From Sphingobium sp. HWE2-09 (GTDB lineage Bacteria > Pseudomonadota > Alphaproteobacteria > Sphingomonadales > Sphingomonadaceae): DNA of 64,000 bases. Positions within the stretch are counted from its first letter, which is position 1, and the number at the start of each line of letters is the position of its first letter. Shown here in pieces: positions 1 through 64,000 of the stretch. The notes beneath the pieces are model-generated. The model saw only the letters and a list, made by a program, of their open reading frames with translations. It was not told the DNA's origin and ran no database searches. The position numbers and the translations under genes were made by a program. The DNA is taken from NCBI RefSeq assembly GCF_035989265.1, contig NZ_JAYKZX010000001.1, positions 1,092,750 through 1,156,749 of the forward strand, in the 5' to 3' direction.

Positions 1-1
1 C

Positions 2-1270
2 GATCCGCAGGCGATGGCGCAGGCGCTGATTGCTCTGCTCGATGACAAGGTGCTGAGCGATACCCATGCGACCCGTGCCTATGCCTATGGCCGCACCATG
101 ATCTGGAGCGAACTGGCCCGTAATGTCGAACGGCTGCTGAGCGAAGCGCGCGCCATCCAGCCCGCCCGGCTCATTCCCCGTCGAAGCTATGACATACTCG
201 CGCCGGACCTTAGCGCCGTGCTGCGCATGAGCGATGCGACTGGCATGTTCCAACATGGCATCCTGTCCGTGCCTGATCGCCGCCATGGCTATTGCATTGA
301 TGACAATGCACGCGCCCTCATCCTGATGAGCCAGATGCCAGCCTTGGATGACAAGCTGCGCGACCAGTGGATGACGACTTACGCCGCCTTCGTTCAATAT
401 GCCTGGAACCCGGATCGCAGCAGCTTCCGCAATTTCATGGCGTTCGACCGTAGCTGGTGCGAGGATGCCGGGTCGGAAGATAGTTGCGGGCGCGCCGTCT
501 GGTCGCTCGGCGTTACCGCACGCGACGCGCAATTCGAAAAACATCGGCGGTGGGCCATGGCCTTGTTCGACCATAGCATGGTCGCCCATCGCGCGCTTGG
601 CTCGCCACGGTCGAAGGCGTTCCTGATCCTGGGCGCCAGTGCCATACTGGATGCATCGCCCGGCCACGGCTTGGCGCGGGAGATGATCGGAACCCTGTCG
701 GCGGACCTGATGACGCTTCATGCCACCAAGTCCGAATGGACATGGTTCGAAGATGTGCTGGCCTATGACAATGCCCGCTTGCCGCAGGCTTTGCTGCTGG
801 CAGGCCAGCATCTAGGCGATAAGCGCATCATCGATCGCGGCGTGGCGACGCTCGACTGGCTGACCGACAAGCAAACCGCGCCGGAGGGGCATTTTCGCGC
901 CATCGGCACCGAAAGTTTCGGCCGCGCCTTCGGCCATCCACTGCCCTTTGATCAGCAGCCGCTCGAAGCGCAGGCCAGTGTCGAGGCTGCCGCTACTGCC
1001 TATGGCGTGACGAAGGATGCGCGCTGGCTTTCTGTCGCGGACAATGCCTATCGCTGGTTCCTGGGCCAGAACGACAATCATATGCCGCTCGCCACCGTTG
1101 CGGACGGCGGCTGTTATGATGGCCTGACCCCTCATGGCGTGAATGAAAATCAGGGGGCGGAATCGATATTGGCGCTGCAACTGGCATCCTGCGCGATGAA
1201 TGCCATGTCCAACCGGCAGTATATCATTCCCAAAGGCGATAATCGCGATATAGAGATGCTGTCGGCCTGA
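2..1270 (+). CDS. Glycosyltransferase C-terminal part (5'-truncated by the window)
   Basis: The reading frame is already open at base 2, so the gene starts upstream and only its C-terminal ~420 residues are seen. The visible part starts with what looks like the tail of a GT-B glycosyltransferase (helical stretch ending around ARNVERLLSEA). It continues into a long domain with GYCIDDNARAL and a series of helices containing W/H/D residues, which resembles the alpha-helical six-hairpin glycosidase-like region appended to some proteobacterial glycosyltransferases. The next gene, 26 bp downstream, is a GH130 enzyme, a pairing that fits mannoside assembly and turnover. No signal peptide can be judged. 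Glycosyltransferase identity is inference from the family arrangement, because the catalytic half lies outside the window. Confidence 0.6.
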   Translation, partial: DPQAMAQALIALLDDKVLSDTHATRAYAYGRTMIWSELARNVERLLSEARAIQPARLIPRRSYDILAPDLSAVLRMSDATGMFQHGILSVPDRRHGYCIDDNARALILMSQMPALDDKLRDQWMTTYAAFVQYAWNPDRSSFRNFMAFDRSWCEDAGSEDSCGRAVWSLGVTARDAQFEKHRRWAMALFDHSMVAHRALGSPRSKAFLILGASAILDASPGHGLAREMIGTLSADLMTLHATKSEWTWFEDVLAYDNARLPQALLLAGQHLGDKRIIDRGVATLDWLTDKQTAPEGHFRAIGTESFGRAFGHPLPFDQQPLEAQASVEAAATAYGVTKDARWLSVADNAYRWFLGQNDNHMPLATVADGGCYDGLTPHGVNENQGAESILALQLASCAMNAMSNRQYIIPKGDNRDIEMLSA

Positions 1271-1296
1271 TTGTCGCAACATGGGATAGTCTGTTT

Positions 1297-2580
1297 TTGT
1301 CTGAAATCGATGCACTGCCGATCCACCTGACGGCCAACCCTGCCAGAGTTGTCGTCCGGCCGTTCCACCTTGCCTGGCAGTCGAAAGGCGGCGCGCCCAG
1401 CCGCACCCGTCGCATCGTCGATGCTGTGCTGGCGATGGACGAGATATCGGTCGAGCGACAGCTCAAGGCCGTATTGCACGACTTCGAAACGCGCCATTGG
1501 CACACGCGCCGCGTCTTCATGACGCGCTATGACGAAATCGTGCACCTGCTCCAGCTGGATTGCACGGGTCTCAGCGAAGCCCGCCGCCAGCTGCTCGGCG
1601 CGTACTTCTGCCATGAATATAGCTATTGCGCGGCGGCGCTCATGAACCCCAGCGTCGTGCCGCATCCCGACCAGTCGGGCATGAGTCGGGATAGCTGCCG
1701 CATCCTGATCTCACTGCGCGCCGTCGGAGAGGGGCATATCAGTTCGATCGCCTTTCGGGAGGGGATCATCACCCATGGCGGCGAATTGCACTTGGCGCCC
1801 GAACCGCCCTTCGCCACCGCCGCCGACGCGCATCGGGACGAGGATCATCCCGTCGATGGCGCGGTCACCATCTTCCGCCATCCCGACAGCACCTTGTCGG
1901 GCACCGTCATCTTCCCGATTACGGAGGCGCAGGCCAATGGGCTGGAGGATTTGCGGCTCGTCAAATTCCATCATGAGGATGATGCGCCCGAATGGCTCGG
2001 CACCTACACCGCCTATAATGGCCGGGCGATCCAGTCCGAACTGATGCGCACGCGCGATTTCCGCACCTTCGATCTCGTCCCGATGGAAGGCAGCGCCGCG
2101 CGCAACAAGGGCATGGCCCTGTTCCCGCGCAAAGTCGGCGGTAAATATATGATGATCGGGCGGCAGGACGGGGAAAATCTCTTCCTGATCACATCCGACC
2201 GACTCACCCGTTGGGATGAAGGCGAACTGCTGCTGACCCCGCGCTATCCATGGGAACTGGTGCAGATCGGCAATTGCGGCGCACCTATCGAAATCGATGA
2301 AGGCTGGCTGCTCCTGACCCATGGCGTCGGCGCCATGCGGCAATATTCGATCGGCGCGGTGCTGCTGGACAAGGATGATCCCAGCAAAGTCATCGCCCGC
2401 TCGCGCGAACCCGTGCTGACCGCATCGGGCGACGAGCGAGAGGGCTATGTGCCCAACGTCGTCTATACCTGCGGCGCGATGCGGCACGGCAACAATATCT
2501 TCCTCCCCTATGGCATAGCCGACAGTTCCGTGGCTTTTTCCTTCGTGCCGATCAGCGACATGCTCGACCTGATGGATTGA
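1297..2580 (+). CDS. GH130 family beta-mannoside phosphorylase/hydrolase
   Basis: About 427 residues, starting from TTG at 1297; no better ATG lies nearby in frame, so the exact start is uncertain. The five-bladed beta-propeller pattern of GH130 is visible: repeated D/E-W and R-containing strands, the segment SRDSCRILISLRAVGEGHIS, the ARNKGMALFPRKVGGKY-type central region and a late GCGAPIEIDEGWLLLTHGVG-type stretch. GH130 enzymes act on beta-1,2- or beta-1,4-mannosides (with or without a GlcNAc end), by phosphorolysis or hydrolysis. The sequence alone does not tell which. There is no signal peptide, so the protein should be cytoplasmic and act on imported or internally made oligosaccharide. 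It follows the glycosyltransferase-like gene closely and probably shares its transcript. Confidence 0.8.
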   Translation: MSEIDALPIHLTANPARVVVRPFHLAWQSKGGAPSRTRRIVDAVLAMDEISVERQLKAVLHDFETRHWHTRRVFMTRYDEIVHLLQLDCTGLSEARRQLLGAYFCHEYSYCAAALMNPSVVPHPDQSGMSRDSCRILISLRAVGEGHISSIAFREGIITHGGELHLAPEPPFATAADAHRDEDHPVDGAVTIFRHPDSTLSGTVIFPITEAQANGLEDLRLVKFHHEDDAPEWLGTYTAYNGRAIQSELMRTRDFRTFDLVPMEGSAARNKGMALFPRKVGGKYMMIGRQDGENLFLITSDRLTRWDEGELLLTPRYPWELVQIGNCGAPIEIDEGWLLLTHGVGAMRQYSIGAVLLDKDDPSKVIARSREPVLTASGDEREGYVPNVVYTCGAMRHGNNIFLPYGIADSSVAFSFVPISDMLDLMD

Positions 2581-2715
2581 CGGTCCAAGCGATCGCGAGT
2601 TTTTGCTAGGCTAGGGTTCCGAACGCCCAAATTTTGCTGGCATAAATGATAGTAATTGTCGGAGTAATTGGATATCCGATGGCGCTTGATGACAAGCGGC
2701 ATGGAGAGAGCGCCG

Positions 2716-4323
2716 ATGAGGATGATCACAATCGCGACAGCGCTGGCGGCACTGGCGCTTCCTGCACCGCTGCTGGCGCAGTCGGCGCCGGTCAAGGTGA
2801 CGATAGCGGCCGATGGCACTGGTCCGAAAATCGACCGCAATATCTTCGGCCAGTTCGCCGAAAATCTTGGCTCCGGCATTTATGGCGGCGTTTGGGTCGG
2901 TGAAAATTCGTCCATCCCCAATGTGCGCGGTATCCGAACCGATGTCGTCACAGCCTTGAAGGCCTTGAAAGTACCTAGCGTCCGTTGGCCCGGGGGCTGT
3001 TTCGCCGACGAATATCATTGGCGCGACGGGGTCGGCCCGCGTGCCAAGCGGGCGGTGACCGTCAATGGCAGCTGGGGCAACGCGCTGGAGAAAAATGATT
3101 TCGGCACGGACGAGTTTTTCGACTTCATCAACCAGATCGGGTCCGAAGCCTATATCTCCGTCAATATGGGATCGGGCAGCGTCAAGGAGGCGGCCGACTG
3201 GTTCGCCTATATGACCGCCGATGCAGGCACCACGGCAGGGGCCGAACGCGCTGCCAATGGTCATCCCGAACCCTATCGCGTCAAATTTTTAGGGATCGGC
3301 AATGAAAGCTGGAGCTGCGGCGGCGCCTATAGCGCAACCGCTTATGTCGATGAGATGAAGCGCTATGCCCGGTTCGTGCGCAACCTCAATCTCAAGCAGC
3401 AGGGCACGGACAATCCCGCTGGCGGCTCGGTTGCGGGCGCCGATCCGATGCAGCGGATCGCGGTCGGTCCGGGGTCGATGGACACGGCCTACACCGAAGC
3501 TGTGATGAAGGCGTGGAAAGCGAAGGACTGGAGCTGGGGCATCGAAGGCCTGTCGATGCATCATTATGCGTGGGTGCAATGGCCCCCGTCCTTTTCGAGC
3601 ACGGACTTTGGCGAGCGCGAATATGCCGTGCTGATCAAGGATGCGCTGAAGATGGAGGACATGATCCGCGTTCATTCGGCGGTGATGGACCGCTATGACC
3701 CGGACAAGAAAGTCCCGCTGGTCATCGACGAATGGGGCGCCTGGCTCGCCAAGCTGCCCGGCAGCCCCGACGGTTCGCTGCATCAGCAAAACTCGATCCG
3801 CGATGCCATCATCGCCGCGATCAACCTCAACATGTTCACGCGCCATGCCGACCGGGTGCGCATGACGGCGATCGCTCAGATGGTGAACGTGCTCCAGGCC
3901 ATGATCCTGACGGACGGGCCGAAAATGGTGCTGACGCCCACCTATCATCTGTTCAAAATGTATGTGCCTTTCCAGAATGCGACGCGATTGCCGATCACTT
4001 TCGATGCCGGAATCTACAGCTTCGGCGATATAAGCGTACCGCGCGTCGACGCGATTGCAGCGCGCGGTACGGACGGCAAGCTATGGATCGCGCTTACCAA
4101 CGTCGATCCCAACACGCCTGCCACGATCGATGCCCAGATTGCTGGCATCCGCGCGCGTGCAGCATCGGGAACCGTGCTGACCGCCGACCGGGTCGACGCC
4201 ATCAACAGCTACGACAAGCCCGACACCGTTCGGCCACGGCCGATCGCCGCACAGGTGCGCGGCGATCGCATTCAGATAACCTTGCCGCCAAAGTCGGTCA
4301 CTGTGCTGGCCGTCACCCAATAG
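2716..4323 (+). CDS. Exported GH51 alpha-L-arabinofuranosidase
   Basis: Start chosen at ATG 2716, with GGAGAGAG 6 bp upstream; an upstream in-frame TTG and ATG 2701 are less likely. The resulting N-terminus MRMITIATALAALALPAPLLAQ is a classical Sec signal peptide cleaved near Ala-Gln, giving a 535-residue precursor destined for the periplasm or outside. The (beta/alpha)8 clan A catalytic residues are clear: the acid/base Glu197 in GNES and the nucleophile Glu339 in DEWGAW, with the HHYAWV motif between. The C-terminal beta-sandwich ends the protein. The family removes non-reducing alpha-L-arabinofuranosyl units from arabinans and arabinoxylans. Most GH51 enzymes are cytoplasmic, so the signal peptide is notable. 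It follows the GH130 gene by 135 bp and is followed by a terminator-like hairpin. Confidence 0.88.
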   Translation: MRMITIATALAALALPAPLLAQSAPVKVTIAADGTGPKIDRNIFGQFAENLGSGIYGGVWVGENSSIPNVRGIRTDVVTALKALKVPSVRWPGGCFADEYHWRDGVGPRAKRAVTVNGSWGNALEKNDFGTDEFFDFINQIGSEAYISVNMGSGSVKEAADWFAYMTADAGTTAGAERAANGHPEPYRVKFLGIGNESWSCGGAYSATAYVDEMKRYARFVRNLNLKQQGTDNPAGGSVAGADPMQRIAVGPGSMDTAYTEAVMKAWKAKDWSWGIEGLSMHHYAWVQWPPSFSSTDFGEREYAVLIKDALKMEDMIRVHSAVMDRYDPDKKVPLVIDEWGAWLAKLPGSPDGSLHQQNSIRDAIIAAINLNMFTRHADRVRMTAIAQMVNVLQAMILTDGPKMVLTPTYHLFKMYVPFQNATRLPITFDAGIYSFGDISVPRVDAIAARGTDGKLWIALTNVDPNTPATIDAQIAGIRARAASGTVLTADRVDAINSYDKPDTVRPRPIAAQVRGDRIQITLPPKSVTVLAVTQ

Positions 4324-4330
4324 CGCATGG

Positions 4331-4366
4331 GGGCGTGATCGACACGGCCCGGTCACGCCCAGTTTT
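4331..4366 (+). terminator. Rho-independent terminator after the GH51 gene
   Basis: An 8-bp perfect stem GGGCGTGA / TCACGCCC (4331-4338 and 4353-4360) encloses a 14-nt loop and is followed by AGTTTTC on the plus strand. It sits 7 bp after the arabinofuranosidase stop codon, in the gap between convergent genes. Just beyond it (4371-4387) is a small AT-rich inverted repeat, ATATAT-GTTTG-ATATAT. Confidence 0.6.
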
Positions 4367-4443
4367 CAGCATATATGTTTGATATATTGACTCCGGCGTA
4401 GGCACAGGCGCAGGCGGTATCGTTCGCCAACATGGTATTGCGC

Positions 4444-5367
4444 TTATGCGCCGGACATTATCCAGTGCCGCATCCCATCGACAGCGCGGAAATCCGCCGC
4501 GCTCCGCACCGGGACATCGGGCAACGCTTCCCGCGCCATATCGGCCAATGCCGACCCTGGCCCCAGTTCCAATATTTGCGTGACGCCCCGTTCGCCCAAC
4601 GCCACCAGCGTCGCGTCCCAGTCGATGGTGCGGGCGACCTGCGCTGCCAGGGCATCGACCTGTCTGGCCGGATCGCGCACGATCGTCTGGTCGGTGGCGC
4701 TCAACATGCGGAGCGACGGTCGGGCCGCAGGCAGCGCGTGAAAGGCGGCCTCGACCGTCGGTACCGCCGCCGCCAGATGCCTGGTGTGCGACGCGACATG
4801 CACTGGCAGGGCGCCCGCACTGGTCGCACCCTGCATCATCGCTTCCGCGCACAAGACGGCAAGCGCGTACCGACTGCCGCCGACGATGAACAGCAGGGCC
4901 GGGTTGATGATCGCTATATCGGCATCATGCGCGGTGCACAGCCGATCCATATCGGTACGCGATAATCCCCGCACATAGGCCAGCCCGTCCCCGGTTTTGC
5001 CCGCTCCATCCATTGCCCGCGCCCGTGCATCGATCAGGCTGAGCGTGTCTTGCACGGACCATATGCCCGCCACGCCCCAGCCGACGGCCTCGCCCACGCT
5101 ATAACCCGCGACCAGCGTGTCGGACGGCGCACCGTCCCGAAACAGTGCCGCATGAACCGCCAGCGCTTGCATCGCGCAGAGCAATTGGCTGGCGTGATTG
5201 GCGTAGATATCCGCATCCGGCGCATCGCGCAGGAACGTGCGGACGTCCTGGCCCAACAGACGCGATCCGGCGTCGAGGATCGGCACGACCGCCGTCTGCC
5301 CCTGCAACAGGTCGAGCATATCGCGGCTCTGCCTCCCCTGGCCCGAGCAGAGCAGGGCCAGCGTCAT
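4444..5367 (-). CDS. mdcH: Malonate decarboxylase epsilon subunit (malonyl-CoA:ACP transacylase)
   Basis: 307 residues from the ATG at 5367, chosen because it overlaps the mdcB stop in an ATGA junction and gives the family N-terminus MTLALLCSGQGRQS. The FabD-like fold shows the GQG oxyanion motif near residue 9 and the nucleophile Ser90 in GYSVGE (GHSxGE in FabD). MdcH charges the acyl carrier subunit of malonate decarboxylase with malonyl from malonyl-CoA, starting the catalytic cycle. It is the last gene of the leftward mdcACDEGBH operon. Confidence 0.92.
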   Translation of the reverse strand: MTLALLCSGQGRQSRDMLDLLQGQTAVVPILDAGSRLLGQDVRTFLRDAPDADIYANHASQLLCAMQALAVHAALFRDGAPSDTLVAGYSVGEAVGWGVAGIWSVQDTLSLIDARARAMDGAGKTGDGLAYVRGLSRTDMDRLCTAHDADIAIINPALLFIVGGSRYALAVLCAEAMMQGATSAGALPVHVASHTRHLAAAVPTVEAAFHALPAARPSLRMLSATDQTIVRDPARQVDALAAQVARTIDWDATLVALGERGVTQILELGPGSALADMAREALPDVPVRSAADFRAVDGMRHWIMSGA

Positions 5368-6211
5368 GTCTCCAGCCCATCCACGAACAAAGTCATCGCC
5401 AGAAGGTCGGCGCAACCGCCCGGGCTGAGGTTCCGTTCGACAAAGCGCCGATGGATCGTCACGGCCCGGTCCTGCCAGTCGGGACAGGCGATGCCCCCAT
5501 GCACCAGAAAATCGCGGGCCTGCGCCTGCGCGAAAGCCAAGCCTTCCGCTCCCCCCGGTAAAGGAGGTTGCTGTCTCCGACTTCCGCGATCAGCGCCATG
5601 CACAGGTGAACGCGGACGGCTTCTTCGTCGTCCGGCGCAATGGCGCGCGCTTGATGGAGGGCGGGCAGGCCTACCCTATATAGCGATGCCATACCCTCTG
5701 CCGCTTCCGGACGCGCGCCGCCTGCCTTGTAACGGCGGGCGACCTGGCTGCCGTGGCTGTGCAGTTCCACCGGGCCGGAGAGAATGGCGCTGCCCCAACG
5801 GGCGGCAATGATCGCGCCCAGCGCCATGCCGGTGCCCGTGTAGGCGCGCCATCCGGCGGCGGCGGCGAGCAGCCCCATGCCGAAGATCGCGCCCTTATGC
5901 GTATTCACGCCGTCCGTTTCGGCGCGCATGGCGGCTTCGGCCTCTATGCCCAGCACGCGCAAGCGCCCCATGTCGGCCCCGTCCGCACCCGCCTGCGCCA
6001 GCGCGACGAACCAGGGTTGCAGGACGTAGGCGCTGCGGCGGAGCATGTCGGCATCCATGTCGCGATGCGCGCCATTGTCCCGGTGGCTGACGAGGCCGGG
6101 CTTCGGCCAGGTTTCGACCTCCTGCACCAGCGATCGGGTGGCGAGTCGCCCGATAGCACTGGCGGTCGCTTCGCCATCGAAGGCGGGGGCGATCCGGGCG
6201 CGCAGGGTCAT
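5364..6211 (-). pseudogene. mdcB: Triphosphoribosyl-dephospho-CoA synthase, frameshifted
   Basis: MdcB (CitG family) joins dephospho-CoA and ATP to make the precursor of the malonate decarboxylase prosthetic group. From ATG 6211 (ATGA overlap with the mdcG stop) the frame encodes a normal protein with ETWPKPGLVSHRDNGAHRDMD, GVNTHKGAIFGMGLL and AEVGDSNLLYRG. It then derails. The expected C-terminus (GGAEGLAFAQAQARDFLVHGG to the end) continues in the next frame to the TGA at 5364, which overlaps the mdcH ATG. One extra base in the run of six C at 5551-5556 (plus strand) would restore a 282-residue protein. All active-site-type segments precede the shift. Either a homopolymer sequencing error or a recent real mutation explains it; the intact flanks favour the former. 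Confidence 0.88.
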
Positions 6212-6834
6212 GCGAACAACGCCTGCCGCTGAACGAGCGTCGCGCCTTCCATGGATTTGACCACCAGCGTTTGCGCGCCGCTATGCCATTCGCGCCATTG
6301 CACGGCGGACCCCGACGGCGCGGTCAATTCCGCGTCGATCGCCATAGGGGCCGTGTCGGCGATGATGGCGAGTTCGCGGGCGACATGATCGGCGGTGGGG
6401 GCATCCGCCACATTCAGGATCAGGTCGAGGTCGGACGTGTCCGACAGATAGGGCAAGCCGGTGAGGGAGGCCCAGGCTAGGCTGCCGAAACAGCGGGCCA
6501 AAGGATCGAGGATCAGCAGCGCGGCGATGGTGATCTGCCATGCGTCGGGCGCTGCGCTGGCCGCGTCCTGCAAGAGCGGCGGCGGGGCGGGGCGCAGGAT
6601 CGCCTGGCGTTCGCAGCGCAGGGCGACGCGCCGCTTGCCCATCGAGGGGGGCAGCGGCAGGCCCAGCGGGATCGCGTCGCCGGTGTCGGAACAATCGGGC
6701 CGCCGGATAATCGTCGGCCAGCCCTTGTCCGCCCAACCAAGCAGCACAGAATCGCTTTCGCCCGCGATGACGCCATGCCACGCGCCGGGCGTGACATAGG
6801 CGAGCATGTGCCGCGTGAACGCCCTATCAGTCAT
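6208..6834 (-). CDS. mdcG: Malonate decarboxylase holo-ACP synthase (phosphoribosyl-dephospho-CoA transferase)
   Basis: 208 residues from ATG 6834; longer upstream frames read into mdcE and are not used. The nucleotidyltransferase signature SDTSDLDLILNV is clear in the middle of the protein. MdcG transfers the triphosphoribosyl-dephospho-CoA made by MdcB onto the serine of MdcC. Its start overlaps the mdcE stop by 8 bp, and its stop forms an ATGA junction with mdcB, so translation is probably coupled throughout. Confidence 0.9.
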   Translation of the reverse strand: MTDRAFTRHMLAYVTPGAWHGVIAGESDSVLLGWADKGWPTIIRRPDCSDTGDAIPLGLPLPPSMGKRRVALRCERQAILRPAPPPLLQDAASAAPDAWQITIAALLILDPLARCFGSLAWASLTGLPYLSDTSDLDLILNVADAPTADHVARELAIIADTAPMAIDAELTAPSGSAVQWREWHSGAQTLVVKSMEGATLVQRQALFA

Positions 6835-7549
6835 GGGCCAGCGCCTGACAGCGCACCCTGTCGGCAATCTCCGCGGCCTTGGGCCGACCGCCGCGCGCCT
6901 GGCCCATAGCGGCCCGGCTTTCGTCGCTGGCAGGTTGCGCCAGCAGGGCAGCGAGTTGAGCGGCCAGAGGCTGGCTCTCATCCCAGACGGCTGCAATGCC
7001 GCCGGTCGCGACGATATTGTCGAGGCCCGGCGCGAAGACCGGGGTGGCGCGCGCTTTTTCCTCCAGCACGGACAGCGACAATTTCGTCACCCGCGCCATC
7101 GACGGCAGGTCCATGACCTCCGGGTGCGCGCCGGGGAGCGCGACCAGCGTTTCGCACGCCAACGCCGTCGCGATGAACGCGCCCGCCGCCGTGCCGCCAT
7201 AGAGCAGGCCGATTGTCCGATGTCCGGCCTGTTCGGCGGCGCGCAGCGACTTGGCGAGATGGGCCAGCGTTTCGCTGAGACCCAGCAGTTCGTCGCGCTT
7301 GCTCATCCGCTGGCTGCCCGAATCGAGCAGGAACAGGATCGGCGTCCGGTCCTTCTCTGCGGCGAGGGTCAGGATGCGTGCCGAGACGGTCAGCGCTTCG
7401 TCCACGCCCGGAAAGGTGCCGCCGGTGATACCGACGACATGGACCGGGCTATCCGCATCGATCCAGCCCCTGCCATGGGGCAGATGGTCGATGTCCGCGA
7501 CCGCATGGCCGTGCGGGAAGAGGGAGGCGAGGATATCAGCGGGCGTCAT
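6827..7549 (-). CDS. mdcE: Malonate decarboxylase gamma subunit
   Basis: 240 residues. This is a carboxyltransferase-type crotonase fold with the conserved central segments VVGITGGTFPGVDEA, PILFLLDSGSQRMSKRDELLGL and LLYGGTAAGAFIATALAC. With MdcD it forms the malonyl-ACP decarboxylase core that releases CO2 and leaves acetyl-ACP. Its start overlaps the end of mdcD by 14 bp, as expected for two subunits made in equal amounts. Confidence 0.92.
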   Translation of the reverse strand: MTPADILASLFPHGHAVADIDHLPHGRGWIDADSPVHVVGITGGTFPGVDEALTVSARILTLAAEKDRTPILFLLDSGSQRMSKRDELLGLSETLAHLAKSLRAAEQAGHRTIGLLYGGTAAGAFIATALACETLVALPGAHPEVMDLPSMARVTKLSLSVLEEKARATPVFAPGLDNIVATGGIAAVWDESQPLAAQLAALLAQPASDESRAAMGQARGGRPKAAEIADRVRCQALAHD

Positions 7550-8453
7550 CGGCAGTCTCCCGGTGCGCGTCGGCCACCGTCAAAAAGGCCTGTGTCGGCA
7601 ATTCGGGGATGGCTTGCGCGTCGGATACGCCCAGCGCGGTCCAGATGTCGCGACCGTCGGGGGCGTCGCCAAAGCGCTGCACGCGCGCCTCCAGGCGGCG
7701 TTGTTCGGCGGTCAGCACGGGCAGGTCGAGTTGCGTCGCCCTGGCCAGCGCGCCGATCGCGGCGGCGCGGAATTCGGCGGCGTCATCCTCGACAAAAGCG
7801 TCCACGCCGCCGATCAGATAGCGATGCTTGCCGCCCATGGTGCGCCAGACGAGCGCCCGGTCGCGGGAATCCAATTCTTCCACGCCACGATTGGTTTCGA
7901 TCACTTCGGGACCGGATACGCTGAGCCGTCCTTGCTCGGATATGATAAGTGCGGAGCAGCAGCCCGCGATCAGGCTGCCCCCGCCATAGCAGCCTGCCCG
8001 GCCGCCGATCAGGCCGACGACCTGCACGCCTGCCAGTCGCGCGTCCTGCACCGCGCGCATGATTTCGGCAATGGCGAGTTCGCCCGCATTGGCCTCCTGC
8101 AAGCGCACGCCGCCGGTGTCGAAAGCGATGACGACGTTGCGCTTCAGGGCGATGGCCGCTTGCAACAGGCCGGTCAGTTTCGCGCCATGCACTTCGCCGA
8201 ATGCGCCGCCCATGAAGCGGCCCTCCTGCGCGGCGACGAGGATCGGCACGCCGTCGAGGCTGGCCGCGCCGACGACGATGCCGTCGTCCAGCTGGCGCGG
8301 CAGGTCGAAGATCGGCAGGTGCGGACTCATTTCGCGCGCCTGCGGTCCCAGAAATTCGGTGAAGCTGCCGGAATCGACCAGCGCATCGATGCGGGCGCGG
8401 GCGCTGGCTTCGTACCAGCTCAGCCGCTGCTGCGCGGGGTGGGGTTCACTCAT
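7536..8453 (-). CDS. mdcD: Malonate decarboxylase beta subunit
   Basis: 305 residues, starting at ATG 8453 inside an ATGA junction with mdcC. It is related to the acetyl-CoA carboxylase carboxyltransferase beta subunit. Recognisable segments are SWYEASARARIDALVDSGSF, GVPILVAAQEGRFMGGAFGEVHGAKL, AFDTGGVRLQEANAGE and GRAGCYGGGSL. It pairs with MdcE in the decarboxylation step. No biotin-type partner is present in the operon, which fits the biotin-independent soluble enzyme. Confidence 0.93.
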   Translation of the reverse strand: MSEPHPAQQRLSWYEASARARIDALVDSGSFTEFLGPQAREMSPHLPIFDLPRQLDDGIVVGAASLDGVPILVAAQEGRFMGGAFGEVHGAKLTGLLQAAIALKRNVVIAFDTGGVRLQEANAGELAIAEIMRAVQDARLAGVQVVGLIGGRAGCYGGGSLIAGCCSALIISEQGRLSVSGPEVIETNRGVEELDSRDRALVWRTMGGKHRYLIGGVDAFVEDDAAEFRAAAIGALARATQLDLPVLTAEQRRLEARVQRFGDAPDGRDIWTALGVSDAQAIPELPTQAFLTVADAHRETADDAR

Positions 8454-8767
8454 GCCTGCGGTTCCTCGATCGTACGGACACCCTGGGCGAGGCGCAGCGA
8501 CACCGTGTCAGGCCGTGCGCCGCCATCGTTGATGGTGATGCGCAGGCCGCCTGTCGCGACACGTTCGACGAAATCGGCGGTGACGGCGGACCACAGCGCG
8601 TCGAAGCCATGGGCTGCGGTTGCGATGTCGATGACGCACCGGTCGGGCGTGTCGGTGCGTTCGAGCAATATTTCCAGATTGCCCGATGCGACGACGCCGA
8701 CGATCGCGCTGTCCTTCGTACCCGATGCCGCGCGCGGGGCGGGCAGTTCAAAGCGGAGATTTTCCAT
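8450..8767 (-). CDS. mdcC: Malonate decarboxylase acyl carrier protein (delta subunit)
   Basis: A 105-residue carrier. The segment VVASGNLEIL near residues 25-34 holds Ser28, the expected attachment site for the phosphoribosyl-dephospho-CoA arm made by MdcB and MdcG. Malonyl and acetyl groups ride on this arm while MdcA and MdcDE act. It starts 12 bp after mdcA ends and its stop overlaps the mdcD start (ATGA). Confidence 0.92.
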   Translation of the reverse strand: MENLRFELPAPRAASGTKDSAIVGVVASGNLEILLERTDTPDRCVIDIATAAHGFDALWSAVTADFVERVATGGLRITINDGGARPDTVSLRLAQGVRTIEEPQA

Positions 8768-8779
8768 CGCCGTGGTTCC

Positions 8780-10453
8780 TTACCAGTTGCGGAAGCGGCT
8801 GGGCGGGCGATACAGCCCCCCGGACGCCAGCATGAGATCCTTGATCGAATGGGCGGCGAGCAGGCGGCGATCGGCGTCGAGCGGATCGATGCCCAGATCC
8901 TCCGGCCGCTGGATGACGCGGCGTTCGCGCAGCCGCTCCACCATCTTGCGGTCGCGGCCCCGGCCGATTTCGGTATAGCCCGCGACGCCGCGAATGGCAT
9001 GCTCGCGCTCATCCTTGTCCCGGCACAGCAGCAGGTTGGCGATGCCTTCCTCCGTCACGATATGGCTGACGTCATCGGAATAAACCATGACGGGGGCGAG
9101 ATCGAGGTCGAGCTTTTCGGCGAGGTCGAGGGCGGAGAGCCGCTCCACGAAGGTCGGCGCATTGCCGTCGCCGAATGTTTCGCCGATCTGCACGACCAGC
9201 TTGCGGCCCCGGCGGAGCGGCGCGGGACCGTCCGGATCGGCCTCCGCCCCGGCGCGCAGCCAAGGCTCGCTGGGGTGGCGGCGCCCTCGGGCGTCCGACC
9301 CCATATTGGGTGCCCCGCCAAATCCGGCGATGCGGTTGGCGGTGACGGTCGAGCTATGTCCTGCAAGGTCGATCTGTAACGTCGATCCGATGAACATGTC
9401 GCAGGCATATAGCCCGGCCGTCTGGCAGAAGGCCCGATTTGAACGGAGCGACCCGTCAGGCCCGGTAAAAAAGATGTCGGAGCGGGCGCGCAGATACTCC
9501 TCCATGCCTACTTCCGACCCGAAGCAATGGACCTGCTCCACCCAGCCCGCCTCGATCGCGGGGATCAGCGTGGGGTGGGGGTTGAGCGCCCAATGGGTGC
9601 AGACCTTGCCCTTAAGGCCCAGCTTCTCACCATAGGTGGGCAGCAGCAGTTCGATCGCGGCGGTGTTGAAGCCGATGCCATGGTTGAGCCGCCGGATGCC
9701 ATAGGGCGCATACAGCCCCTTGATCGCCATCATCGCGGTCAGGATCTGCGTTTCGGTGATGGCGGCGGGATCGCGGGTGAAGAGCGGTTCGACATAGAAG
9801 GGCTTGGCCGCGTCCACGACGAAATGGACCTGATCGCCGGGGATGTCGACGCGCGGCACCTTGTCCACGATCTCTCCGACCTGCGCGATGACCAGGCCGT
9901 TGCCGTAGCTGGTGGCCTCCACGACGGTCGGCGTGTCCTCGGTATTCGGACCGGTGTAGAGATTGCCGTCTCTGTCGGCGCTGACCGCCGCGATCAGAGC
10001 GACCTGCGGCGTGAGGTCGATAAAGTAGCGGGCGAAGAGTTCCAGATAGGTGTGCACCGCGCCCAGTTCGATCTGGCCGCCGAACAGCATCTTGGCGATC
10101 CGCGCCGATTGCGGGCCGGAATAGGAAAAATCCAGGCGCTTGGCGATGCCGGTTTCGAACAGGTCGAGATGTTCGGGCAGCACGACGCCCGACTGGACCA
10201 TGTGCAGGTCATGCAACCGGGCGGGGTCCGCGGCGGCCAGCGCCTTCGCCAGCACATCGGCCTGTTTCTGGTTGTCACCTTCCAGGCAGACTCGGTCGCC
10301 CGGTTTAATGACGGCCTCCAGAAAGGCGGTCAGCCTGTCCTTGTCCACCAGCTTGCCGGTGGACAAGTGCTGGCCCGCGTTGATCCGGTCTTCGCGGCCG
10401 CGCCGCTTGCTATTCCAGTCTCGCATATCCCGTCCTGTATCCAGGAGCGACAT
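8780..10453 (-). CDS. mdcA: Malonate decarboxylase alpha subunit (acetyl-ACP:malonate ACP transferase)
   Basis: 557 residues, normal for the family. The N-terminus MRDWNSKRRGREDRI and the downstream GDRVCLEGDNQKQADVLAKAL, HMVQSGVVLPEHLDLFE and GGAPNMGSDARGRRHPSEPW segments are typical of MdcA. The enzyme exchanges acetyl for malonyl on the carrier, releasing acetate and closing the cycle. It is the first gene of the leftward operon and its upstream gap is shared with the divergent transporter genes. The ATG at 10453 lacks a strong Shine-Dalgarno (AGCGA only); the next in-frame ATG, at MRDWNSK, is an alternative start. Confidence 0.94.
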   Translation of the reverse strand: MSLLDTGRDMRDWNSKRRGREDRINAGQHLSTGKLVDKDRLTAFLEAVIKPGDRVCLEGDNQKQADVLAKALAAADPARLHDLHMVQSGVVLPEHLDLFETGIAKRLDFSYSGPQSARIAKMLFGGQIELGAVHTYLELFARYFIDLTPQVALIAAVSADRDGNLYTGPNTEDTPTVVEATSYGNGLVIAQVGEIVDKVPRVDIPGDQVHFVVDAAKPFYVEPLFTRDPAAITETQILTAMMAIKGLYAPYGIRRLNHGIGFNTAAIELLLPTYGEKLGLKGKVCTHWALNPHPTLIPAIEAGWVEQVHCFGSEVGMEEYLRARSDIFFTGPDGSLRSNRAFCQTAGLYACDMFIGSTLQIDLAGHSSTVTANRIAGFGGAPNMGSDARGRRHPSEPWLRAGAEADPDGPAPLRRGRKLVVQIGETFGDGNAPTFVERLSALDLAEKLDLDLAPVMVYSDDVSHIVTEEGIANLLLCRDKDEREHAIRGVAGYTEIGRGRDRKMVERLRERRVIQRPEDLGIDPLDADRRLLAAHSIKDLMLASGGLYRPPSRFRNW

Positions 10454-10483
10454 TTTCGCTCGCTTATGTATTCGCTATTGAGA

Positions 10484-10513
10484 TTAATGCCATGATGTGC
10501 ATACTCATGTCAA
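10484..10513 (-). promoter_or_regulatory. Possible mdcA promoter with dyad
   Basis: On the minus strand a perfect TTGACA hexamer (10513-10508) lies about 55 bp before the mdcA ATG. The -10 region is poor (CATTAA at 18 bp or ATTAAT at 19 bp). An ATGA-N9-TCAT dyad at 10492-10508 overlaps the spacer and could be the site of the GntR regulator encoded nearby. GntR-family regulators of malonate genes often bind such intergenic dyads, but the assignment here is inference. Confidence 0.3.
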
Positions 10514-10602
10514 CGCCGACGTCAGAACGGCATACCGGAAAGGATGAATGATATGACTGTGTATGCGATCAGCGCGCCCGCAACCAGATGCGGAGAGCGG
10601 CC

Positions 10603-11037
10603 ATGACGATCTCCGGCGTAGCATTGCTCGCGATTTGCACACTGCTTGGCGTAGGGCTGGGTGACATGCTCGGCGTAGCGTTGGGCGTGAAGGCCAATGT
10701 CGGCGGCGTCGGCATTGCCATGATCCTGCTGATCGGCGCGCGACTCTGGCTCGACCGGCGCGGCCTGGCCAGCCCGGGCCTGAAGCTGGGCGTCGAATTC
10801 TGGGGCGCGCTCTATATCCCGATCGTGGTCGCGATGGCGGCGCAGCAGAATGTGGTGGCCGCTGTCGAAGGCGGGCCGGTGGTGGTGATCGCCGGGATCG
10901 GCGCGGTGCTGCTGTGCTTTGCGACCGTCGCGCTGATCAGCCGTTTGGGCGGCCCCGTAGAAACGATGGACGAGATCGAGGCGCGCAGCCTGATCGCCCA
11001 GGAATCCGCCGCCATCGCCGCCGATAACCGGGCCTGA
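10603..11037 (+). CDS. madL: Malonate transporter, MadL subunit
   Basis: 144 residues from ATG 10603, with GGAGAG 5 bp upstream; the earlier in-frame ATG at 10588 lacks a ribosome site. It is a hydrophobic protein with about four membrane segments and the characteristic GVGLGDMLGVALGVKANVGGVG start. MadL works with MadM as a two-component cation-coupled malonate importer in the inner membrane. It is the first gene of the rightward arm of the malonate island. Confidence 0.92.
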   Translation: MTISGVALLAICTLLGVGLGDMLGVALGVKANVGGVGIAMILLIGARLWLDRRGLASPGLKLGVEFWGALYIPIVVAMAAQQNVVAAVEGGPVVVIAGIGAVLLCFATVALISRLGGPVETMDEIEARSLIAQESAAIAADNRA

Positions 11038-11048
11038 GGAGACAGAGC

Positions 11049-11810
11049 ATGACCATGATCAACCATGTTCTGGCAGCCAATGGCCTGCTGACCGCCTTTG
11101 CGGTCGTCGGCATCGCGATGTGGCTGTCGCACGCCCTGTCCAAATATCTGACGCTGGGCCGGGTCCACGGGTCGGCGATCGCCATCCTGCTGGGGCTGGC
11201 CGCTGCATTTTTTGCCGGGCTGTGGACCGGCGGGGAGAAGGGCGTGGCGGACATTCCCATGCTGGCGGGCATCGGCCTGATGGGCGGGGCGATGCTGCGC
11301 GACTTCGCGATCACCGCCACCGCGTTCGAAGTCGATGTGGTGCAGGCGAAGAAGGCCGGGCTGATCGGCGTCGTGGCGCTGGGGCTAGGCACGGTGCTGC
11401 CCTTCATCCTGGGTGCGTTGGTGGCGGCGGCGTTCGGCTATACCGACTCGGTGTCGCTGACGACGATCGGCGCGGGCGCGATCACTTATATCGTGGGACC
11501 GGTGACGGGCGCGGCGCTGGGCGCCGACTCGGCGGTGATCGCGCTGTCGATCGCGACCGGGGTGCTCAAGGCCGTGTGCGTGATGGTCGGCACGCCCTTC
11601 GTCGCCAAATGGATCGGCCTCAACAATCCGCGCTCCGCCATGGTGTTCGGCGGATTGATGGGGACGGTCAGCGGCGTGTCAGGCGGGCTGGCGGCGACGG
11701 ATCGTCGGCTGGTGCCCTATGGCGCGCTGACTGCGACCTTCCATACCGGCCTTGGTTGTCTGGTCGCGCCGTCGCTCCTTTATCTGGCGGTCCACGCCAT
11801 CAACGGGTGA
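11049..11810 (+). CDS. madM: Malonate transporter, MadM subunit
   Basis: 253 residues with several membrane helices and conserved glycine-rich stretches (SHALSKYLTLGRVHGSAIAILLG, GIGLMGGAMLRDFAI, GLMGTVSGVSGGLAATDRRLVPYGALTATFHTGLG). It is the larger partner of MadL. The gene begins 11 bp after madL with a GGAG ribosome site, and only 6 bp separate it from the regulator gene that follows. Confidence 0.93.
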   Translation: MTMINHVLAANGLLTAFAVVGIAMWLSHALSKYLTLGRVHGSAIAILLGLAAAFFAGLWTGGEKGVADIPMLAGIGLMGGAMLRDFAITATAFEVDVVQAKKAGLIGVVALGLGTVLPFILGALVAAAFGYTDSVSLTTIGAGAITYIVGPVTGAALGADSAVIALSIATGVLKAVCVMVGTPFVAKWIGLNNPRSAMVFGGLMGTVSGVSGGLAATDRRLVPYGALTATFHTGLGCLVAPSLLYLAVHAING

Positions 11811-11816
11811 TCGAAG

Positions 11817-12502
11817 ATGACTGACCTTGTCCCTGCTGACGATGACGATCGGGCGCTGCTGTCCGACAAGATCCGCAATGCGCTGACCGACGAGATTGCG
11901 CATGGCGCGCTGCCCGCCGGCACGCAGCTGGACGAGCAGCAGCTGGCCGACCGGTTCGGCGCGTCGCGCACGCCGGTGCGCGAAGCGCTGCGGCAACTGG
12001 CGGTGAGCGGATTGGTTGAGATGCGCCCCCGGCGCGGGTCGTGGTGACCCGCATGACGCCAGAGCGGATCATGGACATGTTTGAGGCGATGGCGGAGATC
12101 GAGGCGATGTGCGTCCGGCTGGCCGCGCATCGCATGACCCCGTTGGAGCGCAGCCATTTGCTGCGCCTGCATCATCAGTCCGAACGGCTGGTGCTGGCAG
12201 GCGATGTCGATGGCTATGACGCGTTCAACCGGGAGTTTCATGAGACGCTGTATAACGCCACGCATAACAGCTTTCTGGCGGAACAGGCGATCGCCACGCG
12301 CACGCGGCTCAACGCCTTTCGCCGCACGCAATTGCGGCAGGGCAATCGCATCCAGCATTCGCGCGACGAACATGACGGCGTGATGGCGGCGATTGCAGAG
12401 GGCGATGGCGAACTGGCGGCGCGACGGATGCGTGCGCACATGCTGAACGCCGCAAGTGCCCTCGACCAATATATCGCCGACCATGGCGGGAGCGGGCAAT
12501 AA
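11817..12502 (+). pseudogene. GntR-family (FCD) regulator of malonate genes, frameshifted
   Basis: The first frame (11817-12047) encodes a winged-helix GntR domain: LSDKIRNALTDEIAHGALPAGTQLDEQQLADRFGASRTPVREALRQLAVSGLVEMRPRRG. It then stops. The next frame resumes exactly at VVTRMTPERIMDMFEAMAEIEAMCVRLAAHRM, the start of an FCD ligand domain, and runs to 12502. One extra G in GGG 12036-12038 would give a continuous 228-residue protein. Position between transporter and acs genes makes it the probable malonate-responsive regulator (MatR/MdcY type). The FCD half has an in-frame GTG/ATG but would lack DNA binding if made alone. Sequencing error is a live alternative to mutation. Confidence 0.85.
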
Positions 12503-12540
12503 GCCGCCCCGTTCCTCAATCGGACAAGAAGGAGAGAATG

Positions 12541-14454
12541 ATGCAGCAATCCCATGATCTGAACGATCGCGACCGGGCCTATGCGCGCTCGCTGGCCGAA
12601 CCGGACGCCTTCTGGCTCCAGCAGGCCGAACGGCTCGACTGGATGACCGCGCCGGGCATGGCTGGCAACTGGTCCTTTGGCGAAGAGGATTTCCGCATCC
12701 GCTGGTTCGAGGATGGCGTGCTCAACGTATCGGCCAACTGCATCGACCGGCATCTGGCCGATCGCGCCGATCAGGTCGCGATCCTGTGGGAGCCGGACGA
12801 TCCATCCGACGCGCCGCGCCGCTTCACCTATGCGCAAGTTCATGCAGAGGTGTGTCGCTTCGCCAATGTGCTCAAAAGGCTGGGCGCGAAGAAGGGCGAC
12901 CGGATCACCATCTATATGCCGATGATCCCGGAGGCGGCCTTCGCGCTGCTGGCCTGCGCGCGGATCGGGGCGGTGCATAGCGTGGTGTTCGGCGGCTTTT
13001 CGCCCGAGGCGCTGGCCGGACGGATCGAGGATTGCGGCAGCCACATCGTCGTGACGGCGGATGAGGGGCGGCGCGGCGGCAAGCGCGTGCCGCTCAAAGC
13101 CTGCGTCGATGAAGCCGCCGACCTGTGCGGCCTGATCGAAAAGATATTGGTGGTCGAGGCGACCGGCACGGACGTAGCGATGCGCGAAGGGCGCGACCAT
13201 TTTTATGCGCCGCTCGCCGCCGAAGTATCGGTCGATTGCGCGCCAGAACCGATGGCGGCGGAAGATCCGCTGTTCATCCTCTATACGTCGGGTTCGACCG
13301 GTAAGCCCAAGGGCGTGGTGCATACGACCGGCGGCTATCTGCTGTGGGCGGCGATGACCCATGCGACGGTGTTCGATTATCGTGCGCCCGAAGTCTATTG
13401 GTGCACCGCCGACATCGGCTGGATCACCGGGCATAGCTATATCGTCTATGGCCCGCTGGCCAATGGCGGCACGACGTTGATGTATGAAGGCGTGCCCAAC
13501 TGGCCGACGCCCAGCCGCATGTGGGAAGTGGTGGACCGGCATCAGGTCGCGACCATCTACACCGCGCCCACGGCGCTGCGCGCGCTGATGAAGGAGGGCG
13601 ACGATTTCGTGCGATCGACCAGCCGCGCCTCGCTGCGCTTGCTGGGCACGGTGGGCGAGCCGATCAATCCCGAAGCATGGCGCTGGTATCATGAGGTGGT
13701 GGGCGACAAGCGCTGCCCGGTGATCGATACATGGTGGCAGACGGAAACGGGCGGCCATATGATCACGCCGCTGCCCGACACGAAGCTGAAACCCGGATCG
13801 GCGACGCTGCCATTCTTCGGCGTAGACCTGGCGCTGCTGGATCATGAGGGCACGCCGCTGGAAGGCGCGGCGGAGGGCAATCTGGTCATCCGGCAAAGCT
13901 GGCCGGGGCAGATGCGCGGCGTGTGGGGCGACGACAAGCGCTTCTTCGAAGCCTATTTCAGCGCCTTTCCCGGGGTTTATACGACCGGCGACGGCGCGCG
14001 GCGGGACGAGGATGGCTATTATTGGATCACCGGGCGCGTCGATGACGTGATCAACGTGTCGGGCCATCGCATGGGCACCGCCGAAGTGGAATCGGCGCTG
14101 GTGCTGCATGATGTCGTCGCCGAAGCCGCGGTGGTCGGCTTCCCCCATGACGTGAAAGGGCAGGGCATTTACGCCTATGTGACGTTGAACGCGGGCGTCG
14201 AGGCGGACGAGGATTTGCGCCGCGCGTTGCGCGACTGGGTCAGGCGGGAAATCGGGCCGATCGCGACGCCCGACGCCATCCAGTTCGCGCCGGGCCTGCC
14301 CAAGACCCGGTCGGGCAAGATCATGCGCCGTATCCTGCGCAAGATCGCGGAGAACGACACCGGGGCGCTGGGCGACGTATCGACCCTGGCGGACCCGGCG
14401 GTGGTGGACGATCTGGTGGAAAACCGGGTGCGGTTCGAGGCGCCAGCGGCCTGA
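12541..14454 (+). CDS. acs: Acetyl-CoA synthetase
   Basis: 637 residues from ATG 12541, 6 bp after GGAG; an adjacent ATG at 12538 is also in frame. Adenylate-forming enzyme motifs are all present: [74 protein letters not shown] and, near the end, the catalytic and acetylatable lysine in TRSGKIMRR (residue 593). It converts acetate, ATP and CoA to acetyl-CoA. In this operon its substrate would be the acetate released by malonate decarboxylase. Propionate use cannot be excluded, but length and motifs fit Acs better than PrpE. Confidence 0.92.
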
Positions 14455-14484
14455 CAGCCGTCACTTAACCACAGAGGAAAGAGG

Positions 14485-14506
14485 CGCCCGGTCAACGAGC
14501 CGGGCG
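14485..14506 (+). other. RNA hairpin ahead of the porin gene
   Basis: A 7-bp perfect stem CGCCCGG / CCGGGCG with an 8-nt loop lies in the 66-bp gap between acs and the porin gene, just before the GGGGAGAGAG ribosome site. No T-tract follows, so it is not a clear terminator. It may be a processing or stability element that uncouples porin expression from acs. Confidence 0.4.
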
Positions 14507-14520
14507 TCGGGGAGAGAGAT

Positions 14521-15984
14521 ATGCCTGTTGGAAGGTGTGCGACCGCCATGGCGGCGCTCTATGGATGTATGGCGGTGCAGGCGGCGGCGACCGCCACGCC
14601 TGCGCTGGAGGACATCGTCCGGCAGCAGGCGGAGGAGATCCGGCTGCTGCGCGCGCGACTCGATGCGTTGGAGGCGCGCAGTGCGCCCGTTGCGCAGGCG
14701 AGCAGTGCGCCGCCCGCGACCATCGTCATCCCGCCCCGCAGCGCGTCGGTCGCGGTCGATCCTTTTCCCAATATCGTGATGCCCGGCCCGGCGGACCTGT
14801 CGTTGGCGCAGGCGAAGGCCGCCAATCCGGCGGGTCTGACCACCGACTGGAACAGCGGCGCGCCGCTGCTGCGATCGGCGGACGGGCGCTTCACCTTCAA
14901 GCCGCGCGGGCGCATCCTGATCGACGCCAGTTCGACCATGGGGTCGCGCTATACCGATCGCAACATGACGACGACGGGTGGCCGGGCCTTGCGCATGGGG
15001 ATGGAGGGCGGCGCTGGCCCGCACCTCTTCTACCAGTTCGAGGTAGACTATGCGAATAATGGCGTCGATCTCGTCACCGCCTTCGTCGGCTGGCGCAACC
15101 GGATCGCGGGCACGGCACTGGAATATGACATCCGGGTCGGCCATCTGTTCAACGATCGCAGTTTCGAAGGCGGCACACGGTCGGATATGACGCCATTCCT
15201 GGATCGCAACACGGTGGCGACATCGATCATCCCGCAGCGCGCCTTTTATGGCGTGGGCATCCAGCCGCGCCTGTTCGGTCCCAACTGGCACATGTCCTTC
15301 ACGCTGACGGGCGACCGGGTGGACGGGACGCAGGCCGCCAGCGACAGCCGCACGATCATCGTGCGCGGCCATTGGAACCCGCTCAAGACCAACCGTTCGC
15401 TGATCCACTTGGGCGCATGGGCGTTCGACGAGCATCTGTCCGGCACGGCGGGCCTGTTGACGCGCAATGCGGCGATCGGCGGACGGTTCAACGATGCGCT
15501 GCGCATCTCCACCGGTACGCTGACCGGCGGAACCGGCGATACCGGCTACGGGCTGGAACTGGGCGGATATGCAGGACCATTATGGCTGATGGGCGAATGG
15601 GGCCAGCGAGAGGCAAGGACGCGGCAGGGCGAGACGTTCGACACGCGCGCCATGAGCCTTTCGGGCGGATGGTTCCTGACCGGCGAACTACCCCCCTATA
15701 ATCCGCGCACCGGCAATCTGGCGCAGCCCAAGGTGCGCCATTCGATACTGGACGGCGGCACCGGCGCGATCGAACTGGTGGCCCGCTATGAGCAATTGTC
15801 CTTCGACGGGCTGCCCACCGGGGGCAGCGGATGGGCCGCGACGCTGGGCAGCAACTGGTATCTCACCAATCTGGTGCGGTTGATGGTCAACGTCATCCAT
15901 TGGGAGACAGACAACCGGTCCGGCGCATTCACCGGCAAGGATGACGGGCAGACCGCAACCGCGCGCGTATCCGTGTCCTTCTAG
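14521..15984 (+). CDS. OprO/OprP-family outer-membrane porin
   Basis: 487 residues: a signal-peptide-like N-terminus ending near AAATATPA, a short coiled-coil stretch (residues about 28-55, EDIVRQQAEEIRLLRARLDALEA) typical of trimeric OprP-like porins, then a beta-barrel rich in alternating aromatic strands. The last residue is phenylalanine (VSVSF), the usual barrel-insertion signal. OprP-family channels pass anions such as phosphate or pyrophosphate. Co-location with malonate genes suggests uptake of the dicarboxylate across the outer membrane, which is inference. An excellent ribosome site precedes the ATG. Confidence 0.87.
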   Translation: MPVGRCATAMAALYGCMAVQAAATATPALEDIVRQQAEEIRLLRARLDALEARSAPVAQASSAPPATIVIPPRSASVAVDPFPNIVMPGPADLSLAQAKAANPAGLTTDWNSGAPLLRSADGRFTFKPRGRILIDASSTMGSRYTDRNMTTTGGRALRMGMEGGAGPHLFYQFEVDYANNGVDLVTAFVGWRNRIAGTALEYDIRVGHLFNDRSFEGGTRSDMTPFLDRNTVATSIIPQRAFYGVGIQPRLFGPNWHMSFTLTGDRVDGTQAASDSRTIIVRGHWNPLKTNRSLIHLGAWAFDEHLSGTAGLLTRNAAIGGRFNDALRISTGTLTGGTGDTGYGLELGGYAGPLWLMGEWGQREARTRQGETFDTRAMSLSGGWFLTGELPPYNPRTGNLAQPKVRHSILDGGTGAIELVARYEQLSFDGLPTGGSGWAATLGSNWYLTNLVRLMVNVIHWETDNRSGAFTGKDDGQTATARVSVSF

Positions 15985-16011
15985 CGAATGGCGCGGGGCA
16001 CGGACTAGCTG

Positions 16012-17097
16012 CTAAGTGATCGCCAATACGCTGCTCATGATGATGCGCACCAGTTCGGCCTGGCCCCGCGCGCCCATTTTGGCGTAGATTTTCTTGGAAT
16101 AATTGCGCGCCGTTTCCACCGTCAGGCCCAGATTGGCGGCCGCCTGCGTGATTGGAATGGCCTGCGCCATTTCCCAGGCGAGCCGGGCTTCGCTGGGGAG
16201 CAGGCCGAACAGCTCCACCAATTGTTCGCATCGGTCGGCTTGGGACGATCGATCGCCGCTCAGATACACGATCGCGACGGGGTTATCCCCCGCCGCGACC
16301 GATGCCCCCCGGAACGGCGCGATCAGCATGTCGATCCACGGATCCCGGCTCAGGTTGATCGCGCGCGGCCGTGCCTCGATATTCTCGCCAAAGGCTTTGA
16401 CCAGCATCGTCAGTTCGCGATCCAGCCTGGGCGAGGTGGGCGTAAGGCGGTCATAGCGTCCCCGCCGCAACACGCTGCTGCGCTGGAACAGATGATCGAC
16501 ATGGGCCGTCATGTCCAGGATACGACAATGGCCGTCCAGCGTCAGCCAACCGAAATTCAACCGGCCAAAGGCCTCGGACGTCAACGTCGACCGCAATCTT
16601 TCCCGTTCCAACGCGACGAAGCTGCGCAGCGCTGTCCTCAGATGCGGCACCAGCGCGATCAATATCGCCGTGGTCGATGACGTCATATGGTCCCCGGCGC
16701 AGCTGAGCCAGGCATCGACGCCGCTCGGCTCAGTCACCCGCACCGCGCGAATATCCTCAACACCCAGGCCTTGCAGAAAGTCGCTGCGATAGGATTGCAG
16801 CATGGCGTCGTCCGCCGGTATCAGGTCATCCAGCGGATAGACGCGGCCTTCGCGCATCGTTCGATAAGGCAAGGGATCGCGCGTGAACTTTTCCGCAAAC
16901 AGCCGATCGAGATGCGGCGGCATTTGCGGGCCGGCATATAATTCCACGATGCGGTTTTCGTCGATCGGCCGGAAAGCCAGACTGGTATAGCGTGTCTGCG
17001 TCCGGTTTCTCAACCGTTCCAGAAATTCGTGCCAGAGCGGCTGGTGGAACATCCCTTCGTGCAGGCTCGCCAACAGGCCGGAATCATCCAATCGCAT
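16012..17097 (-). CDS. LuxR-type HTH transcriptional regulator
   Basis: 361 residues from ATG 17097 (MRLDDSGLLASLHEGMF). The frame stays open upstream to an ATG at 17151, but that longer start adds residues unlike the family and overlaps a palindrome. The last 65 residues form a GerE/LuxR helix-turn-helix (LLPSEARLAWEMAQAIPITQAAANLGLTVETARNYSKKIYAKMGARGQAELVRI). The rest shows no receiver, quorum-sensing or PAS motif I can name. It converges on the porin gene with a 27-bp gap. Regulation of malonate genes or of the next leftward cluster are both possible. Confidence 0.8.
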   Translation of the reverse strand: MRLDDSGLLASLHEGMFHQPLWHEFLERLRNRTQTRYTSLAFRPIDENRIVELYAGPQMPPHLDRLFAEKFTRDPLPYRTMREGRVYPLDDLIPADDAMLQSYRSDFLQGLGVEDIRAVRVTEPSGVDAWLSCAGDHMTSSTTAILIALVPHLRTALRSFVALERERLRSTLTSEAFGRLNFGWLTLDGHCRILDMTAHVDHLFQRSSVLRRGRYDRLTPTSPRLDRELTMLVKAFGENIEARPRAINLSRDPWIDMLIAPFRGASVAAGDNPVAIVYLSGDRSSQADRCEQLVELFGLLPSEARLAWEMAQAIPITQAAANLGLTVETARNYSKKIYAKMGARGQAELVRIIMSSVLAIT

Positions 17098-17112
17098 CGG
17101 TACGTCATATAT

Positions 17113-17128
17113 CTTCCCATTTGGGAGG
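17113..17128. promoter_or_regulatory. Palindrome upstream of the LuxR-type gene
   Basis: CTTCCCATTTGGGAGG is a near-perfect 16-bp palindrome 16 bp before the preferred LuxR-type start. It differs at only two positions from the perfect palindrome before cysD (55584-55599). If the longer LuxR-type start were used, it would be coding sequence. Confidence 0.3.
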
Positions 17129-17229
17129 TCCATCCATAGCGGCCGGCCCACGCCAAAACCGGCGATGCGTATCCTCTGGGTAGAACGCGACCGCCAAATG
17201 GTCGGCGGCCTATCTCATGACGCCAGACT

Positions 17230-18879
17230 TCAGTTGGCCGACACTGTCCGCCGCCTGAACGATGCTGGGTCGGCCTGCGCCCACCATCGTGCCAGTCGGG
17301 CGTCGCGCGCGCCCTCCAGCAACTCGCCCGGTTCCACGAACGGGTAGAGTTCGTCCATCGATCGCATCTCCACGGCGCTGATCCGCTGGCGCAGCCCATC
17401 GGGCGTAAACTCGTCCGGCGAATTGAGGCCGCACGCCACGACGATGTCGTGCAGCGCAGACAGCGTCGCCCGCTGGAACCGGGCGACCCTTTCGGCCTTG
17501 TCCGGGATCACCAGCCCCCGTTGCCGCGCGGGCGATTGCGTCGCGACCCCGGTCGGGCAGGTATCGGTGTGACACCGCATCGATTGGACGCAACCCAGCG
17601 AAAACATGAACACGCGGGCGGCGTTGCACCAGTCCGCACCCAACGCCGCGTTCATTGCGATGCCAGCGCCCGACGTGACCTTGCCCGACGCCACCAGCCG
17701 GACCTTGTCCTTAAGGTTGGTGCCCACCAGCGCGTTGCGGGCCAGCATCAATCCTTCGCGCAGCGGCATGCCAACCCGGTCGGACAATTCGGTCGGCGCC
17801 GCGCCCGTGCCGCCTTCCGCCCCGTCGATCACGATGAAGTCGATCAATATGCCGGTTTCGACCATCGCCTTCACCACGGCGAACAATTCATGGGGATAGC
17901 CGACGCACAGCTTGATGCCGACCGGCTTGCCGCCGGACAGGTCACGCATTTTCGCAGCAAATTCGACCAGTTCGATCGGCGTGGAAAAGGCGCTGTGCCC
18001 CGGCGGCGACAGGCAATCCTCGCCCATCGGCACATCGCGGGTGCTGGCGATTTCCGCGGTGACCTTAGCGCCGGGGAGCAGGCCGCCATGACCGGGCTTT
18101 GCGCCCTGGCTCAGCTTGATCTCGGTCATCTTGACCGCATCATGGGCTGCCCGATCGGCGAAATGCTGCGGATCGAAACCGCCCCGGCTGTCCCTGCAGC
18201 CGAAATAGCCCGACCCGATTTCCCAGACGATGTCGCCGCCATGTTTGAGGTGATAGGGCGACAATCCGCCTTCGCCGGTATCATGATAGAAATTGCCCAT
18301 CTTGGCGCCCAGGTTCAGCGCCTCGATCGCATTGGCGCCCAAAGCGCCGAAACTCATCGCCGAAATATTGAGCCGCGCCGCCTGATAGGGGCGGCTGCAC
18401 TGGTCTGTGCCGACATGCACGCGCGTTTCCTTGGGCGCATCGCGCGACGGGGCGATGGAATGGGCCAGCCATTCATATTCGTCCGAATAGACATCCAGTT
18501 CGGTGCCGAACGGATGAGCATCCACCTCCCCCTTGGCGCGGGCATAGACGAGCGCGCGCTCGTCATGGCTGTAAGGACGCCCATCCAGGTCGCTTTCCAC
18601 GATATAGGCGCGCAGAAAAGGGCGCAGCCATTCGAACAGCCAGCGAAATCGTGCGGATGCCGGATAGTTGCGGCGCAGCGAATGATGCGGCTGGAGCAGG
18701 TCCACCAGTGACAAGGCCAGCAGCGGCGCGAACAGCAGCAGCCACCACAAAGCGCGGGGATGTCGCCATCCGATGACAAGGGCGGCCAGCGTGCCGATCA
18801 ATCCCGCCAGCAGCAGCAGGTTGCGGGAAATAGCATGGTCGCGGGTCAGGGTGGCGACCAGGGGCGACCGTTCGGTCAT
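17230..18879 (-). CDS. Membrane-anchored FMN-binding glutamate synthase family protein
   Basis: 549 residues. Two membrane helices at residues about 20-62 are followed by a domain like the FMN-binding synthase part of glutamate synthase. Seen motifs include SAMSFGALGANAIEALNLGAK, TGEGGLSPYH, KLSQGAKPGHGGLLPG, IDGAEGGTGAAPTELSDRVG and the cysteine cluster C-x5-C-x4-C in GCVQSMRCHTDTCPTG that binds a 3Fe-4S centre in GltB. It lacks the glutaminase domain, so it is not a complete GOGAT. Its true substrate is unknown for this stand-alone subfamily. It overlaps the ThDP enzyme gene by an ATGA junction. Confidence 0.87.
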   Translation of the reverse strand: MTERSPLVATLTRDHAISRNLLLLAGLIGTLAALVIGWRHPRALWWLLLFAPLLALSLVDLLQPHHSLRRNYPASARFRWLFEWLRPFLRAYIVESDLDGRPYSHDERALVYARAKGEVDAHPFGTELDVYSDEYEWLAHSIAPSRDAPKETRVHVGTDQCSRPYQAARLNISAMSFGALGANAIEALNLGAKMGNFYHDTGEGGLSPYHLKHGGDIVWEIGSGYFGCRDSRGGFDPQHFADRAAHDAVKMTEIKLSQGAKPGHGGLLPGAKVTAEIASTRDVPMGEDCLSPPGHSAFSTPIELVEFAAKMRDLSGGKPVGIKLCVGYPHELFAVVKAMVETGILIDFIVIDGAEGGTGAAPTELSDRVGMPLREGLMLARNALVGTNLKDKVRLVASGKVTSGAGIAMNAALGADWCNAARVFMFSLGCVQSMRCHTDTCPTGVATQSPARQRGLVIPDKAERVARFQRATLSALHDIVVACGLNSPDEFTPDGLRQRISAVEMRSMDELYPFVEPGELLEGARDARLARWWAQADPASFRRRTVSAN

Positions 18880-20585
18880 GACAGCAAGTTCCGGATGATC
18901 CCCACCACATCGCGCCCGCGCCCGTGCAGCACGGCCTTGGCCGAATAAAGCGCCATGCCGGCAACCTGGCCTGCCTCGACCTTGGGCGGCATGACCAGTT
19001 CATATCGATCCGTCACCACGTCCAGCAAAGCCGGGCCGGGTGTCGCCAGCCAGTCGCGCACCGCACTTTCCAATTGCTCGGCCTTCTCGACACGGCGGCC
19101 CCATAAACCCATCGCCTCGGCAACGCGGGCGAAGTCGGGATTGACCAGTTCGGTATAGGCTTCCAGCAGCCCTTCGACCTTCTGTTCGATTTCCACGAAG
19201 TCGAGCGCGCCATTGTTGAACACTGCCACCTTGATCGGCAGCTTTTCCTGCACCGCCGTCAACAGGTCGCCCAGCAGCATGGCGATGCCGCCATCGCCCG
19301 ACAGCGATATCACCGTCCGATCGGGGAAAGCCGCCTTCGCCCCCAGCGCCTGCGGCATGGCATTGGCCATGGTGCCATGGCTCAGGCTGATCACGGTGCG
19401 GTTCTGCCCGGTGGCGGCGACATGGCGCAGGCACCAGACCATCGGCGATCCGCCATCGGCGGTATAGATGGCGTTGGCAGGCGCCAGACGGGAAATCACT
19501 TCGGTCAGATATTGGGGATGAATCGCGCCGCCCTTGCCGACGGTCGCATGTTTGCCCTCATCCTCCACCGTTTTGGCGCGATGGGTCAGGCATTCATCCA
19601 GAAAGTGACGGTCGCTGCGGGGCGCGATCCGCGGCATCAGCGCGTCGATCGTCGCCGCGATATCGCCCACGACACCCATATCCACCGGATGCCGCCGACC
19701 CAAATGGGTGCCGTCGATATCGACCTGAATGATGGTCGCCTTTTCAGGATAATATTGCCGCCAGGCGAAATCGCAGCCCAGCAACAACAATGTGTCGCAG
19801 GACATGAGCGCATGATAGCCAGCTTCACCGCCGAAAATGCCGGTCATGCCGACATTGAAGGCATTGTCATGCTCCAGAAAATCCTTGGCGCGCGACGTAT
19901 GCGCGATCGGCGCCTGCAACGCATTGGCGAGCGCCACGACTTGATCATGCGCCTTTTCACAACCCGATCCGCCATAGATGGCGATCTTCTTGCCTTCGCC
20001 CAGATACGCGGCGATACGGTCCAGTTCCGCATCGGACGGACGTATCACTGGCTGGGCGACATGCACCGCAAAGGCCGGTTCGTCGGGCGCCTTGGCGCTC
20101 GACACATCGGCTGGCACGATCAGCACGGCCACGCCCTTTCTCGCCAGCGCCGCCTGCGCCGCCATCGCGGTCTTGCGTCGCGCCTGTTCGGGGGTCCGGA
20201 TTTCCTCGCAAAACACGCTGCAGGACTGATAGATCGGCTTGAAATCGACCTCTTGCGGAAAATCGAACCCGAGTTCGTCGCGGACGATCTGGCTGGCGAT
20301 CAGCACCACAGGCGCACGGTTGCGGTGGGATTCGAACAGACCGTTGATGAAGTGCAGGCTGCCCGGTCCGCATGACCCGGCGCACAAGGCCAGTTCTCCG
20401 GTCAACAGCGCGTCAGCGCCCGCCGCAAAACCACCCGCCTCCTCATGGCGCACATGGACCCAGCGAATATCGCTCTGTCGGATCGCATCAGTTATATGAT
20501 TGAGCGTGTCGCCCGGCACGCCGTAGCAGCGGCTGGCACCCGCCGCGGCCAGCGTTTCAACGATTATCTCGGCCACCGTGCTCAT
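18876..20585 (-). CDS. Pyruvate oxidase/dehydrogenase-like ThDP enzyme (PoxB family)
   Basis: 569 residues from ATG 20585 (MSTVAEIIVETLAAAGASRCYGVPGDTLN). It shows the three-domain layout of ThDP oxidases: a Pyr domain with catalytic Glu in VRHEEAGGFAAGADA, a central FAD/nucleotide-fold domain (GKKIAIYGGSGCEKA, LLLLGCDFAWRQYYPEKATIIQVDID) and a PP domain with the ThDP/Mg motif GDGGIAMLLGDLLTAVQ...FNN. PoxB decarboxylates pyruvate to acetate and passes electrons to ubiquinone. The C-terminal membrane-binding tail of E. coli PoxB cannot be confirmed. Acetolactate synthase is an alternative, but the overall motif set favours PoxB. Translationally coupled to the glutamate-synthase-like gene. Confidence 0.82.
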   Translation of the reverse strand: MSTVAEIIVETLAAAGASRCYGVPGDTLNHITDAIRQSDIRWVHVRHEEAGGFAAGADALLTGELALCAGSCGPGSLHFINGLFESHRNRAPVVLIASQIVRDELGFDFPQEVDFKPIYQSCSVFCEEIRTPEQARRKTAMAAQAALARKGVAVLIVPADVSSAKAPDEPAFAVHVAQPVIRPSDAELDRIAAYLGEGKKIAIYGGSGCEKAHDQVVALANALQAPIAHTSRAKDFLEHDNAFNVGMTGIFGGEAGYHALMSCDTLLLLGCDFAWRQYYPEKATIIQVDIDGTHLGRRHPVDMGVVGDIAATIDALMPRIAPRSDRHFLDECLTHRAKTVEDEGKHATVGKGGAIHPQYLTEVISRLAPANAIYTADGGSPMVWCLRHVAATGQNRTVISLSHGTMANAMPQALGAKAAFPDRTVISLSGDGGIAMLLGDLLTAVQEKLPIKVAVFNNGALDFVEIEQKVEGLLEAYTELVNPDFARVAEAMGLWGRRVEKAEQLESAVRDWLATPGPALLDVVTDRYELVMPPKVEAGQVAGMALYSAKAVLHGRGRDVVGIIRNLLS

Positions 20586-20800
20586 CCACATATCCCCAAT
20601 TGCATCGCAAGACGCAGGTGGAAAGCGGTGAGCGCCATGCATGTTCCGTTACAAATGCGTTATGTTTGATCCGCATAAATAGGATCGACACCATGTCGTC
20701 AGCGGCTGTCCCCGCAAAGCCCTCGCGCCCGCGTAAGCAACCACCGCCAAAATCGTTATGATGCAGATCAGTTCGCTCTTTTCGGCGCAACTCGTGGATC

Positions 20801-20824
20801 GTTCCGGGGTTATGACCCCTGAAC
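20801..20824. promoter_or_regulatory. 24-bp dyad upstream of katE
   Basis: Arms GTTCCGGGGT and ACCCCTGAAC flank TATG, with a single mismatched pair. The element lies about 110 bp before the katE start. It could be an operator or, if transcribed, a leader hairpin. No specific regulator is identified. Confidence 0.4.
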
Positions 20825-20877
20825 ATCGGTCGCGTCGCGCCCTGCGATACGGCCGATCCTTCGACATCGACCCTCAA

Positions 20878-20900
20878 AAACCTGCCCGTCCGGGCGGTTT
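20878..20900 (+). other. Terminator-like hairpin in the katE leader
   Basis: AAACC-T-GCCCG pairs with CGGGCGGTTT across a 2-nt loop, with one bulged T, followed by GTTG. It resembles a short rho-independent terminator or attenuator 34 bp before the katE ATG. The missing T-tract and tight loop make this uncertain. Confidence 0.3.
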
Positions 20901-20934
20901 GTTGCGCGCGCCTGTCATATAAAGAGGATTGCCC

Positions 20935-23121
20935 ATGTCAAAATCCGCGAAAACCGATCCGAATAGCAGCAAGACAGCAGGCGAAACGCCCAAGAAGGCG
21001 CCGCCGCCCGCTCCGGCAGAGGCCGTATCGAACAGCTATGCGGAACAGCAGGCAGCAGGCGGCGAAACGCATCAGGTCGCAGGCGGCGACGTGGCGGTGA
21101 TGACCACCAGCCAGGGCATTCCTGTCGCCGACGACCAGAATTCGCTCAAGCAAGGCGCACGCGGTCCGACATTGATCGAAGACGCACATTTCCGCGAGAA
21201 AATCTTCCATTTCGACCATGAACGCATCCCCGAGCGTGTCGTCCATGCGCGCGGCTATGGCGCGCATGGCTATTTCGAACTGACGGAATCGCTCAGCGAC
21301 GTGACCCGCGCAGACGTGCTGCAACGCGTCGGCGATCGCGTGCCCGCTTTCGTGCGCTTTTCCACCGTCGCAGGGTCGAAGGGTTCGGCCGATCTCGCCC
21401 GCGACGTGCGTGGCTTCGCCGTCAAACTCTATACGCAGGAAGGCAATTGGGACATTGTCGGCAATAATATCCCGGTCTTCTTCATCCAGGATGCAATCAA
21501 ATTCCCCGACCTGATCCATGCCGCCAAGCCGGAACCGGACCGCGACTTCCCCCAGGCGCAAACCGCGCATGACAATTTCTGGGACTTCATCAGTCTGACG
21601 CCCGAAGCCATGCATATGGTGATGTGGACCATGTCGGATCGCGCCATCCCGCGTTCGCTCCGCACGATGGAGGGCTTTGGCGTCCACACCTTCCGCCTGG
21701 TCAATGCCGAAGGCAAATCGACCTTCGTCAAATTCCACTGGAAGCCCAAACAGGGTCTTCAGTCGGTGGCCTGGAACGAAGCGGTTAAGATCAACGGCGC
21801 CGATCCCGACTTTCATCGTCGCGACCTGTGGGACGCGATCAATGCGGGCGATTTCCCCGAATGGGAATTGGGCGTCCAGCTGTTCGACGATGATTTCGCA
21901 GACGGTTTCGATTTCGACGTGCTCGACGCGACCAAGTTGATCCCGGAAGAACTGGTCCCCATCCGCATCGTCGGCCGCTTGGTCCTCGACCGGGTGGTGG
22001 ACAATTTCTTTGCGGAAACCGAGCAGGTCGCGTTCATGACCCACAATGTCCCGCCGGGCGTCGATTTCAGCAATGATCCGCTGCTCCAGGGGCGCAACTT
22101 CTCCTATCTCGATACGCAGCTCAAGCGTCTGGGCGGCCCCAATTTCACCCATATCCCCATCAATGCGCCGAAATGCCCGATGGCGCATTTCCAGCAGGAC
22201 GGCCATATGGCGATGCGCAATCCGGTCGGCCGCGCCAATTACGAACCCAATAGCTGGGGCGCGGCGCAGGGCGGCCCGCGCGAAGATCCGGTGCGCGGCT
22301 TCACCAGCGTGCCGACGGTCGAAGATGGCCCGAAGCAGCGCGTGCGATCGGAAAGTTTCGCCGATCATTACAGCCAGGCGCGACAGTTCTTCAACAGCCA
22401 GACGCCGATCGAGCAAAAGCATATCGGCGATGCGCTGGTGTTCGAACTAAGCAAGGTGGAAAGGCTCGACATCCGTTCGCGCACCGTGTCCCACCTACTG
22501 AACATCGACGCGACCCTGGCGGAAACCGTCGCCGACGGCCTGGGCCTGGACATGCCGACCCCGGCGCAAGCGGCGCGGCCCACCATCATGGACCTCCCGC
22601 CATCAGACGCGCTCAGCATTCTCAAGAACGGCCCGGATAATTTCAAGGGTCGGAAACTTGGCATATTGCTGACGGACGGCGCCGACGCCGCCATATTCAA
22701 CGCCTTGGTCAAGGCGGTCGAAAAGGAAGAGGCCGTCTATGAAGTGATCGCGCCGAAAATCGGTGGCGTCACCCTGTCGGACGGCACGGCTGTCGCGGCC
22801 AAGCAGAAGATCGATGGCGGGCCATCGGTGCTGTATGACGCCGTCGCTGTGGTCACCTCGCTGGAAGGCGCGGCATTGCTGGCGATCGATGCAGCGGCGA
22901 AGGATTTCGTCACCGATGCCTTTGCCCATTGCAAGTTCATCGCCCTGACGTCGGAAGCGCAGGCCTTGTTCGAAAAGGCGGGCATTGCCGACGATCTTGA
23001 CGAAGCCTGCATGCCGCTCGCCAGCGCCAAGGACGCGGCCGCCTTCCTGACGGCCTGTCACGCGCTGCGCCACTGGCCTCGGGAGCTGAGCGTCGATCTC
23101 GACGCGCAGCCGACAGCCTGA
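20935..23121 (+). CDS. katE: Large-subunit monofunctional catalase (HPII type)
   Basis: 728 residues from ATG 20935, with AGAGGA 6 bp upstream. Catalytic residues are His104 (ERVVHARG), Asn177 (VGNNIP) and the proximal haem ligand Tyr391 ([12 protein letters not shown]). All three sit a constant 24 residues before their E. coli HPII equivalents. The extra C-terminal flavodoxin-like domain of clade 2 catalases begins near residue 565 ([16 protein letters not shown]). It disproportionates hydrogen peroxide in the cytoplasm, usually in stationary phase or general stress. The glycosyltransferase cluster starts 37 bp downstream on the same strand, so co-transcription is likely. Confidence 0.96.
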
Positions 23122-23158
23122 CGCGGTGCATGGGTCGAGACAGAGGGGGGATGGCTAT

Positions 23159-24343
23159 ATGCCATCCCCCGTTTCGCGCATCCAAGCGACGGACCGGATG
23201 CGTATCGGCATCATCGCCCATCTGAAACATCCGATCGGCGAACCCTTCGCCGGTGGGCTGGAAATGCACACCCATTTGCTGGCGCGCCTCCTGCGCGAAC
23301 GCGGCCATAGCGTTACGCTGTTCGCGTCTGCCAGGTCGGATGCGAACGTCGGGGTGGAGGCGATCTGCGCGGAAACCGCGATCAATATGGTCGGCACGAC
23401 CGAAGCGACGGATATTCCCTTTTTTCAGGAACATCATGCCTATCTCAGCCTGATGACCGATCTGCGCCACCGCAGCTTCGATATCATTCACAATAATTCG
23501 CTGCACTATCTGCCCGTCGCGATGGCCGACAGCCTGCCCATGCCGATGGTGACGACACTTCATACGCCGCCCTTCTGCTGGCTGGAAAGCGGCCTGCGCC
23601 TGTGCGCGGCGCGCAATAATGTCGTAGTGGGCGTGTCCCGATCCGTCGCGGCCTTGTGGGACCATGTGACCCCGACCGAAGTCGTCATATTGAACGGCAT
23701 CGATCTCGCCAACTTCGCCTTCCGCGAACAGCCGGACCCGGACGCCTATCTGGTCTGGTACGGCCGGATCGTGCCGGAAAAGGGGCTGCATCTGGCGATG
23801 GCGGCGGCCAGGCGCATCGGCCTGCCACTGAAGATCGCCGGACCGATCCTGGACGAGGATTATTATCGCAGCGCGATCGCTCCCGGCCTAGGCGCCCATG
23901 CCGAACATGTCGGCCATCTGCGTCATGGCGAATTGGCGCAACTGGTCGCTGGCGCGCGAGCCTTCCTATGCACGCCGCTTTGGGACGAACCCTATGGTTT
24001 GGTCGTCGCCGAAGCGCTGGCCTGCGGCGTACCCGTCGCCGCCTTCGCGCGTGGGGCGATCCCGGAAATCCTCGACGCCAGCTGCGGCGTGCTGGCAACG
24101 CCGGACGATGTCGCCTCCCTGGCGGAGGCTGGTCTGGCAGCCCTGTCGCTCGATCGACGCGACTGCCGCAAACGCGCGGAACGCATGTGCGACGCGGAGC
24201 GGATGGTCGACAGCTATGAAGCGCTCTATCGGCAGCAGATCGCGATAGCGAAGCAGGCCGAGCGCGTAACCGCGGTTCCTCCGGCGCTCGCCGCCCAATT
24301 GGACATGACGGCCTTGCCCGAGCGGCTGGCGCTCAATGGTTGA
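23159..24343 (+). CDS. GT4-type glycosyltransferase
   Basis: 394 residues from ATG 23159 (AGGGGGG 8-9 bp upstream); the family-like start MRIGIIAHLKHPI at 23198 is a strong alternative. It has a GT-B fold: the N-terminal nucleotide-independent half has GGLEMHTHLLARLLRERGHSVTLFA, and the C-terminal half has WYGRIVPEKGLHLAM and the retaining-enzyme motif WDEPYGLVVAEALACGVPV (E-x7-E). The acceptor is unknown. First gene of a seven-gene overlapping cluster after katE; its stop overlaps the next gene by 8 bp. Confidence 0.88.
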   Translation: MPSPVSRIQATDRMRIGIIAHLKHPIGEPFAGGLEMHTHLLARLLRERGHSVTLFASARSDANVGVEAICAETAINMVGTTEATDIPFFQEHHAYLSLMTDLRHRSFDIIHNNSLHYLPVAMADSLPMPMVTTLHTPPFCWLESGLRLCAARNNVVVGVSRSVAALWDHVTPTEVVILNGIDLANFAFREQPDPDAYLVWYGRIVPEKGLHLAMAAARRIGLPLKIAGPILDEDYYRSAIAPGLGAHAEHVGHLRHGELAQLVAGARAFLCTPLWDEPYGLVVAEALACGVPVAAFARGAIPEILDASCGVLATPDDVASLAEAGLAALSLDRRDCRKRAERMCDAERMVDSYEALYRQQIAIAKQAERVTAVPPALAAQLDMTALPERLALNG

Positions 24344-25268
24344 AGGTCCGATCCCCCTGTGCGTCTGTGTGCCCGCGCGCAATGAGGCGGACCGGCTGCC
24401 GATCCTGATCGACGCCCTGGCCGCGCAGGCATGGCCCGGCCCCGTCATGCTCTCCATCGCCATCAACAATACGACCGACGACAGCCTGCAGGTAATCGCG
24501 ACGCACGCCGCGCGCCATGCCGGACGGCTGGACATCGCCGTGATGCAAGCCGACTTCGCGCCCGAACAGGCCCATGCCGGATCGGCGCGAAAACTGGCGA
24601 TGGACGCAGGCCTGGCACGGTTACCCATTGATGATCGCGCGATCCTCGTCAGCACCGACGCCGACGCGCGCCCGCCTGTGGACTGGTTGCGCAATATCGC
24701 CGCCGCTATCGATCGGGGGGCGGACCTAGTGGGCGGCCGGATAGAGATCGACCCCGGCGAGCCGCTGCCCCCGTCCATCCATCGCCTGCGGCGCGCCTGG
24801 GATGCGTATTGGCAGGCCGTGCGCGCGATCGAAGATGATATCGATCCGCTGCCTTGGGATCCCGCGCCGCGCCACGGCGATCATACCGGCGCATCGCTGG
24901 CGATCAAAGCGAGCATTTACAGAGCGTGCGGCGGCTTGCCCCCTTTGCCGACCAGCGAAGATCGCGCGCTCGTAAACGCCGCGCTGAAGATAGGCGCGCG
25001 GCTCGTCCACCCGGCCGATGTCTGGACATTCGTATCCCCGCGGCGCGATGGGCGGGCAGGGGGCGGCATGGCCGACGCCATGCATGATCTGTTCGCGACC
25101 GCCGACGCCGGGGCGATCCCCACCGCGCCCGCCTTCGACCATTGGCGCGGCCGCGCGGCTTGGCGCAAGCGTCTGCGCGCCCGGCCCGACGGCCACGCCC
25201 TGATCGCACGCCGCGAACCGCTGCTGCCGCCGATGCCGCACGACATGGTGCTGGAACTTCCCGCATGA
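24336..25268 (+). CDS. GT2-family glycosyltransferase
   Basis: 310 residues with a GT-A fold start (CVCVPARNEADRLPILIDALAAQ) and a metal-binding acidic motif STDADARPPVDWL near residue 108. The tail (residues about 200-225, PTSEDRALVNAALKIGARLVHPADVWTFVSPR) matches the acceptor end of GT2 enzymes. There are no membrane helices, so the enzyme is cytosolic. Second gene of the cluster, in an ATGA junction with the next gene. Confidence 0.85.
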   Translation: MVEGPIPLCVCVPARNEADRLPILIDALAAQAWPGPVMLSIAINNTTDDSLQVIATHAARHAGRLDIAVMQADFAPEQAHAGSARKLAMDAGLARLPIDDRAILVSTDADARPPVDWLRNIAAAIDRGADLVGGRIEIDPGEPLPPSIHRLRRAWDAYWQAVRAIEDDIDPLPWDPAPRHGDHTGASLAIKASIYRACGGLPPLPTSEDRALVNAALKIGARLVHPADVWTFVSPRRDGRAGGGMADAMHDLFATADAGAIPTAPAFDHWRGRAAWRKRLRARPDGHALIARREPLLPPMPHDMVLELPA

Positions 25269-26308
25269 CGCGGCGACCGATCGGCTATTATGTCCATCAT
25301 CATGGCGCCGGGCATCTCGCACGCGCCAGGGCACTGGCCGCGGCCAGCGACTGGCCGATCGTGCTTTTGGGCACTGGTATCGGCGATGCTGGCATAGACC
25401 TGCCCGACGACCGCGCGCTGTCCGGGCGATTTGACGGCATGGATGGCGCCAGCGCGCGGCCCAATGCCTTGCATTACGCCCCCCTGGACCATGACGGTGT
25501 CCGGTCCCGCGTAGCCCGCATCAGCGCATGGATTGCAAGCGCCCGTCCGGCCCTGATGGTGATCGACGTGTCCGTGGAGGTCGCAATGCTCGCCCGCCTG
25601 GCGTCCGTACCCACCATCTATGTGCGACTGAACGGCGACCGCAGTGACCCGCCGCATCTGGACGCCTTCGCCAGCGCCAGCGCCATCCTCGCTCCCTTCC
25701 ACGAACGGTTCGAACGACCCGAAACGCCGGAATGGATCAGGGCGAAGACGCATTATCTGCCCGCGATCGCAGCTGCATCGCCTCCCGCAATGGCGGAAGA
25801 ACGATTAATATTGGTGGTAGCAGGCCGTGGCGGCCCGCCGGTAAACGGCGCACACATCGCCAAAGCAGCCCGCGCCTGCCCGCAATGGCAATGGCGCGTC
25901 ATCGGCCCGGTCGAACCAGTCGCCCCATGCCCGCCCAACCTGATCTTTGCCGGATGGGTGGACGATCCAACAAGCGAGATCGCCCGCGCCACCATCATCG
26001 TCGGCGCGGCGGGTGATGGTCTGGTCAACGCCGTGCTGGCGACGGACCGCCCCTTCATCTGCCTGCCCGAAGATCGCCCATTCCGGGAACAACATGCGAC
26101 GGCGCAAGCGCTCGACAGGCTGGAGGCCGCCATCGTCATCGATGCCTGGCACACCCCGTCATCCTGGCCCGCCTTGATCGATCGCGCTTTGGCCCTGCCA
26201 TTGCACGTCCGCCAGCAACTGCATGACCCGGCCGGTACGCGCAAGGCGGCGGCATGGCTTGCGCAATGCGCAGCGCGCGCAACAGATGTGATGGAGCAAG
26301 CGGCATGA
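25265..26308 (+). CDS. GT28/MurG-like glycosyltransferase
   Basis: 347 residues from ATG 25265, chosen for the ATGA overlap and the N-terminal GYYVHHHGAGHLARARALA, a GT-B glycine loop like that of UDP-sugar transferases related to MurG and MGT. The C-terminal half has LILVVAGRGGPP, FAGWVDDPTSEIARATIIVGAAGDGLVNAVLATDRPFICLPEDRPFREQHATAQAL, the usual sugar-nucleotide site. Substrate not known. Third gene of the cluster. Confidence 0.82.
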   Translation: MTRRPIGYYVHHHGAGHLARARALAAASDWPIVLLGTGIGDAGIDLPDDRALSGRFDGMDGASARPNALHYAPLDHDGVRSRVARISAWIASARPALMVIDVSVEVAMLARLASVPTIYVRLNGDRSDPPHLDAFASASAILAPFHERFERPETPEWIRAKTHYLPAIAAASPPAMAEERLILVVAGRGGPPVNGAHIAKAARACPQWQWRVIGPVEPVAPCPPNLIFAGWVDDPTSEIARATIIVGAAGDGLVNAVLATDRPFICLPEDRPFREQHATAQALDRLEAAIVIDAWHTPSSWPALIDRALALPLHVRQQLHDPAGTRKAAAWLAQCAARATDVMEQAA

Positions 26309-27432
26309 CCCTGTCCCCCAGCCTGGATACCCCATCGTCTGCACCGGATATGCGCGCCGCCGCCATCGCCCAGCAACTCGCGACGCTGGGCGCGCGCTAC
26401 GATGCCGCGCCGATCTTCCCGGCCGAAAGCATGAAATGCCTGGTCGCCGCCGGACTGCACCGCAGCTTCGCGCCGGTCGCCAGCGGCGGCGACCTGTTCC
26501 CAAACAGGACCGCCCATTATCTCAGCCTCATGACGGTCCTGCGGATCGTCGGGCGCGCCGATCTCAGCGTCGGTCGCTTATATGAAGGGCATGTCAATGC
26601 GCTCGCCCTGTTCGATTGGTTCGGCACGCCCGACCAGAAGGTACAGTTGAAGCGCACGCTGGACGCAGGCGCCTTCTACGGGGTGTGGGCCACAGAGCCA
26701 GCGCCGGGCGTGCAACTGCGCACCCGCGATGGCCGCAGCCTCCTGACTGGCCGCAAGTCCTTTGCCACCGGCGCAGGCGGCCTTGCCCATGCGATCGTCA
26801 CGGTACAGCCTGAGAAGGGCGAGCGCCGCCTGGTGATCGTGGCGGCGGACGACCCGGATCGTGCCGACCTGTCGCAATGGCGGGTGCGCGGTATGCGTGC
26901 GACTGGCAGCGGCACCTATGACCTGACCGACATGCCGGTATCGGACACCGATTGCCTGGGCCAACCCGGCGATTATGATCGCGAACCGCGTTTCACCACC
27001 GGCGCATGGCGCTTCACCGCCGTCCAGCTTGGCGGGATAGAGGCGCTGCTGACCGAAACGCGGCTCGCCATGTCCGACGCCGCACGCCAAGACCCGTTGC
27101 ACCGCGCGAAATTCGCCGACGCCGTTGCAGCGACGCGCACCGCCTATCTTTGGGTCCGCGAATGCGCCATCCGCGCGGCGCAGGACGATGCCGACGGCCC
27201 TGCCTTCGCCCGCATGACTCGCGGCGTGGTCGAACGATCTGCGCTGGACGTGATGGAGCTGGCCGCTCGCATCGTCGGTACGCGCAGCGCCATGGATGGG
27301 CAGCGGATCGACAAGATCATCCGCGATCTCAGCCTCTATCTGCGCCAGGGCGGTCCCGACTATGCCCGCGATCAGGCGGCCGAGGCCTGGCTCGATCATG
27401 ACGCCTGGGGCGCTGGCGACCGGTTATGGTGA
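26305..27432 (+). CDS. Acyl-CoA-dehydrogenase-superfamily flavoprotein
   Basis: 375 residues from ATG 26305 (ATGA overlap). The fold order of acyl-CoA dehydrogenases is visible: helical N-terminus (LFPNRTAHYLSLMTVLRIVGRADLSVGRLYEGH), a beta middle domain (GVWATEPAPGVQLRTRDGRSLLTGRKSFATGAGGLAHAIV) and a helical C-terminus ending RDLSLYLRQGGPDYARDQAAEAWL. The usual catalytic glutamate motif (YEGT) is not evident, so the chemistry may be a flavin oxidation or monooxygenation of an unusual substrate rather than fatty-acid oxidation. It overlaps the deacetylase gene by 7 bp. Confidence 0.75.
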   Translation: MTLSPSLDTPSSAPDMRAAAIAQQLATLGARYDAAPIFPAESMKCLVAAGLHRSFAPVASGGDLFPNRTAHYLSLMTVLRIVGRADLSVGRLYEGHVNALALFDWFGTPDQKVQLKRTLDAGAFYGVWATEPAPGVQLRTRDGRSLLTGRKSFATGAGGLAHAIVTVQPEKGERRLVIVAADDPDRADLSQWRVRGMRATGSGTYDLTDMPVSDTDCLGQPGDYDREPRFTTGAWRFTAVQLGGIEALLTETRLAMSDAARQDPLHRAKFADAVAATRTAYLWVRECAIRAAQDDADGPAFARMTRGVVERSALDVMELAARIVGTRSAMDGQRIDKIIRDLSLYLRQGGPDYARDQAAEAWLDHDAWGAGDRLW

Positions 27433-28094
27433 GGCACGGCCAGCCGCTGGCCCGGCAACGGCTCCGCTGGCTCATCCTGGCGCCCCATGCCGATGACGAG
27501 ACGCTGGGCGCGGGCGCCCTGATCGCGCAGTCGGCCAGCGCAGGGCTGTTTGCAGGCCTCATCTATCTCACCGACGGCTCAGGCTCCCACGCCGATCCTG
27601 TCGGCAATCTCGTGACGGTCCGCAAACGCGAAGCGGCCACTGCGCTGCGCCGCTTGGCGGGCCGCGAAGCCCCGCCGCCGCTTTATCTCGGCTGGAAGGA
27701 CGCCGCCCCTGCCCAACCGGGTAGCCGTGCGTTCGATCGCGCCGCGCAGACCCTCGCCGCGCTGTGCCGCCGCAAGCGCATCGACGCCTTGGCGGTCACC
27801 GCGTTGCATGAACCACATTGCGATCATGCCGCCGCCGCGCGACTGGCTTACGCGATCCAGAAATGTGCCAAACGCGGCATGATCGTGGCGGAATATCTGG
27901 TCTGGTCGGATGCACCAGCGGCCCGGTCCCATCGCACGCTAAGCACCGCGCCGATGCTGGCGGGCCAACGGCGCCACGCCCTGTCCGCGCACCGCAGCCA
28001 ACTCACCCCTTCGCACGGCCCCGGTTTCCGATTGCCCATGGAACGCCGCCGGATGCCCACCCGCGACACCCTCTATCTACGGAAAGCGCCATGA
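27426..28094 (+). CDS. PIG-L (LmbE) family N-deacetylase
   Basis: 222 residues. The zinc site appears as His21-Ala-Asp-Asp24 in LAPHADDETLGAG (HPDDE in most relatives) and His131/His134 in EPHCDHAAAARLAYA. PIG-L enzymes remove acetyl from GlcNAc-containing lipids or small thiols (PIG-L, MshB, BshB). Placement among glycosyltransferases indicates deacetylation of an aminosugar intermediate. An ATGA junction couples it to the methyltransferase. Confidence 0.88.
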   Translation: MVRHGQPLARQRLRWLILAPHADDETLGAGALIAQSASAGLFAGLIYLTDGSGSHADPVGNLVTVRKREAATALRRLAGREAPPPLYLGWKDAAPAQPGSRAFDRAAQTLAALCRRKRIDALAVTALHEPHCDHAAAARLAYAIQKCAKRGMIVAEYLVWSDAPAARSHRTLSTAPMLAGQRRHALSAHRSQLTPSHGPGFRLPMERRRMPTRDTLYLRKAP

Positions 28095-28681
28095 CGCGAC
28101 ATAAGCAAAGCCTGGACGCGGCCTATTTCGAAGGCATGTTTCAGGGGGCTGCCGATCCCTGGGATCTGGAAACCAGCCCCTATGAACAGGCCAAATATGC
28201 CCGCACGCTGCAAGCGCTGAACGACCGCACCTATGAACTGGGCTTCGAAGTCGGCTGCGCCAAGGGCGTCCTGACGCAGAAGCTAGCGGATCACTGCCGC
28301 GCGCTCCTGGCGATCGACGTCAGCGAAACGGCGCTGGAGGCGGCGCGCGAACGATGCGCGTCGATCGACCATGTCGCCTTTGCGTGCATGACCTTCCCCA
28401 AACAGGCGCCGCTCGGCAGCGCCTTCGACCTGATCATGCTGTCCGAAGTCGTCTATTATTGGGATGACGCGGACATAGGCCAGGCGGCCGACTGGATCGG
28501 CGCTCACCTGGCGCCCGGCGGCGACCTGTTGCTGGTGCACTGGATCGGGCAGACGGACTATCCGCAAAGCGGCGACGACGCCACGGCGAAGCTGCAAGCC
28601 GCGCTCGGCCAATCGATCGTCGTGGTCGCATCGGACCGCCACGACCAATATCGCCTCGACCTGTGGCGTCGCCGACCATGA
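28091..28681 (+). CDS. NodS-like SAM-dependent methyltransferase
   Basis: 196 residues starting at ATG 28091. The N-terminal segment AAYFEGMFQGAADPWDLETSPYEQAKYARTLQAL and the SAM-binding GFEVGCAKGVLTQKL (residues 51-65) match the NodS family. NodS N-methylates the amino group freed by a deacetylase on Nod-factor sugars. Here the gene follows a deacetylase directly, giving the same order of logic. The substrate is not known. ATGA overlap with the next gene. Confidence 0.85.
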   Translation: MTRHKQSLDAAYFEGMFQGAADPWDLETSPYEQAKYARTLQALNDRTYELGFEVGCAKGVLTQKLADHCRALLAIDVSETALEAARERCASIDHVAFACMTFPKQAPLGSAFDLIMLSEVVYYWDDADIGQAADWIGAHLAPGGDLLLVHWIGQTDYPQSGDDATAKLQAALGQSIVVVASDRHDQYRLDLWRRRP

Positions 28682-29520
28682 CCATCAGCCTGCTCACCAT
28701 CGTCAAGAACCGCGCCGGACATCTGGCCCAGCTGGTCGAAGGACTCCGGCGCAGCGCCACGCTGCCCACGGAACTGATCATCGTCGATATGGGCAGCGAC
28801 GCGCCCGTGCATGTGGGCGAAACGCCATTCCCCGTCCAAATCCTCCATTGCGACCAACCCGGCCTGCCGCTGGCGGCGGCCCGGAACATGGCGGCACGCG
28901 CCGCGATCGGCGATACGCTGCTGTTCCTGGATGTCGATTGCATCCCGATGCGCGCCCTTATCGGCACGATCGCAGCGGTCGCTGCCGAGCAGGATGCGCT
29001 CATCTGCGCGGAAATATTATATCTTGGCCCCGACGATGCGCGCGGCGATTGGGACGAGGCCGATCTCATGCAGCGCGCGGCGGGTCATCCCGTCCGCCTT
29101 TTTCCTGCCCAAGGCGTCCGCCAGGAACATAATGCCGGCCTGTTCTGGTCGCTGGCCTTTGCGATCAGGCGCGACCGTTTCTTCGCCCTCAATGGGTTTG
29201 ACGAAGGCTTCACCGGCTATGGCGCGGAGGATACCGACTTCGGTTTCCGGGCGCAGGCAGCCGCATTGCCGCTGCTGTTCCTGGGCGGGGCAGGCGCTTT
29301 CCATCAATATCATGCGATATTCGATCCGCCGCTCCAGCATCTGGACGACATCGTCCGCAACGCCCGCCTCTTTCATCAACGCTGGCAATTCTGGCCGATG
29401 GACGGCTGGCTGACGGCGTTCGAACGCGCAGGACTTGTCGCCCGATCGCAGGACAGCATCGCCATCCTGCGCCACCCCGACAAGGACGAAATCGACCGCG
29501 CCCGCGTCCTGCCCATCTAA
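28678..29520 (+). CDS. GT2-family glycosyltransferase (galactosyltransferase-like)
   Basis: 280 residues from ATG 28678. It starts TISLLTIVKNRAGHLAQLVEGL, has the metal site FLDVDCIPM near residue 83 and the late motif GFDEGFTGYGAEDTDFGFRAQA, typical of the glycosyltransferase family with a C-terminal galactosyltransferase-like region. It has no membrane anchor. Last gene of the seven-gene cluster, with only 10 bp to the stop of the convergent LacI-type gene. Confidence 0.86.
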   Translation: MTISLLTIVKNRAGHLAQLVEGLRRSATLPTELIIVDMGSDAPVHVGETPFPVQILHCDQPGLPLAAARNMAARAAIGDTLLFLDVDCIPMRALIGTIAAVAAEQDALICAEILYLGPDDARGDWDEADLMQRAAGHPVRLFPAQGVRQEHNAGLFWSLAFAIRRDRFFALNGFDEGFTGYGAEDTDFGFRAQAAALPLLFLGGAGAFHQYHAIFDPPLQHLDDIVRNARLFHQRWQFWPMDGWLTAFERAGLVARSQDSIAILRHPDKDEIDRARVLPI

Positions 29521-29530
29521 AAGACCTGCC

Positions 29531-30556
29531 TTACCGCACAGGCGTGCGCACCGCACGGCTGCTGCCGCGTATCACCAGCCCCCCTTCGACCACCACATCT
29601 TCATGACGGGCAGGATCGTCGCGCAATGCCTGGATCAGGCGCAGCGTTTCGTCCACCATGTGCTGGGCCGGCTGGGCGTAACTGGTCAGGGAAAAGGCGG
29701 GCCACGCCGCCATCGGCACATCGTCATAGCCGACGATCGAAATTTCCCGCCCGACATCCAGTCCATATTCATGCCGCGCCACATTAATCGCCGCGATCGC
29801 CATATTATCGTTGGCGCAGAAGATCGCGTCCGGTCGATCCCTGGCGGATAACAGCCGCCGGGTCGCTGCGGTGGCGGCGTCGATCCGAAAATCGCCAGCT
29901 TCGCGGATCGGCGGCGTGGCGCCCTGTTGCGCCAGATAGCTGAAAAATGCAGCCTCGCGCTCTGCATTGGTGGACGATCCTGCAACGCCTGCGATAAACG
30001 CCATGCGGCTGTGCCCGCCTGCCAGCAAATGGGCGGCGATGGTGCGCGCGCCGACATCATTATCGCCGATCACGCTGGACGCGACATGCTCCTGCGTCCT
30101 GCGGTTATACAGCACCACCGGCACCTGCGCCTTGCGACATTCCTCGGCCAATCCGGATGACAGGCCGACCGATAGCAGCACCAGCGCGTCGAGGCGATAA
30201 TGCAATATCTCATTGATGGACGGTTCGCTGCCGCCGCTGCCTGCTGCCGGAAACAGCAGCAGGCGCAGCCCCGCCTGGTCGAGCCTGTGCGACAGCAACT
30301 GCAACGTCTCGACAAAAAAGGGATTGGACAGGTCGCCCACCCCCACGCCTACGATATGCGACCGGCCATTGATCAAGGACCGGGCGAGGAGGTTGGGATG
30401 GTAACCCAGCCGTTCCGCTGCCTCCATGATGCGCGCGCGGGTATCCGGCGCAACGCTGGCGCCGGGCGTAAAGGCGCGCGACACGGCAGACTGGGATACG
30501 CCTGCTTCGCGCGCAACGTCATGAGCCGTAATGAAAGCGCGGTCGCTGGTCGTCAT
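29531..30556 (-). CDS. LacI-family transcriptional regulator
   Basis: 341 residues from ATG 30556 (MTTSDRAFITAHDV). Helix-turn-helix plus hinge: ITAHDVAREAGVSQSAVSRAFTPGASVAPDTRARIMEAAERLGYHPNLLARSL. A periplasmic-binding-like ligand domain follows (VGVGVGDLSNPFFVETLQLLSHRL, PDAIFCANDNMAIAAINV, VGYDDVPMAAWPAFSLTSYAQP). The effector is probably a sugar or sugar acid. It diverges from the ABM/HisD-like/SDR operon and very likely controls it through the palindrome at 30676-30691. Confidence 0.92.
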   Translation of the reverse strand: MTTSDRAFITAHDVAREAGVSQSAVSRAFTPGASVAPDTRARIMEAAERLGYHPNLLARSLINGRSHIVGVGVGDLSNPFFVETLQLLSHRLDQAGLRLLLFPAAGSGGSEPSINEILHYRLDALVLLSVGLSSGLAEECRKAQVPVVLYNRRTQEHVASSVIGDNDVGARTIAAHLLAGGHSRMAFIAGVAGSSTNAEREAAFFSYLAQQGATPPIREAGDFRIDAATAATRRLLSARDRPDAIFCANDNMAIAAINVARHEYGLDVGREISIVGYDDVPMAAWPAFSLTSYAQPAQHMVDETLRLIQALRDDPARHEDVVVEGGLVIRGSSRAVRTPVR

Positions 30557-30675
30557 CCTCCACCCTTCGCAAGGACCGGCCGCATGATCAACCGCCGATC
30601 CGCATATTTGCATAAGATTGCATCGCCTTGAAAATGGCCGCGCGGAGCAATCTCAAATATATTGCAGAAACACCA

Positions 30676-30691
30676 TTGCATAGCTATGCAA
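30676..30691. promoter_or_regulatory. LacI-type operator
   Basis: TTGCATAGCTATGCAA is a perfect 16-bp palindrome located 29 bp before the ABM gene and 120 bp from the LacI-type start. Half-site-like TTGCAT copies recur at about 30608 and 30617, and TTGCAG near 30662. A TATATT (30658-30663) just upstream could be a -10 element, which would put the operator over the start of transcription. LacI-family sites are palindromes of this size. Confidence 0.65.
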
Positions 30692-30719
30692 ATAACGAAC
30701 GAGTCAAAAGGAGCGGGAC

Positions 30720-31019
30720 ATGATCAGGGAAGTGGCGCGGATAGAAATCGATCCGGCCGACGCCGATCGGTTCGAAGCAGCGGCGGCGCAGGCGATACCC
30801 CATTTCCGCGAAGCCGAAGGATGCCGCAGCTTCCGGCTGGACCGTTCGGTCGACCGGCCCGGCCATTATCTGCTGGTCGTCGGCTGGGACAGCGTCGATG
30901 CCCATGTGACGGGCTTTCGCAATTCTCCGGGTTTTCAGGCGTGGCGTGCACTGGTCGGGCCGTTCTTCACGGCGACACCCGATGTGGATCATGTCGAAAC
31001 GGCGGTAGACGGTTTCTAA
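30720..31019 (+). CDS. Antibiotic biosynthesis monooxygenase (ABM) domain protein
   Basis: 99 residues, one ferredoxin-like ABM domain: VARIEIDPADADRFEAAAAQAIPHFREAEGCRSFRLDRSVDRPGHYLLVVGWDSVDAHVTGFRNSPGFQAWRALVGPFF. Small ABM proteins are dimers that act as quinone-forming monooxygenases or as isomerases in sugar catabolism (YgiN/LsrG-like). AAAAGGAGCG precedes the ATG. First gene of the LacI-controlled operon; its exact reaction is not predictable. Confidence 0.85.
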   Translation: MIREVARIEIDPADADRFEAAAAQAIPHFREAEGCRSFRLDRSVDRPGHYLLVVGWDSVDAHVTGFRNSPGFQAWRALVGPFFTATPDVDHVETAVDGF

Positions 31020-31034
31020 ACGAGGATTTGGATC

Positions 31035-32366
31035 ATGGCTCACTATCTGAAACGCGGCGCGTCGGCCGAGGCGAAGGCGACTGCCGACCGCAAGGTCCGC
31101 GACATCGTGGAAGCGGCGCTGGCCGACATCGAAACGCGCGGCGACGACGCGGTGCGCGACATGTCGATCCGGTTCGACGGCTGGGACCGGGACGATTATC
31201 GCCTCAGCCAGGCGGAAATCGATGCCTGCGTTGACAGCCTGACCCCGCAGGAACGCAAGGATATCGAATTTGCGCAAACACAGGTGCGCCATTTCGCCCA
31301 GATCCAGCGGGCCTCGATGCAGGATGTCGAGGTGGAAACATTGCCTGGCGTGATCCTGGGCCACAAGAATCTGCCGGTGAACGCTGCGGGATGCTATGTC
31401 CCCGGCGGCAAATATCCGCTGCTGGCCTCCGCTCATATGTCGGTCATCACCGCCAAGGTGGCGGGTGTGCCGCGCGTCGTCACCTGCGCACCGCCGTTCC
31501 AGGGCAAGCCCGCCCGCGCCATCGTGGCGGCGCAGGCGATGGCCGGGGCCGACGCCATCTATGCGCTCGGCGGCATCCAGGCCGTGGGCGCCATGGCGCT
31601 GGGGACGCAAAGCATCGACCCCGTTGATATATTGGTCGGGCCGGGCAATGCCTTCGTCGCCGAAGCCAAGCGCCAATTGTTCGGCCGGGTCGGCATCGAC
31701 CTGTTCGCCGGGCCGACGGAAACGCTCGTGATCGCCGACGACATCGGCTGCGACGCTGAACTGGCGGCGACCGATCTGCTGGGACAGGCGGAACATGGGC
31801 CGGACAGCCCGGCGGTCCTGCTCACCACCTCGGAAAAGCTGGCGCGCGAAACCATGAAGGAAGTCGAACGCCTGCTCACCATCCTGCCCACCGCCGATTA
31901 TGCGCGCAAGGCGTGGGAGGCCTTCGGCGAAGTGATCGTGGCGCAGGACGATGCGGAAATGGTGCGCATTGCCGACGCCATCGCGTCGGAACATGTGCAG
32001 GTCATGACTGCCGATCCGGACTATTTCCTGCAGAATATGACCAATTATGGCGCGCTGTTCCTGGGCGCGCGCACCAATGTCAGCTATGGCGACAAGGTGA
32101 TCGGCACCAACCACACGCTCCCGACCAAGAAGTCGGCCCGCTATACCGGAGGGCTTTGGGTCGGCAAATTCATCAAGACCTGCACCTATCAAAAGGTGTT
32201 GACGGATGAAGCATCGGCCCTGGTCGGGGAATATTGCAGCCGCTTGTGCGCGTTGGAAGGCTTTGCCGGCCATGGCGAGCAGGCGAATATCCGCGTGCGG
32301 CGCTATGGCGGCCGCAACGTCCCCTATGCCGGGACGGCGGAACCGACCGCGGCGACGGCAGCCTGA
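31035..32366 (+). CDS. Histidinol-dehydrogenase-family dehydrogenase (HpsN-like)
   Basis: 443 residues of the HisD fold. Zinc and catalytic positions are conserved: QAEHG, the Glu-His pair in ASEHVQVMT, the Asp in [13 protein letters not shown] and a C-terminal His in FAGHGEQ. The N-terminus [14 protein letters not shown] and the context (LacI regulator, SDR, no other his genes) place it with HisD paralogues such as sulfopropanediol 3-dehydrogenase (HpsN), which oxidise an alcohol to an acid in two NAD-dependent steps. The real substrate is unknown. The SDR gene begins 3 bp after its stop. Confidence 0.87.
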
Positions 32367-32368
32367 CC

Positions 32369-33136
32369 ATGGATGCTCTGCCCACGACGCCCAGCTTTCG
32401 GCTGGACGGCAAACGCGCGCTGGTGACCGGGGCAGGGCGGGGCATCGGCCTTGCCTGCGCCGCAGCGCTGGCGCAGGCGGGCGCGCATGTGATCCTCGTC
32501 GCTCGCAGCGGCGGGGAGATCGAAGCAGGCGCGCAGGCGATCCGCACCGCAGGTGGTCAGGCCGATGCGCTCATCCTCGACGTCAATGACGTGGCGGCGA
32601 CGCGACAGGCGCTCGATGCCGTGGCGCCCTTCGATATCCTCCTCAACAATGCCGGGACCAATCGGCCCAAGCCCTTTGTCGAGGTGTCGGAGGAAGATTA
32701 TGACGCGGTGCTGGACCTCAACCTGCGCGCCGCTTTCTTCGTGGCGCAGACGGTGGCGCGGGGCATGATCGATGGGGGCGTGCGCGGCGCGATCATCCAT
32801 ATGGGATCGCAGATGGGCCATGTCGGCGGCCCGCGCCGGTCGCTCTATTGCGCATCGAAATGGGGGCTGGAAGGGCTGAGCAAGGCGATGGCGCTCGATC
32901 TGGCGCCTCATGGCATCCGCTCCAACACGATCGCCCCGACCTTCATCGAAACGCCGATGACCAAGCCCTTTTTCGAGGACAAGGTTTTCCTGGCCAGCGT
33001 GCTGGACAAGATCAAGCTCGGGCGCCTCGGCACCGTAGAAGATTTGATGGGCGTGGTCGTGTTCCTGGCATCCGATGCTGCAGCCTTGATGACCGGCACC
33101 AGCCTGGTGGTGGACGGCGGCTGGACGGCAGATTGA
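32369..33136 (+). CDS. Short-chain dehydrogenase/reductase
   Basis: 255 residues from ATG 32369. Classical SDR: cofactor loop TGAGRGIG (20-27), NNAG (93-96), catalytic Ser147, Tyr160 and Lys164 (SLYCASK). The C-terminus GTSLVVDGGWTAD is typical. It resembles gluconate/polyol-type SDRs. With the HisD-like enzyme it could oxidise or epimerise a polyol or sugar acid through a keto intermediate, as in HpsN/HpsO pairs. This is inference. Confidence 0.88.
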   Translation: MDALPTTPSFRLDGKRALVTGAGRGIGLACAAALAQAGAHVILVARSGGEIEAGAQAIRTAGGQADALILDVNDVAATRQALDAVAPFDILLNNAGTNRPKPFVEVSEEDYDAVLDLNLRAAFFVAQTVARGMIDGGVRGAIIHMGSQMGHVGGPRRSLYCASKWGLEGLSKAMALDLAPHGIRSNTIAPTFIETPMTKPFFEDKVFLASVLDKIKLGRLGTVEDLMGVVVFLASDAAALMTGTSLVVDGGWTAD

Positions 33137-33180
33137 GGTACGGCCTTGGCTGATGCCGGGGCCGCGCCTATCATGCCGCC

Positions 33181-33833
33181 ATGGACATGCATGACACAGC
33201 CCTGACGCTGCACGGCTATTGGCGATCGGGCACCAGTTACCGGACCCGGATCGCGCTCAATGCCAAGGGACTGGCCTATGACCAGGTCAGCCACGACCTG
33301 CGCCGGGGCGATCAGCGCGCGCCCGATTATCTGGCGCTCAATCCGCAGGGGCTGGTGCCCGCACTGGAAGCTGGCGAACTGATCCTGACCCAGTCCGGCG
33401 CAATCATCGAATGGCTGGACGAGCGCTATCCCGATCCCCCCTATTGCCCGATACGGCTGATGATCGGGCGATCGTGCGCGCCATGGCGCTGCTGGTCGCC
33501 TGCGACATCCATCCGCTCAACAATGTGCGCGTGTTGAACCGCCTGCGCGACGATCTGGACGCGGACGCAGATGCGGTGAAGGCATGGATCGCCCATTGGA
33601 TCGGCCAGGGTTTCGGCGCGCTGGAAAATATGGTCGCACGGCATGGCGGCCGCTTCTGCTTTGGCGACCGGCTGACCGTCGCGGACTGCCATATCGTGCC
33701 GCAACTCTACTCGGCGGAACGCTTCGGCGTCGATCTCTCCGCCTATCCGCGCCTGGTCGAAACGGTCGATCGCGTCCGCACAGAACCATGCGTCGCCGCG
33801 GCCCACCCGGACAGGCAGGCCGACGCAGGCTAA
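33181..33833 (+). pseudogene. Zeta-class glutathione S-transferase (maleylacetoacetate isomerase-like), frameshifted
   Basis: The first frame from ATG 33181 encodes the thioredoxin-fold half: LHGYWRSGTSYRTRIALNAKGL (active-site serine region of zeta GSTs), NPQGLVPALE, LTQSGAIIEWLDERYPDPP. It then loses register. The alpha-helical half (LLPDTADDRAIVRAMALLVACDIHPLNNVRVLNRL to the stop at 33833) continues in the next frame. One extra C in the six-C run at 33436-33441 restores a 217-residue protein of normal family length. Family members isomerise maleylacetoacetate or maleylpyruvate with glutathione. 44 bp after the SDR gene, so possibly the last gene of that operon. Confidence 0.87.
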
Positions 33834-33872
33834 TCGGATGCAGCCCCGGCGCAATCATGCTAGCCGTCCGGC

Positions 33873-34466
33873 ATGAGCCGTCCTCTTCCTGCCAGCCCCC
33901 GCAAGCCGCGCGACGATGGCGCAGGTGATCGCCGCCGCCAGATATTGGCAATCGCCGCCCGCCTGTTCGCGCGCAAGGGCTATCGCGGCACGTCGATGCG
34001 CGACATTGGCGAGGAAGCCGGAGTGCTGGGCGGCTCGCTCTATCATCATATCAAGTCGAAGGACGCCCTGTTCGTCGAACTGCATAATGCCGCGCTCGAC
34101 GCTGCCGCCGCCCGGATCGAAGCCGCGGTCGCGCAACGCGAACATCCCTGGGATCGGCTGGAGGCCGCCTGCGAAGCGCTGCTCGACATTCAGTTGGACC
34201 CGCAATCCCTGACCCTGCCGATGATGAACGATTTCCGCGAGGTGCCGGACGGGGTGCGCGCGGCGCTGATCGACCGACGCGACCGGTTCGAAACGCTGTT
34301 CCGCGATCTGGTCGCCGCCCTGCCGCTGCCTGCGACGATCGACCGCTCGCTCTATCGCAACCTGCTTCTGTCGCAATTGAACAGTGCGGCGGACTGGTAT
34401 CGGCCCGGCCGCCTGACGCCCCAGGCCATAGCCAGCCAGATCGCGGCCATCTTCCGCCACGAATAG
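33873..34466 (+). CDS. TetR/AcrR-family transcriptional regulator
   Basis: 197 residues. N-terminal helix-turn-helix: RRRQILAIAARLFARKGYRGTSMRDIGEEAGVLGGSLYHHIKSKDALFVEL. The C-terminal ligand domain is of the kind found beside fatty-acid and acyl-CoA genes. It lies 85 bp before an acyl-CoA dehydrogenase gene with its own promoter, which it probably represses. Confidence 0.88.
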   Translation: MSRPLPASPRKPRDDGAGDRRRQILAIAARLFARKGYRGTSMRDIGEEAGVLGGSLYHHIKSKDALFVELHNAALDAAAARIEAAVAQREHPWDRLEAACEALLDIQLDPQSLTLPMMNDFREVPDGVRAALIDRRDRFETLFRDLVAALPLPATIDRSLYRNLLLSQLNSAADWYRPGRLTPQAIASQIAAIFRHE

Positions 34467-34497
34467 CCGCGCCACCGACCAGAGAGCACCAACGACT

Positions 34498-34526
34498 TTG
34501 ACTGTAACAGATGTTTGGTATATAAG
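34498..34526 (+). promoter_or_regulatory. Sigma70-type promoter of the acyl-CoA dehydrogenase gene
   Basis: TTGACT (34498-34503), a 17-bp spacer and TATAAG (34521-34526) make the clearest housekeeping-type promoter in the window. Transcription would start about 20 bp before the GTG at 34552. The spacer contains AACA-GA-TGTT (34506-34515), a small dyad that could bind the adjacent TetR-type regulator. Confidence 0.6.
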
Positions 34527-34551
34527 GCGGCAAGCCTGAAGGAGCGTCCCC

Positions 34552-36294
34552 GTGCAAGCCTATACCCCCCCGATCGACGATTATCGCTTCCTCCTGAACG
34601 ACGTGCTCGGTTTCGACGCCGCCATGGCCGAACTGGGGCAGGAGGTGGACGCCGATCTCGCCGCCACGGTACTAGAAGAGGCAGGCCGCCTGTGCGCCGA
34701 TCGCCTGCAACCGCTCAACCGCGAAGGCGACGAACAGGGCAGCCAGCTGATCGACGGCGCGGTGCGCACGCCACCCGGTTTCGCCGACGCCTATCGCAGC
34801 TTCGTGGAGGCCGGATGGGCCTCGCTATCTGCCGATCCGGCCCATGGCGGGCAGGGGCTGCCTTTCATCCTGCAGCTCTGGTTCGATGAAATGATGTCGG
34901 CCGCCAACCTCTCCTTCGGCCTGTTCCCCGGCCTGACGCGCGGCGCCTGCGAAGCGATCGCCGCACATGGCGACGACACGCTCAAGGCGACCTGGCTGCC
35001 CGCCATGGTCAGCGGCGCATGGACCGGCGCGATGGCGCTGACCGAAAGCGGCGCAGGCACCGATCTCGCCCTGCTCAAGACCAAGGCCGTGCCGCAGGGC
35101 GACGCCTATGCCGTCACTGGCACGAAGATCTTCATATCCTCGGGCGACCATGATTTTGGCGGCAATATCGTCCATCTCGTCCTCGCCCGCCTGCCCGACG
35201 CACCGGCCGGGGTGAAGGGTATCAGCCTGTTCCTGGTCCCCAAATTCCTGCCCGACGACGCTGGTGGCTTTACCGTGCGCAACGCCATGTCGGTCGGGGC
35301 GCTGGAAAAGAAGATGGGCATCCACGCCCAACCGACCTGCGTCATGCATTATGACGGCGCGACCGGCTGGCTGGTGGGTGAGCCGCACCGCGGGCTGGCG
35401 GCGATGTTCACGATGATGAATGCCGAACGCTTGATGGTCGGCATCCAGGGGCTGGGCATCGCCGGCGCCGCCTATCAGCAGGCCGCCGCCTATGCCAAGG
35501 ATCGGCTACAGGGGCGCAGCGCCGACGGCGCGCACGGCCCCGTCGCCATTATCGACCATGCCGATGTCCGCCGCATGTTGCTCAACGTCCGCGCCTTCGT
35601 GGAGGCCGGACGCGCCCTGGCCGGATGGACCGCGCTACAATATGATCGCGCCCGCCTACACCCCGACGCGGCCGAACGGGCCAAGGCCGACGCCCGCGTC
35701 GCGCTGCTGACGCCGGTGATCAAGGCCGCCTTCACCGACCTCGGTTTCGAAGGTGCGGTGCAGGCGCAACAGGTGTTCGGCGGCCATGGTTACATCCGCG
35801 AATGGGGCATGGAACAATATGTCCGCGATGCGCGCATCGCCCAGATTTACGAAGGCACTAACGGCGTGCAGGCGATGGACCTGGTCGGGCGCAAGCTGGC
35901 ATTGAACGGTGGCGCAGCGGTCGAAGATATCTTCGCGCTGATCACCGCCGATCTCGACGCCGCAGCCGCCGCGTCGCCCGGCCTGCCCATCATCGATGCC
36001 GTCCGCGAAGCCCTGGCGCTGCTACAGGACGCGACCGCCGCGTTGCGCGGGGCGCAGGGCGACGCGGCCGGCGCAGCGGCGGTCGATTATCTCCGCCTCT
36101 TCGCCCTCGTCGCGATGGGCTGGATGTGGGCGCGCATGGCCGCCGCCGCCAGCAGCACATCGTTGCTCCACACCGCCAAGCGCGCAGTCGCCGATTTCTT
36201 CGCGCAACGCATCCTGCCGCAGGCCCGCGCGCTAGCAGCCAGCATCGCGGCTGGGGAAAGCGCGATCATGGCGCTGGGCGCGGATGCTTTCTAA
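34552..36294 (+). CDS. Acyl-CoA dehydrogenase (long, DmdC-like type)
   Basis: 580 residues from GTG 34552, supported by AAGGAG 7 bp upstream. Core acyl-CoA dehydrogenase motifs: MALTESGAGTDLALLKTKA, GTKIFISSGDHD, GIQGLGIAGAAYQQAAAYAKDR, QVFGGHGYIREWGMEQYVRDARIAQIYEGTNGVQAMDLVGRKL. The extra C-terminal helical domain and AYTPPIDDYRFLLNDVLGFD start are those of the ~590-residue subfamily that includes 3-methylmercaptopropionyl-CoA dehydrogenase DmdC. Substrate specificity is not decided by sequence. FAD-dependent, cytosolic, feeding beta-oxidation-type pathways. Confidence 0.92.
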   Translation: MQAYTPPIDDYRFLLNDVLGFDAAMAELGQEVDADLAATVLEEAGRLCADRLQPLNREGDEQGSQLIDGAVRTPPGFADAYRSFVEAGWASLSADPAHGGQGLPFILQLWFDEMMSAANLSFGLFPGLTRGACEAIAAHGDDTLKATWLPAMVSGAWTGAMALTESGAGTDLALLKTKAVPQGDAYAVTGTKIFISSGDHDFGGNIVHLVLARLPDAPAGVKGISLFLVPKFLPDDAGGFTVRNAMSVGALEKKMGIHAQPTCVMHYDGATGWLVGEPHRGLAAMFTMMNAERLMVGIQGLGIAGAAYQQAAAYAKDRLQGRSADGAHGPVAIIDHADVRRMLLNVRAFVEAGRALAGWTALQYDRARLHPDAAERAKADARVALLTPVIKAAFTDLGFEGAVQAQQVFGGHGYIREWGMEQYVRDARIAQIYEGTNGVQAMDLVGRKLALNGGAAVEDIFALITADLDAAAAASPGLPIIDAVREALALLQDATAALRGAQGDAAGAAAVDYLRLFALVAMGWMWARMAAAASSTSLLHTAKRAVADFFAQRILPQARALAASIAAGESAIMALGADAF

Positions 36295-36475
36295 GCCTCC
36301 GCTCGCCTGGCGCTGAAAATAGGGTCCGGGTTCAAGCCACAAAGCGGCGCGACCCGGTTCATACTATAGATAGTTGATGCAGATCAGCTTTCCCGTCTGC
36401 CGAGCGCAACAATCCTTGCAACCCGTTTGAAACTATCGCTAGGCGGATGTTGAACACATCTTTACGCGGTGGCGC

Positions 36476-39400
36476 ATGTCTAACGGAAAAACAGCTTTGG
36501 CGGCGATCCCGCGGCCGCGCGCATCGCTCTGGGCCGCCTTTGGCCTGGCCCTCGGCCTCGCCTTCTTCCTGATCAGCGGCACGATCGCCTATCGCAATAT
36601 CCAAAGCCTGCGCGAAAGCGACACCGCGATCCGGCACACCCATAGCGTCCTGATCGCGCTCGATGAACTTCTGTCGACGACGCAGGACGCGGAAACCGGC
36701 CAGCGCGGCTATCTGCTCACCGGCAGCCAGGCCTATCTCGAACCCTATGACAGTGCCGTCGCCGCGCTCGCCGCGCGGATGCGCACCGTCACCGACCTGA
36801 CGCGCGACAATCCGGCACAGCAGACCAATGTCACGGCGCTCAAACGCCATGTCGACGCCAAGCTCGCGGAATTGCGCGAAAGCGTCGAGCAGCGCCGGAC
36901 CAGGGGTTTCGACGCCGCGCTCGCGGTCGTCACCACCGATCGCGGCAAGATGGAAATGGATGCGATCCGCGCGCAATTGACCGGCATGGCGCAGGAAGAA
37001 TTGCGCCTGCGCACGATCCGCATGGACGAAATGGCCGCCGCCGCCCGGACCGCCATCACCACCGGCATCGTGTCCAGCCTGATCGGCGCGGGGCTGACCA
37101 TCGCCATATTCATGCTGATGCGCATCAGCACCCGCGCACGCGCACGCCAGCAATGGCTGCAGACCGGGCAACTGGGCCTCGCCAAGGCGATGGGCGGCGA
37201 AAAAACGGTTGAGGAACTGGGGGAAGCAATCCTCGCCTTCCTCGCCAGCTATCTTGGTTTTCAGGGCGGCGCCCTGTTCAAGGGCGAAGGCGGACGTTTC
37301 CTGCGCGCCGCCGCCATCGGCGTCCCCGCCGACGCGGACATGCCCGAAGGCTTCGCCATCAAGGACGGGTTGCTGGGCCAGGTCGCCGCGCAGAAACAGC
37401 CTTTGGTCCTGCACGATATCCCCGATGGCTATCTGACCATCGGATCGGGCCTTGGCCGGGACAAGCCCCGTCATCTCGCCATCGTGCCCGCCACCGCCGA
37501 TGGCGTCGTCAACGCCGTGATGGAACTGGGCTTCTTCCAGCCCATCGGTGACGATGTTCTGGCGCTGCTCGATCAGGCGTCCCCCGCGATCGGCATTGCG
37601 CTGCGTTCGGCTCGCTTCCGCACCCGCTTGCGCGAGGCATTGGAAGAAACGCAGCGCCAGTCGGGCGAATTGCAGGCGCAAAGCGAAGAATTGCGCGTCT
37701 CCAACGAGGAACTGGAAGAACAGGGCCGCGCGCTCAAGGAATCCCAGGTCCGCCTGGAACAGCAGCAGGTCGAACTGGAACAGACCAATAGCCAGTTGGA
37801 GGAACAGGCCCAGACGCTCGAAAATCAGCGCGACGAGCTGGAAAAGGCAGGCACGACGCTGCAATTGCGCGCACGCGAATTGGAGCAGGCGAGCCAGTAT
37901 AAGTCCGACTTCCTTGCCAACATGTCGCACGAATTGCGCACGCCGCTCAATTCTCTGCTGATCCTGTCCAAGCTGCTGGGCGACAATCCCGACGGCAATC
38001 TGTCGCCCGACCAGATCAAGTTCGCGCGGACGATCGAATCCTCCGGCAATGATCTTCTCACCCTCATCAACGATATTCTCGACCTGTCGAAGATCGAGGC
38101 GGGGCATATCCAGGTCCAGCCCGAAACCGTGCCGTTGCAACGGCTGGTCGGCGACCTGCGCCAGCTGTTCCAGCCCGTGGCCCAGACCCGCGGCCTCCAG
38201 TTCGAGGTCGAGATCGCGCCAGACTGCCCGCGCGCCATCGAAACCGACCGGATGCGCGTGGAGCAGATCGTCAAGAACCTGCTGTCCAACGCGTTCAAAT
38301 TCACCCAGGAAGGTAGCGTGCGCCTGACCCTGTCGGCGGTCGGCGACGATCGTCTGGCGCTCGCCGTCAGCGACACCGGCATCGGCATGTCAAAGGAACA
38401 GCAGGGCCATATTTTCGAGGCCTTCCATCAGGCCGACAGCACGATCAGCCGCCGCTATGGCGGCACGGGCCTTGGCCTCTCCATCTCGCGCCAGCTGGCG
38501 CGCCTGCTGGGCGGCCGCATCGACCTGCAAAGCCAGCCGGGGGAGGGCAGCTGCTTTACCCTCACCATACCGATCGCCTATGATCCCGCCGCCGTCACCT
38601 CCCGCCAGGCTGCGCCGCCGGTCAGCGTCGATACGCCCGCGCCAGCGCCCGTCGCCCCCGCGCCGGTCCGCACCGCATCGCCCTCACCGTCACCCTCGCC
38701 CAAATGGATCATAGAGGATGACCGCGCCGCCATCACCGAAGGCCGCCGCCTGCTCCTGATCATCGAGGATGACGAGGTGTTCGCCTCCGTCGTATGCGAC
38801 CTGTCGCGCGACATGGGCTTTCAATGCCTGGTCGCGGGTACGGCGGAAGAGGCGATGAAACTGGCGCGCGACTATATGCCCAGCGCCGTTGTCCTCGACC
38901 TTGGCCTCCCCGATCAGTCGGGCCTGACCGTCCTCGACCGGCTCAAGCATGACGAAGCCACTCGCCACATTCCCATCCATGTCGTTTCCGCGTCCGACCA
39001 TAGCCAGGCCGCCTTGTCCCTGGGCGCAGTCGGCTATCTGGTGAAACCGGTAAAGCGCGAACAACTCGCCGAAGTGCTCGAAAGCCTGCACGCGAAACTG
39101 GCGACCCGCGTGCGGCGCGTCCTCATCGTGGAGGATGATCCGGTCCAACGCGACGCCGTCGCCCGGCTACTGCTGACCGATGATGTGGAAACGGTCGGTG
39201 TAGGCACCGCGGCCGAATGTCTGGAACAGCTGCGCCAGCAGACCTTCGACTGCATGGTGCTGGACCTGACGCTGCCCGACACGTCCGGTTTCGCGCTGCT
39301 GGAAACGTTGAGCGAAGAGGGCGATCACGGCTTCCCGCCCGTCATCGTCTATACCGGTCACGACCTCTCGCCCGACGACGAACAGCGCCTGCGCCGCTAT

Positions 39401-39931
39401 TCCAGCTCGATCATCATCAAGGGCGCGAAATCGCCCGAACGGCTGCTGGACGAAGTGTCGCTGTTCCTGCACCAGGTCGTGTCGGAACTGCCGCCCGAAC
39501 AGCGCAAGATGATCCAGAAGGCCCGCAATCGCGACGCCGCGCTGGAAGGACGCCGCATCCTCATCGTGGAGGATGACGTTCGCAACGTCTATTCCCTCAC
39601 CAGCGTGCTGGAACCGCGCGGCGCCACGGTGCAGATCGCCCGCAACGGGCAGGAGGCGCTGGACGCGCTCGCCGCCTCGACCGGCGATCCGGCGACCGCC
39701 ATCGATCTGGTGCTGATGGACGTGATGATGCCGGTGATGGACGGCCTTACCGCCACCCGCGCGATCCGGGCCGACGCGCAATGGGCGGCACTGCCGATCC
39801 TGATGCTGACGGCCAAGGCGATGCCCGACGACCAGCAACGCTGTCTGGAAGCGGGCGCGAACGACTATATGGCAAAGCCCATCGACGTCGATAAACTCCT
39901 CTCGCTGGTCCGCGTCTGGATGCCGCGCTGA
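36476..39931 (+). CDS. Hybrid sensor histidine kinase with three receiver domains
   Basis: 1151 residues. Order seen: TM1 (about 18-40), a CHASE3-type periplasmic domain (SVLIALDELLSTTQDAETGQRGYLLTG), TM2 (about 193-215), GAF domain (about 235-370), a long Gln/Glu-rich coiled coil (about 380-460), HisKA with His485 (FLANMSHELRTPLN), HATPase (NLLSNAFKFT, DTGIGM, GGTGLGLSI). A Pro-rich linker follows, then three receivers with phospho-acceptors Asp808, Asp930 and Asp1082. The middle receiver is the most divergent. The stop overlaps the cheR start by one base. The stimulus is unknown. It may pass phosphate among its own receivers, as no Hpt domain is present. Confidence 0.93.
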   Translation: MSNGKTALAAIPRPRASLWAAFGLALGLAFFLISGTIAYRNIQSLRESDTAIRHTHSVLIALDELLSTTQDAETGQRGYLLTGSQAYLEPYDSAVAALAARMRTVTDLTRDNPAQQTNVTALKRHVDAKLAELRESVEQRRTRGFDAALAVVTTDRGKMEMDAIRAQLTGMAQEELRLRTIRMDEMAAAARTAITTGIVSSLIGAGLTIAIFMLMRISTRARARQQWLQTGQLGLAKAMGGEKTVEELGEAILAFLASYLGFQGGALFKGEGGRFLRAAAIGVPADADMPEGFAIKDGLLGQVAAQKQPLVLHDIPDGYLTIGSGLGRDKPRHLAIVPATADGVVNAVMELGFFQPIGDDVLALLDQASPAIGIALRSARFRTRLREALEETQRQSGELQAQSEELRVSNEELEEQGRALKESQVRLEQQQVELEQTNSQLEEQAQTLENQRDELEKAGTTLQLRARELEQASQYKSDFLANMSHELRTPLNSLLILSKLLGDNPDGNLSPDQIKFARTIESSGNDLLTLINDILDLSKIEAGHIQVQPETVPLQRLVGDLRQLFQPVAQTRGLQFEVEIAPDCPRAIETDRMRVEQIVKNLLSNAFKFTQEGSVRLTLSAVGDDRLALAVSDTGIGMSKEQQGHIFEAFHQADSTISRRYGGTGLGLSISRQLARLLGGRIDLQSQPGEGSCFTLTIPIAYDPAAVTSRQAAPPVSVDTPAPAPVAPAPVRTASPSPSPSPKWIIEDDRAAITEGRRLLLIIEDDEVFASVVCDLSRDMGFQCLVAGTAEEAMKLARDYMPSAVVLDLGLPDQSGLTVLDRLKHDEATRHIPIHVVSASDHSQAALSLGAVGYLVKPVKREQLAEVLESLHAKLATRVRRVLIVEDDPVQRDAVARLLLTDDVETVGVGTAAECLEQLRQQTFDCMVLDLTLPDTSGFALLETLSEEGDHGFPPVIVYTGHDLSPDDEQRLRRYSSSIIIKGAKSPERLLDEVSLFLHQVVSELPPEQRKMIQKARNRDAALEGRRILIVEDDVRNVYSLTSVLEPRGATVQIARNGQEALDALAASTGDPATAIDLVLMDVMMPVMDGLTATRAIRADAQWAALPILMLTAKAMPDDQQRCLEAGANDYMAKPIDVDKLLSLVRVWMPR

Positions 39932-40755
39932 TGCAGGACAAGGTTGAGGATATCGAAATCCAGCTGCTGCTGGAGGCGCTCTATCAACGCTATCATTACG
40001 ACTTCCGCCATTATGCACGCGCGTCGATCAAGCGGCGGCTGATGCAGGCGCGCAGCCAATTGGGCTTCGCCAGCTTCTCGGCCATGCAGGATCATCTGCT
40101 CCATGATCCCGCCACCCTGCCGCGCCTGCTCAACTATCTGACCGTGCAGGTCAGCGAAATGTTTCGCGACCCCTCCTATTTCCGCGCCCTGCGGGAAAAG
40201 GTGATCCCGCACCTGCGCACCTATCCCTCGCTCAAAGTGTGGGTCGCCGGATGCAGCAACGGCGAGGAACTCTATTCCCTCTCCATCCTGTTCCGGGAAG
40301 AGGGTCTGGACCAACGCACGCTCTTCTATGCGACGGACATCAATCCCGATGCGCTCAAAGCCGCGGAAGCAGGCATCTATCCGCTCGACCAGATCCGCAA
40401 ATTCACCGAAAACCACCAGAAATCTGGCGCGCCCTGTTCGCTGTCGGACTATTATACCGCCGATTATGGCCGCGCCGTATTCGACAAGAGCCTGCGGTCG
40501 CGCGTCGTCTTTTCCGATCACAGCCTGGTGACGGACGCGGTCTTCGCCGAAATGCACCTCATCTCCTGTCGCAACGTCCTTATCTATTTCGATCGGGATC
40601 TGCAGGACCGCGCGCTCGGCCTGTTCCGCGACTCTCTTGCCCGCAAGGGGTTTCTGGGGCTGGGGTCGAAGGAAAGCATGCGCTTTTCCGGCCATGCCTC
40701 CGCCTTCACCGATTTCGTGCGCGAAGAAAAGATCTACCAGAGGCAGGAGCCATGA
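39931..40755 (+). CDS. CheR-type protein-glutamate methyltransferase
   Basis: 274 residues. It has an N-terminal CheR helical domain (LLLEALYQRYHYDFRHYARASIKRRLMQ), a SAM site KVWVAGCSNGEELYSLSILF, FYATDINPDAL and LISCRNVLIYFD. There is no TPR extension. No chemoreceptor, CheA or CheW is encoded nearby, so its methyl target is not the usual one in this neighbourhood. It starts inside the kinase stop (TGATG) and ends in an ATGA overlap with cheB. Confidence 0.92.
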   Translation: MQDKVEDIEIQLLLEALYQRYHYDFRHYARASIKRRLMQARSQLGFASFSAMQDHLLHDPATLPRLLNYLTVQVSEMFRDPSYFRALREKVIPHLRTYPSLKVWVAGCSNGEELYSLSILFREEGLDQRTLFYATDINPDALKAAEAGIYPLDQIRKFTENHQKSGAPCSLSDYYTADYGRAVFDKSLRSRVVFSDHSLVTDAVFAEMHLISCRNVLIYFDRDLQDRALGLFRDSLARKGFLGLGSKESMRFSGHASAFTDFVREEKIYQRQEP

Positions 40756-41327
40756 CGGCGCACCCGATCCAGGCCGTCGCCATCGGCGCATCGGCGGGCG
40801 CGGTCCAGGCGCTGCTGCGCATATTGCCCGCGCTGCCCGCCACCTATCCCCTTGCGCTGCTGGTCCTGGTCCACGTCCCGCCCGACCGCGCCAATGCGCT
40901 GGTCCCGCTGTTCCAGTCCAAATGTCCGCTGCCGGTCAAGGAAGCCGAAGACAAGGAACGGATCGTGGGCGGCACTATCTATTTCGCGCCGTCGGACTAT
41001 CATCTGCTGGTGGAGGCGGACCATTCGATCGCCCTGTCCTGGGACGAGCCGGTCAATCACAGCCGCCCCGCGATCGACATCCTGCTCGACAGCGCGGCCG
41101 ACGCCTATGGCCCGGCGCTGGCGGGCATGGTGCTGACCGGCGCGAGCCATGACGGCGCGGCTGGCCTCGCGGCGGTGGCGGGCGCGGGGGGCGTCGCCAT
41201 CGTGCAGGACCCGGCCGAAGCGCAGGTGCCAACCATGCCGCGGGCGGCGCTGGCGGCCTGTCCGACCGCAACCGCAATGACCCTGGACGACATCATTCTC
41301 TATCTCCTGCAACTGGCGACGATATGA
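40752..41327 (+). CDS. CheB-type methylesterase (catalytic domain only)
   Basis: 191 residues from ATG 40752, with GGAG upstream. Only the CheB esterase domain is present: Ser in AIGASAGAVQAL, His in LVLVHVPPDRA and Asp in GMVLTGASHDGAAGL form the triad. It lacks the N-terminal receiver of classical CheB, so it cannot be switched on by direct phosphorylation; the neighbouring kinases carry the receivers instead. ATGA overlap with the next gene. Confidence 0.9.
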   Translation: MTAHPIQAVAIGASAGAVQALLRILPALPATYPLALLVLVHVPPDRANALVPLFQSKCPLPVKEAEDKERIVGGTIYFAPSDYHLLVEADHSIALSWDEPVNHSRPAIDILLDSAADAYGPALAGMVLTGASHDGAAGLAAVAGAGGVAIVQDPAEAQVPTMPRAALAACPTATAMTLDDIILYLLQLATI

Positions 41328-42475
41328 CAAGCGAGACGGCCCCCCTCTATTGCCTGCTGGTTGACGATCTGGCGGAAAATCTGCTGGCGCTCGAAGCGCT
41401 GCTTCAGCGCGACGGCCTCGTCTGCCTTAAGGCCCGTTCGGGCGAGGAAGCGCTCGAACTGCTGCTCGTCCACGACGTCGCGCTGGCGTTGCTCGATGTC
41501 CAGATGCCCGGCATGGACGGGTTCGAACTGGCCGAATTTATGCGCGGCAACGAACGCGCCCGCCATGTGCCGATCATCTTCGTCACCGCTGGTACTGCCG
41601 ATCGCCAGCGCCGCTTCCGCGGCTATGAAGCGGGCGCCGTCGACTTCATCCAAAAGCCGATCGAAGCTGACATCCTGCGGTCCAAAGCCGCCATCTTCTT
41701 CGACCTCCACGAACAGCGGCGTCAGATCATGGCCCAGCGGGACGAACTCGCCACCCTCGCCACCGCCCTGCGCACGGCCGACCAGCGCAAGAATGAATTT
41801 GTCGCGATCCTGGGCCATGAACTGCGCAACCCGATCGCCGCGCTGGGTGCGGGCCTGCACCTGCTGGAAAAGCGGGAGGGGACGGAGGCCGCCCGCGACA
41901 TCCGCCACCGGATGGATCGCCACGTCCAGCATCTCGCACGCCTGGTCGAGGATATTCTCGACATCGCCCGGATCGACCAGGGCAAGATTTCGCTCAAGAA
42001 ACAGCGCATGTCGCTGCAGGACGCGCTGGCCTTCGCGGTGGAGGCGTGCCAGCCCACGATCGAGGGCGCGCAGCATCGCCTGGCGCTCGACATCACCACC
42101 GATCCGGTCTGGCTCGACGCCGACTATGCCCGCGTGGTGCAGATCGCCAGCAACCTGCTCAACAATGCCGCCAAATATACGCCCGCTGGCGGCGATATCC
42201 GCCTGACCATGCGGGTCGTGGACGACTGGGCGGAGATCGAGGTCGCCGATACCGGCGTCGGCATCGCGCCGGACATGCAGGCTCGGATTTTCGACCTGTT
42301 CGCGCAAGTGAAGAACCCGACCGGCGAAGCGCAGGACGGGCTTGGCATCGGCCTGGCGCTCGTCCGCCAGTTGGTGGCGCTGCACGGCGGCGCCCTCAGC
42401 CTCAAGCATAGCGCGCCCGGCGAAGGCAGCGTCTTCCAGGTCCGCCTGCCGATCGTCGCGGCGCTGGTCGCCTGA
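41324..42475 (+). CDS. Receiver domain-histidine kinase fusion
   Basis: 383 residues. N-terminal receiver (LVDDLAENLLALEALL, phospho-acceptor Asp58 in LLDVQMPGMDG), then HisKA with His165 (FVAILGHELRNPIAALG) and HATPase (NLLNNAAKYTPAGG, VADTGVGIAPDM, LGIGLALVRQLVALHGG). No membrane segments, so soluble. The receiver probably takes phosphate from the large hybrid kinase and gates this kinase. Fourth and last gene of the overlapping signalling operon. No DNA-binding output is encoded here. Confidence 0.92.
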   Translation: MTSETAPLYCLLVDDLAENLLALEALLQRDGLVCLKARSGEEALELLLVHDVALALLDVQMPGMDGFELAEFMRGNERARHVPIIFVTAGTADRQRRFRGYEAGAVDFIQKPIEADILRSKAAIFFDLHEQRRQIMAQRDELATLATALRTADQRKNEFVAILGHELRNPIAALGAGLHLLEKREGTEAARDIRHRMDRHVQHLARLVEDILDIARIDQGKISLKKQRMSLQDALAFAVEACQPTIEGAQHRLALDITTDPVWLDADYARVVQIASNLLNNAAKYTPAGGDIRLTMRVVDDWAEIEVADTGVGIAPDMQARIFDLFAQVKNPTGEAQDGLGIGLALVRQLVALHGGALSLKHSAPGEGSVFQVRLPIVAALVA

Positions 42476-42525
42476 TCGCCCGCCCCGCCATGGCCGCCAC
42501 GGCCCCGGGGTGATAGGAAGACACC

Positions 42526-43428
42526 ATGCTCACCCTGCGCCAGATCGAAATCTTCCGCGCGATCATGATCGCCAAGACGGTCAGCGCCGCCGCGCAAATG
42601 CTGGGCACCTCGCAACCGGGCCTCAGCCGGATGCTCGGCCATATGGAGGACAAGCTGCATTTCCGCCTGTTCGACCGCACCCGCGGTCGGCTGGTCCCTA
42701 CCCAGGAAGCCCGCATCCTGTTCGATGAGATCGAACATATCTACAAGGGCTTCGAGGATCTGAACCACGTCATCAAACGGCTGGCAAAGGGGGAGGACCG
42801 CACCTTCCGCGTCGGCGCGTCGCCCTCGCTCGGCCATTCCGTGGTGCCCAAGATGCTGGCGCGGCTAACCGCCAACTATCCCGGCCTCACCATCCAGTTC
42901 GACATCCTTTCGGTCGAACAGGCGTCGGACTATCTGGCGCTGCAACGCGGCGATTACGCGCTCACCGTCTTTCCCATCGACCATCCCAACATCCTGTCCA
43001 GCCGCATCGGCGTCGGCCGCATGGTCTGCGCGGTGCCCGCCAGCCACCCCTTGGCCGACCGGGACAGGATCAGCGTCGCCGACATCGCCGACGAACGCCT
43101 GCAATCCTTCCGCCCCGACACCCCGCATGGCCGGATCATCGCCGATATGTTCGCGAAGGCCCGGCAGCCGCTGGAGGTGGACACCTATATCCGCTTCGCC
43201 GAAACCGCCGTCGCCTTCGTCGCCAACGGCATGGGCGTGGCGCTGGTCGACAGCTTCACCGCGATGCAGGCTCATGCCGAAACCGTGCGCTTCCTGGAAT
43301 TTGACGAACCGGGCACGCTGCCGGTCTATATCAACCGCAACCTGGAATCTCCCCGCGCGATCATCGGCGAAACGTTCGAGGAAATCGCCCGATCGGTCCT
43401 GCTCGCCCTGCCACGGCCGAAACCATAA
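42526..43428 (+). CDS. LysR-family regulator of the shikimate/quinate genes
   Basis: 300 residues. N-terminal winged helix: LTLRQIEIFRAIMIAKTVSAAAQMLGTSQPGLSRMLGHMEDKLHFRLFDRTRGRLVPT. A LysR substrate-binding domain follows (GASPSLGHSVVPKMLARLTANYPGLTIQFDIL). It is oriented like the MFS, dehydrogenase and porin genes that follow 139 bp later and probably responds to their substrate. AGGAAG lies upstream of the ATG. Confidence 0.88.
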   Translation: MLTLRQIEIFRAIMIAKTVSAAAQMLGTSQPGLSRMLGHMEDKLHFRLFDRTRGRLVPTQEARILFDEIEHIYKGFEDLNHVIKRLAKGEDRTFRVGASPSLGHSVVPKMLARLTANYPGLTIQFDILSVEQASDYLALQRGDYALTVFPIDHPNILSSRIGVGRMVCAVPASHPLADRDRISVADIADERLQSFRPDTPHGRIIADMFAKARQPLEVDTYIRFAETAVAFVANGMGVALVDSFTAMQAHAETVRFLEFDEPGTLPVYINRNLESPRAIIGETFEEIARSVLLALPRPKP

Positions 43429-43567
43429 CATAAAGGCATGGCAAAGCACGCCAGGAGCGCTGGCACGCAAGGATTGATCGCCACATGATAGCAAAACCCG
43501 CAGAATAGAACCAAAGATGGCACCGGGTTGGTAAGAGCTATGGGGCATGGGTTAGCCCCGCGAGAGG

Positions 43568-44938
43568 ATGAAAGGCGTTTCTTCGATGGCCAGCTATTCC
43601 GCCAGCGGCACCGTGTCGGTCCGTCCCTATGTGACCGTGGACGATGCGGCGGCCACGCCTTCCGATGGCGGCTGGACCGCGCGGCAAATCCTCGTCGTCG
43701 CCACCTGCTTCATCCTCAACATGCTCGACGGCATGGACGTGCTGATCCTCTCCTATATCGCGCCCGCCTTGTCGAGCGACTGGCAGGTCAGCCCGGAAAG
43801 CCTGGGCGTCGTCTTCAGCGCTGGCCTTGCTGGCATGGCGGCAGGCGGCCTGCTGATCGCCCCGCTGGCCGACCGGTTCGGCCGCCGCAAGCTGATCCTC
43901 GCCTCGCTGGTGATGATGGCCGCCGCAATGTTCGCGTCGGGCGTCGCCACCTCCATCCCCCAATTGATCGCCAGCCGCTTTGTCGTGGGCATCGGCATCG
44001 GCACGGTGCTGGCCAGCATGGCCGCGCTGACCGCCGAATATGCGCCCGACAGGCATCGCACCTTTGCCGTGGGCTTCCTGCAGGCGGGCTATCCCGTCGG
44101 CGCGACCCTGACCGGATTCGTCGTCGCCAGCCATCTGCCCAATCATGGCTGGCAGGCGATGCTGCTCGCCGCCGCGGCGCTCTGCGCCATCGCCATCCCG
44201 ATTGTCTGGCTGGTCCTGCCCGAATCCATCGCCTTCCTCCTGACCCGCCAGCCCAAGGGCGCGCTGCAAAAGGCCAACCGCCTGCTCGCCTCGATCGGCC
44301 AGCCGCAACTCGACGCGCTTCCGCCGCAGGACGTCAGCGAAACCCGCCACGCCGGCGTGCGCGGCCTGCTGACCGAAGGGCGCGCCGCCAGCACCATCCT
44401 GCTCTGGCTCGCCATCACCTTCGCCTTCATGACGCTCTATTTCGTGATCAGCTGGATTCCCAAATTGGCGGTCGAAGCGGGCCTGCCTGCCAAGGACGCC
44501 ATCTATGCCGGCGCGATCTACAATGTCGGCGCCTTCATCGGCACCTCGTCCATCGGCTTGGTCGCCATGCGCTTCGACCTGCGCCGCCTGATCCTGGTCT
44601 ATATGGTGCTGGCCGCCGCTGCGCTCACCATTTTCGGCTCGGTCGCCATGCCGCTCGCCGCGACGCTGGGCACCGCTTTCCTGATCGGCGTCTTCGTGCA
44701 GGGCGGCTTCAACGGCTGCTACCCGCTCGCCGCGAGCCTCTATCCCCCCGAAGCGCGCGGCACCGGCATCGGTTGGGCCATGGGCGTCGGCCGCATCGGC
44801 GCGGTGATCGGCCCGATGCTGGGCGGCTTCCTGCTGGCGGCCAAAGTGTCGCTTCCGGTGATCTTCGGCATCTTCGCGGTGCCGGTAGTGCTGGCGGGCG
44901 TCTGCGCCTCGCTGATCCGCCTGCCCAAGGCCGCCTGA
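43568..44938 (+). CDS. MFS transporter, aromatic-acid:H+ symporter type
   Basis: 456 residues with about 12 membrane helices. The family signatures are present: FILNMLDGMDVLILSYIAPAL in helix 1, DRFGRRKLILASLVMMAAAMF in loop 2-3 and EYAPDRHRTFAVGFLQAGYPVGATLTG. These AAHS carriers import benzoate, 4-hydroxybenzoate, protocatechuate or shikimate-like acids. The next genes point to shikimate or quinate. The start may be ATG 43568 or ATG 43586; the upstream AGAGG touches the first. Confidence 0.9.
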   Translation: MKGVSSMASYSASGTVSVRPYVTVDDAAATPSDGGWTARQILVVATCFILNMLDGMDVLILSYIAPALSSDWQVSPESLGVVFSAGLAGMAAGGLLIAPLADRFGRRKLILASLVMMAAAMFASGVATSIPQLIASRFVVGIGIGTVLASMAALTAEYAPDRHRTFAVGFLQAGYPVGATLTGFVVASHLPNHGWQAMLLAAAALCAIAIPIVWLVLPESIAFLLTRQPKGALQKANRLLASIGQPQLDALPPQDVSETRHAGVRGLLTEGRAASTILLWLAITFAFMTLYFVISWIPKLAVEAGLPAKDAIYAGAIYNVGAFIGTSSIGLVAMRFDLRRLILVYMVLAAAALTIFGSVAMPLAATLGTAFLIGVFVQGGFNGCYPLAASLYPPEARGTGIGWAMGVGRIGAVIGPMLGGFLLAAKVSLPVIFGIFAVPVVLAGVCASLIRLPKAA

Positions 44939-44963
44939 CCCGCTTCTCCCAAGGATCATTGCC

Positions 44964-45860
44964 ATGCCTATCAACGCCCCCGCCAAAGCGGGTTCATCCC
45001 GCGCGCCCATTCTCTGCGGCCTGATCGGCAGCGGCATCGCCGGATCGCGCAGCCCGGACATGCACGAAGGCGAAGCCCGCGCGCTCGGCATCCCCATGGT
45101 CTATCGCATCCTCGATGGGGAAGTGATGGGCTATGACGCGGACGGCCTGCCGCGCCTGCTCGACATGTTGGGGGCCATGGGGTTCGACGGGATCAACGTC
45201 ACCCATCCGTTCAAACAGGCGGTGATGCCCTTGCTCGATAGCTTGTCGGACGCCGCCAAAGCCCTGGGTGCGGTCAACACCATTCTGTTCCGTGACGGCC
45301 GACGCCATGGCGACAATAGCGACTGGTCCGGCTATCGCGCCCATTTCCTGACGGGGCTGGGCGATCATCCGCGCGCGAAGGTCGCGCTGATCGGCGCGGG
45401 CGGCGCGGCGGCGGCGGTCGGCTATGCCCATCTTGACCTCGGCGCACGCAGCCTGATGATCGTCGATCCCGCGCCGGAACGATCGGCGGCGCTCGCCGCG
45501 CGCCTCGGTGCGCTCTTCCCCGACGCGCAAGTGACCACCGCCCCGTCCGCCGTTCAGGCGATCCCCGGCGCGGACGGCATCGTCCAATGTTCGCCGATCG
45601 GCATGCTCAGCCATCCCGGCCTGCCCTTCGACCCCGCCTTGCTGACGCCCGCGCAATGGGTGTCCGACATCATCTATTTCCCGCTCGACACGCAGCTGCT
45701 CAAAGCCGCCGCCGCCAAAGGCTGCACCACATTGAACGGCGGCGGCATGGCGGTGATGCAGGCTGCCCATGCCTTCGCCCTGTTCACCGGGACGCAGCCT
45801 GACACGGTACGCATGCTGCGCGCCTTTGCCGCTGCCAGCGACCGGAGCGCCGCGGCATGA
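44964..45860 (+). CDS. Shikimate/quinate dehydrogenase (AroE family, catabolic)
   Basis: 298 residues. Catalytic Lys84 in INVTHPFKQAV and Asp120 in DNSDWSGY (NTDxxG in AroE); NAD(P) loop VALIGAGGAAAAVG; C-terminal LNGGGMAVMQAAHAFALFTG. The altered NSDWSGY motif and the neighbours (importer, porin, dehydroshikimate dehydratase) favour a catabolic role: shikimate to 3-dehydroshikimate or quinate to 3-dehydroquinate. The biosynthetic aroE would be expected elsewhere. Its stop overlaps the porin start (ATGA). Confidence 0.88.
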   Translation: MPINAPAKAGSSRAPILCGLIGSGIAGSRSPDMHEGEARALGIPMVYRILDGEVMGYDADGLPRLLDMLGAMGFDGINVTHPFKQAVMPLLDSLSDAAKALGAVNTILFRDGRRHGDNSDWSGYRAHFLTGLGDHPRAKVALIGAGGAAAAVGYAHLDLGARSLMIVDPAPERSAALAARLGALFPDAQVTTAPSAVQAIPGADGIVQCSPIGMLSHPGLPFDPALLTPAQWVSDIIYFPLDTQLLKAAAAKGCTTLNGGGMAVMQAAHAFALFTGTQPDTVRMLRAFAAASDRSAAA

Positions 45861-47161
45861 TTGCCGACACGCCCCCCGCCATCATCGTGCCGCCGCCCGT
45901 CGTCCTCGCCAAAGCCGCGCAATTGCAGGGGCCGCCCGCCGGTCCGCAAACGCCACCACCGCCAGCGTCTCCATCAAAGCCCGGTTGGCGCGCTCAATTG
46001 CGCGACAAGGGCGTCGATCTCACCTTCTCCTACGTGTCCGAAAGCGCCGCCTCCATCACCGGCGGGCGTGAAGGCGGCGCGGCTTACACCCAGCAATTGC
46101 TCGCCTCCGCCGCGATCGACACCGGCAAGGCGTTCGGCCTCAATGGGGGCAAGATCATCGCCACCATCATCCACCGCAAAGGCCAGGATCTGACCGCGAC
46201 CCGACTCGGTAATTTGTTCGAAGTGCAGGAATTGTTCGGCGGCGGGCAGGATCTGCGCCCGGCGGAACTCAGCTACGAACAGAAGCTCAATGGCGGCAGG
46301 ACCGCGCTGAAATTCGGCCTCTACCATACGGGGGACGATTTCGCGACCTTGCCCAGCGGCTGCCAGTTCCAGAATTTCGCCTTCTGCCCGCGCCCGACCA
46401 CGCTCTTCTACAATAGCGGTTTTTCGGGCTTCCCCATCCCGCGCTGGGGTTTGCGCGTACGGCAGGAGATCGCCCCCAACCTGACTGTCACGCTCGCCGG
46501 TTTCGAAGTGAACGCCTTGCGCGCCCAGACCGGGGCAGGGTGGAAACTCGCCCCGCGCTTCGACAGTTTCGTGGTCCCGGTGGAACTGGGCCTGAAGACG
46601 GGCCAGAAACCCGGCGGCCTGCCCGGTATGATCCGTATCGGCGGCCTGATCGACACGACCGACCGCGCCGACGTACGCGACGACATCAACGGCGACAGCT
46701 ACGCGCTATCCGGCCTCGCGCCCGCCATGCGGCAGGAACGGTGGAGCGCCTGGGCCATGGCGGAACAGATGATCGTCCGCTTCGGCCCGGGCGATCGCGG
46801 CCTCAGCCTCTTCGGCACGCTCACTGTGTCGGATAGGCACACCGCGCGCGTCTCCACCTTCGTCAGCGGCGGCTTCGTCGCACGCGGCTTCAGCGACAGC
46901 CGACCGCGCGACAATTTCGGTCTCGGCCTCGTCTATGCCCGCGTCAACCCGCGCATCACCGACCGCGAGCGCGATCAGGCGGCGCTGGGGCAGGACGTCG
47001 CGGTCCAGACGCATGAGGTCAGCGGCGAAATCTTCTACGGCTGGCAGGCGACCCGCACGCTGCTGCTGCGCCCCAATCTCCAATATATCCACCGCGTCGG
47101 CGCGACCGATCGTTATCCCGACGCCCTGGTCGCGGGCGCGACGATCAAGCTCATCCTGTAA
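45857..47161 (+). CDS. Carbohydrate-selective OprB-family porin, no visible signal peptide
   Basis: 434 residues. A Pro-rich N-terminal stretch (residues about 6-48) precedes an OprB-type barrel (DLTFSYVSESAASITGG, ELSYEQKLNGGRTALKFGLYHTGDDFA, SGFPIPRWGLRVRQEI, NFGLGLVYARVN) that ends in a hydrophobic strand (ATIKLIL). OprB channels admit sugars and small acids. Surprisingly the start MIADTPPAIIVPPPVV has no signal sequence, and no alternative frame nearby supplies one. Either the true N-terminus is not as read here or a 5' part has been lost. The ATGA junction with the dehydrogenase gene supports the stated start. Confidence 0.82.
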   Translation: MIADTPPAIIVPPPVVLAKAAQLQGPPAGPQTPPPPASPSKPGWRAQLRDKGVDLTFSYVSESAASITGGREGGAAYTQQLLASAAIDTGKAFGLNGGKIIATIIHRKGQDLTATRLGNLFEVQELFGGGQDLRPAELSYEQKLNGGRTALKFGLYHTGDDFATLPSGCQFQNFAFCPRPTTLFYNSGFSGFPIPRWGLRVRQEIAPNLTVTLAGFEVNALRAQTGAGWKLAPRFDSFVVPVELGLKTGQKPGGLPGMIRIGGLIDTTDRADVRDDINGDSYALSGLAPAMRQERWSAWAMAEQMIVRFGPGDRGLSLFGTLTVSDRHTARVSTFVSGGFVARGFSDSRPRDNFGLGLVYARVNPRITDRERDQAALGQDVAVQTHEVSGEIFYGWQATRTLLLRPNLQYIHRVGATDRYPDALVAGATIKLIL

Positions 47162-47218
47162 GCAGGGCCGGGCAGGGCGGTGCGCTGTCCTACACGAACC
47201 GATATATGCTACCCACCG

Positions 47219-47292
47219 CCGTTCGTTTCGAGCGAAGTCGAGAAACCCGTGCACCGCGCTGGCCGCTTCTCGACTTCGCTCGAAGCGAACGG
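47219..47292. repeat. Long inverted repeat (REP-like) between convergent genes
   Basis: Two 26-bp arms (47219-47244 and 47267-47292) are reverse complements with one mismatch, separated by 22 nt. The core GTTTCGAGCGAAGTCGAGAA is a motif I associate with dispersed intergenic repeats of sphingomonads. It lies in the 213-bp gap between the porin and dehydroshikimate dehydratase genes, where it could also act as a bidirectional terminator. Nothing else stands out in that gap. Confidence 0.75.
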
Positions 47293-47374
47293 ATATGGGC
47301 AAGCCTATAATTTCCAACATCTGTTCTTAAATGTCGCAATTGGCGGGAAATGTGCGAAGTTAAGCGCCATTCTC

Positions 47375-49273
47375 CTACAGGATCGCGGCGGGCGTCGCCT
47401 CCGGCCGAAACCTGTTCTGCGCCGCCAGCCGCACCCCGGCATTGGGCGCGCCATAGCCGCCATAGCCATCGGCCCGCTGCACGAATTCGAAGAAGAACAG
47501 CTTGTCGAACGCCCGGCTATAGAGCTGCCAGAAACCCGCCCCCTCGCCATCCTCGTCATATAATATGCCAAGGTCCGCCATACGCGCCACCACCGCCGGG
47601 TCCAGGCCGAACCGCGCGCCCAGGTCGGCATAATAGTTGGCCGGGATCGCCAGCATCGCCGCGCCGCCGTCCCGCAACGCCTGCGCCGTCGCGAAGATGT
47701 CGTCGGTGGTCAGCGCGACATGCTGATATCCCCCGCCAAAGCCATGGTCCAGGAAGCGGGACGACAATGTCTCCCGCGCATCCGACGCATTGATCGTCAC
47801 CCGAAACGCGCCGTCGCCCGATTGCAGCGCCTGGCTATGCACCAGCCCCGACGGGTCGATCACATCCTGCGCCGCCCGCGCCTCCAGCCCGAACAGCGCG
47901 CGCCAGTAAAGCTGCCAGGACAGGAACTCGTCATTATGGACCACGGCCGCCAGATGATCGATGCCCCGCGTATCCGCGCCGACCGCGTCATCCGCTCCGT
48001 CCACCGGCCTGAACTCGCGCGCCCACAATCCTTCGACCTCGTCGGCATTGATCAGATAGACCAGGCTGCCGCCAACCCCACGCAGCGCTGGCATCGCCAT
48101 CCGCCCCGGCCGCCCTTCCGGGCTGTATGCCTTGATGCCCAAAGCGGCCGCGCGCGCCAGCACCGCCGCCTTGTCGCGCACCCGCACCCCGATCGCGCAA
48201 ATCGCCGTCCCCTGCGCCGCGCGATACGCGCTGGCGAAACCCTTCGCTTCTGCATTGACGATCAGGTTAACGCCGCCCTGCCGCCAGCGCGTCACCTTCT
48301 TGTGCCGATGTTCGCCGACGCGCGCGAAACCCATCGCCGCAAAACTGTCGCCCAACCGCGCCGCATCGCCACCATCGGCGGTGAACTCCACGAATGCGCA
48401 GCCGAGCGCCGGTTGCGGCGCAGGCATGGCGGTCGGCTGGCCGATCAGCCGCTGCGCAGCATCGCGCACATAGTCGAGCGAGCGATGACCATCCTCCGCC
48501 ACCAGCCGCGCGGCATTGGACCGGAAGCGGTCGTTGAAAATTTCCAGGCTCAGCGGCCCGTCATAGCCGGTCCGCAATATTGCCGCCACGAACCCCGCCA
48601 CGTCCAACCCGCCCTGGCCCGGCAGGTTGCGGAAATGGCGGCTCCAATAGAGCAGGTCCATGTCCAGCAACGGTGCATCGGCCAGCTGGACGAAGGCGAT
48701 CTTGTCACCCGGTATCGCCCAGATGCTCTCGCTCGGTATCCGCCGCGACAGCGAATGGAAACTGTCGAGGATCATGCCGATGTTCGGATGATCGACCGCC
48801 TCCACGATTGCCCAGGCATCGCGATGGTCGCTCACATGCCGTCCCCAGGCCAGCGCCTCATAGCCAACGATAATGTCGCGCTCCCCGGCAATATCGCCCA
48901 GCGCGCGGAAATCATCCACGATGCGCTGCCGATCGCCCAGCGCGGCGGGATGGCAGTTCGAACAGAAGAGGATACGATCTGCGCCCAGTTCGTCCATCAG
49001 GTCGAACTTGGCCTGCGCCCGGTCGAACGCGCGCTGGCGCAGACCGTCCGGCATCCCCTCGAAATCGCGGAACGGCTGATAGAGCATACAGGCCAGCCCC
49101 AGATCGTCCAGCATCGCCCGCACGTCCCGTGGAGCCAGGGCCGAACCGATCAGGTCATTCTCGAAAATCTCCACCCCGGCAAATCCGGCGGCAGCGGCGG
49201 CCTGCAATTTCTCCTTCAGCGTCCCGCGCAGGGATACGGTGGCGATAGCGTTGCGGGGGCGGGCGGGGGACAT
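47375..49273 (-). CDS. quiC: 3-dehydroshikimate dehydratase, two-domain QuiC type
   Basis: 632 residues from ATG 49273, with AAGGAG upstream. The N-terminal half is an AP-endonuclease-2/xylose-isomerase-like TIM barrel (TLKEKLQAAAAAGFAGVEIFENDL, IVGYEALAWGRHVSDHRDAW, GMILDSFHSLSR, FVQLADAPLLDMD, SLEIFNDRFR). The C-terminal half resembles 4-hydroxyphenylpyruvate dioxygenase (GIDHLAAVVHNDEFLSWQLYW, GGYQHVALTTDDIF, FFFEFVQRADGYGGYG). This fusion is known for QuiC1-type dehydratases, which turn 3-dehydroshikimate into protocatechuate. It lies opposite the shikimate genes and completes the route. The misannotation as HPPD should be avoided. Confidence 0.87.
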   Translation of the reverse strand: MSPARPRNAIATVSLRGTLKEKLQAAAAAGFAGVEIFENDLIGSALAPRDVRAMLDDLGLACMLYQPFRDFEGMPDGLRQRAFDRAQAKFDLMDELGADRILFCSNCHPAALGDRQRIVDDFRALGDIAGERDIIVGYEALAWGRHVSDHRDAWAIVEAVDHPNIGMILDSFHSLSRRIPSESIWAIPGDKIAFVQLADAPLLDMDLLYWSRHFRNLPGQGGLDVAGFVAAILRTGYDGPLSLEIFNDRFRSNAARLVAEDGHRSLDYVRDAAQRLIGQPTAMPAPQPALGCAFVEFTADGGDAARLGDSFAAMGFARVGEHRHKKVTRWRQGGVNLIVNAEAKGFASAYRAAQGTAICAIGVRVRDKAAVLARAAALGIKAYSPEGRPGRMAMPALRGVGGSLVYLINADEVEGLWAREFRPVDGADDAVGADTRGIDHLAAVVHNDEFLSWQLYWRALFGLEARAAQDVIDPSGLVHSQALQSGDGAFRVTINASDARETLSSRFLDHGFGGGYQHVALTTDDIFATAQALRDGGAAMLAIPANYYADLGARFGLDPAVVARMADLGILYDEDGEGAGFWQLYSRAFDKLFFFEFVQRADGYGGYGAPNAGVRLAAQNRFRPEATPAAIL

Positions 49274-49363
49274 GGCGGCTCCTTGGCTAAGGCCGCCATT
49301 GTCGCGCATCCGCCCAAACCCGCAATCCGCCCCGCCTCACCGGGGCATAGCTTGGGGTTATAG

Positions 49364-50863
49364 TTATTTCATCGTCGGAATGACGAAGCTCTGGTCCACC
49401 ACCGCGCCGCCGGTCGGCCAGCGCTGGGTGATCTTCTTGTTGCGGGTATAGAAACGCACGCCATCCTCGCCATATTGGTCGAGATCGCCAAAGCCCGACC
49501 GCTTCCACCCGCCAAAGCTGTGATAGGCCACCGGCACCGGGATCGGCACGTTGATGCCGACCATGCCGACTTCCACCTGCGCCGCGAACTTGCGGGCATA
49601 ATCACCATTGCGGGTGAAGATCGCGACGCCATTGCCATATTGATGCTTGCTCGGATAGCTCAGCGCCTGCTCGAACGTCTCGGCCCGCAATATCTGCAAC
49701 ACCGGCCCGAAAATCTCGTCCTGATAGCTTTTCATGTCCGGCGTGACCCGGTCGATCAGCGTGGGCGCCAGGTAGAAGCCATCCTCATAACCCTGCAACT
49801 GGAAGCCGCGTCCATCGACCACGATCTCCGCGCCTTCGTCCGCCGCCATCTGGATATAGCTTTCCACCCGCGCCTTATGCTGCCCGGTGACGAGCGGACC
49901 ATATTGCGCGTCGGGATCGCTCGGAATGCCGGGCCGCAGCGTCTCGATCGCGGCGATCAGCTTGGTGCGGAAAATCTCGGCCGTCGCTTCACCCACCGGC
50001 GTCACCACCGGCAAAGCCATGCAGCGTTCGCCCGCCGACCCATAGGCGGCGCCGACGATATCGGCGACCGCCTGGTCCATGTCCGCGTCGGGCAGGATGA
50101 TGCCATGATTCTTCGCCCCGCCCATGCATTGCGCCCGCTTGCCGTTGGCGGCGGCGCGCTGATAGACATAGTTGGCGATGTCGGACGATCCCACAAAACT
50201 GACCGCCTTGATATCGGGATGATCCAGGATCGCGTCCACAATCTCCTTGTCGCCATGCACCACGTTCAGGATGCCCTCGGGCAGGCCCGCCTCCAGCGCC
50301 AGTTCGGCCAGCCGCACCGGCACCGACGGATCACGTTCGGATGGCTTGAGGATGAAGGCGTTGCCGCACGCGATCGCCATCGCGCTCATCCATAGCGGGA
50401 TCATCGCGGGGAAGTTGAACGGCGTGATGCCCGCCACGATGCCCAGCGGCTGGCGCACCGAATAGACATCGATGCCCGGCCCGGCGCCTTCGGTATAGTC
50501 GCCCTTCAACAGATGCGGGATACCGCAGGCGAACTCCACGACTTCCAGCCCGCGCTGGATATCGCCCTTCGCGTCGGCGATCACCTTGCCATGTTCGGAC
50601 GACAGCATACGGGCCAGTTCGTCCAGATTGGCTTCGATCAGTTCGCGATAGCGGAACATCACCCGCGCGCGCCGCTGCGGGTTGGTGGCGGCCCAGTCTG
50701 GCTGCGCCGACAAAGCGGAATCCATCGCCTGCTGCAATTGCAACGGGGTGGCGAGTTCGACCTGCGCCTGCACGGTGCCGGTCGACGGGTCCAGCACGTC
50801 GGACAGGCGCGCGCCGGGAAAGGATACGCTTTTCCCATGGATGAAATGGCTGATGGAACGCAT
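49364..50863 (-). CDS. mmsA: CoA-acylating methylmalonate-semialdehyde dehydrogenase
   Basis: 499 residues from ATG 50863, with AGGAGAGG upstream. Aldehyde dehydrogenase fold with nucleophile Cys281 (GSAGERCMALPVV). The usual general-base Glu is replaced by Asn in GGAKNHGIILPDAD, the hallmark of the CoA-acylating MmsA/IolA group. It converts methylmalonate or malonate semialdehyde to propionyl- or acetyl-CoA, in valine, beta-alanine or inositol breakdown. A LysR regulator gene is divergent from it. Confidence 0.93.
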   Translation of the reverse strand: MRSISHFIHGKSVSFPGARLSDVLDPSTGTVQAQVELATPLQLQQAMDSALSAQPDWAATNPQRRARVMFRYRELIEANLDELARMLSSEHGKVIADAKGDIQRGLEVVEFACGIPHLLKGDYTEGAGPGIDVYSVRQPLGIVAGITPFNFPAMIPLWMSAMAIACGNAFILKPSERDPSVPVRLAELALEAGLPEGILNVVHGDKEIVDAILDHPDIKAVSFVGSSDIANYVYQRAAANGKRAQCMGGAKNHGIILPDADMDQAVADIVGAAYGSAGERCMALPVVTPVGEATAEIFRTKLIAAIETLRPGIPSDPDAQYGPLVTGQHKARVESYIQMAADEGAEIVVDGRGFQLQGYEDGFYLAPTLIDRVTPDMKSYQDEIFGPVLQILRAETFEQALSYPSKHQYGNGVAIFTRNGDYARKFAAQVEVGMVGINVPIPVPVAYHSFGGWKRSGFGDLDQYGEDGVRFYTRNKKITQRWPTGGAVVDQSFVIPTMK

Positions 50864-50938
50864 GTCTCTGGTCCTCTCCTGGCAATGCTATGGCACCGCT
50901 ATAGACCCGTCGGCTTGGCGGATATACAGGGGCATGAA

Positions 50939-50951
50939 CACAATGGTTGTG
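50939..50951. promoter_or_regulatory. Possible LysR-type operator between mmsA and its regulator
   Basis: CACAA-TGG-TTGTG is a perfect 13-bp dyad in the 99-bp gap between mmsA and the divergent LysR gene. LysR proteins commonly bind such an interrupted palindrome between their own and the target promoter. Confidence 0.4.
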
Positions 50952-50962
50952 CAGATTTGCCC

Positions 50963-51847
50963 ATGCTGAATTCCGACGAACTGCGCCTGTTCCTGGCCGT
51001 CATGCGCGAAGGCAATATGCTGGCGGCCGCCCGTCGCATCGGCGTGGACCATAGCACGGTCGCGCGCCGCATGAACGCGATGGAGCGCACGCTGGGCGCG
51101 CGCCTGTTCGACCGATCGCCCCGCGGCGTGATGCCGACACCCGCCGCCTTCGCGCTTGTCGGCCATGCCGAACGGATCGAAAGCGAATTGCTGGCGGCGA
51201 TCAGCAGCGTGGAAGGCCGCGATCGCGACATCGAAGGCATGGTGCGCCTGGCAACGCCGGAGGCCTGCGCCGCGCATCTGGTCGCCCCCCATGTCGCGGC
51301 GTTACGCGCCCGCCACCCGCGCCTGACGCTGGAACTCGCGTCGGAAAGCCGGGCCGCCAGCCTGTCCAAGCGCGAGGCGGATATCGCGGTCATGCTTAAT
51401 CCCCCGCCAAGGGGGCGGCTGGTCACCCGCAAGCTGGTCGATTATCGCATCGCCCTCTACGCCTCGCGGGCCTATCTGGAGCGGGAAGGGGCGCCAGCGA
51501 CCCGCGCCGACCTCGCCCGCCATGGCTTCATATCCTATATCGAGGATCTGGCCGGCTTCCCTGAAATGATCGCACTCGATGAGCTATTGCCCAGCGCCCA
51601 CGTCCGCTTCCGCGCCAGTTCCAGCGCGGCCCAGCATGAAGCTGTGGCGGCAGGCATGGGCATGGGCATGCTCCACGTCTTCGCCTCCGCACAGGACGAT
51701 CGCCTGGTCCAGATATTGCCGACCGAGATGGAAGTGCGCCGCAGCTACTGGCTGGTGATGCACGCGGATATGGAAGGATTGCCGCGGGTTCGGGCCGTGG
51801 TCGATTTCCTGGACGACGTCATGCGATCGATGCACGATCGCCTCTGA
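50963..51847 (+). CDS. LysR-family regulator, divergent from mmsA
   Basis: 294 residues from ATG 50963; the much longer open frame upstream is antisense to mmsA. Winged helix: LNSDELRLFLAVMREGNMLAAARRIGVDHSTVARRMNAMERTLGARLFDRSPRGVMPT. The effector domain follows, ending LDDVMRSMHDRL. Probable activator or repressor of mmsA. Confidence 0.9.
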   Translation: MLNSDELRLFLAVMREGNMLAAARRIGVDHSTVARRMNAMERTLGARLFDRSPRGVMPTPAAFALVGHAERIESELLAAISSVEGRDRDIEGMVRLATPEACAAHLVAPHVAALRARHPRLTLELASESRAASLSKREADIAVMLNPPPRGRLVTRKLVDYRIALYASRAYLEREGAPATRADLARHGFISYIEDLAGFPEMIALDELLPSAHVRFRASSSAAQHEAVAAGMGMGMLHVFASAQDDRLVQILPTEMEVRRSYWLVMHADMEGLPRVRAVVDFLDDVMRSMHDRL

Positions 51848-51849
51848 CC

Positions 51850-52587
51850 TCAGATCAAATTCAACACCGTCGCGGCATGCTCCTGTCGGCAGATCAGCAG
51901 GTCGGGCAGATAAACGTCGCGCTGATTATAGACCAACGGCGAACCGTCGATCCGCGAACAATGCAGGCCATGGGCCAGCGCGACGGCGACCGGCGCCATG
52001 CTGTCCCATTCATATTGGCCGCCCGAATGGAGATAGATGTCGGCCTGCCCCAGGATGATCGCCATCGCCTTGGCCCCGGCCGATCCCATCGGCACCAGTT
52101 CGGCGTTCAACTTCTCCGAGACTGCCACCGCTTCGGCGGCAGGGCGCGTGCGGCTGACCACCATGCGCAGCTTGTCTGGCGCAGGCGGCAGGGCGACGGG
52201 CTGATCCGATCGCAGCACCCGGCCGCCATCCATGCCCGGCAAGGCGACCGCGCCGATGACCGGTTGTCCGTCGATCGCCAGCCCGACATGTACGGCCCAA
52301 TCGCCGCGCTCTTCGCCATATTCGCGGGTGCCATCGACCGGATCGACGATCCACACCCGGCTCTTGGCCAGACGATCGGCATTGTCCTTTTCCTCTTCGG
52401 ACAACAGCCCATCCTCGGGCCGCTGTTCGCGCAGCGCATGGCATAGAAACTGGTTGGCGGTCTGGTCGCCCGCCTTGCCCAGCGCCTTGGCCGTGAACAA
52501 GCCCGAAGCCCGCACGTCCAGCAGCAGGCGACCCGCTATGTCGGCCAGATGCGCCGCCAGCGCGGCGTCGGACAGCGCCGCGCTCAT
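51850..52587 (-). CDS. cysQ: 3'(2'),5'-bisphosphate nucleotidase
   Basis: 245 residues of the inositol-monophosphatase family. Metal-site motifs: [38 protein letters not shown] and [17 protein letters not shown]. CysQ hydrolyses PAP left after sulfate reduction and trims excess PAPS. The start overlaps the cysNC stop (ATGA), so it belongs to the sulfate activation operon. Confidence 0.91.
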
Positions 52588-54497
52588 GGAATGAGCCGCG
52601 CGACGATGGCCTCGGCCGCTTCCTCGGCGGTCATGACCGACGTATCCACATGGATTTCCGGATCTTCAGGCGCTTCATAGGGGCTGTCGATCCCGGTGAA
52701 GTTCTTGAGCTGCCCCGATCGCGCCTTCTTATACAGACCCTTCACGTCGCGCGCCTCGGCATCGGCCAGCGTCGTATCGATATGCACCTCGATAAACTCG
52801 CCGGGCTGCATCATGCTGCGCACCATGTCCCGCTCCGCGCGGAAGGGGGAGATGAAGGCGGTGATAACGATCAACCCTGCGTCGGTCATCAGCTTCGCTA
52901 CCTCGCCCACGCGGCGGATATTTTCCACCCGGTCGGCATCGGTGAAGCCCAGATCCTTGTTCAGCCCATGGCGGACATTGTCGCCGTCCAGCAGGAAGGT
53001 ATGGCGGTTCATCCGCGCCAGCTTCTTTTCCACCAGATTGGCGATGGTCGATTTGCCTGCCCCCGACAGCCCGGTGAACCACAGCACGACCGGCTTCTGG
53101 TTCTTCAGGCCCGCATGGAAATCGCGGCTGATGTCGGTCGATTGCCAATGGACGTTCTGCGCGCGGCGCAGGCTGAAGTGCAACATCCCCGCCGCCACGG
53201 TGGCGTTGGTGATCTTGTCGATCAGGATGAAGCCGCCCAGCGTCCGGTTCGCCGCATAGGGTTCGAACACCACCTGCTTGTCGGTCGACAGGTTGGCGAC
53301 ACCGATGGCGTTCAACTCCAGCGTCTTGGCCGCCAGATGCTCCATCGTATTGACGTTGACCTGATATTTGGGCTGCTGCACCGTCGCAGTCACCGTCTGC
53401 GTGCCCAGCTTGAGCCAGTAGGACCGGCCCGGCAACATCTCCTCGTCCGCCATCCACACAATCGTCGCTTCGAACTGGTCGGCGGCCTGGGGCGGATTGT
53501 CGGACGCGGCGATCACGTTACCGCGCGAACAATCGACCTCATCCGCAAAGCAGAGCGTCACCGACTGCCCAGCAACGGCCTGATCCAGGTCGCCGTCCAG
53601 CGTCACGATCCGCGTGATCGTACTGGTCTTGCCCGATGGCAGTACGCGGATGGCATCGCCGGGCTTGACCGATCCGGTCGCAATCTGGCCGGAAAAGCCG
53701 CGGAAGTCGAGATTGGGGCGATTGACCCACTGCACCGCCATGCGGAACGGCTTGTCCGCATCCGCCGCGCTGTTGACCTCCACCGTTTCCAGATGCTCGA
53801 TCAGCGCTGGTCCCTTATACCAGGGCGTGTTCGCGCTGGGACCAGTGATATTGTCGCCCTTGAACCCGGAAATCGGCATCGGCGTAAAGGCCGTGATGCC
53901 GATCGAGCGGGCGAACTCGGCATAATCCTTGACGATGCCGTCGAACACCACCTGGTCATAGCCGACCAGGTCCATCTTGTTCACCGCCAGCACGATGTTG
54001 CGGATGCCGATCAGGTGGGCGAGATAGCTGTGGCGGCGGGTTTGCGTCAGGATACCCTTGCGCGCATCGATGAGGATGACGGCCAGGTCGGCGGTCGATG
54101 CGCCGGTCACCATATTGCGCGTATATTGTTCGTGGCCGGGGGTGTCGGCGACGATGAACTTGCGCTTTTCGGTGGCGAAGAAGCGATAGGCGACGTCGAT
54201 CGTGATGCCCTGTTCGCGCTCGGCGGCCAGACCATCGACCAGCAGGGCGAAGTCGATCTCCTGCCCCTGCGTGCCGACCTTCTTGCTGTCCGCCTCCAGC
54301 GCGGCCAGTTGATCCTCGAAGATCATCTTGCTGTCGTAGAGCAACCGCCCGATCAGCGTCGACTTGCCGTCATCCACCGACCCGCAGGTGATGAAGCGCA
54401 GCATCGTCTTATGCTCATGGACCTTGAGATACTGGTCGATATCCTCTGCAATCAGGGCGTCGGTCTTGTAGATGGGGTCGGCGATAGTGTCGGTCAT
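52584..54497 (-). CDS. cysNC: Sulfate adenylyltransferase GTPase subunit fused to APS kinase
   Basis: 637 residues. The N-terminal GTPase has [37 protein letters not shown] and VNKMDLV, followed by EF-Tu-like beta domains. The C-terminal APS kinase has its own P-loop [18 protein letters not shown] (around residue 470) and [28 protein letters not shown]. Together with CysD it makes APS from sulfate and ATP, and the fused kinase phosphorylates APS to PAPS. Separated from cysD by 122 bp containing two inverted repeats. Confidence 0.95.
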
Positions 54498-54511
54498 GTC
54501 GCTACCTCGTC

Positions 54512-54531
54512 ATCCCAGCGAAGGCTGGGAT
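54512..54531. repeat. Short inverted repeat between cysD and cysNC (copy 1)
   Basis: ATCCCAGC-GAAG-GCTGGGAT is a perfect 8-bp stem with a GAAG loop. It is the common intergenic hairpin seen in many sphingomonad genomes. Lies just upstream of the cysNC start. Confidence 0.7.
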
Positions 54532-54564
54532 CTCGTTGATCTTGGGGAGAGTCAGGCGGTCGGG

Positions 54565-54586
54565 AACCCCAGCCTGTGCTGGGGTT
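54565..54586. repeat. Short inverted repeat between cysD and cysNC (copy 2)
   Basis: AACCCCAGC-CTGT-GCTGGGGTT is a perfect 9-bp stem. It is related in core (CCCAGC/GCTGGG) to copy 1, about 33 bp away. In the transcript the pair may set relative amounts of CysD and CysNC. Confidence 0.7.
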
Positions 54587-54619
54587 GACGCTTCGGAACG
54601 CTGCGCATTCCGTGGCGCG

Positions 54620-55531
54620 TCAAAAATAACCCTCCTGCTTCTTCTTCTCCATGCCCGCGCCACCGGCATCCTTGTCGATTGCGCGGCCCTGCCGTTCCGA
54701 CGTGGTCGTCAACAGCGTTTCCTGGATCACTTCCGGCAGCGTCTTGGCCGTGCTTTCGACCGCGCCGGTCAGCGGATAGCAACCCAGCGTGCGGAAGCGG
54801 ATCGACCGCATCACTGGCTCTTCGCCGGGCTGCAACGGGAAGCGATCGTCATCGACCATCAGCAACATGCCGTCGCGCTCCACCGTCGGGCGAGTGTCCG
54901 CGAAATAGAGCGGCACGATCGGCACGTCGTTCAGATGGATATATTGCCAGATATCCAGTTCGGTCCAATTGCTGATCGGAAAGATGCGGATGCTCTCGCC
55001 CTTATTCTTGCGGGCGTTGTAGAGGTTCCATAATTCGGGCCGCTGGTTCTTGGGATCCCAGCCATGCGAAGCAGTGCGGAAGGAGAAGATGCGCTCCTTC
55101 GCCCGGCTCTTTTCCTCATCGCGCCGCGCACCGCCAAAGGCCGCGTCGAAGCCATAGAGATTGAGCGCCTGCTTCAAACCTTCGGTCTTCCACATGTCGG
55201 TATGCAGCGCGCCATGGTCGAACGGGTTGATGCCGCGCTCGGCCGCTTCGGGGTTCTGATAGACCAGCAATTCCATGCCGCTTTCCTGCGCCATACGATC
55301 GCGCAGCTTGTACATCTCCTGGAATTTCCAGGTCGTATCGACATGCAGCAGCGGGAAGGGCGGGGGCGAAGGGTAGAAAGCCTTGCGCGCCAGATGCAGC
55401 ATCACCGCGCTGTCCTTGCCGACGCTATAGAGCATCACCGGCTTTTCGGCTTCGGCTACCACCTCGCGCAATATGTGGATGCTCTCGGCCTCCAGTCGCT
55501 CCAAATGGGTCAGGGTCTTCGCGTCCACCAT
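54620..55531 (-). CDS. cysD: Sulfate adenylyltransferase subunit 2
   Basis: 303 residues from ATG 55531 ([18 protein letters not shown]), with GAGGA upstream. PP-loop ATP pyrophosphatase motif [18 protein letters not shown], then [34 protein letters not shown] and [15 protein letters not shown]. It catalyses the adenylyl transfer of ATP sulfurylase; CysN GTP hydrolysis drives it. First gene of the operon cysD-cysNC-cysQ. A perfect palindrome lies 53 bp upstream. Confidence 0.95.
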
Positions 55532-55583
55532 ATGTCCTCGCAATCGTCTGTCCCGGCAATGGCAGCACACGATGATCTGAGAA

Positions 55584-55599
55584 CCTCCCATATGGGAGG
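55584..55599. promoter_or_regulatory. Palindromic site upstream of cysD
   Basis: CCTCCCATATGGGAGG is a perfect 16-bp palindrome in the gap between cysD and the convergently transcribed-away Lrp gene end. It is well placed to be an operator for cysD transcription. A near copy occurs at 17113-17128. Confidence 0.5.
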
Positions 55600-55650
55600 G
55601 CGAATATCCCCGCAACGCGAGGATAAGTTTGGCCGCCTAAACCTGGGGCA

Positions 55651-56115
55651 TCACCCCTTGCCACGTCGGGGACGCAGCGCGTCACGCATGGCGATGCTGG
55701 AATTGATGCGGGTGACGCCCGGCATGCGCGACAATATTTCGCTATGGATGCGTTCATAAGCGTCGACGCTATCCGCCTCCACCCGCAACCAATAATCGAC
55801 CGCACCGGTCATCAGGAAACATTCGCGAATTTCCGGGCATTGGCGCACCGCATGTTCGAAGCGGGCCAGAAAATCCTCGGTCTGCCGATCCAGCGTCACT
55901 TGCACCAGCACATTGACGACCGCGGTTTCGTCGCGCCCGCCCGCGACCATGGTATAACCGCGAATAGAACCGCTTGCCTCCAACTGCCGGATACGCCGAT
56001 GGCAGGCGGACGGGGACAGGCCGACCTCCGCCGCGATCTCCGCGTTGGAGCGCCGGGCATTGAGTTTGAGCAGGCGCAGGATCGCACGGTCCATCTGATC
56101 GATACTGCTGCCCAT
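55651..56115 (-). CDS. Lrp/AsnC-family transcriptional regulator
   Basis: 154 residues. Helix-turn-helix IDQMDRAILRLLKLNARRSNAEIAAEVGLSPSACHRRIRQLEASGSIRGY followed by a RAM domain (VLVQVTLDRQTEDFLARFEHAVRQCPEIRECFLMTGAVDYWLRVEA). It diverges from the alanine racemase operon across 120 bp and is the likely alanine-responsive regulator of it. A GGAATATTCC palindrome (56131-56140) in the gap is a possible site. Confidence 0.9.
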   Translation of the reverse strand: MGSSIDQMDRAILRLLKLNARRSNAEIAAEVGLSPSACHRRIRQLEASGSIRGYTMVAGGRDETAVVNVLVQVTLDRQTEDFLARFEHAVRQCPEIRECFLMTGAVDYWLRVEADSVDAYERIHSEILSRMPGVTRINSSIAMRDALRPRRGKG

Positions 56116-56235
56116 ATTTGCGATTCCCTTGGAATATTCCGTCTTCTGTGCCGTATTTCCGGCTAAATGTCCTGTAATTTGGAAGCATATTCGAAGAACC
56201 GTGATACATTATGGTCCAATCGGAAGGGGACGGCG

Positions 56236-57351
56236 ATGCAGGATGGGACAGCGGCAACCTTGCGCATCGATCTGGGCGCGCTGGTGGCCAATTATCAGTT
56301 GATCGCGCGTCGGGTCGCTCCGGCCGCGGTGGCGGGCGTGGTGAAGGCGGATGCCTATGGCCTGGGCGCTATCGCCATATCCCGCGCGCTGCTCGCCGCG
56401 GGCTGCCGTCACTTCTTCGTGGCGCATCTGTGCGAGGCTACAGCGCTCAAGCCGCATCTGCCGACGGACACTCCGCTCTATATCCTGAACGGTTTGCCAC
56501 CGGGCACCGAAGCCGCCTGCGCGGCGCTGGGCGCCATACCCGTTCTCAATGCCCTGGCGCAGATCGACGCCTGGGCCGCCCTGTCCCATCTGCAGGGTCG
56601 CTCGCTCCCCGCCGTCATCCAGGTCGACACCGGCATGTCGCGCCTGGGCCTCACGCCTGACGAACTGGCGATCCTGCGCGACCAGCCGCACCGGCTCGAC
56701 GGCATCGACCTGCACCTGGTCATGAGCCATCTCGCCTGCGCGGATCATCCGTTCGACGATGTCAACCAGCATCAGCGCCGGGCCTTCGACGCGATCGCGC
56801 GCCAATTTCCCGGCGTCCCCCGCTCGCTAGACAATTCGGGTGGCGCGATGACGCCCGACGTGCAGCATGGCGATGTCGTCCGCGCCGGAATCGCCCTCTA
56901 TGGCGGCGCCCCGCATGACGCGCCCAACCCAATGCGCGCCGTAATCACGCTGGACGCCTATATCGTGCAATTGCGCACCGTCCCGGCGGGGGCAGGCGTG
57001 GGCTATGGCCTCACCCATCGCTGCGAACGGACATCGCATATCGCGACTGTCTCGGTCGGCTATGCCGATGGCTGGCCGCGTCACCTCAGCAATCGCGGCA
57101 GCGCCTATATCGGCGGCGTCCATGTGCCGATCGTCGGCCGGGTGTCGATGGACAGCATGGCGCTCGACGTCACGGACGTGCCCGATCACCTGCTCTATCC
57201 CGGCGCGCCGGTCGAACTGATCGGCCCGCACCAGACGATCGACGATGTCGCGGCGCAGGCGGACACGATCAGCTACGAAATATTGACCCGCCTCGGCCAT
57301 CGTTACGATCGCCTTTATCTGCCCGTCGACAACAGGAACGCTCCGCAATGA
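56236..57351 (+). CDS. dadX: Alanine racemase, catabolic type
   Basis: 371 residues from ATG 56236, with AAGGGGA upstream. PLP lysine Lys37 in [11 protein letters not shown]; the second catalytic residue, tyrosine, in [23 protein letters not shown] near the C-terminus. It interconverts L- and D-alanine. Operon with D-amino-acid dehydrogenase shows the catabolic role (DadX rather than the cell-wall Alr). ATGA overlap with dadA. Confidence 0.93.
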
Positions 57352-58604
57352 AGATCGTCATCTTGGGCAGCGGCGTCATCGGCGTCACCTCCGCCTGGTA
57401 TCTGGCTCAGGCCGGACATGAAGTCGTCGTGGTGGATCGCCAGGCGGGCGTGGCACAGGAAACCAGCTTCGCCAATGCCGGGGAAATCTCGCCAGGCTAC
57501 GCCTCGCCCTGGGCAGCACCCGGCATTCCGGCCAAGGCGCTACGCTGGCTGTTCATGCAACATGCGCCGCTCATCCTGCGCCCGGCTGTCGACATGGCGA
57601 TGCTGCGCTGGCTGGTGGCGATGCTGGGCAATTGCAACGCGGCTGATTACCGCATCAACAAAAGCCGCATGGTGCGCCTCGCCGAATATAGCCGCGACCG
57701 GCTGATCGCCCTGCGCGCGGCGACCGGCATCCGCTATGACGAACGCAGCCAAGGCACGCTCCAGCTGTTCCGCGAACAAAAGCAGCTCGATGGCATCGCC
57801 AAGGATGTCGATGTGCTGCGCGCCGACAATGTGCCTTTCGAAGTGCTGGACCGCGCCGGATGCCTCGCCGCCGAACCGGGCCTTGCCGCCAGCGCCGCGC
57901 CGATCGCAGGCGGCTTGCGCCTGCCCAATGACGAAACCGGAGACTGTTTCAAATTCACCAACGCGCTGGCGGCCATGGCGAAGGGGCAGGGCGTACAGTT
58001 CCTGATGGGCCGGACGATCCGGCAGCTGGCGACCGAAAAAGGCCGCATCACCCATGTCGTCACCGACCAAGGCCCGGTCAGCGGCGACGCCTATCTGGTC
58101 GCAATGGGCAGCTTCTCGCCGCTTCTTCTGGCTCCCCTGGGCCTGCGCCTGCCGGTCTATCCGGTAAAGGGCTATTCCATCACGGTGCCGATCGTACAGG
58201 CGGACGTAGCGCCGGTTTCGACCCTGCTCGATGAAAGCTACAAGGTGGCGATCACGCGCCTGGGCGACCGCATCCGCGTCGGCGGCATGGCCGAACTGTC
58301 GGGCTATACCAACGACCTGCCACAGGCACGGCGCGACACGCTGGACCATAGCGTCGGCACGCTGTTCCCTGGCGCGGGCGACCTGTCCCGCGCGACCTTC
58401 TGGAGCGGCCTTCGCCCCATGACGCCGGATTCGACCCCGATCGTGGGCGCGACCGGTATCGACAATCTGTTCCTCAACACCGGGCACGGCACGCTGGGCT
58501 GGACCATGGCCTGCGGGTCGGGCCAGGTCATCGCCGACATCATCGGCGGCCATGAACCCGCTATCGAAACCGCCGATCTCGCACTGGCGCGCTATCGGCG
58601 CTGA
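57348..58604 (+). CDS. dadA: D-amino acid dehydrogenase
   Basis: 418 residues. FAD-binding Rossmann start [28 protein letters not shown] (GxGxxG at 7-12), then [41 protein letters not shown] and, at the end, [17 protein letters not shown]. The membrane-associated enzyme oxidises D-alanine to pyruvate and ammonia via an imine and passes electrons to the respiratory chain. Confidence 0.95.
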
Positions 58605-58622
58605 TCTTTCAGGAGAATGACC

Positions 58623-58967
58623 ATGACCATCACCCGCATCGAAACCGGCCCGCGCATGAGCGAAGCCATCGTCCATGGCGACACCGTCTATCTGTCGGGC
58701 CAGGTGGGCGAAGGCGACAGCGTCACGGCCCAGACCCAATTCGCGCTCGATGAAATCGAACGCCTGCTCGGCCTGGCAGGCAGCAGCAAGGCGCATATCC
58801 TGCGCGCCACCATCTGGCTGGCGGACATGGCCGACTTCGCGGAAATGAACGCGGTATGGGACGCCTGGATCGCCGACGTCGCCGCCCCCACCCGCGCGAC
58901 CGGCGAAGCGAAGCTGGCGACGCCCGACTATAAGGTGGAAATTATCATCACCGCCGCGCGCGCCTGA
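58623..58967 (+). CDS. RidA-family imine deaminase
   Basis: 114 residues; ATG 58623 lies 6 bp from AGGAGA and is preferred over ATG 58617. YjgF/RidA family: RIETGPRMSEAIVHGDTVYLSGQVGEG, LAGSSKAHILRATIWLADMADFAEMNAVWDAWI, PTRATGEAKLATPDYKVEIIITA. RidA proteins hydrolyse enamine/imine products; here the iminopropionate released by DadA is the obvious substrate. 18 bp after dadA, same operon. Confidence 0.9.
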   Translation: MTITRIETGPRMSEAIVHGDTVYLSGQVGEGDSVTAQTQFALDEIERLLGLAGSSKAHILRATIWLADMADFAEMNAVWDAWIADVAAPTRATGEAKLATPDYKVEIIITAARA

Positions 58968-58988
58968 TCCTGCGTCATGCGGCCCGCC

Positions 58989-59627
58989 CTATCGCGCCGG
59001 GACGAACATGAAGTGGTAGGTCGGCGCTTTGTAGGTGAAGTCCGGCGTCAGAGCACAATCCTGCGGCGCCTGGCCATAGGCGGCCAGATCGATGCAGCGC
59101 ATGGCCGATGCGATATTTGTCATCAGCGCGACCCGACCGACGCCGGTCGCGCGCTCGCTGCCACTGCCGCCTTTTGACTTGGCCGACGTCGCGATCTCCT
59201 GGTCGAAAATGCGCTGGCCATTGTCGATGCGGGTCAGGCGCCATCCCATGCGAACGGTCGCTTCGCTGGAAAAGGAGATTTTGAACGGCGCATCCATTCC
59301 GATCCAGCGAGGGGACAGCCGCACCTTCGCCTGCGTCTCGTTTGGCGCGAGCAGGTTCAGTTTATCCAGTGTTTCGCGCAGCGCCTTTTCGAAGCTCGAC
59401 CGCTTGGCCGCGCCCATGATCCCGGCGGTGGCGGATGCGCCAACCACGCCCGGCATGTCGGCCACGGGATCGAGTGCGATGCGGTGATAGAGCGGATGGT
59501 CCGGCGCAACCGCCTTGGGCGCGCCGGGCTTGAACGGCAGACCCATGGGGGACAGCGGCACGTCGGCCGCCATGGCGCAGGCAGGGCTGATGGCGATCGC
59601 TGCGGCGGCAAAAAGGATGGTGCGCAT
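58989..59627 (-). CDS. Exported protein of unknown function
   Basis: 212 residues. MRTILFAAAAIAISPACAMA is a clear signal peptide, so the product is periplasmic or outer-membrane associated. The mature part is alanine- and lysine-rich with beta-strand-like stretches (AKVRLSPRWIGMDAPFKISFSSEATVRMGWRLTRID). It has two cysteines (CIDLAAYGQAPQDC), probably a disulfide. I do not recognise the family. It converges on ridA with a 21-bp gap and diverges from the DUF2520 gene. Confidence 0.75.
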   Translation of the reverse strand: MRTILFAAAAIAISPACAMAADVPLSPMGLPFKPGAPKAVAPDHPLYHRIALDPVADMPGVVGASATAGIMGAAKRSSFEKALRETLDKLNLLAPNETQAKVRLSPRWIGMDAPFKISFSSEATVRMGWRLTRIDNGQRIFDQEIATSAKSKGGSGSERATGVGRVALMTNIASAMRCIDLAAYGQAPQDCALTPDFTYKAPTYHFMFVPAR

Positions 59628-59721
59628 GAAGCCTGCCTAACCCCATAATCATGCCCATCGGTTACGGGATGTCGTTAATGCCATGCTGGCACTTGGGAAA
59701 GCGACCGGTTAAGCCTCCGCC

Positions 59722-60594
59722 ATGGACAGCCCCCCTCTCTATTGCCGGATCGGCATCATCGGCGCCGGCCGTGTCGCCAGCGCCATGGCGTACGCGCTGT
59801 ACCGCCATTCGGCCGCTCCGCTGCTGGTGTGGGGACGCGATCCTGTTAGGCGGGAGGCACTGGTTGCGACCGTCGCCCACAGCAGCGCCACCCCTGACCT
59901 GGCGACCCTCGCCGCAACCTGTGACCTGATCCTGATCGCGGTGTCGGATGACGTCATCGCCGCCATGGCGACGGACCTCGCCACCCTTTTGCCCGATGAT
60001 GCCGCTCCCCTCATCCTCCATGTGAGCGGCCGCAGCGGCGCGACGATCCTCGCGCCGTTGGCGCAACGCGGCGCGCTGACGGCGGCGGTGCATCCCGCCA
60101 TGACCTTCACCGGCGACGCCACGCAGGAAGTCGCCCGCATGGTCGGCGCGCCCTTCGTCATCACCGCCCCAACTCCTCCCGCGATCGCCGCCGCTCACGC
60201 CTTCGTCGCGCTGCTCGGCGGCGTGGCGGAGGAGGTGGCGGAGGCACAGCGCCCGCTCTATCACGCCGCCCTGTGCCACGCGGCCAATCATCTGGTGACG
60301 CTGATCGCAGGCGCGTGCGATGCGCTGGCGGCGGCAGGGGTGGCCAATCCACCCGCCTTGCTCGGCCCGCTGGTGCACGCTGCGCTAAACAACAGCCTGG
60401 ATCGGGGCATGGCGGCCTTGTCCGGCCCGCTCATCCGGGGCGACGGCGACACCATCCGCAACCATCTGGCCGCCCTCTCGGCCGATTGCCCGCAGCTGCT
60501 GCAACCCTATCGCGCCATGGCGACCGCCACGCTCGACGCACTGGAACGATCGGGCCAACAGACCTCTACCGAACTCAGGCAGGATCTGGCCTGA
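59722..60594 (+). CDS. Rossmann-fold and DUF2520 domain protein
   Basis: 290 residues. N-terminal NAD(P) fold (RIGIIGAGRVASAMAYALYRHSAAPLLVWGRD; LILIAVSDDVIAAMATDLA; LILHVSGRSGATIL). The DUF2520 C-terminal half (HPAMTFTGD, RPLYHAALCHAANHLVTLI, LGPLVHAALNNSLDRGMAALSGPLIRGDGDTI) is like pyrroline-carboxylate or ketopantoate reductases. An imine or keto-acid reductase role is possible but not established. Confidence 0.85.
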   Translation: MDSPPLYCRIGIIGAGRVASAMAYALYRHSAAPLLVWGRDPVRREALVATVAHSSATPDLATLAATCDLILIAVSDDVIAAMATDLATLLPDDAAPLILHVSGRSGATILAPLAQRGALTAAVHPAMTFTGDATQEVARMVGAPFVITAPTPPAIAAAHAFVALLGGVAEEVAEAQRPLYHAALCHAANHLVTLIAGACDALAAAGVANPPALLGPLVHAALNNSLDRGMAALSGPLIRGDGDTIRNHLAALSADCPQLLQPYRAMATATLDALERSGQQTSTELRQDLA

Positions 60595-60657
60595 TCATCG
60601 GGCCGGTCCGACAGCGTGCATCCTCTCTTGAAGGACGCGCCGCTGCCAAGCTATGCC

Positions 60658-61341
60658 ATGTCGATCGCAAAAAAGGATAGATGGGTGGCCAAATCGCCGA
60701 CGACGATGCAGGGCAAGGCGAGCGGGCGGGGGAGCGAGGCGGAGGAAACCCGCCTCAATATCCTGAACATCGCCACGCTGGAGTTCGCCGACAAGGGTCT
60801 GAGCGGTGCGCGCATCGATGAGATCGCCGAACGCACCGACGCATCCAAGCGGATGATCTATTATTATTTCGGCAGCAAGGAAGGGCTGTACCGCGCGGTC
60901 CTGGAACGCGCCTACACCGCGGTGCGCGAAATCGATGCCGACAATACGCGCAGCGACCTGGCCCCCGACGCCGCCCTGCGCGACGTGGTCGGCGCGACCT
61001 TCGACTATCATCACCAGCATCCCGAATTCGTCCGGCTGGTCATGAACGAAAATATCCTGCGCGGCGCGCATATTGGCGAAATCCCCGGCATTCGTGAACG
61101 CAACCGCAAGGTGGTGGAGCAGTTGCGCAATATCCTCTCGCGCGGCGTGGACAGCGACCATTTCCGCGAAGGCATCGACCCGCTGGAACTGCATATGACG
61201 ATCAGCGCGCTCTGCTTCTACAATGTCTCGAACCGCTACACCGTGTCCTACGGCTTCGAACGCGACGTGACCGCGCCGAAGGTACTGGCGCGCCGCCGCG
61301 GCAATGTGATCGACATCATCGAAAGCTGGTGCCGCCGCTGA
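60658..61341 (+). CDS. TetR-family transcriptional regulator
   Basis: 227 residues from ATG 60658; an in-frame GTG at 60616 would add 14 residues. HTH: ETRLNILNIATLEFADKGLSGARIDEIAERTDASKRMIYYYFGSKEGLYRAVLERAY. The C-terminal domain (DAALRDVVGATFDYHHQHPEFVRLVMNENI) resembles that of RutR/NicS-type TetR proteins. It precedes two esterase-type genes and a 20-bp dyad (61415-61434) that is its probable operator. Confidence 0.88.
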   Translation: MSIAKKDRWVAKSPTTMQGKASGRGSEAEETRLNILNIATLEFADKGLSGARIDEIAERTDASKRMIYYYFGSKEGLYRAVLERAYTAVREIDADNTRSDLAPDAALRDVVGATFDYHHQHPEFVRLVMNENILRGAHIGEIPGIRERNRKVVEQLRNILSRGVDSDHFREGIDPLELHMTISALCFYNVSNRYTVSYGFERDVTAPKVLARRRGNVIDIIESWCRR

Positions 61342-61386
61342 TCGCTCCGTCATCATTGGTAGATAAGGATCATCCCGTCATCGGCC

Positions 61387-61434
61387 TTGCCATAATGTTT
61401 CCCGCTGCTATCAATGTACGAAATAGTTCGCACA
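61387..61434 (+). promoter_or_regulatory. Promoter and TetR-type operator of the esterase genes
   Basis: TTGCCA (61387-61392), 16 bp and TATCAA (61409-61414) make a possible promoter. An inverted repeat TGTACGAA-ATAG-TTCGCACA (61415-61434), one mismatch between arms, starts right at its -10 end. Binding there would block transcription of the two hydrolase genes that begin at 61456. Confidence 0.5.
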
Positions 61435-61455
61435 AAATGAGAAGCGGAGAGGAAA

Positions 61456-62460
61456 ATGCGCAAGCCCGTGATGCTGTCCATGGCTCTGGCGACGCTGGCG
61501 GTGAGCGCCCCGGCGGTCCATAGCGCCCAGGCACAAACCCCCTCACAGCCGCCATCCCCCGCCACCGCGCCCGAACCCGCACTGGGCGATCCGCTGCCCG
61601 ATCGCCTCCTGACTCTCGCCAATGGCGTGACGGTCAATGCCGACATTCCTTATTCGACCATATCGGGCTATCGGCCGATCACCCTCGACCTCTACCGCCC
61701 GGCCAAAGCGACCGCGCCATTGCCGCTGGTTATCTATATCCACGGCGGCGGCTGGGCGAACGGCCATACCCGCCAGTCGGGCGCGTTCAGCGACTTCCCC
61801 GCCGTCCTCGCCGATCTGTCGGCGCGCGGCTATGTCGTCGCCTCGCTCGAATATCGCCTCTCGAAGGAAGCGCCGTTCCCCGCCGCGATCGACGATGTCC
61901 GCACCGCCATCCGCTTCCTGCGCGCCAATGCCGGGCGCTTTGGCGTGGATACAGCCCATGTCGCTGCCTGGGGCGGCTCGGCGGGCGGGCAACTCGCCGC
62001 CCTTGCCGCGCTCCAATGCGGCGCTGCGCCGTCCGGTCAGGACAAGAGCAATCCCGCCCAAAGCGATTGCGTCCAGGCCGCCGTGGGCTGGTACGGCGTC
62101 TATGATTTCGCCACCATGCCGCAAGCGATCGCAGGGGCGGAAAACGCCTATCTCGATTGCAAAAAGCCCAACTGCCCGGCCGATCGCATTGCCGCCGCCA
62201 GCCCCGCCGCCCATGTCGATGCCAAAGACCCGCCGATGCTGCTGATCCACGGCACGGAGGACAAGGTCGTACCCGCCGACCAGTCGCGACAACTGGCCGA
62301 CAAGCTGAAGACAACCGGCGTACCCGTCACCTTGGAGATCATTCCTGGCGTCGGCCATAGCTGGATCGGTCAGGACGCGGCCGCCACCCGCACCGCCTCG
62401 CTGCGCGCGCTCGACCTGACCTTCCGCTTCTTCGACACCCAGCTAAAGGGCAAGCGCTGA
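61456..62460 (+). CDS. Exported alpha/beta hydrolase (BD-FAE/esterase-lipase type)
   Basis: 334 residues with a signal peptide (MRKPVMLSMALATLAVSAPAVHSAQAQ). HGGGW oxyanion motif at 96-100, nucleophile Ser175 in GGSAGG, Asp269 (HGTEDKVV) and His301 (GVGHSW) complete the triad. Related enzymes hydrolyse carboxylic esters, for example feruloyl or acetyl side chains on plant polysaccharides. The substrate is not shown. Its stop shares a base with the following start (TGATG). Confidence 0.88.
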   Translation: MRKPVMLSMALATLAVSAPAVHSAQAQTPSQPPSPATAPEPALGDPLPDRLLTLANGVTVNADIPYSTISGYRPITLDLYRPAKATAPLPLVIYIHGGGWANGHTRQSGAFSDFPAVLADLSARGYVVASLEYRLSKEAPFPAAIDDVRTAIRFLRANAGRFGVDTAHVAAWGGSAGGQLAALAALQCGAAPSGQDKSNPAQSDCVQAAVGWYGVYDFATMPQAIAGAENAYLDCKKPNCPADRIAAASPAAHVDAKDPPMLLIHGTEDKVVPADQSRQLADKLKTTGVPVTLEIIPGVGHSWIGQDAAATRTASLRALDLTFRFFDTQLKGKR

Positions 62461-64000
62461 TGCGCGCGCTGTTGTTGGCGCTGGGGCTGGCGTGCGCCGC
62501 ACCGGCCACCGCCCAGATCGTGGAAAAGCCCGCTGGCGATCTGGTGCGCACCCAAGGCGGCCTTGTCGCGGGCAAAACGCTTGCGTCCGGCGTGCGTGCC
62601 TGGCTCGGCGTTCCCTTCGCCGCGCCGCCGGTGCGTGACATGCGCTGGCGCGATCCGCAACCCCGCGCGCGGTGGGACGGCGTCTGGAACGCGGATCGCT
62701 TCGCTCCGGAATGCATCCAGCCGCTGCGCGCGCGCAACATCAACCATTATTTCGGCGAAGAGGCGACCAGTGAGGATTGCCTCTACCTCAACATCTGGGC
62801 ACCGCCCGGCCCGGCGCCGAAAGACGGCTATCCGGTCGTCGCCTGGATTTATGGCGGCGGCTTCAACATCGGTTCGGCCTCCATGGCCAATTATGCGGGC
62901 GATGCGCTGGCGGCAAAGGGCGTCGTCTATGTCGCCATCGCCTATCGCGTCGGCTCGCTCGGCTTCCTCGCCCACCCGGCTTTGAGCGCTGAAAATAGCG
63001 GTAAATCAGGCAATTACGGCCTGAAGGACCAAATTGCCGCGCTCCAATGGATCAAGGCGAACATCGCCGGGTTCGGCGGTAATCCCGGCCAGGTGACGAT
63101 CGCGGGCCAGTCGGCCGGATCGATGTCGGTATCGCTATTGCAAGCCAGCCCGGCCGCCCGCGGCCTGTTCCAGCGCGCCGTCGGCATGAGCGGCGGCGCA
63201 TTCGGCGGCATCGCCACGCCCATTCCGCTCAAGGAAGGCGAAGCCGAAGGACTGGCGCTGCAAACGGCCTTGGGCGCGCAATCGATCGACCAGATGCGCG
63301 ATCTGCCCGCCGACAAGCTGATCGCGCTCGCCGCACCGGTACGCCGCCGGTCGATCGTGATCGACGGCGATGTCGTGGCAGAAACCCCCGCCAGCGCCTT
63401 TGCCGCCGGACGCCAGAATGACGTGCCGCTGCTATTGGGCTTCACTCGCGACGAAAGTTTCCGCTCGCTCGGCCCGATCGCCAGCGTTGCGGACTATGAC
63501 GCAGCCGTCCGACGTACCTTCCCAGCCACCGCCACCACAATCCTGAAACACTATCCCGCCAGCACGGTGGAGCAGGCGCAACGGCAGGCGCGCGACATCG
63601 AACGCGACTCCACGCTGGGCGCGCAAATGGCGCAATGGTCGCTCGGCCAGTCGGCGACGGGCAAGGCGTCGGTTCACGCCTATTTCTTCACCCGCGTCCA
63701 TCCCTATCGACCCGGTATAACCTTTGCCGATCATGATCCCGCGACCGTAGGCGCCTATCATTCGGCCGACATCCCCTATTGGCTGGGCACGCTCGACAGC
63801 CTCAACCGCTTCCGAGTCACCCGTGATTGGACCGCGGTAGACCAACGCCTGTCGAGCGAGATGATGGACGGGCTGGTCGCCTTCGCCCGCACCGGCAATC
63901 CCGGTTCCAACTGGCCCGCATTTACCCGCGCCAAGCCGATGCTGCTGCAACTGGGCGAGACACGCACCGTCACCGCATGGCCGCACTTCGCCGACTGGCC
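62460..64000 (+). CDS. Exported type-B carboxylesterase (3'-truncated by the window)
   Basis: Open frame from ATG 62460 to the end of the window, about 513 residues, no stop reached. Signal peptide MRALLLALGLACAAPATAQ. Type-B esterase signatures: EDCLYLNIW, YGGGFNIGSASMANYAGDAL, NYGLKDQIAALQWIKANIAGFGGNP and nucleophile Ser218 in IAGQSAGSMS; later FTRDES and YHSADIPYWLG. The family includes p-nitrobenzyl esterase and fungal/bacterial carboxylesterases. Translationally coupled to the preceding esterase. Confidence 0.9.
   Translation, partial: MRALLLALGLACAAPATAQIVEKPAGDLVRTQGGLVAGKTLASGVRAWLGVPFAAPPVRDMRWRDPQPRARWDGVWNADRFAPECIQPLRARNINHYFGEEATSEDCLYLNIWAPPGPAPKDGYPVVAWIYGGGFNIGSASMANYAGDALAAKGVVYVAIAYRVGSLGFLAHPALSAENSGKSGNYGLKDQIAALQWIKANIAGFGGNPGQVTIAGQSAGSMSVSLLQASPAARGLFQRAVGMSGGAFGGIATPIPLKEGEAEGLALQTALGAQSIDQMRDLPADKLIALAAPVRRRSIVIDGDVVAETPASAFAAGRQNDVPLLLGFTRDESFRSLGPIASVADYDAAVRRTFPATATTILKHYPASTVEQAQRQARDIERDSTLGAQMAQWSLGQSATGKASVHAYFFTRVHPYRPGITFADHDPATVGAYHSADIPYWLGTLDSLNRFRVTRDWTAVDQRLSSEMMDGLVAFARTGNPGSNWPAFTRAKPMLLQLGETRTVTAWPHFADW

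Follow-up and report, generated by a model that had tools for sequence, protein, structure and literature searches.

Seven open reading frames on the forward strand occupy positions 23159–29520 of the window (the whole 64,000-nucleotide stretch of Sphingobium sp. HWE2-09 DNA that was analyzed), all present at the coordinates in Table 1 and each beginning with ATG. Every gene overlaps the next by 4, 7 or 8 bases, as read directly from the sequence: ATGA overlaps join GT2a to GT28 (25265–25268), GT28 to the ACAD-type flavoprotein (26305–26308), PIG-L to NodS (28091–28094) and NodS to GT2b (28678–28681), while GT4 and GT2a share 8 bp (24336–24343) and ACAD and PIG-L share 7 bp (27426–27432). The seven-gene overlapping cluster described in a first-pass annotation is therefore borne out. 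Pfam supports six of its family labels; the seventh, GT28/MurG, is weak (18.0 bits for PF04101 vs. a 22-bit cut-off), although a family profile searched against PDB sequences does find MurG (E = 4.6e-5). Also upheld is the lack of a polymerase, flippase or ligase, since Pfam searches found none of these, nor an ABC exporter, among the seven genes and 12 other proteins of the window. The catalase gene immediately upstream is likely the first gene of the operon; its product scores 937.8 bits against the KatE HPII model, under the cut-off of 1102. A defense system was considered and rejected, the sole PADLOC match being that of the NodS-like protein to mads_2, over 127 of 492 profile positions.

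Table 1. Features of the catalase–glycosyltransferase locus (positions are those of the window).
Feature	Positions	Strand	Evidence or context
EcfG-type promoter motif GCAAC-N17-GTT, relaxed form	20787..20811	+	148 nt 5' of KatE ATG (20935)
KatE/HPII-type catalase	20935..23121	+	Pfam Catalase E=1e-178; GT4 begins 37 nt on
GT4 glycosyltransferase (extension)	23159..24343	+	Pfam PF00534/PF13439, E=2.8e-20
GT2a glycosyltransferase (core)	24336..25268	+	PF00535 E=3.2e-8
MurG/GT28-like glycosyltransferase (extension)	25265..26308	+	PF04101 sub-cut-off; family profile finds MurG
ACAD-fold flavoprotein, DszC/TdsC/MsuC-like (core)	26305..27432	+	ACAD C-terminal domain E=1.8e-7 (Pfam)
PIG-L de-N-acetylase (core)	27426..28094	+	PF02585 E=1.5e-15, 58.3 bits, cut-off 28.2
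NodS-like SAM methyltransferase (core)	28091..28681	+	PF05401 E=1.6e-19, 71 bits, cut-off 24
GT2b glycosyltransferase with Glyco_transf_7C region (extension)	28678..29520	+	PF00535, PF10111, PF02709; E=4.9e-12

Conservation of the cluster and its four-gene core

A scan of genome contigs gave 89 confirmed related loci, and in 70 of the 80 that were compared all seven genes are collinear; several genomes are present twice in this set, L002 and L003 are near-identical, and one record labelled Actinobacteria (L081) has Sphingobium-like genes and may be mis-binned. The synteny check proposed in the first-pass annotation is thus answered by co-conservation of the seven families as a unit. Of 75 loci, 70 have GT2a and GT28 spaced at exactly −4; for NodS and GT2b the spacing is −4 in 63 of 71. 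Because these start-stop overlaps are repeated across species, they are not due to chance. The operon is nonetheless accessory, with the ACAD found at E ≤ 1e-60 in only 15 of 296 genomes of the host order; being both compact and accessory, it lends itself to simple loss-of-function tests.

In a phylum sample, 45 NodS places were found and 30 of them fetched. ACAD adjoins NodS in 24 of these 30; 20 of the 24 also have PIG-L, and 3 have all seven genes. Adding 14 loci picked by ACAD (L164–L177) gave 38 core loci from 24 genera, several of which share a genus; L120, L133, L134, L138, L140 and L142 have no adjacent ACAD and were left out, and L114 and L164 may lie on the same contigs as L052 and L031, respectively. 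A GT2a-like gene accompanies ACAD or NodS in 32 of the 38, and GT4 is absent from most. The seven-gene set is, then, a core of GT2a, ACAD-type flavoprotein, PIG-L and NodS-like genes plus an extension of three glycosyltransferases (GT4, GT28-like, GT2b), a division that went unseen in the earlier annotation. The core, in places incomplete, also occurs in other proteobacteria, Deinococcus, Nostoc and Kitasatospora, and as a variant in Rubrobacter. The distance sets of the core genes correlate with one another (r = 0.56–0.80 over 37 loci, a range reached in 0 of 500 permutations), part of which species descent alone could give; this comparison drew on 39 loci, 37 without near-duplicates.

Catalase, trehalose genes and an EcfG-type motif

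Catalase and trehalose are standard bacterial means of surviving peroxide and drying, and genes for one or both recur near the cluster or its core. Among 75 loci with GT4, KatE lies directly 5' of GT4 in 24 and between GT4 and GT2a in 7 (31 in total). Of the 38 core loci, 15 have KatE or trehalose/glycogen genes nearby, whereas only 1 control stretch in 40 does (Fisher P = 3.7e-5), the controls being hand-picked positions in the locus-source genomes, some of which supplied none and some two. By genus, 12 of the 24 have such genes in at least one core stretch.

The gene order in Comamonas is otsA-ACAD-PIGL-NodS-GT2-otsB, and Acinetobacter johnsonii has catalase, core, otsA and otsB inside 14 kb. 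In three genomes of one genus the core directly follows glgX, with treY and malQ. Cupriavidus carries ACAD-NodS-GT2 with GlgE, catalase and a PA2169-type gene close by, and in Bradyrhizobium Ku/LigD are close to the core. The names GlgX, TreY and MalQ at L123 are over equivalog cut-offs; OtsA at L131, L141 and L170, like KatE under the HPII model, was named by best model with a score under cut-off, and genes at the remaining loci were named by similarity to these. Such placement, between otsA and otsB or after glgX, likens the core to the ots and treYZ loci, but its genes are not known trehalose enzymes. A P. syringae study describes a treY/Z deletion that ended at glgX (PSPTO_3130) (PMC8982409).

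The motif G[GC]AAC-N16-18-GTT, a relaxed EcfG-type form chosen after aligning katE upstream regions, is present at −92 to −170 in 19 of 25 KatE-first loci (this locus counted; 0.9 expected) and in 5 of the 7 loci with KatE between GT4 and GT2a. The strict GGAAC form is found in 0 of the 25 and 5 of the 7. An earlier strict-form scan gave 8 of 73 loci vs. 1.7 expected, mostly Bosea-like, and a scan of the window with the strict pattern found no site near the operon. A Sphingomonas melonis study (PMC6599016) includes a table in which GCAAC variants occur among EcfG-dependent genes, and describes an EcfG regulon that takes in catalases as well as glycosyltransferase genes that overlap one another (#3506–#3509). 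The relaxed motif at katE, together with a NepR that this genome encodes and that scores past its model's cut-off, would fit the alphaproteobacterial general stress response (PhyR-NepR-EcfG). From these associations in sequence, we infer that the cluster is stress-linked; the gene association is observed directly, and a stress function would follow from it. No such association, whether with catalase, with trehalose or with the general stress response, was noted in the first-pass annotation, which had nevertheless proposed a peroxide-stress test.

Enzyme families and candidate products

In PIG-L, P20, H21, D23, D24, E25, H131, D133 and H134 are invariant in 19 sequences, and we take H21, D23, D24 and H134 to be metal ligands; in the NodS-like protein E53, G55, C56, A57 and G59 are likewise invariant, and presumably belong to the SAM-binding region. 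In the same number of sequences the N-terminal H-H-x-G-x-G-H positions of the GT28-like protein and D85, D87 and G180-Y-G-x-E-D-T-D187 of GT2b do not vary either. The PDB profile matches of the NodS-like protein are 4isc (113 bits) and NodS itself (3ofj, 92 bits). In Nod factor synthesis, NodB de-N-acetylates a chitooligosaccharide and NodS then N-methylates it. The cluster resembles this pair in that a de-N-acetylase adjoins a NodS-family methyltransferase, and the likeness is closer in Rubrobacter, where a PF01522 polysaccharide deacetylase (E = 3.6e-26), which we take to be of the class of NodB, lies ahead of ACAD and NodS in a stretch whose annotation has no PIG-L. It differs in that PIG-L replaces the NodB-class enzyme here, no nodA-type acyltransferase is among the seven genes (Pfam), and the NodS NCBIfam equivalog score is 85.6 bits against a cut-off of 300.

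The flavoprotein has the ACAD fold and Pfam domains, but in both profile and fold comparison it comes closest to DszC/TdsC/MsuC, ahead of true ACADs; identity to these flavin monooxygenases in fold alignments is only 18–19%. The catalytic Glu of acyl-CoA dehydrogenases lies in a C-terminal motif of the Y-E-G-T type, or at an alternative position in isovaleryl-CoA dehydrogenases. Y-E-G-T is carried by an ordinary ACAD in the window (34552–36294) and is not seen in the cluster protein, in which Y-L-R-Q-x-G-P-D follows the shared R-D, invariant in 19 sequences in each of two alignments; a MAFFT alignment, however, placed a gap at the Glu column. In Deinococcus, 4 of 4 loci examined (7 records listed) encode the ACAD as a fusion with an N-terminal domain that is glycosidase-like. 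This domain has no match to PDB sequences, the cluster glycosyltransferase profiles or Pfam, and we call it GH1-like solely through its resemblance to a Pfam GH1 protein encoded beside ACAD in one locus, with the NE and TE/ET positions kept.

We put the probability at somewhat under one-half (roughly 45%) that katE and the seven genes form a general-stress-induced operon whose product is a modified oligosaccharide or glycoside, soluble and containing an amino sugar. The glycosyltransferases would assemble this product, with GT2a as the core transferase and GT4, GT28-like and GT2b lengthening or decorating an extended form. Going by its family, PIG-L would take the acetyl group off a HexNAc residue, and the NodS-like enzyme may then methylate the freed amine in the order NodB to NodS, a step suggested by family membership, by the order of the genes and by the Rubrobacter deacetylase of NodB class. 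The ACAD-fold enzyme, more probably a flavin monooxygenase than an acyl-CoA dehydrogenase, may oxidize the sugar, to judge from its profile matches, its fold and, in Deinococcus, its fusion to a glycosidase-like domain. The product would act with catalase and trehalose in oxidative or desiccation stress. Glycosylation, de-N-acetylation, N-methylation and flavin oxidation, all named in the first-pass annotation, fit these families. Its suggestion of a lipid-linked product finds no backing in gene content or hydrophobicity: Pfam shows no lipid gene among the seven, and their most hydrophobic stretches score at most 1.75, close to the 1.69 of soluble KatE. In keeping with its remark that it knew of no described product for this gene order, our literature searches, which were not all directed at this point, listed no product-assigning paper, and no description of the seven-gene set or the core in titles and abstract openings.

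A more specific reading, which we regard as unlikely, is that the ACAD-fold enzyme N-oxidizes the N-methylated amino sugar, and that the resulting sugar hydroxylamine (of nitroxide/nitrone type) acts as a radical scavenger beside catalase and trehalose. The pathway would then be an undescribed, sporadic and plasmid-borne one, found in proteobacteria and as far afield as Deinococcus, cyanobacteria and actinomycetes. The ACAD family profile also matches the sugar nitrososynthase DnmZ, weakly (E = 5.5e-4).

The glycosyltransferases themselves could instead point to the cell surface. MurG acts on a lipid-linked acceptor, and GT2b matches EpsD and HfsG, in both cases under the cut-off. An ABC transporter family lies just 5' of GT4 in 5 loci (SbmA/BacA-like in the one member tested), and glf (UDP-galactopyranose mutase) is close by in two Deinococcus loci. 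With four glycosyltransferases, one of them GT28/MurG-like, the cluster might build a cell-surface or lipid-linked glycan (an LPS side branch, glycolipid or short exopolysaccharide) whose de-N-acetylated, N-methylated residue toughens the envelope under stress. We consider this possible but doubtful: the seven genes include no priming transferase, just as they include no polymerase, flippase or ligase, their hydrophobic stretches are not clearly above those of KatE, and the core sits repeatedly beside otsA/otsB or treY/glgX.

GT4 invites two further readings. Weak matches of GT4 to BshA and MshA and of PIG-L to BshB1, in a catalase neighborhood, recall the mycothiol and bacillithiol pathways (GT4 then PIG-L), whose two enzyme types share one operon here; GT4 would glycosylate a small acceptor and PIG-L deacetylate it, with further steps completing a cofactor that serves as antioxidant. 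Such a redox buffer is very improbable, as scores are far under equivalog cut-offs (BshA 42.8/273.7, MshA 29.4/462.5, BshB1 41.9/182.5), most core loci lack GT4, and the seven genes have no BshC/MshC-like Cys ligase, adding instead a methyltransferase, a flavoprotein and three more transferases. We give still less credence to a glycosylated, methylated pterin, decorated by GT4 and its partners for protection from UV or oxidative stress. The GT4 family profile does match tetrahydrobiopterin glucosyltransferases (147–160 bits, the highest being 5zer), but its best PDB match is 7fg9 at 205 bits, apparently a Thermosynechococcus GT4 judging by a 98% identical protein; no pterin gene is among the seven, PIG-L and NodS would be superfluous to pterin chemistry, and the absence of GT4 from most core loci weighs here too.

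If the soluble amino-sugar reading is correct, catalase and trehalose would have a third biochemical partner, often encoded beside one or both of them from sphingomonads to Acinetobacter and with its core also in Deinococcus. An N-methylated amino sugar would be a new class of protectant, and genes now annotated by family alone would gain a role.

Gene content, order and conservation

The seven open reading frames proposed in the first-pass annotation were confirmed on the plus strand, each with an ATG at its start. Four of their junctions are ATGA overlaps, and the remaining two are overlaps of 8 and 7 bases. Six of the proposed family labels were upheld by Pfam; the GT28/MurG label was not, and for this protein a family profile matched MurG in the PDB (E = 4.6e-5). 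Features of the window and of related loci are listed in the table.

Coordinates of the operon, its surroundings in the window, and Deinococcus plasmid fusions
Feature	Position	Strand	Remarks
Putative glutamate-synthase-type gene	17230-18879	-	Labelled by reading; no NCBIfam match at 1e-50; divergent from katE
Pyruvate oxidase/dehydrogenase-type TPP enzyme	18876-20642	-	Scores under cut-offs; 4-base overlap with preceding entry; divergent from katE
Relaxed EcfG-type motif	20787-20811		Upstream of katE
KatE-type catalase	ATG at 20935	+	Directly upstream of GT4, ending 37 nt before it
GT4	23159-24343	+	Pfam-supported family
GT2a	24336-25268	+	Pfam-supported family
GT28-like	25265-26308	+	Pfam score below cut-off
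ACAD-type	26305-27432	+	Pfam-supported family
PIG-L	27426-28094	+	Pfam-supported family
NodS-like	28091-28681	+	Pfam-supported family
GT2b	28678-29520	+	Pfam-supported family
LacI-type regulator	Downstream of cluster	Opposite	Facing the operon
Large hybrid CHASE3/GAF histidine kinase	36476-40755		Three receiver domains; one-base overlap with CheR-type methyltransferase gene
Xylose-isomerase-like barrel fused with HPPD-like glyoxalase half	47375-49309	-	Resembles known 3-dehydroshikimate dehydratase/HPPD fusions
ACAD-GH1-like fusion, L144	2190-4529		Deinococcus plasmid
ACAD-GH1-like fusion, L145	5905-8253		Deinococcus plasmid
ACAD-GH1-like fusion, L154	1445-3817		Deinococcus plasmid
ACAD-GH1-like fusion, L155	2901-5264		Deinococcus plasmid

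Genome contigs were scanned with an alignment of the acyl-CoA-dehydrogenase-type (ACAD) protein; 89 loci were confirmed and 80 kept. The complete set is present in 70 of the 80, in the same order and on a single strand. Among the ten exceptions, three contigs end within the cluster (L059, L074, L081), one locus lacks a GT28 match (L042), three lack a GT2b match (L048, L053, L067), and three from Caulobacter (L078, L079, L080) carry ACAD-PIG-L-NodS with GT2 on the opposite strand and KatE behind GT2. The GT2a/GT28 overlap is exactly 4 bp in 70/75 loci and that of NodS/GT2b in 63/71. A Novosphingobium plasmid also carries the full set. At E<=1e-60, 15 of the 296 genomes sampled from the window's order carry ACAD, and among the 11 of these from its genus the window's genome is the sole carrier; the cluster is therefore an accessory unit.

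A core and an extension

GT2a, ACAD, PIG-L and NodS form a core, to which GT4, GT28 and GT2b are an extension. Among 349 genomes sampled from the phylum, 39 have a match to a NodS-family profile, one of them being the window's genome; 30 of the 45 NodS places listed were fetched with flanks. ACAD adjoins NodS at 24 of these 30 and is missing at six; PIG-L is also present at 20 of the 24, and all seven genes at three (L114, L115, L118). L118 also has KatE and is rearranged, with GT4, GT2a and GT28 forward, then GT2b, NodS, PIG-L and ACAD in reverse, then KatE forward. NodS, PIG-L and GT2a accompany ACAD in all 14 further loci fetched by ACAD from the window's order, of which three hold the full seven and 11 only the four core genes, in varied orientations. 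A GT2a-like gene, so called by similarity and not as a proven ortholog, occurs in 32 of the 38 core loci (18/24 and 14/14). Distances among the four core proteins correlate across 37 loci (r 0.56-0.80, reached by 0 of 500 permutations), as expected if they travel jointly; species descent contributes.

The ACAD-PIG-L-NodS trio, alone or together with a GT2 gene, was found on annotated plasmid records of Deinococcus, Acinetobacter, Comamonas, Komagataeibacter, Roseomonas, Sulfitobacter, Bradyrhizobium, Pandoraea, Paracoccus and Kitasatospora. All four core proteins are encoded on a Nostoc plasmid that carries no annotation. In two Deinococcus records another gene interrupts the set, in Cupriavidus ACAD and NodS are neighbours with PIG-L beyond the catalase, and NodS and GT2 are the only annotated members in a Paraburkholderia record. 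On four Deinococcus plasmids ACAD is fused with a GH1-like domain of ~400 residues. Two of the fusions were put through Pfam, and no model matched this domain; the NE and TE/ET positions are retained in all four.

Four NodS places without ACAD (L133, L134, L140, L142) have the NodS-like domain in very long open frames (880-1067 aa), with neighbours weakly matching the GT2b profile; these are a different NodS-containing system.

Stress-related neighbours and a putative katE promoter motif

KatE lies directly upstream of GT4 in 24 of the 75 GT4-bearing loci. In seven it sits between GT4 and GT2a, and in another seven elsewhere within the stretch; it was not found in 34, each with at least 2.5 kb of upstream sequence, and three could not be judged. 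Of the 38 core loci, seven have KatE and eight trehalose/glycogen genes (otsA, otsB, treY, malQ, glgX), together 15 loci over 12 of 24 genera, vs. 1/40 for KatE and 0/40 for the trehalose/glycogen genes in hand-picked 20-kb control stretches (the core stretches total 720,659 bases, fewer than the controls' 800,000). One-sided Fisher tests gave P = 3.7e-5 for either, 0.024 for KatE alone and 0.002 for trehalose alone, values that are optimistic because the sample includes related genomes. GlgX, TreY and MalQ of L123 all score above equivalog cut-offs; KatE and the OtsA of L131, L141 and L170 are named from the best model, at scores below its cut-off.

Gene orders include otsA-ACAD-PIGL-NodS-GT2-otsB (Comamonas); catalase, ACAD-PIGL-NodS-GT2, otsA and otsB (Acinetobacter johnsonii); GlgE, PIG-L, catalase, PA2169 four-helix protein, ACAD, NodS, GT2 (Cupriavidus); and catalase, seven genes, Ku, Hsp20 (the Novosphingobium plasmid). 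Sulfitobacter has a catalase after the core, Bradyrhizobium Ku/LigD and Komagataeibacter a general stress protein near it. Records whose displayed stretch has neither the KatE nor the trehalose link include some from Roseomonas, Deinococcus, Pandoraea, Paracoccus and Rubrobacter. In L123, L127 and L128, loci of one genus that gene order suggests is Pseudomonas-like, the core directly follows glgX, with malQ and treY ahead and a second PIG-L gene further along; a P. syringae study describes a treY/Z deletion ending at glgX.

Aligned katE upstream regions of sphingomonads share a conserved GCAAC...GTT pair. The window's genome encodes NepR, above cut-off, which belongs with the general stress sigma factor EcfG to one signalling system. 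Of 25 loci with KatE first, 19 (the window among them) carry the relaxed motif G[GC]AAC-N16-18-GTT, vs. 0.9 expected from shuffles; it is also present in 5/7 with KatE between GT4 and GT2a vs. 0.2, and in 5/42 with GT4 first vs. 1.2. This form was picked after inspection, so these counts are supportive and not a blind test. A paper on S. melonis gives the motif as GGAAC-N17-20-GTT, and GCAAC variants appear in its table of EcfG-dependent genes. The strict GGAAC form is absent from the KatE-first loci (0/25), which makes their motif a candidate EcfG promoter and no more, and present in 5/7 and 1/42 of the other two classes.

An ABC transporter family directly upstream of GT4 in five loci with KatE between GT4 and GT2a (L027, L032, L034, L035, L036) could transport the product in those lineages; the one member tested, from L032, is ABC_membrane_2, SbmA/BacA-like.

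None of the papers listed by the literature searches describes the operon's product. The analysis shows which genes the cluster holds, how they are ordered and conserved, its division into core and extension, the statistics of its neighbourhood and a relaxed promoter motif; we infer a reaction order, an N-methylation and a type of oxidation for the pathway. The cluster is real and conserved and forms a biosynthetic operon associated with stress; its product would be soluble and may have a protective role.
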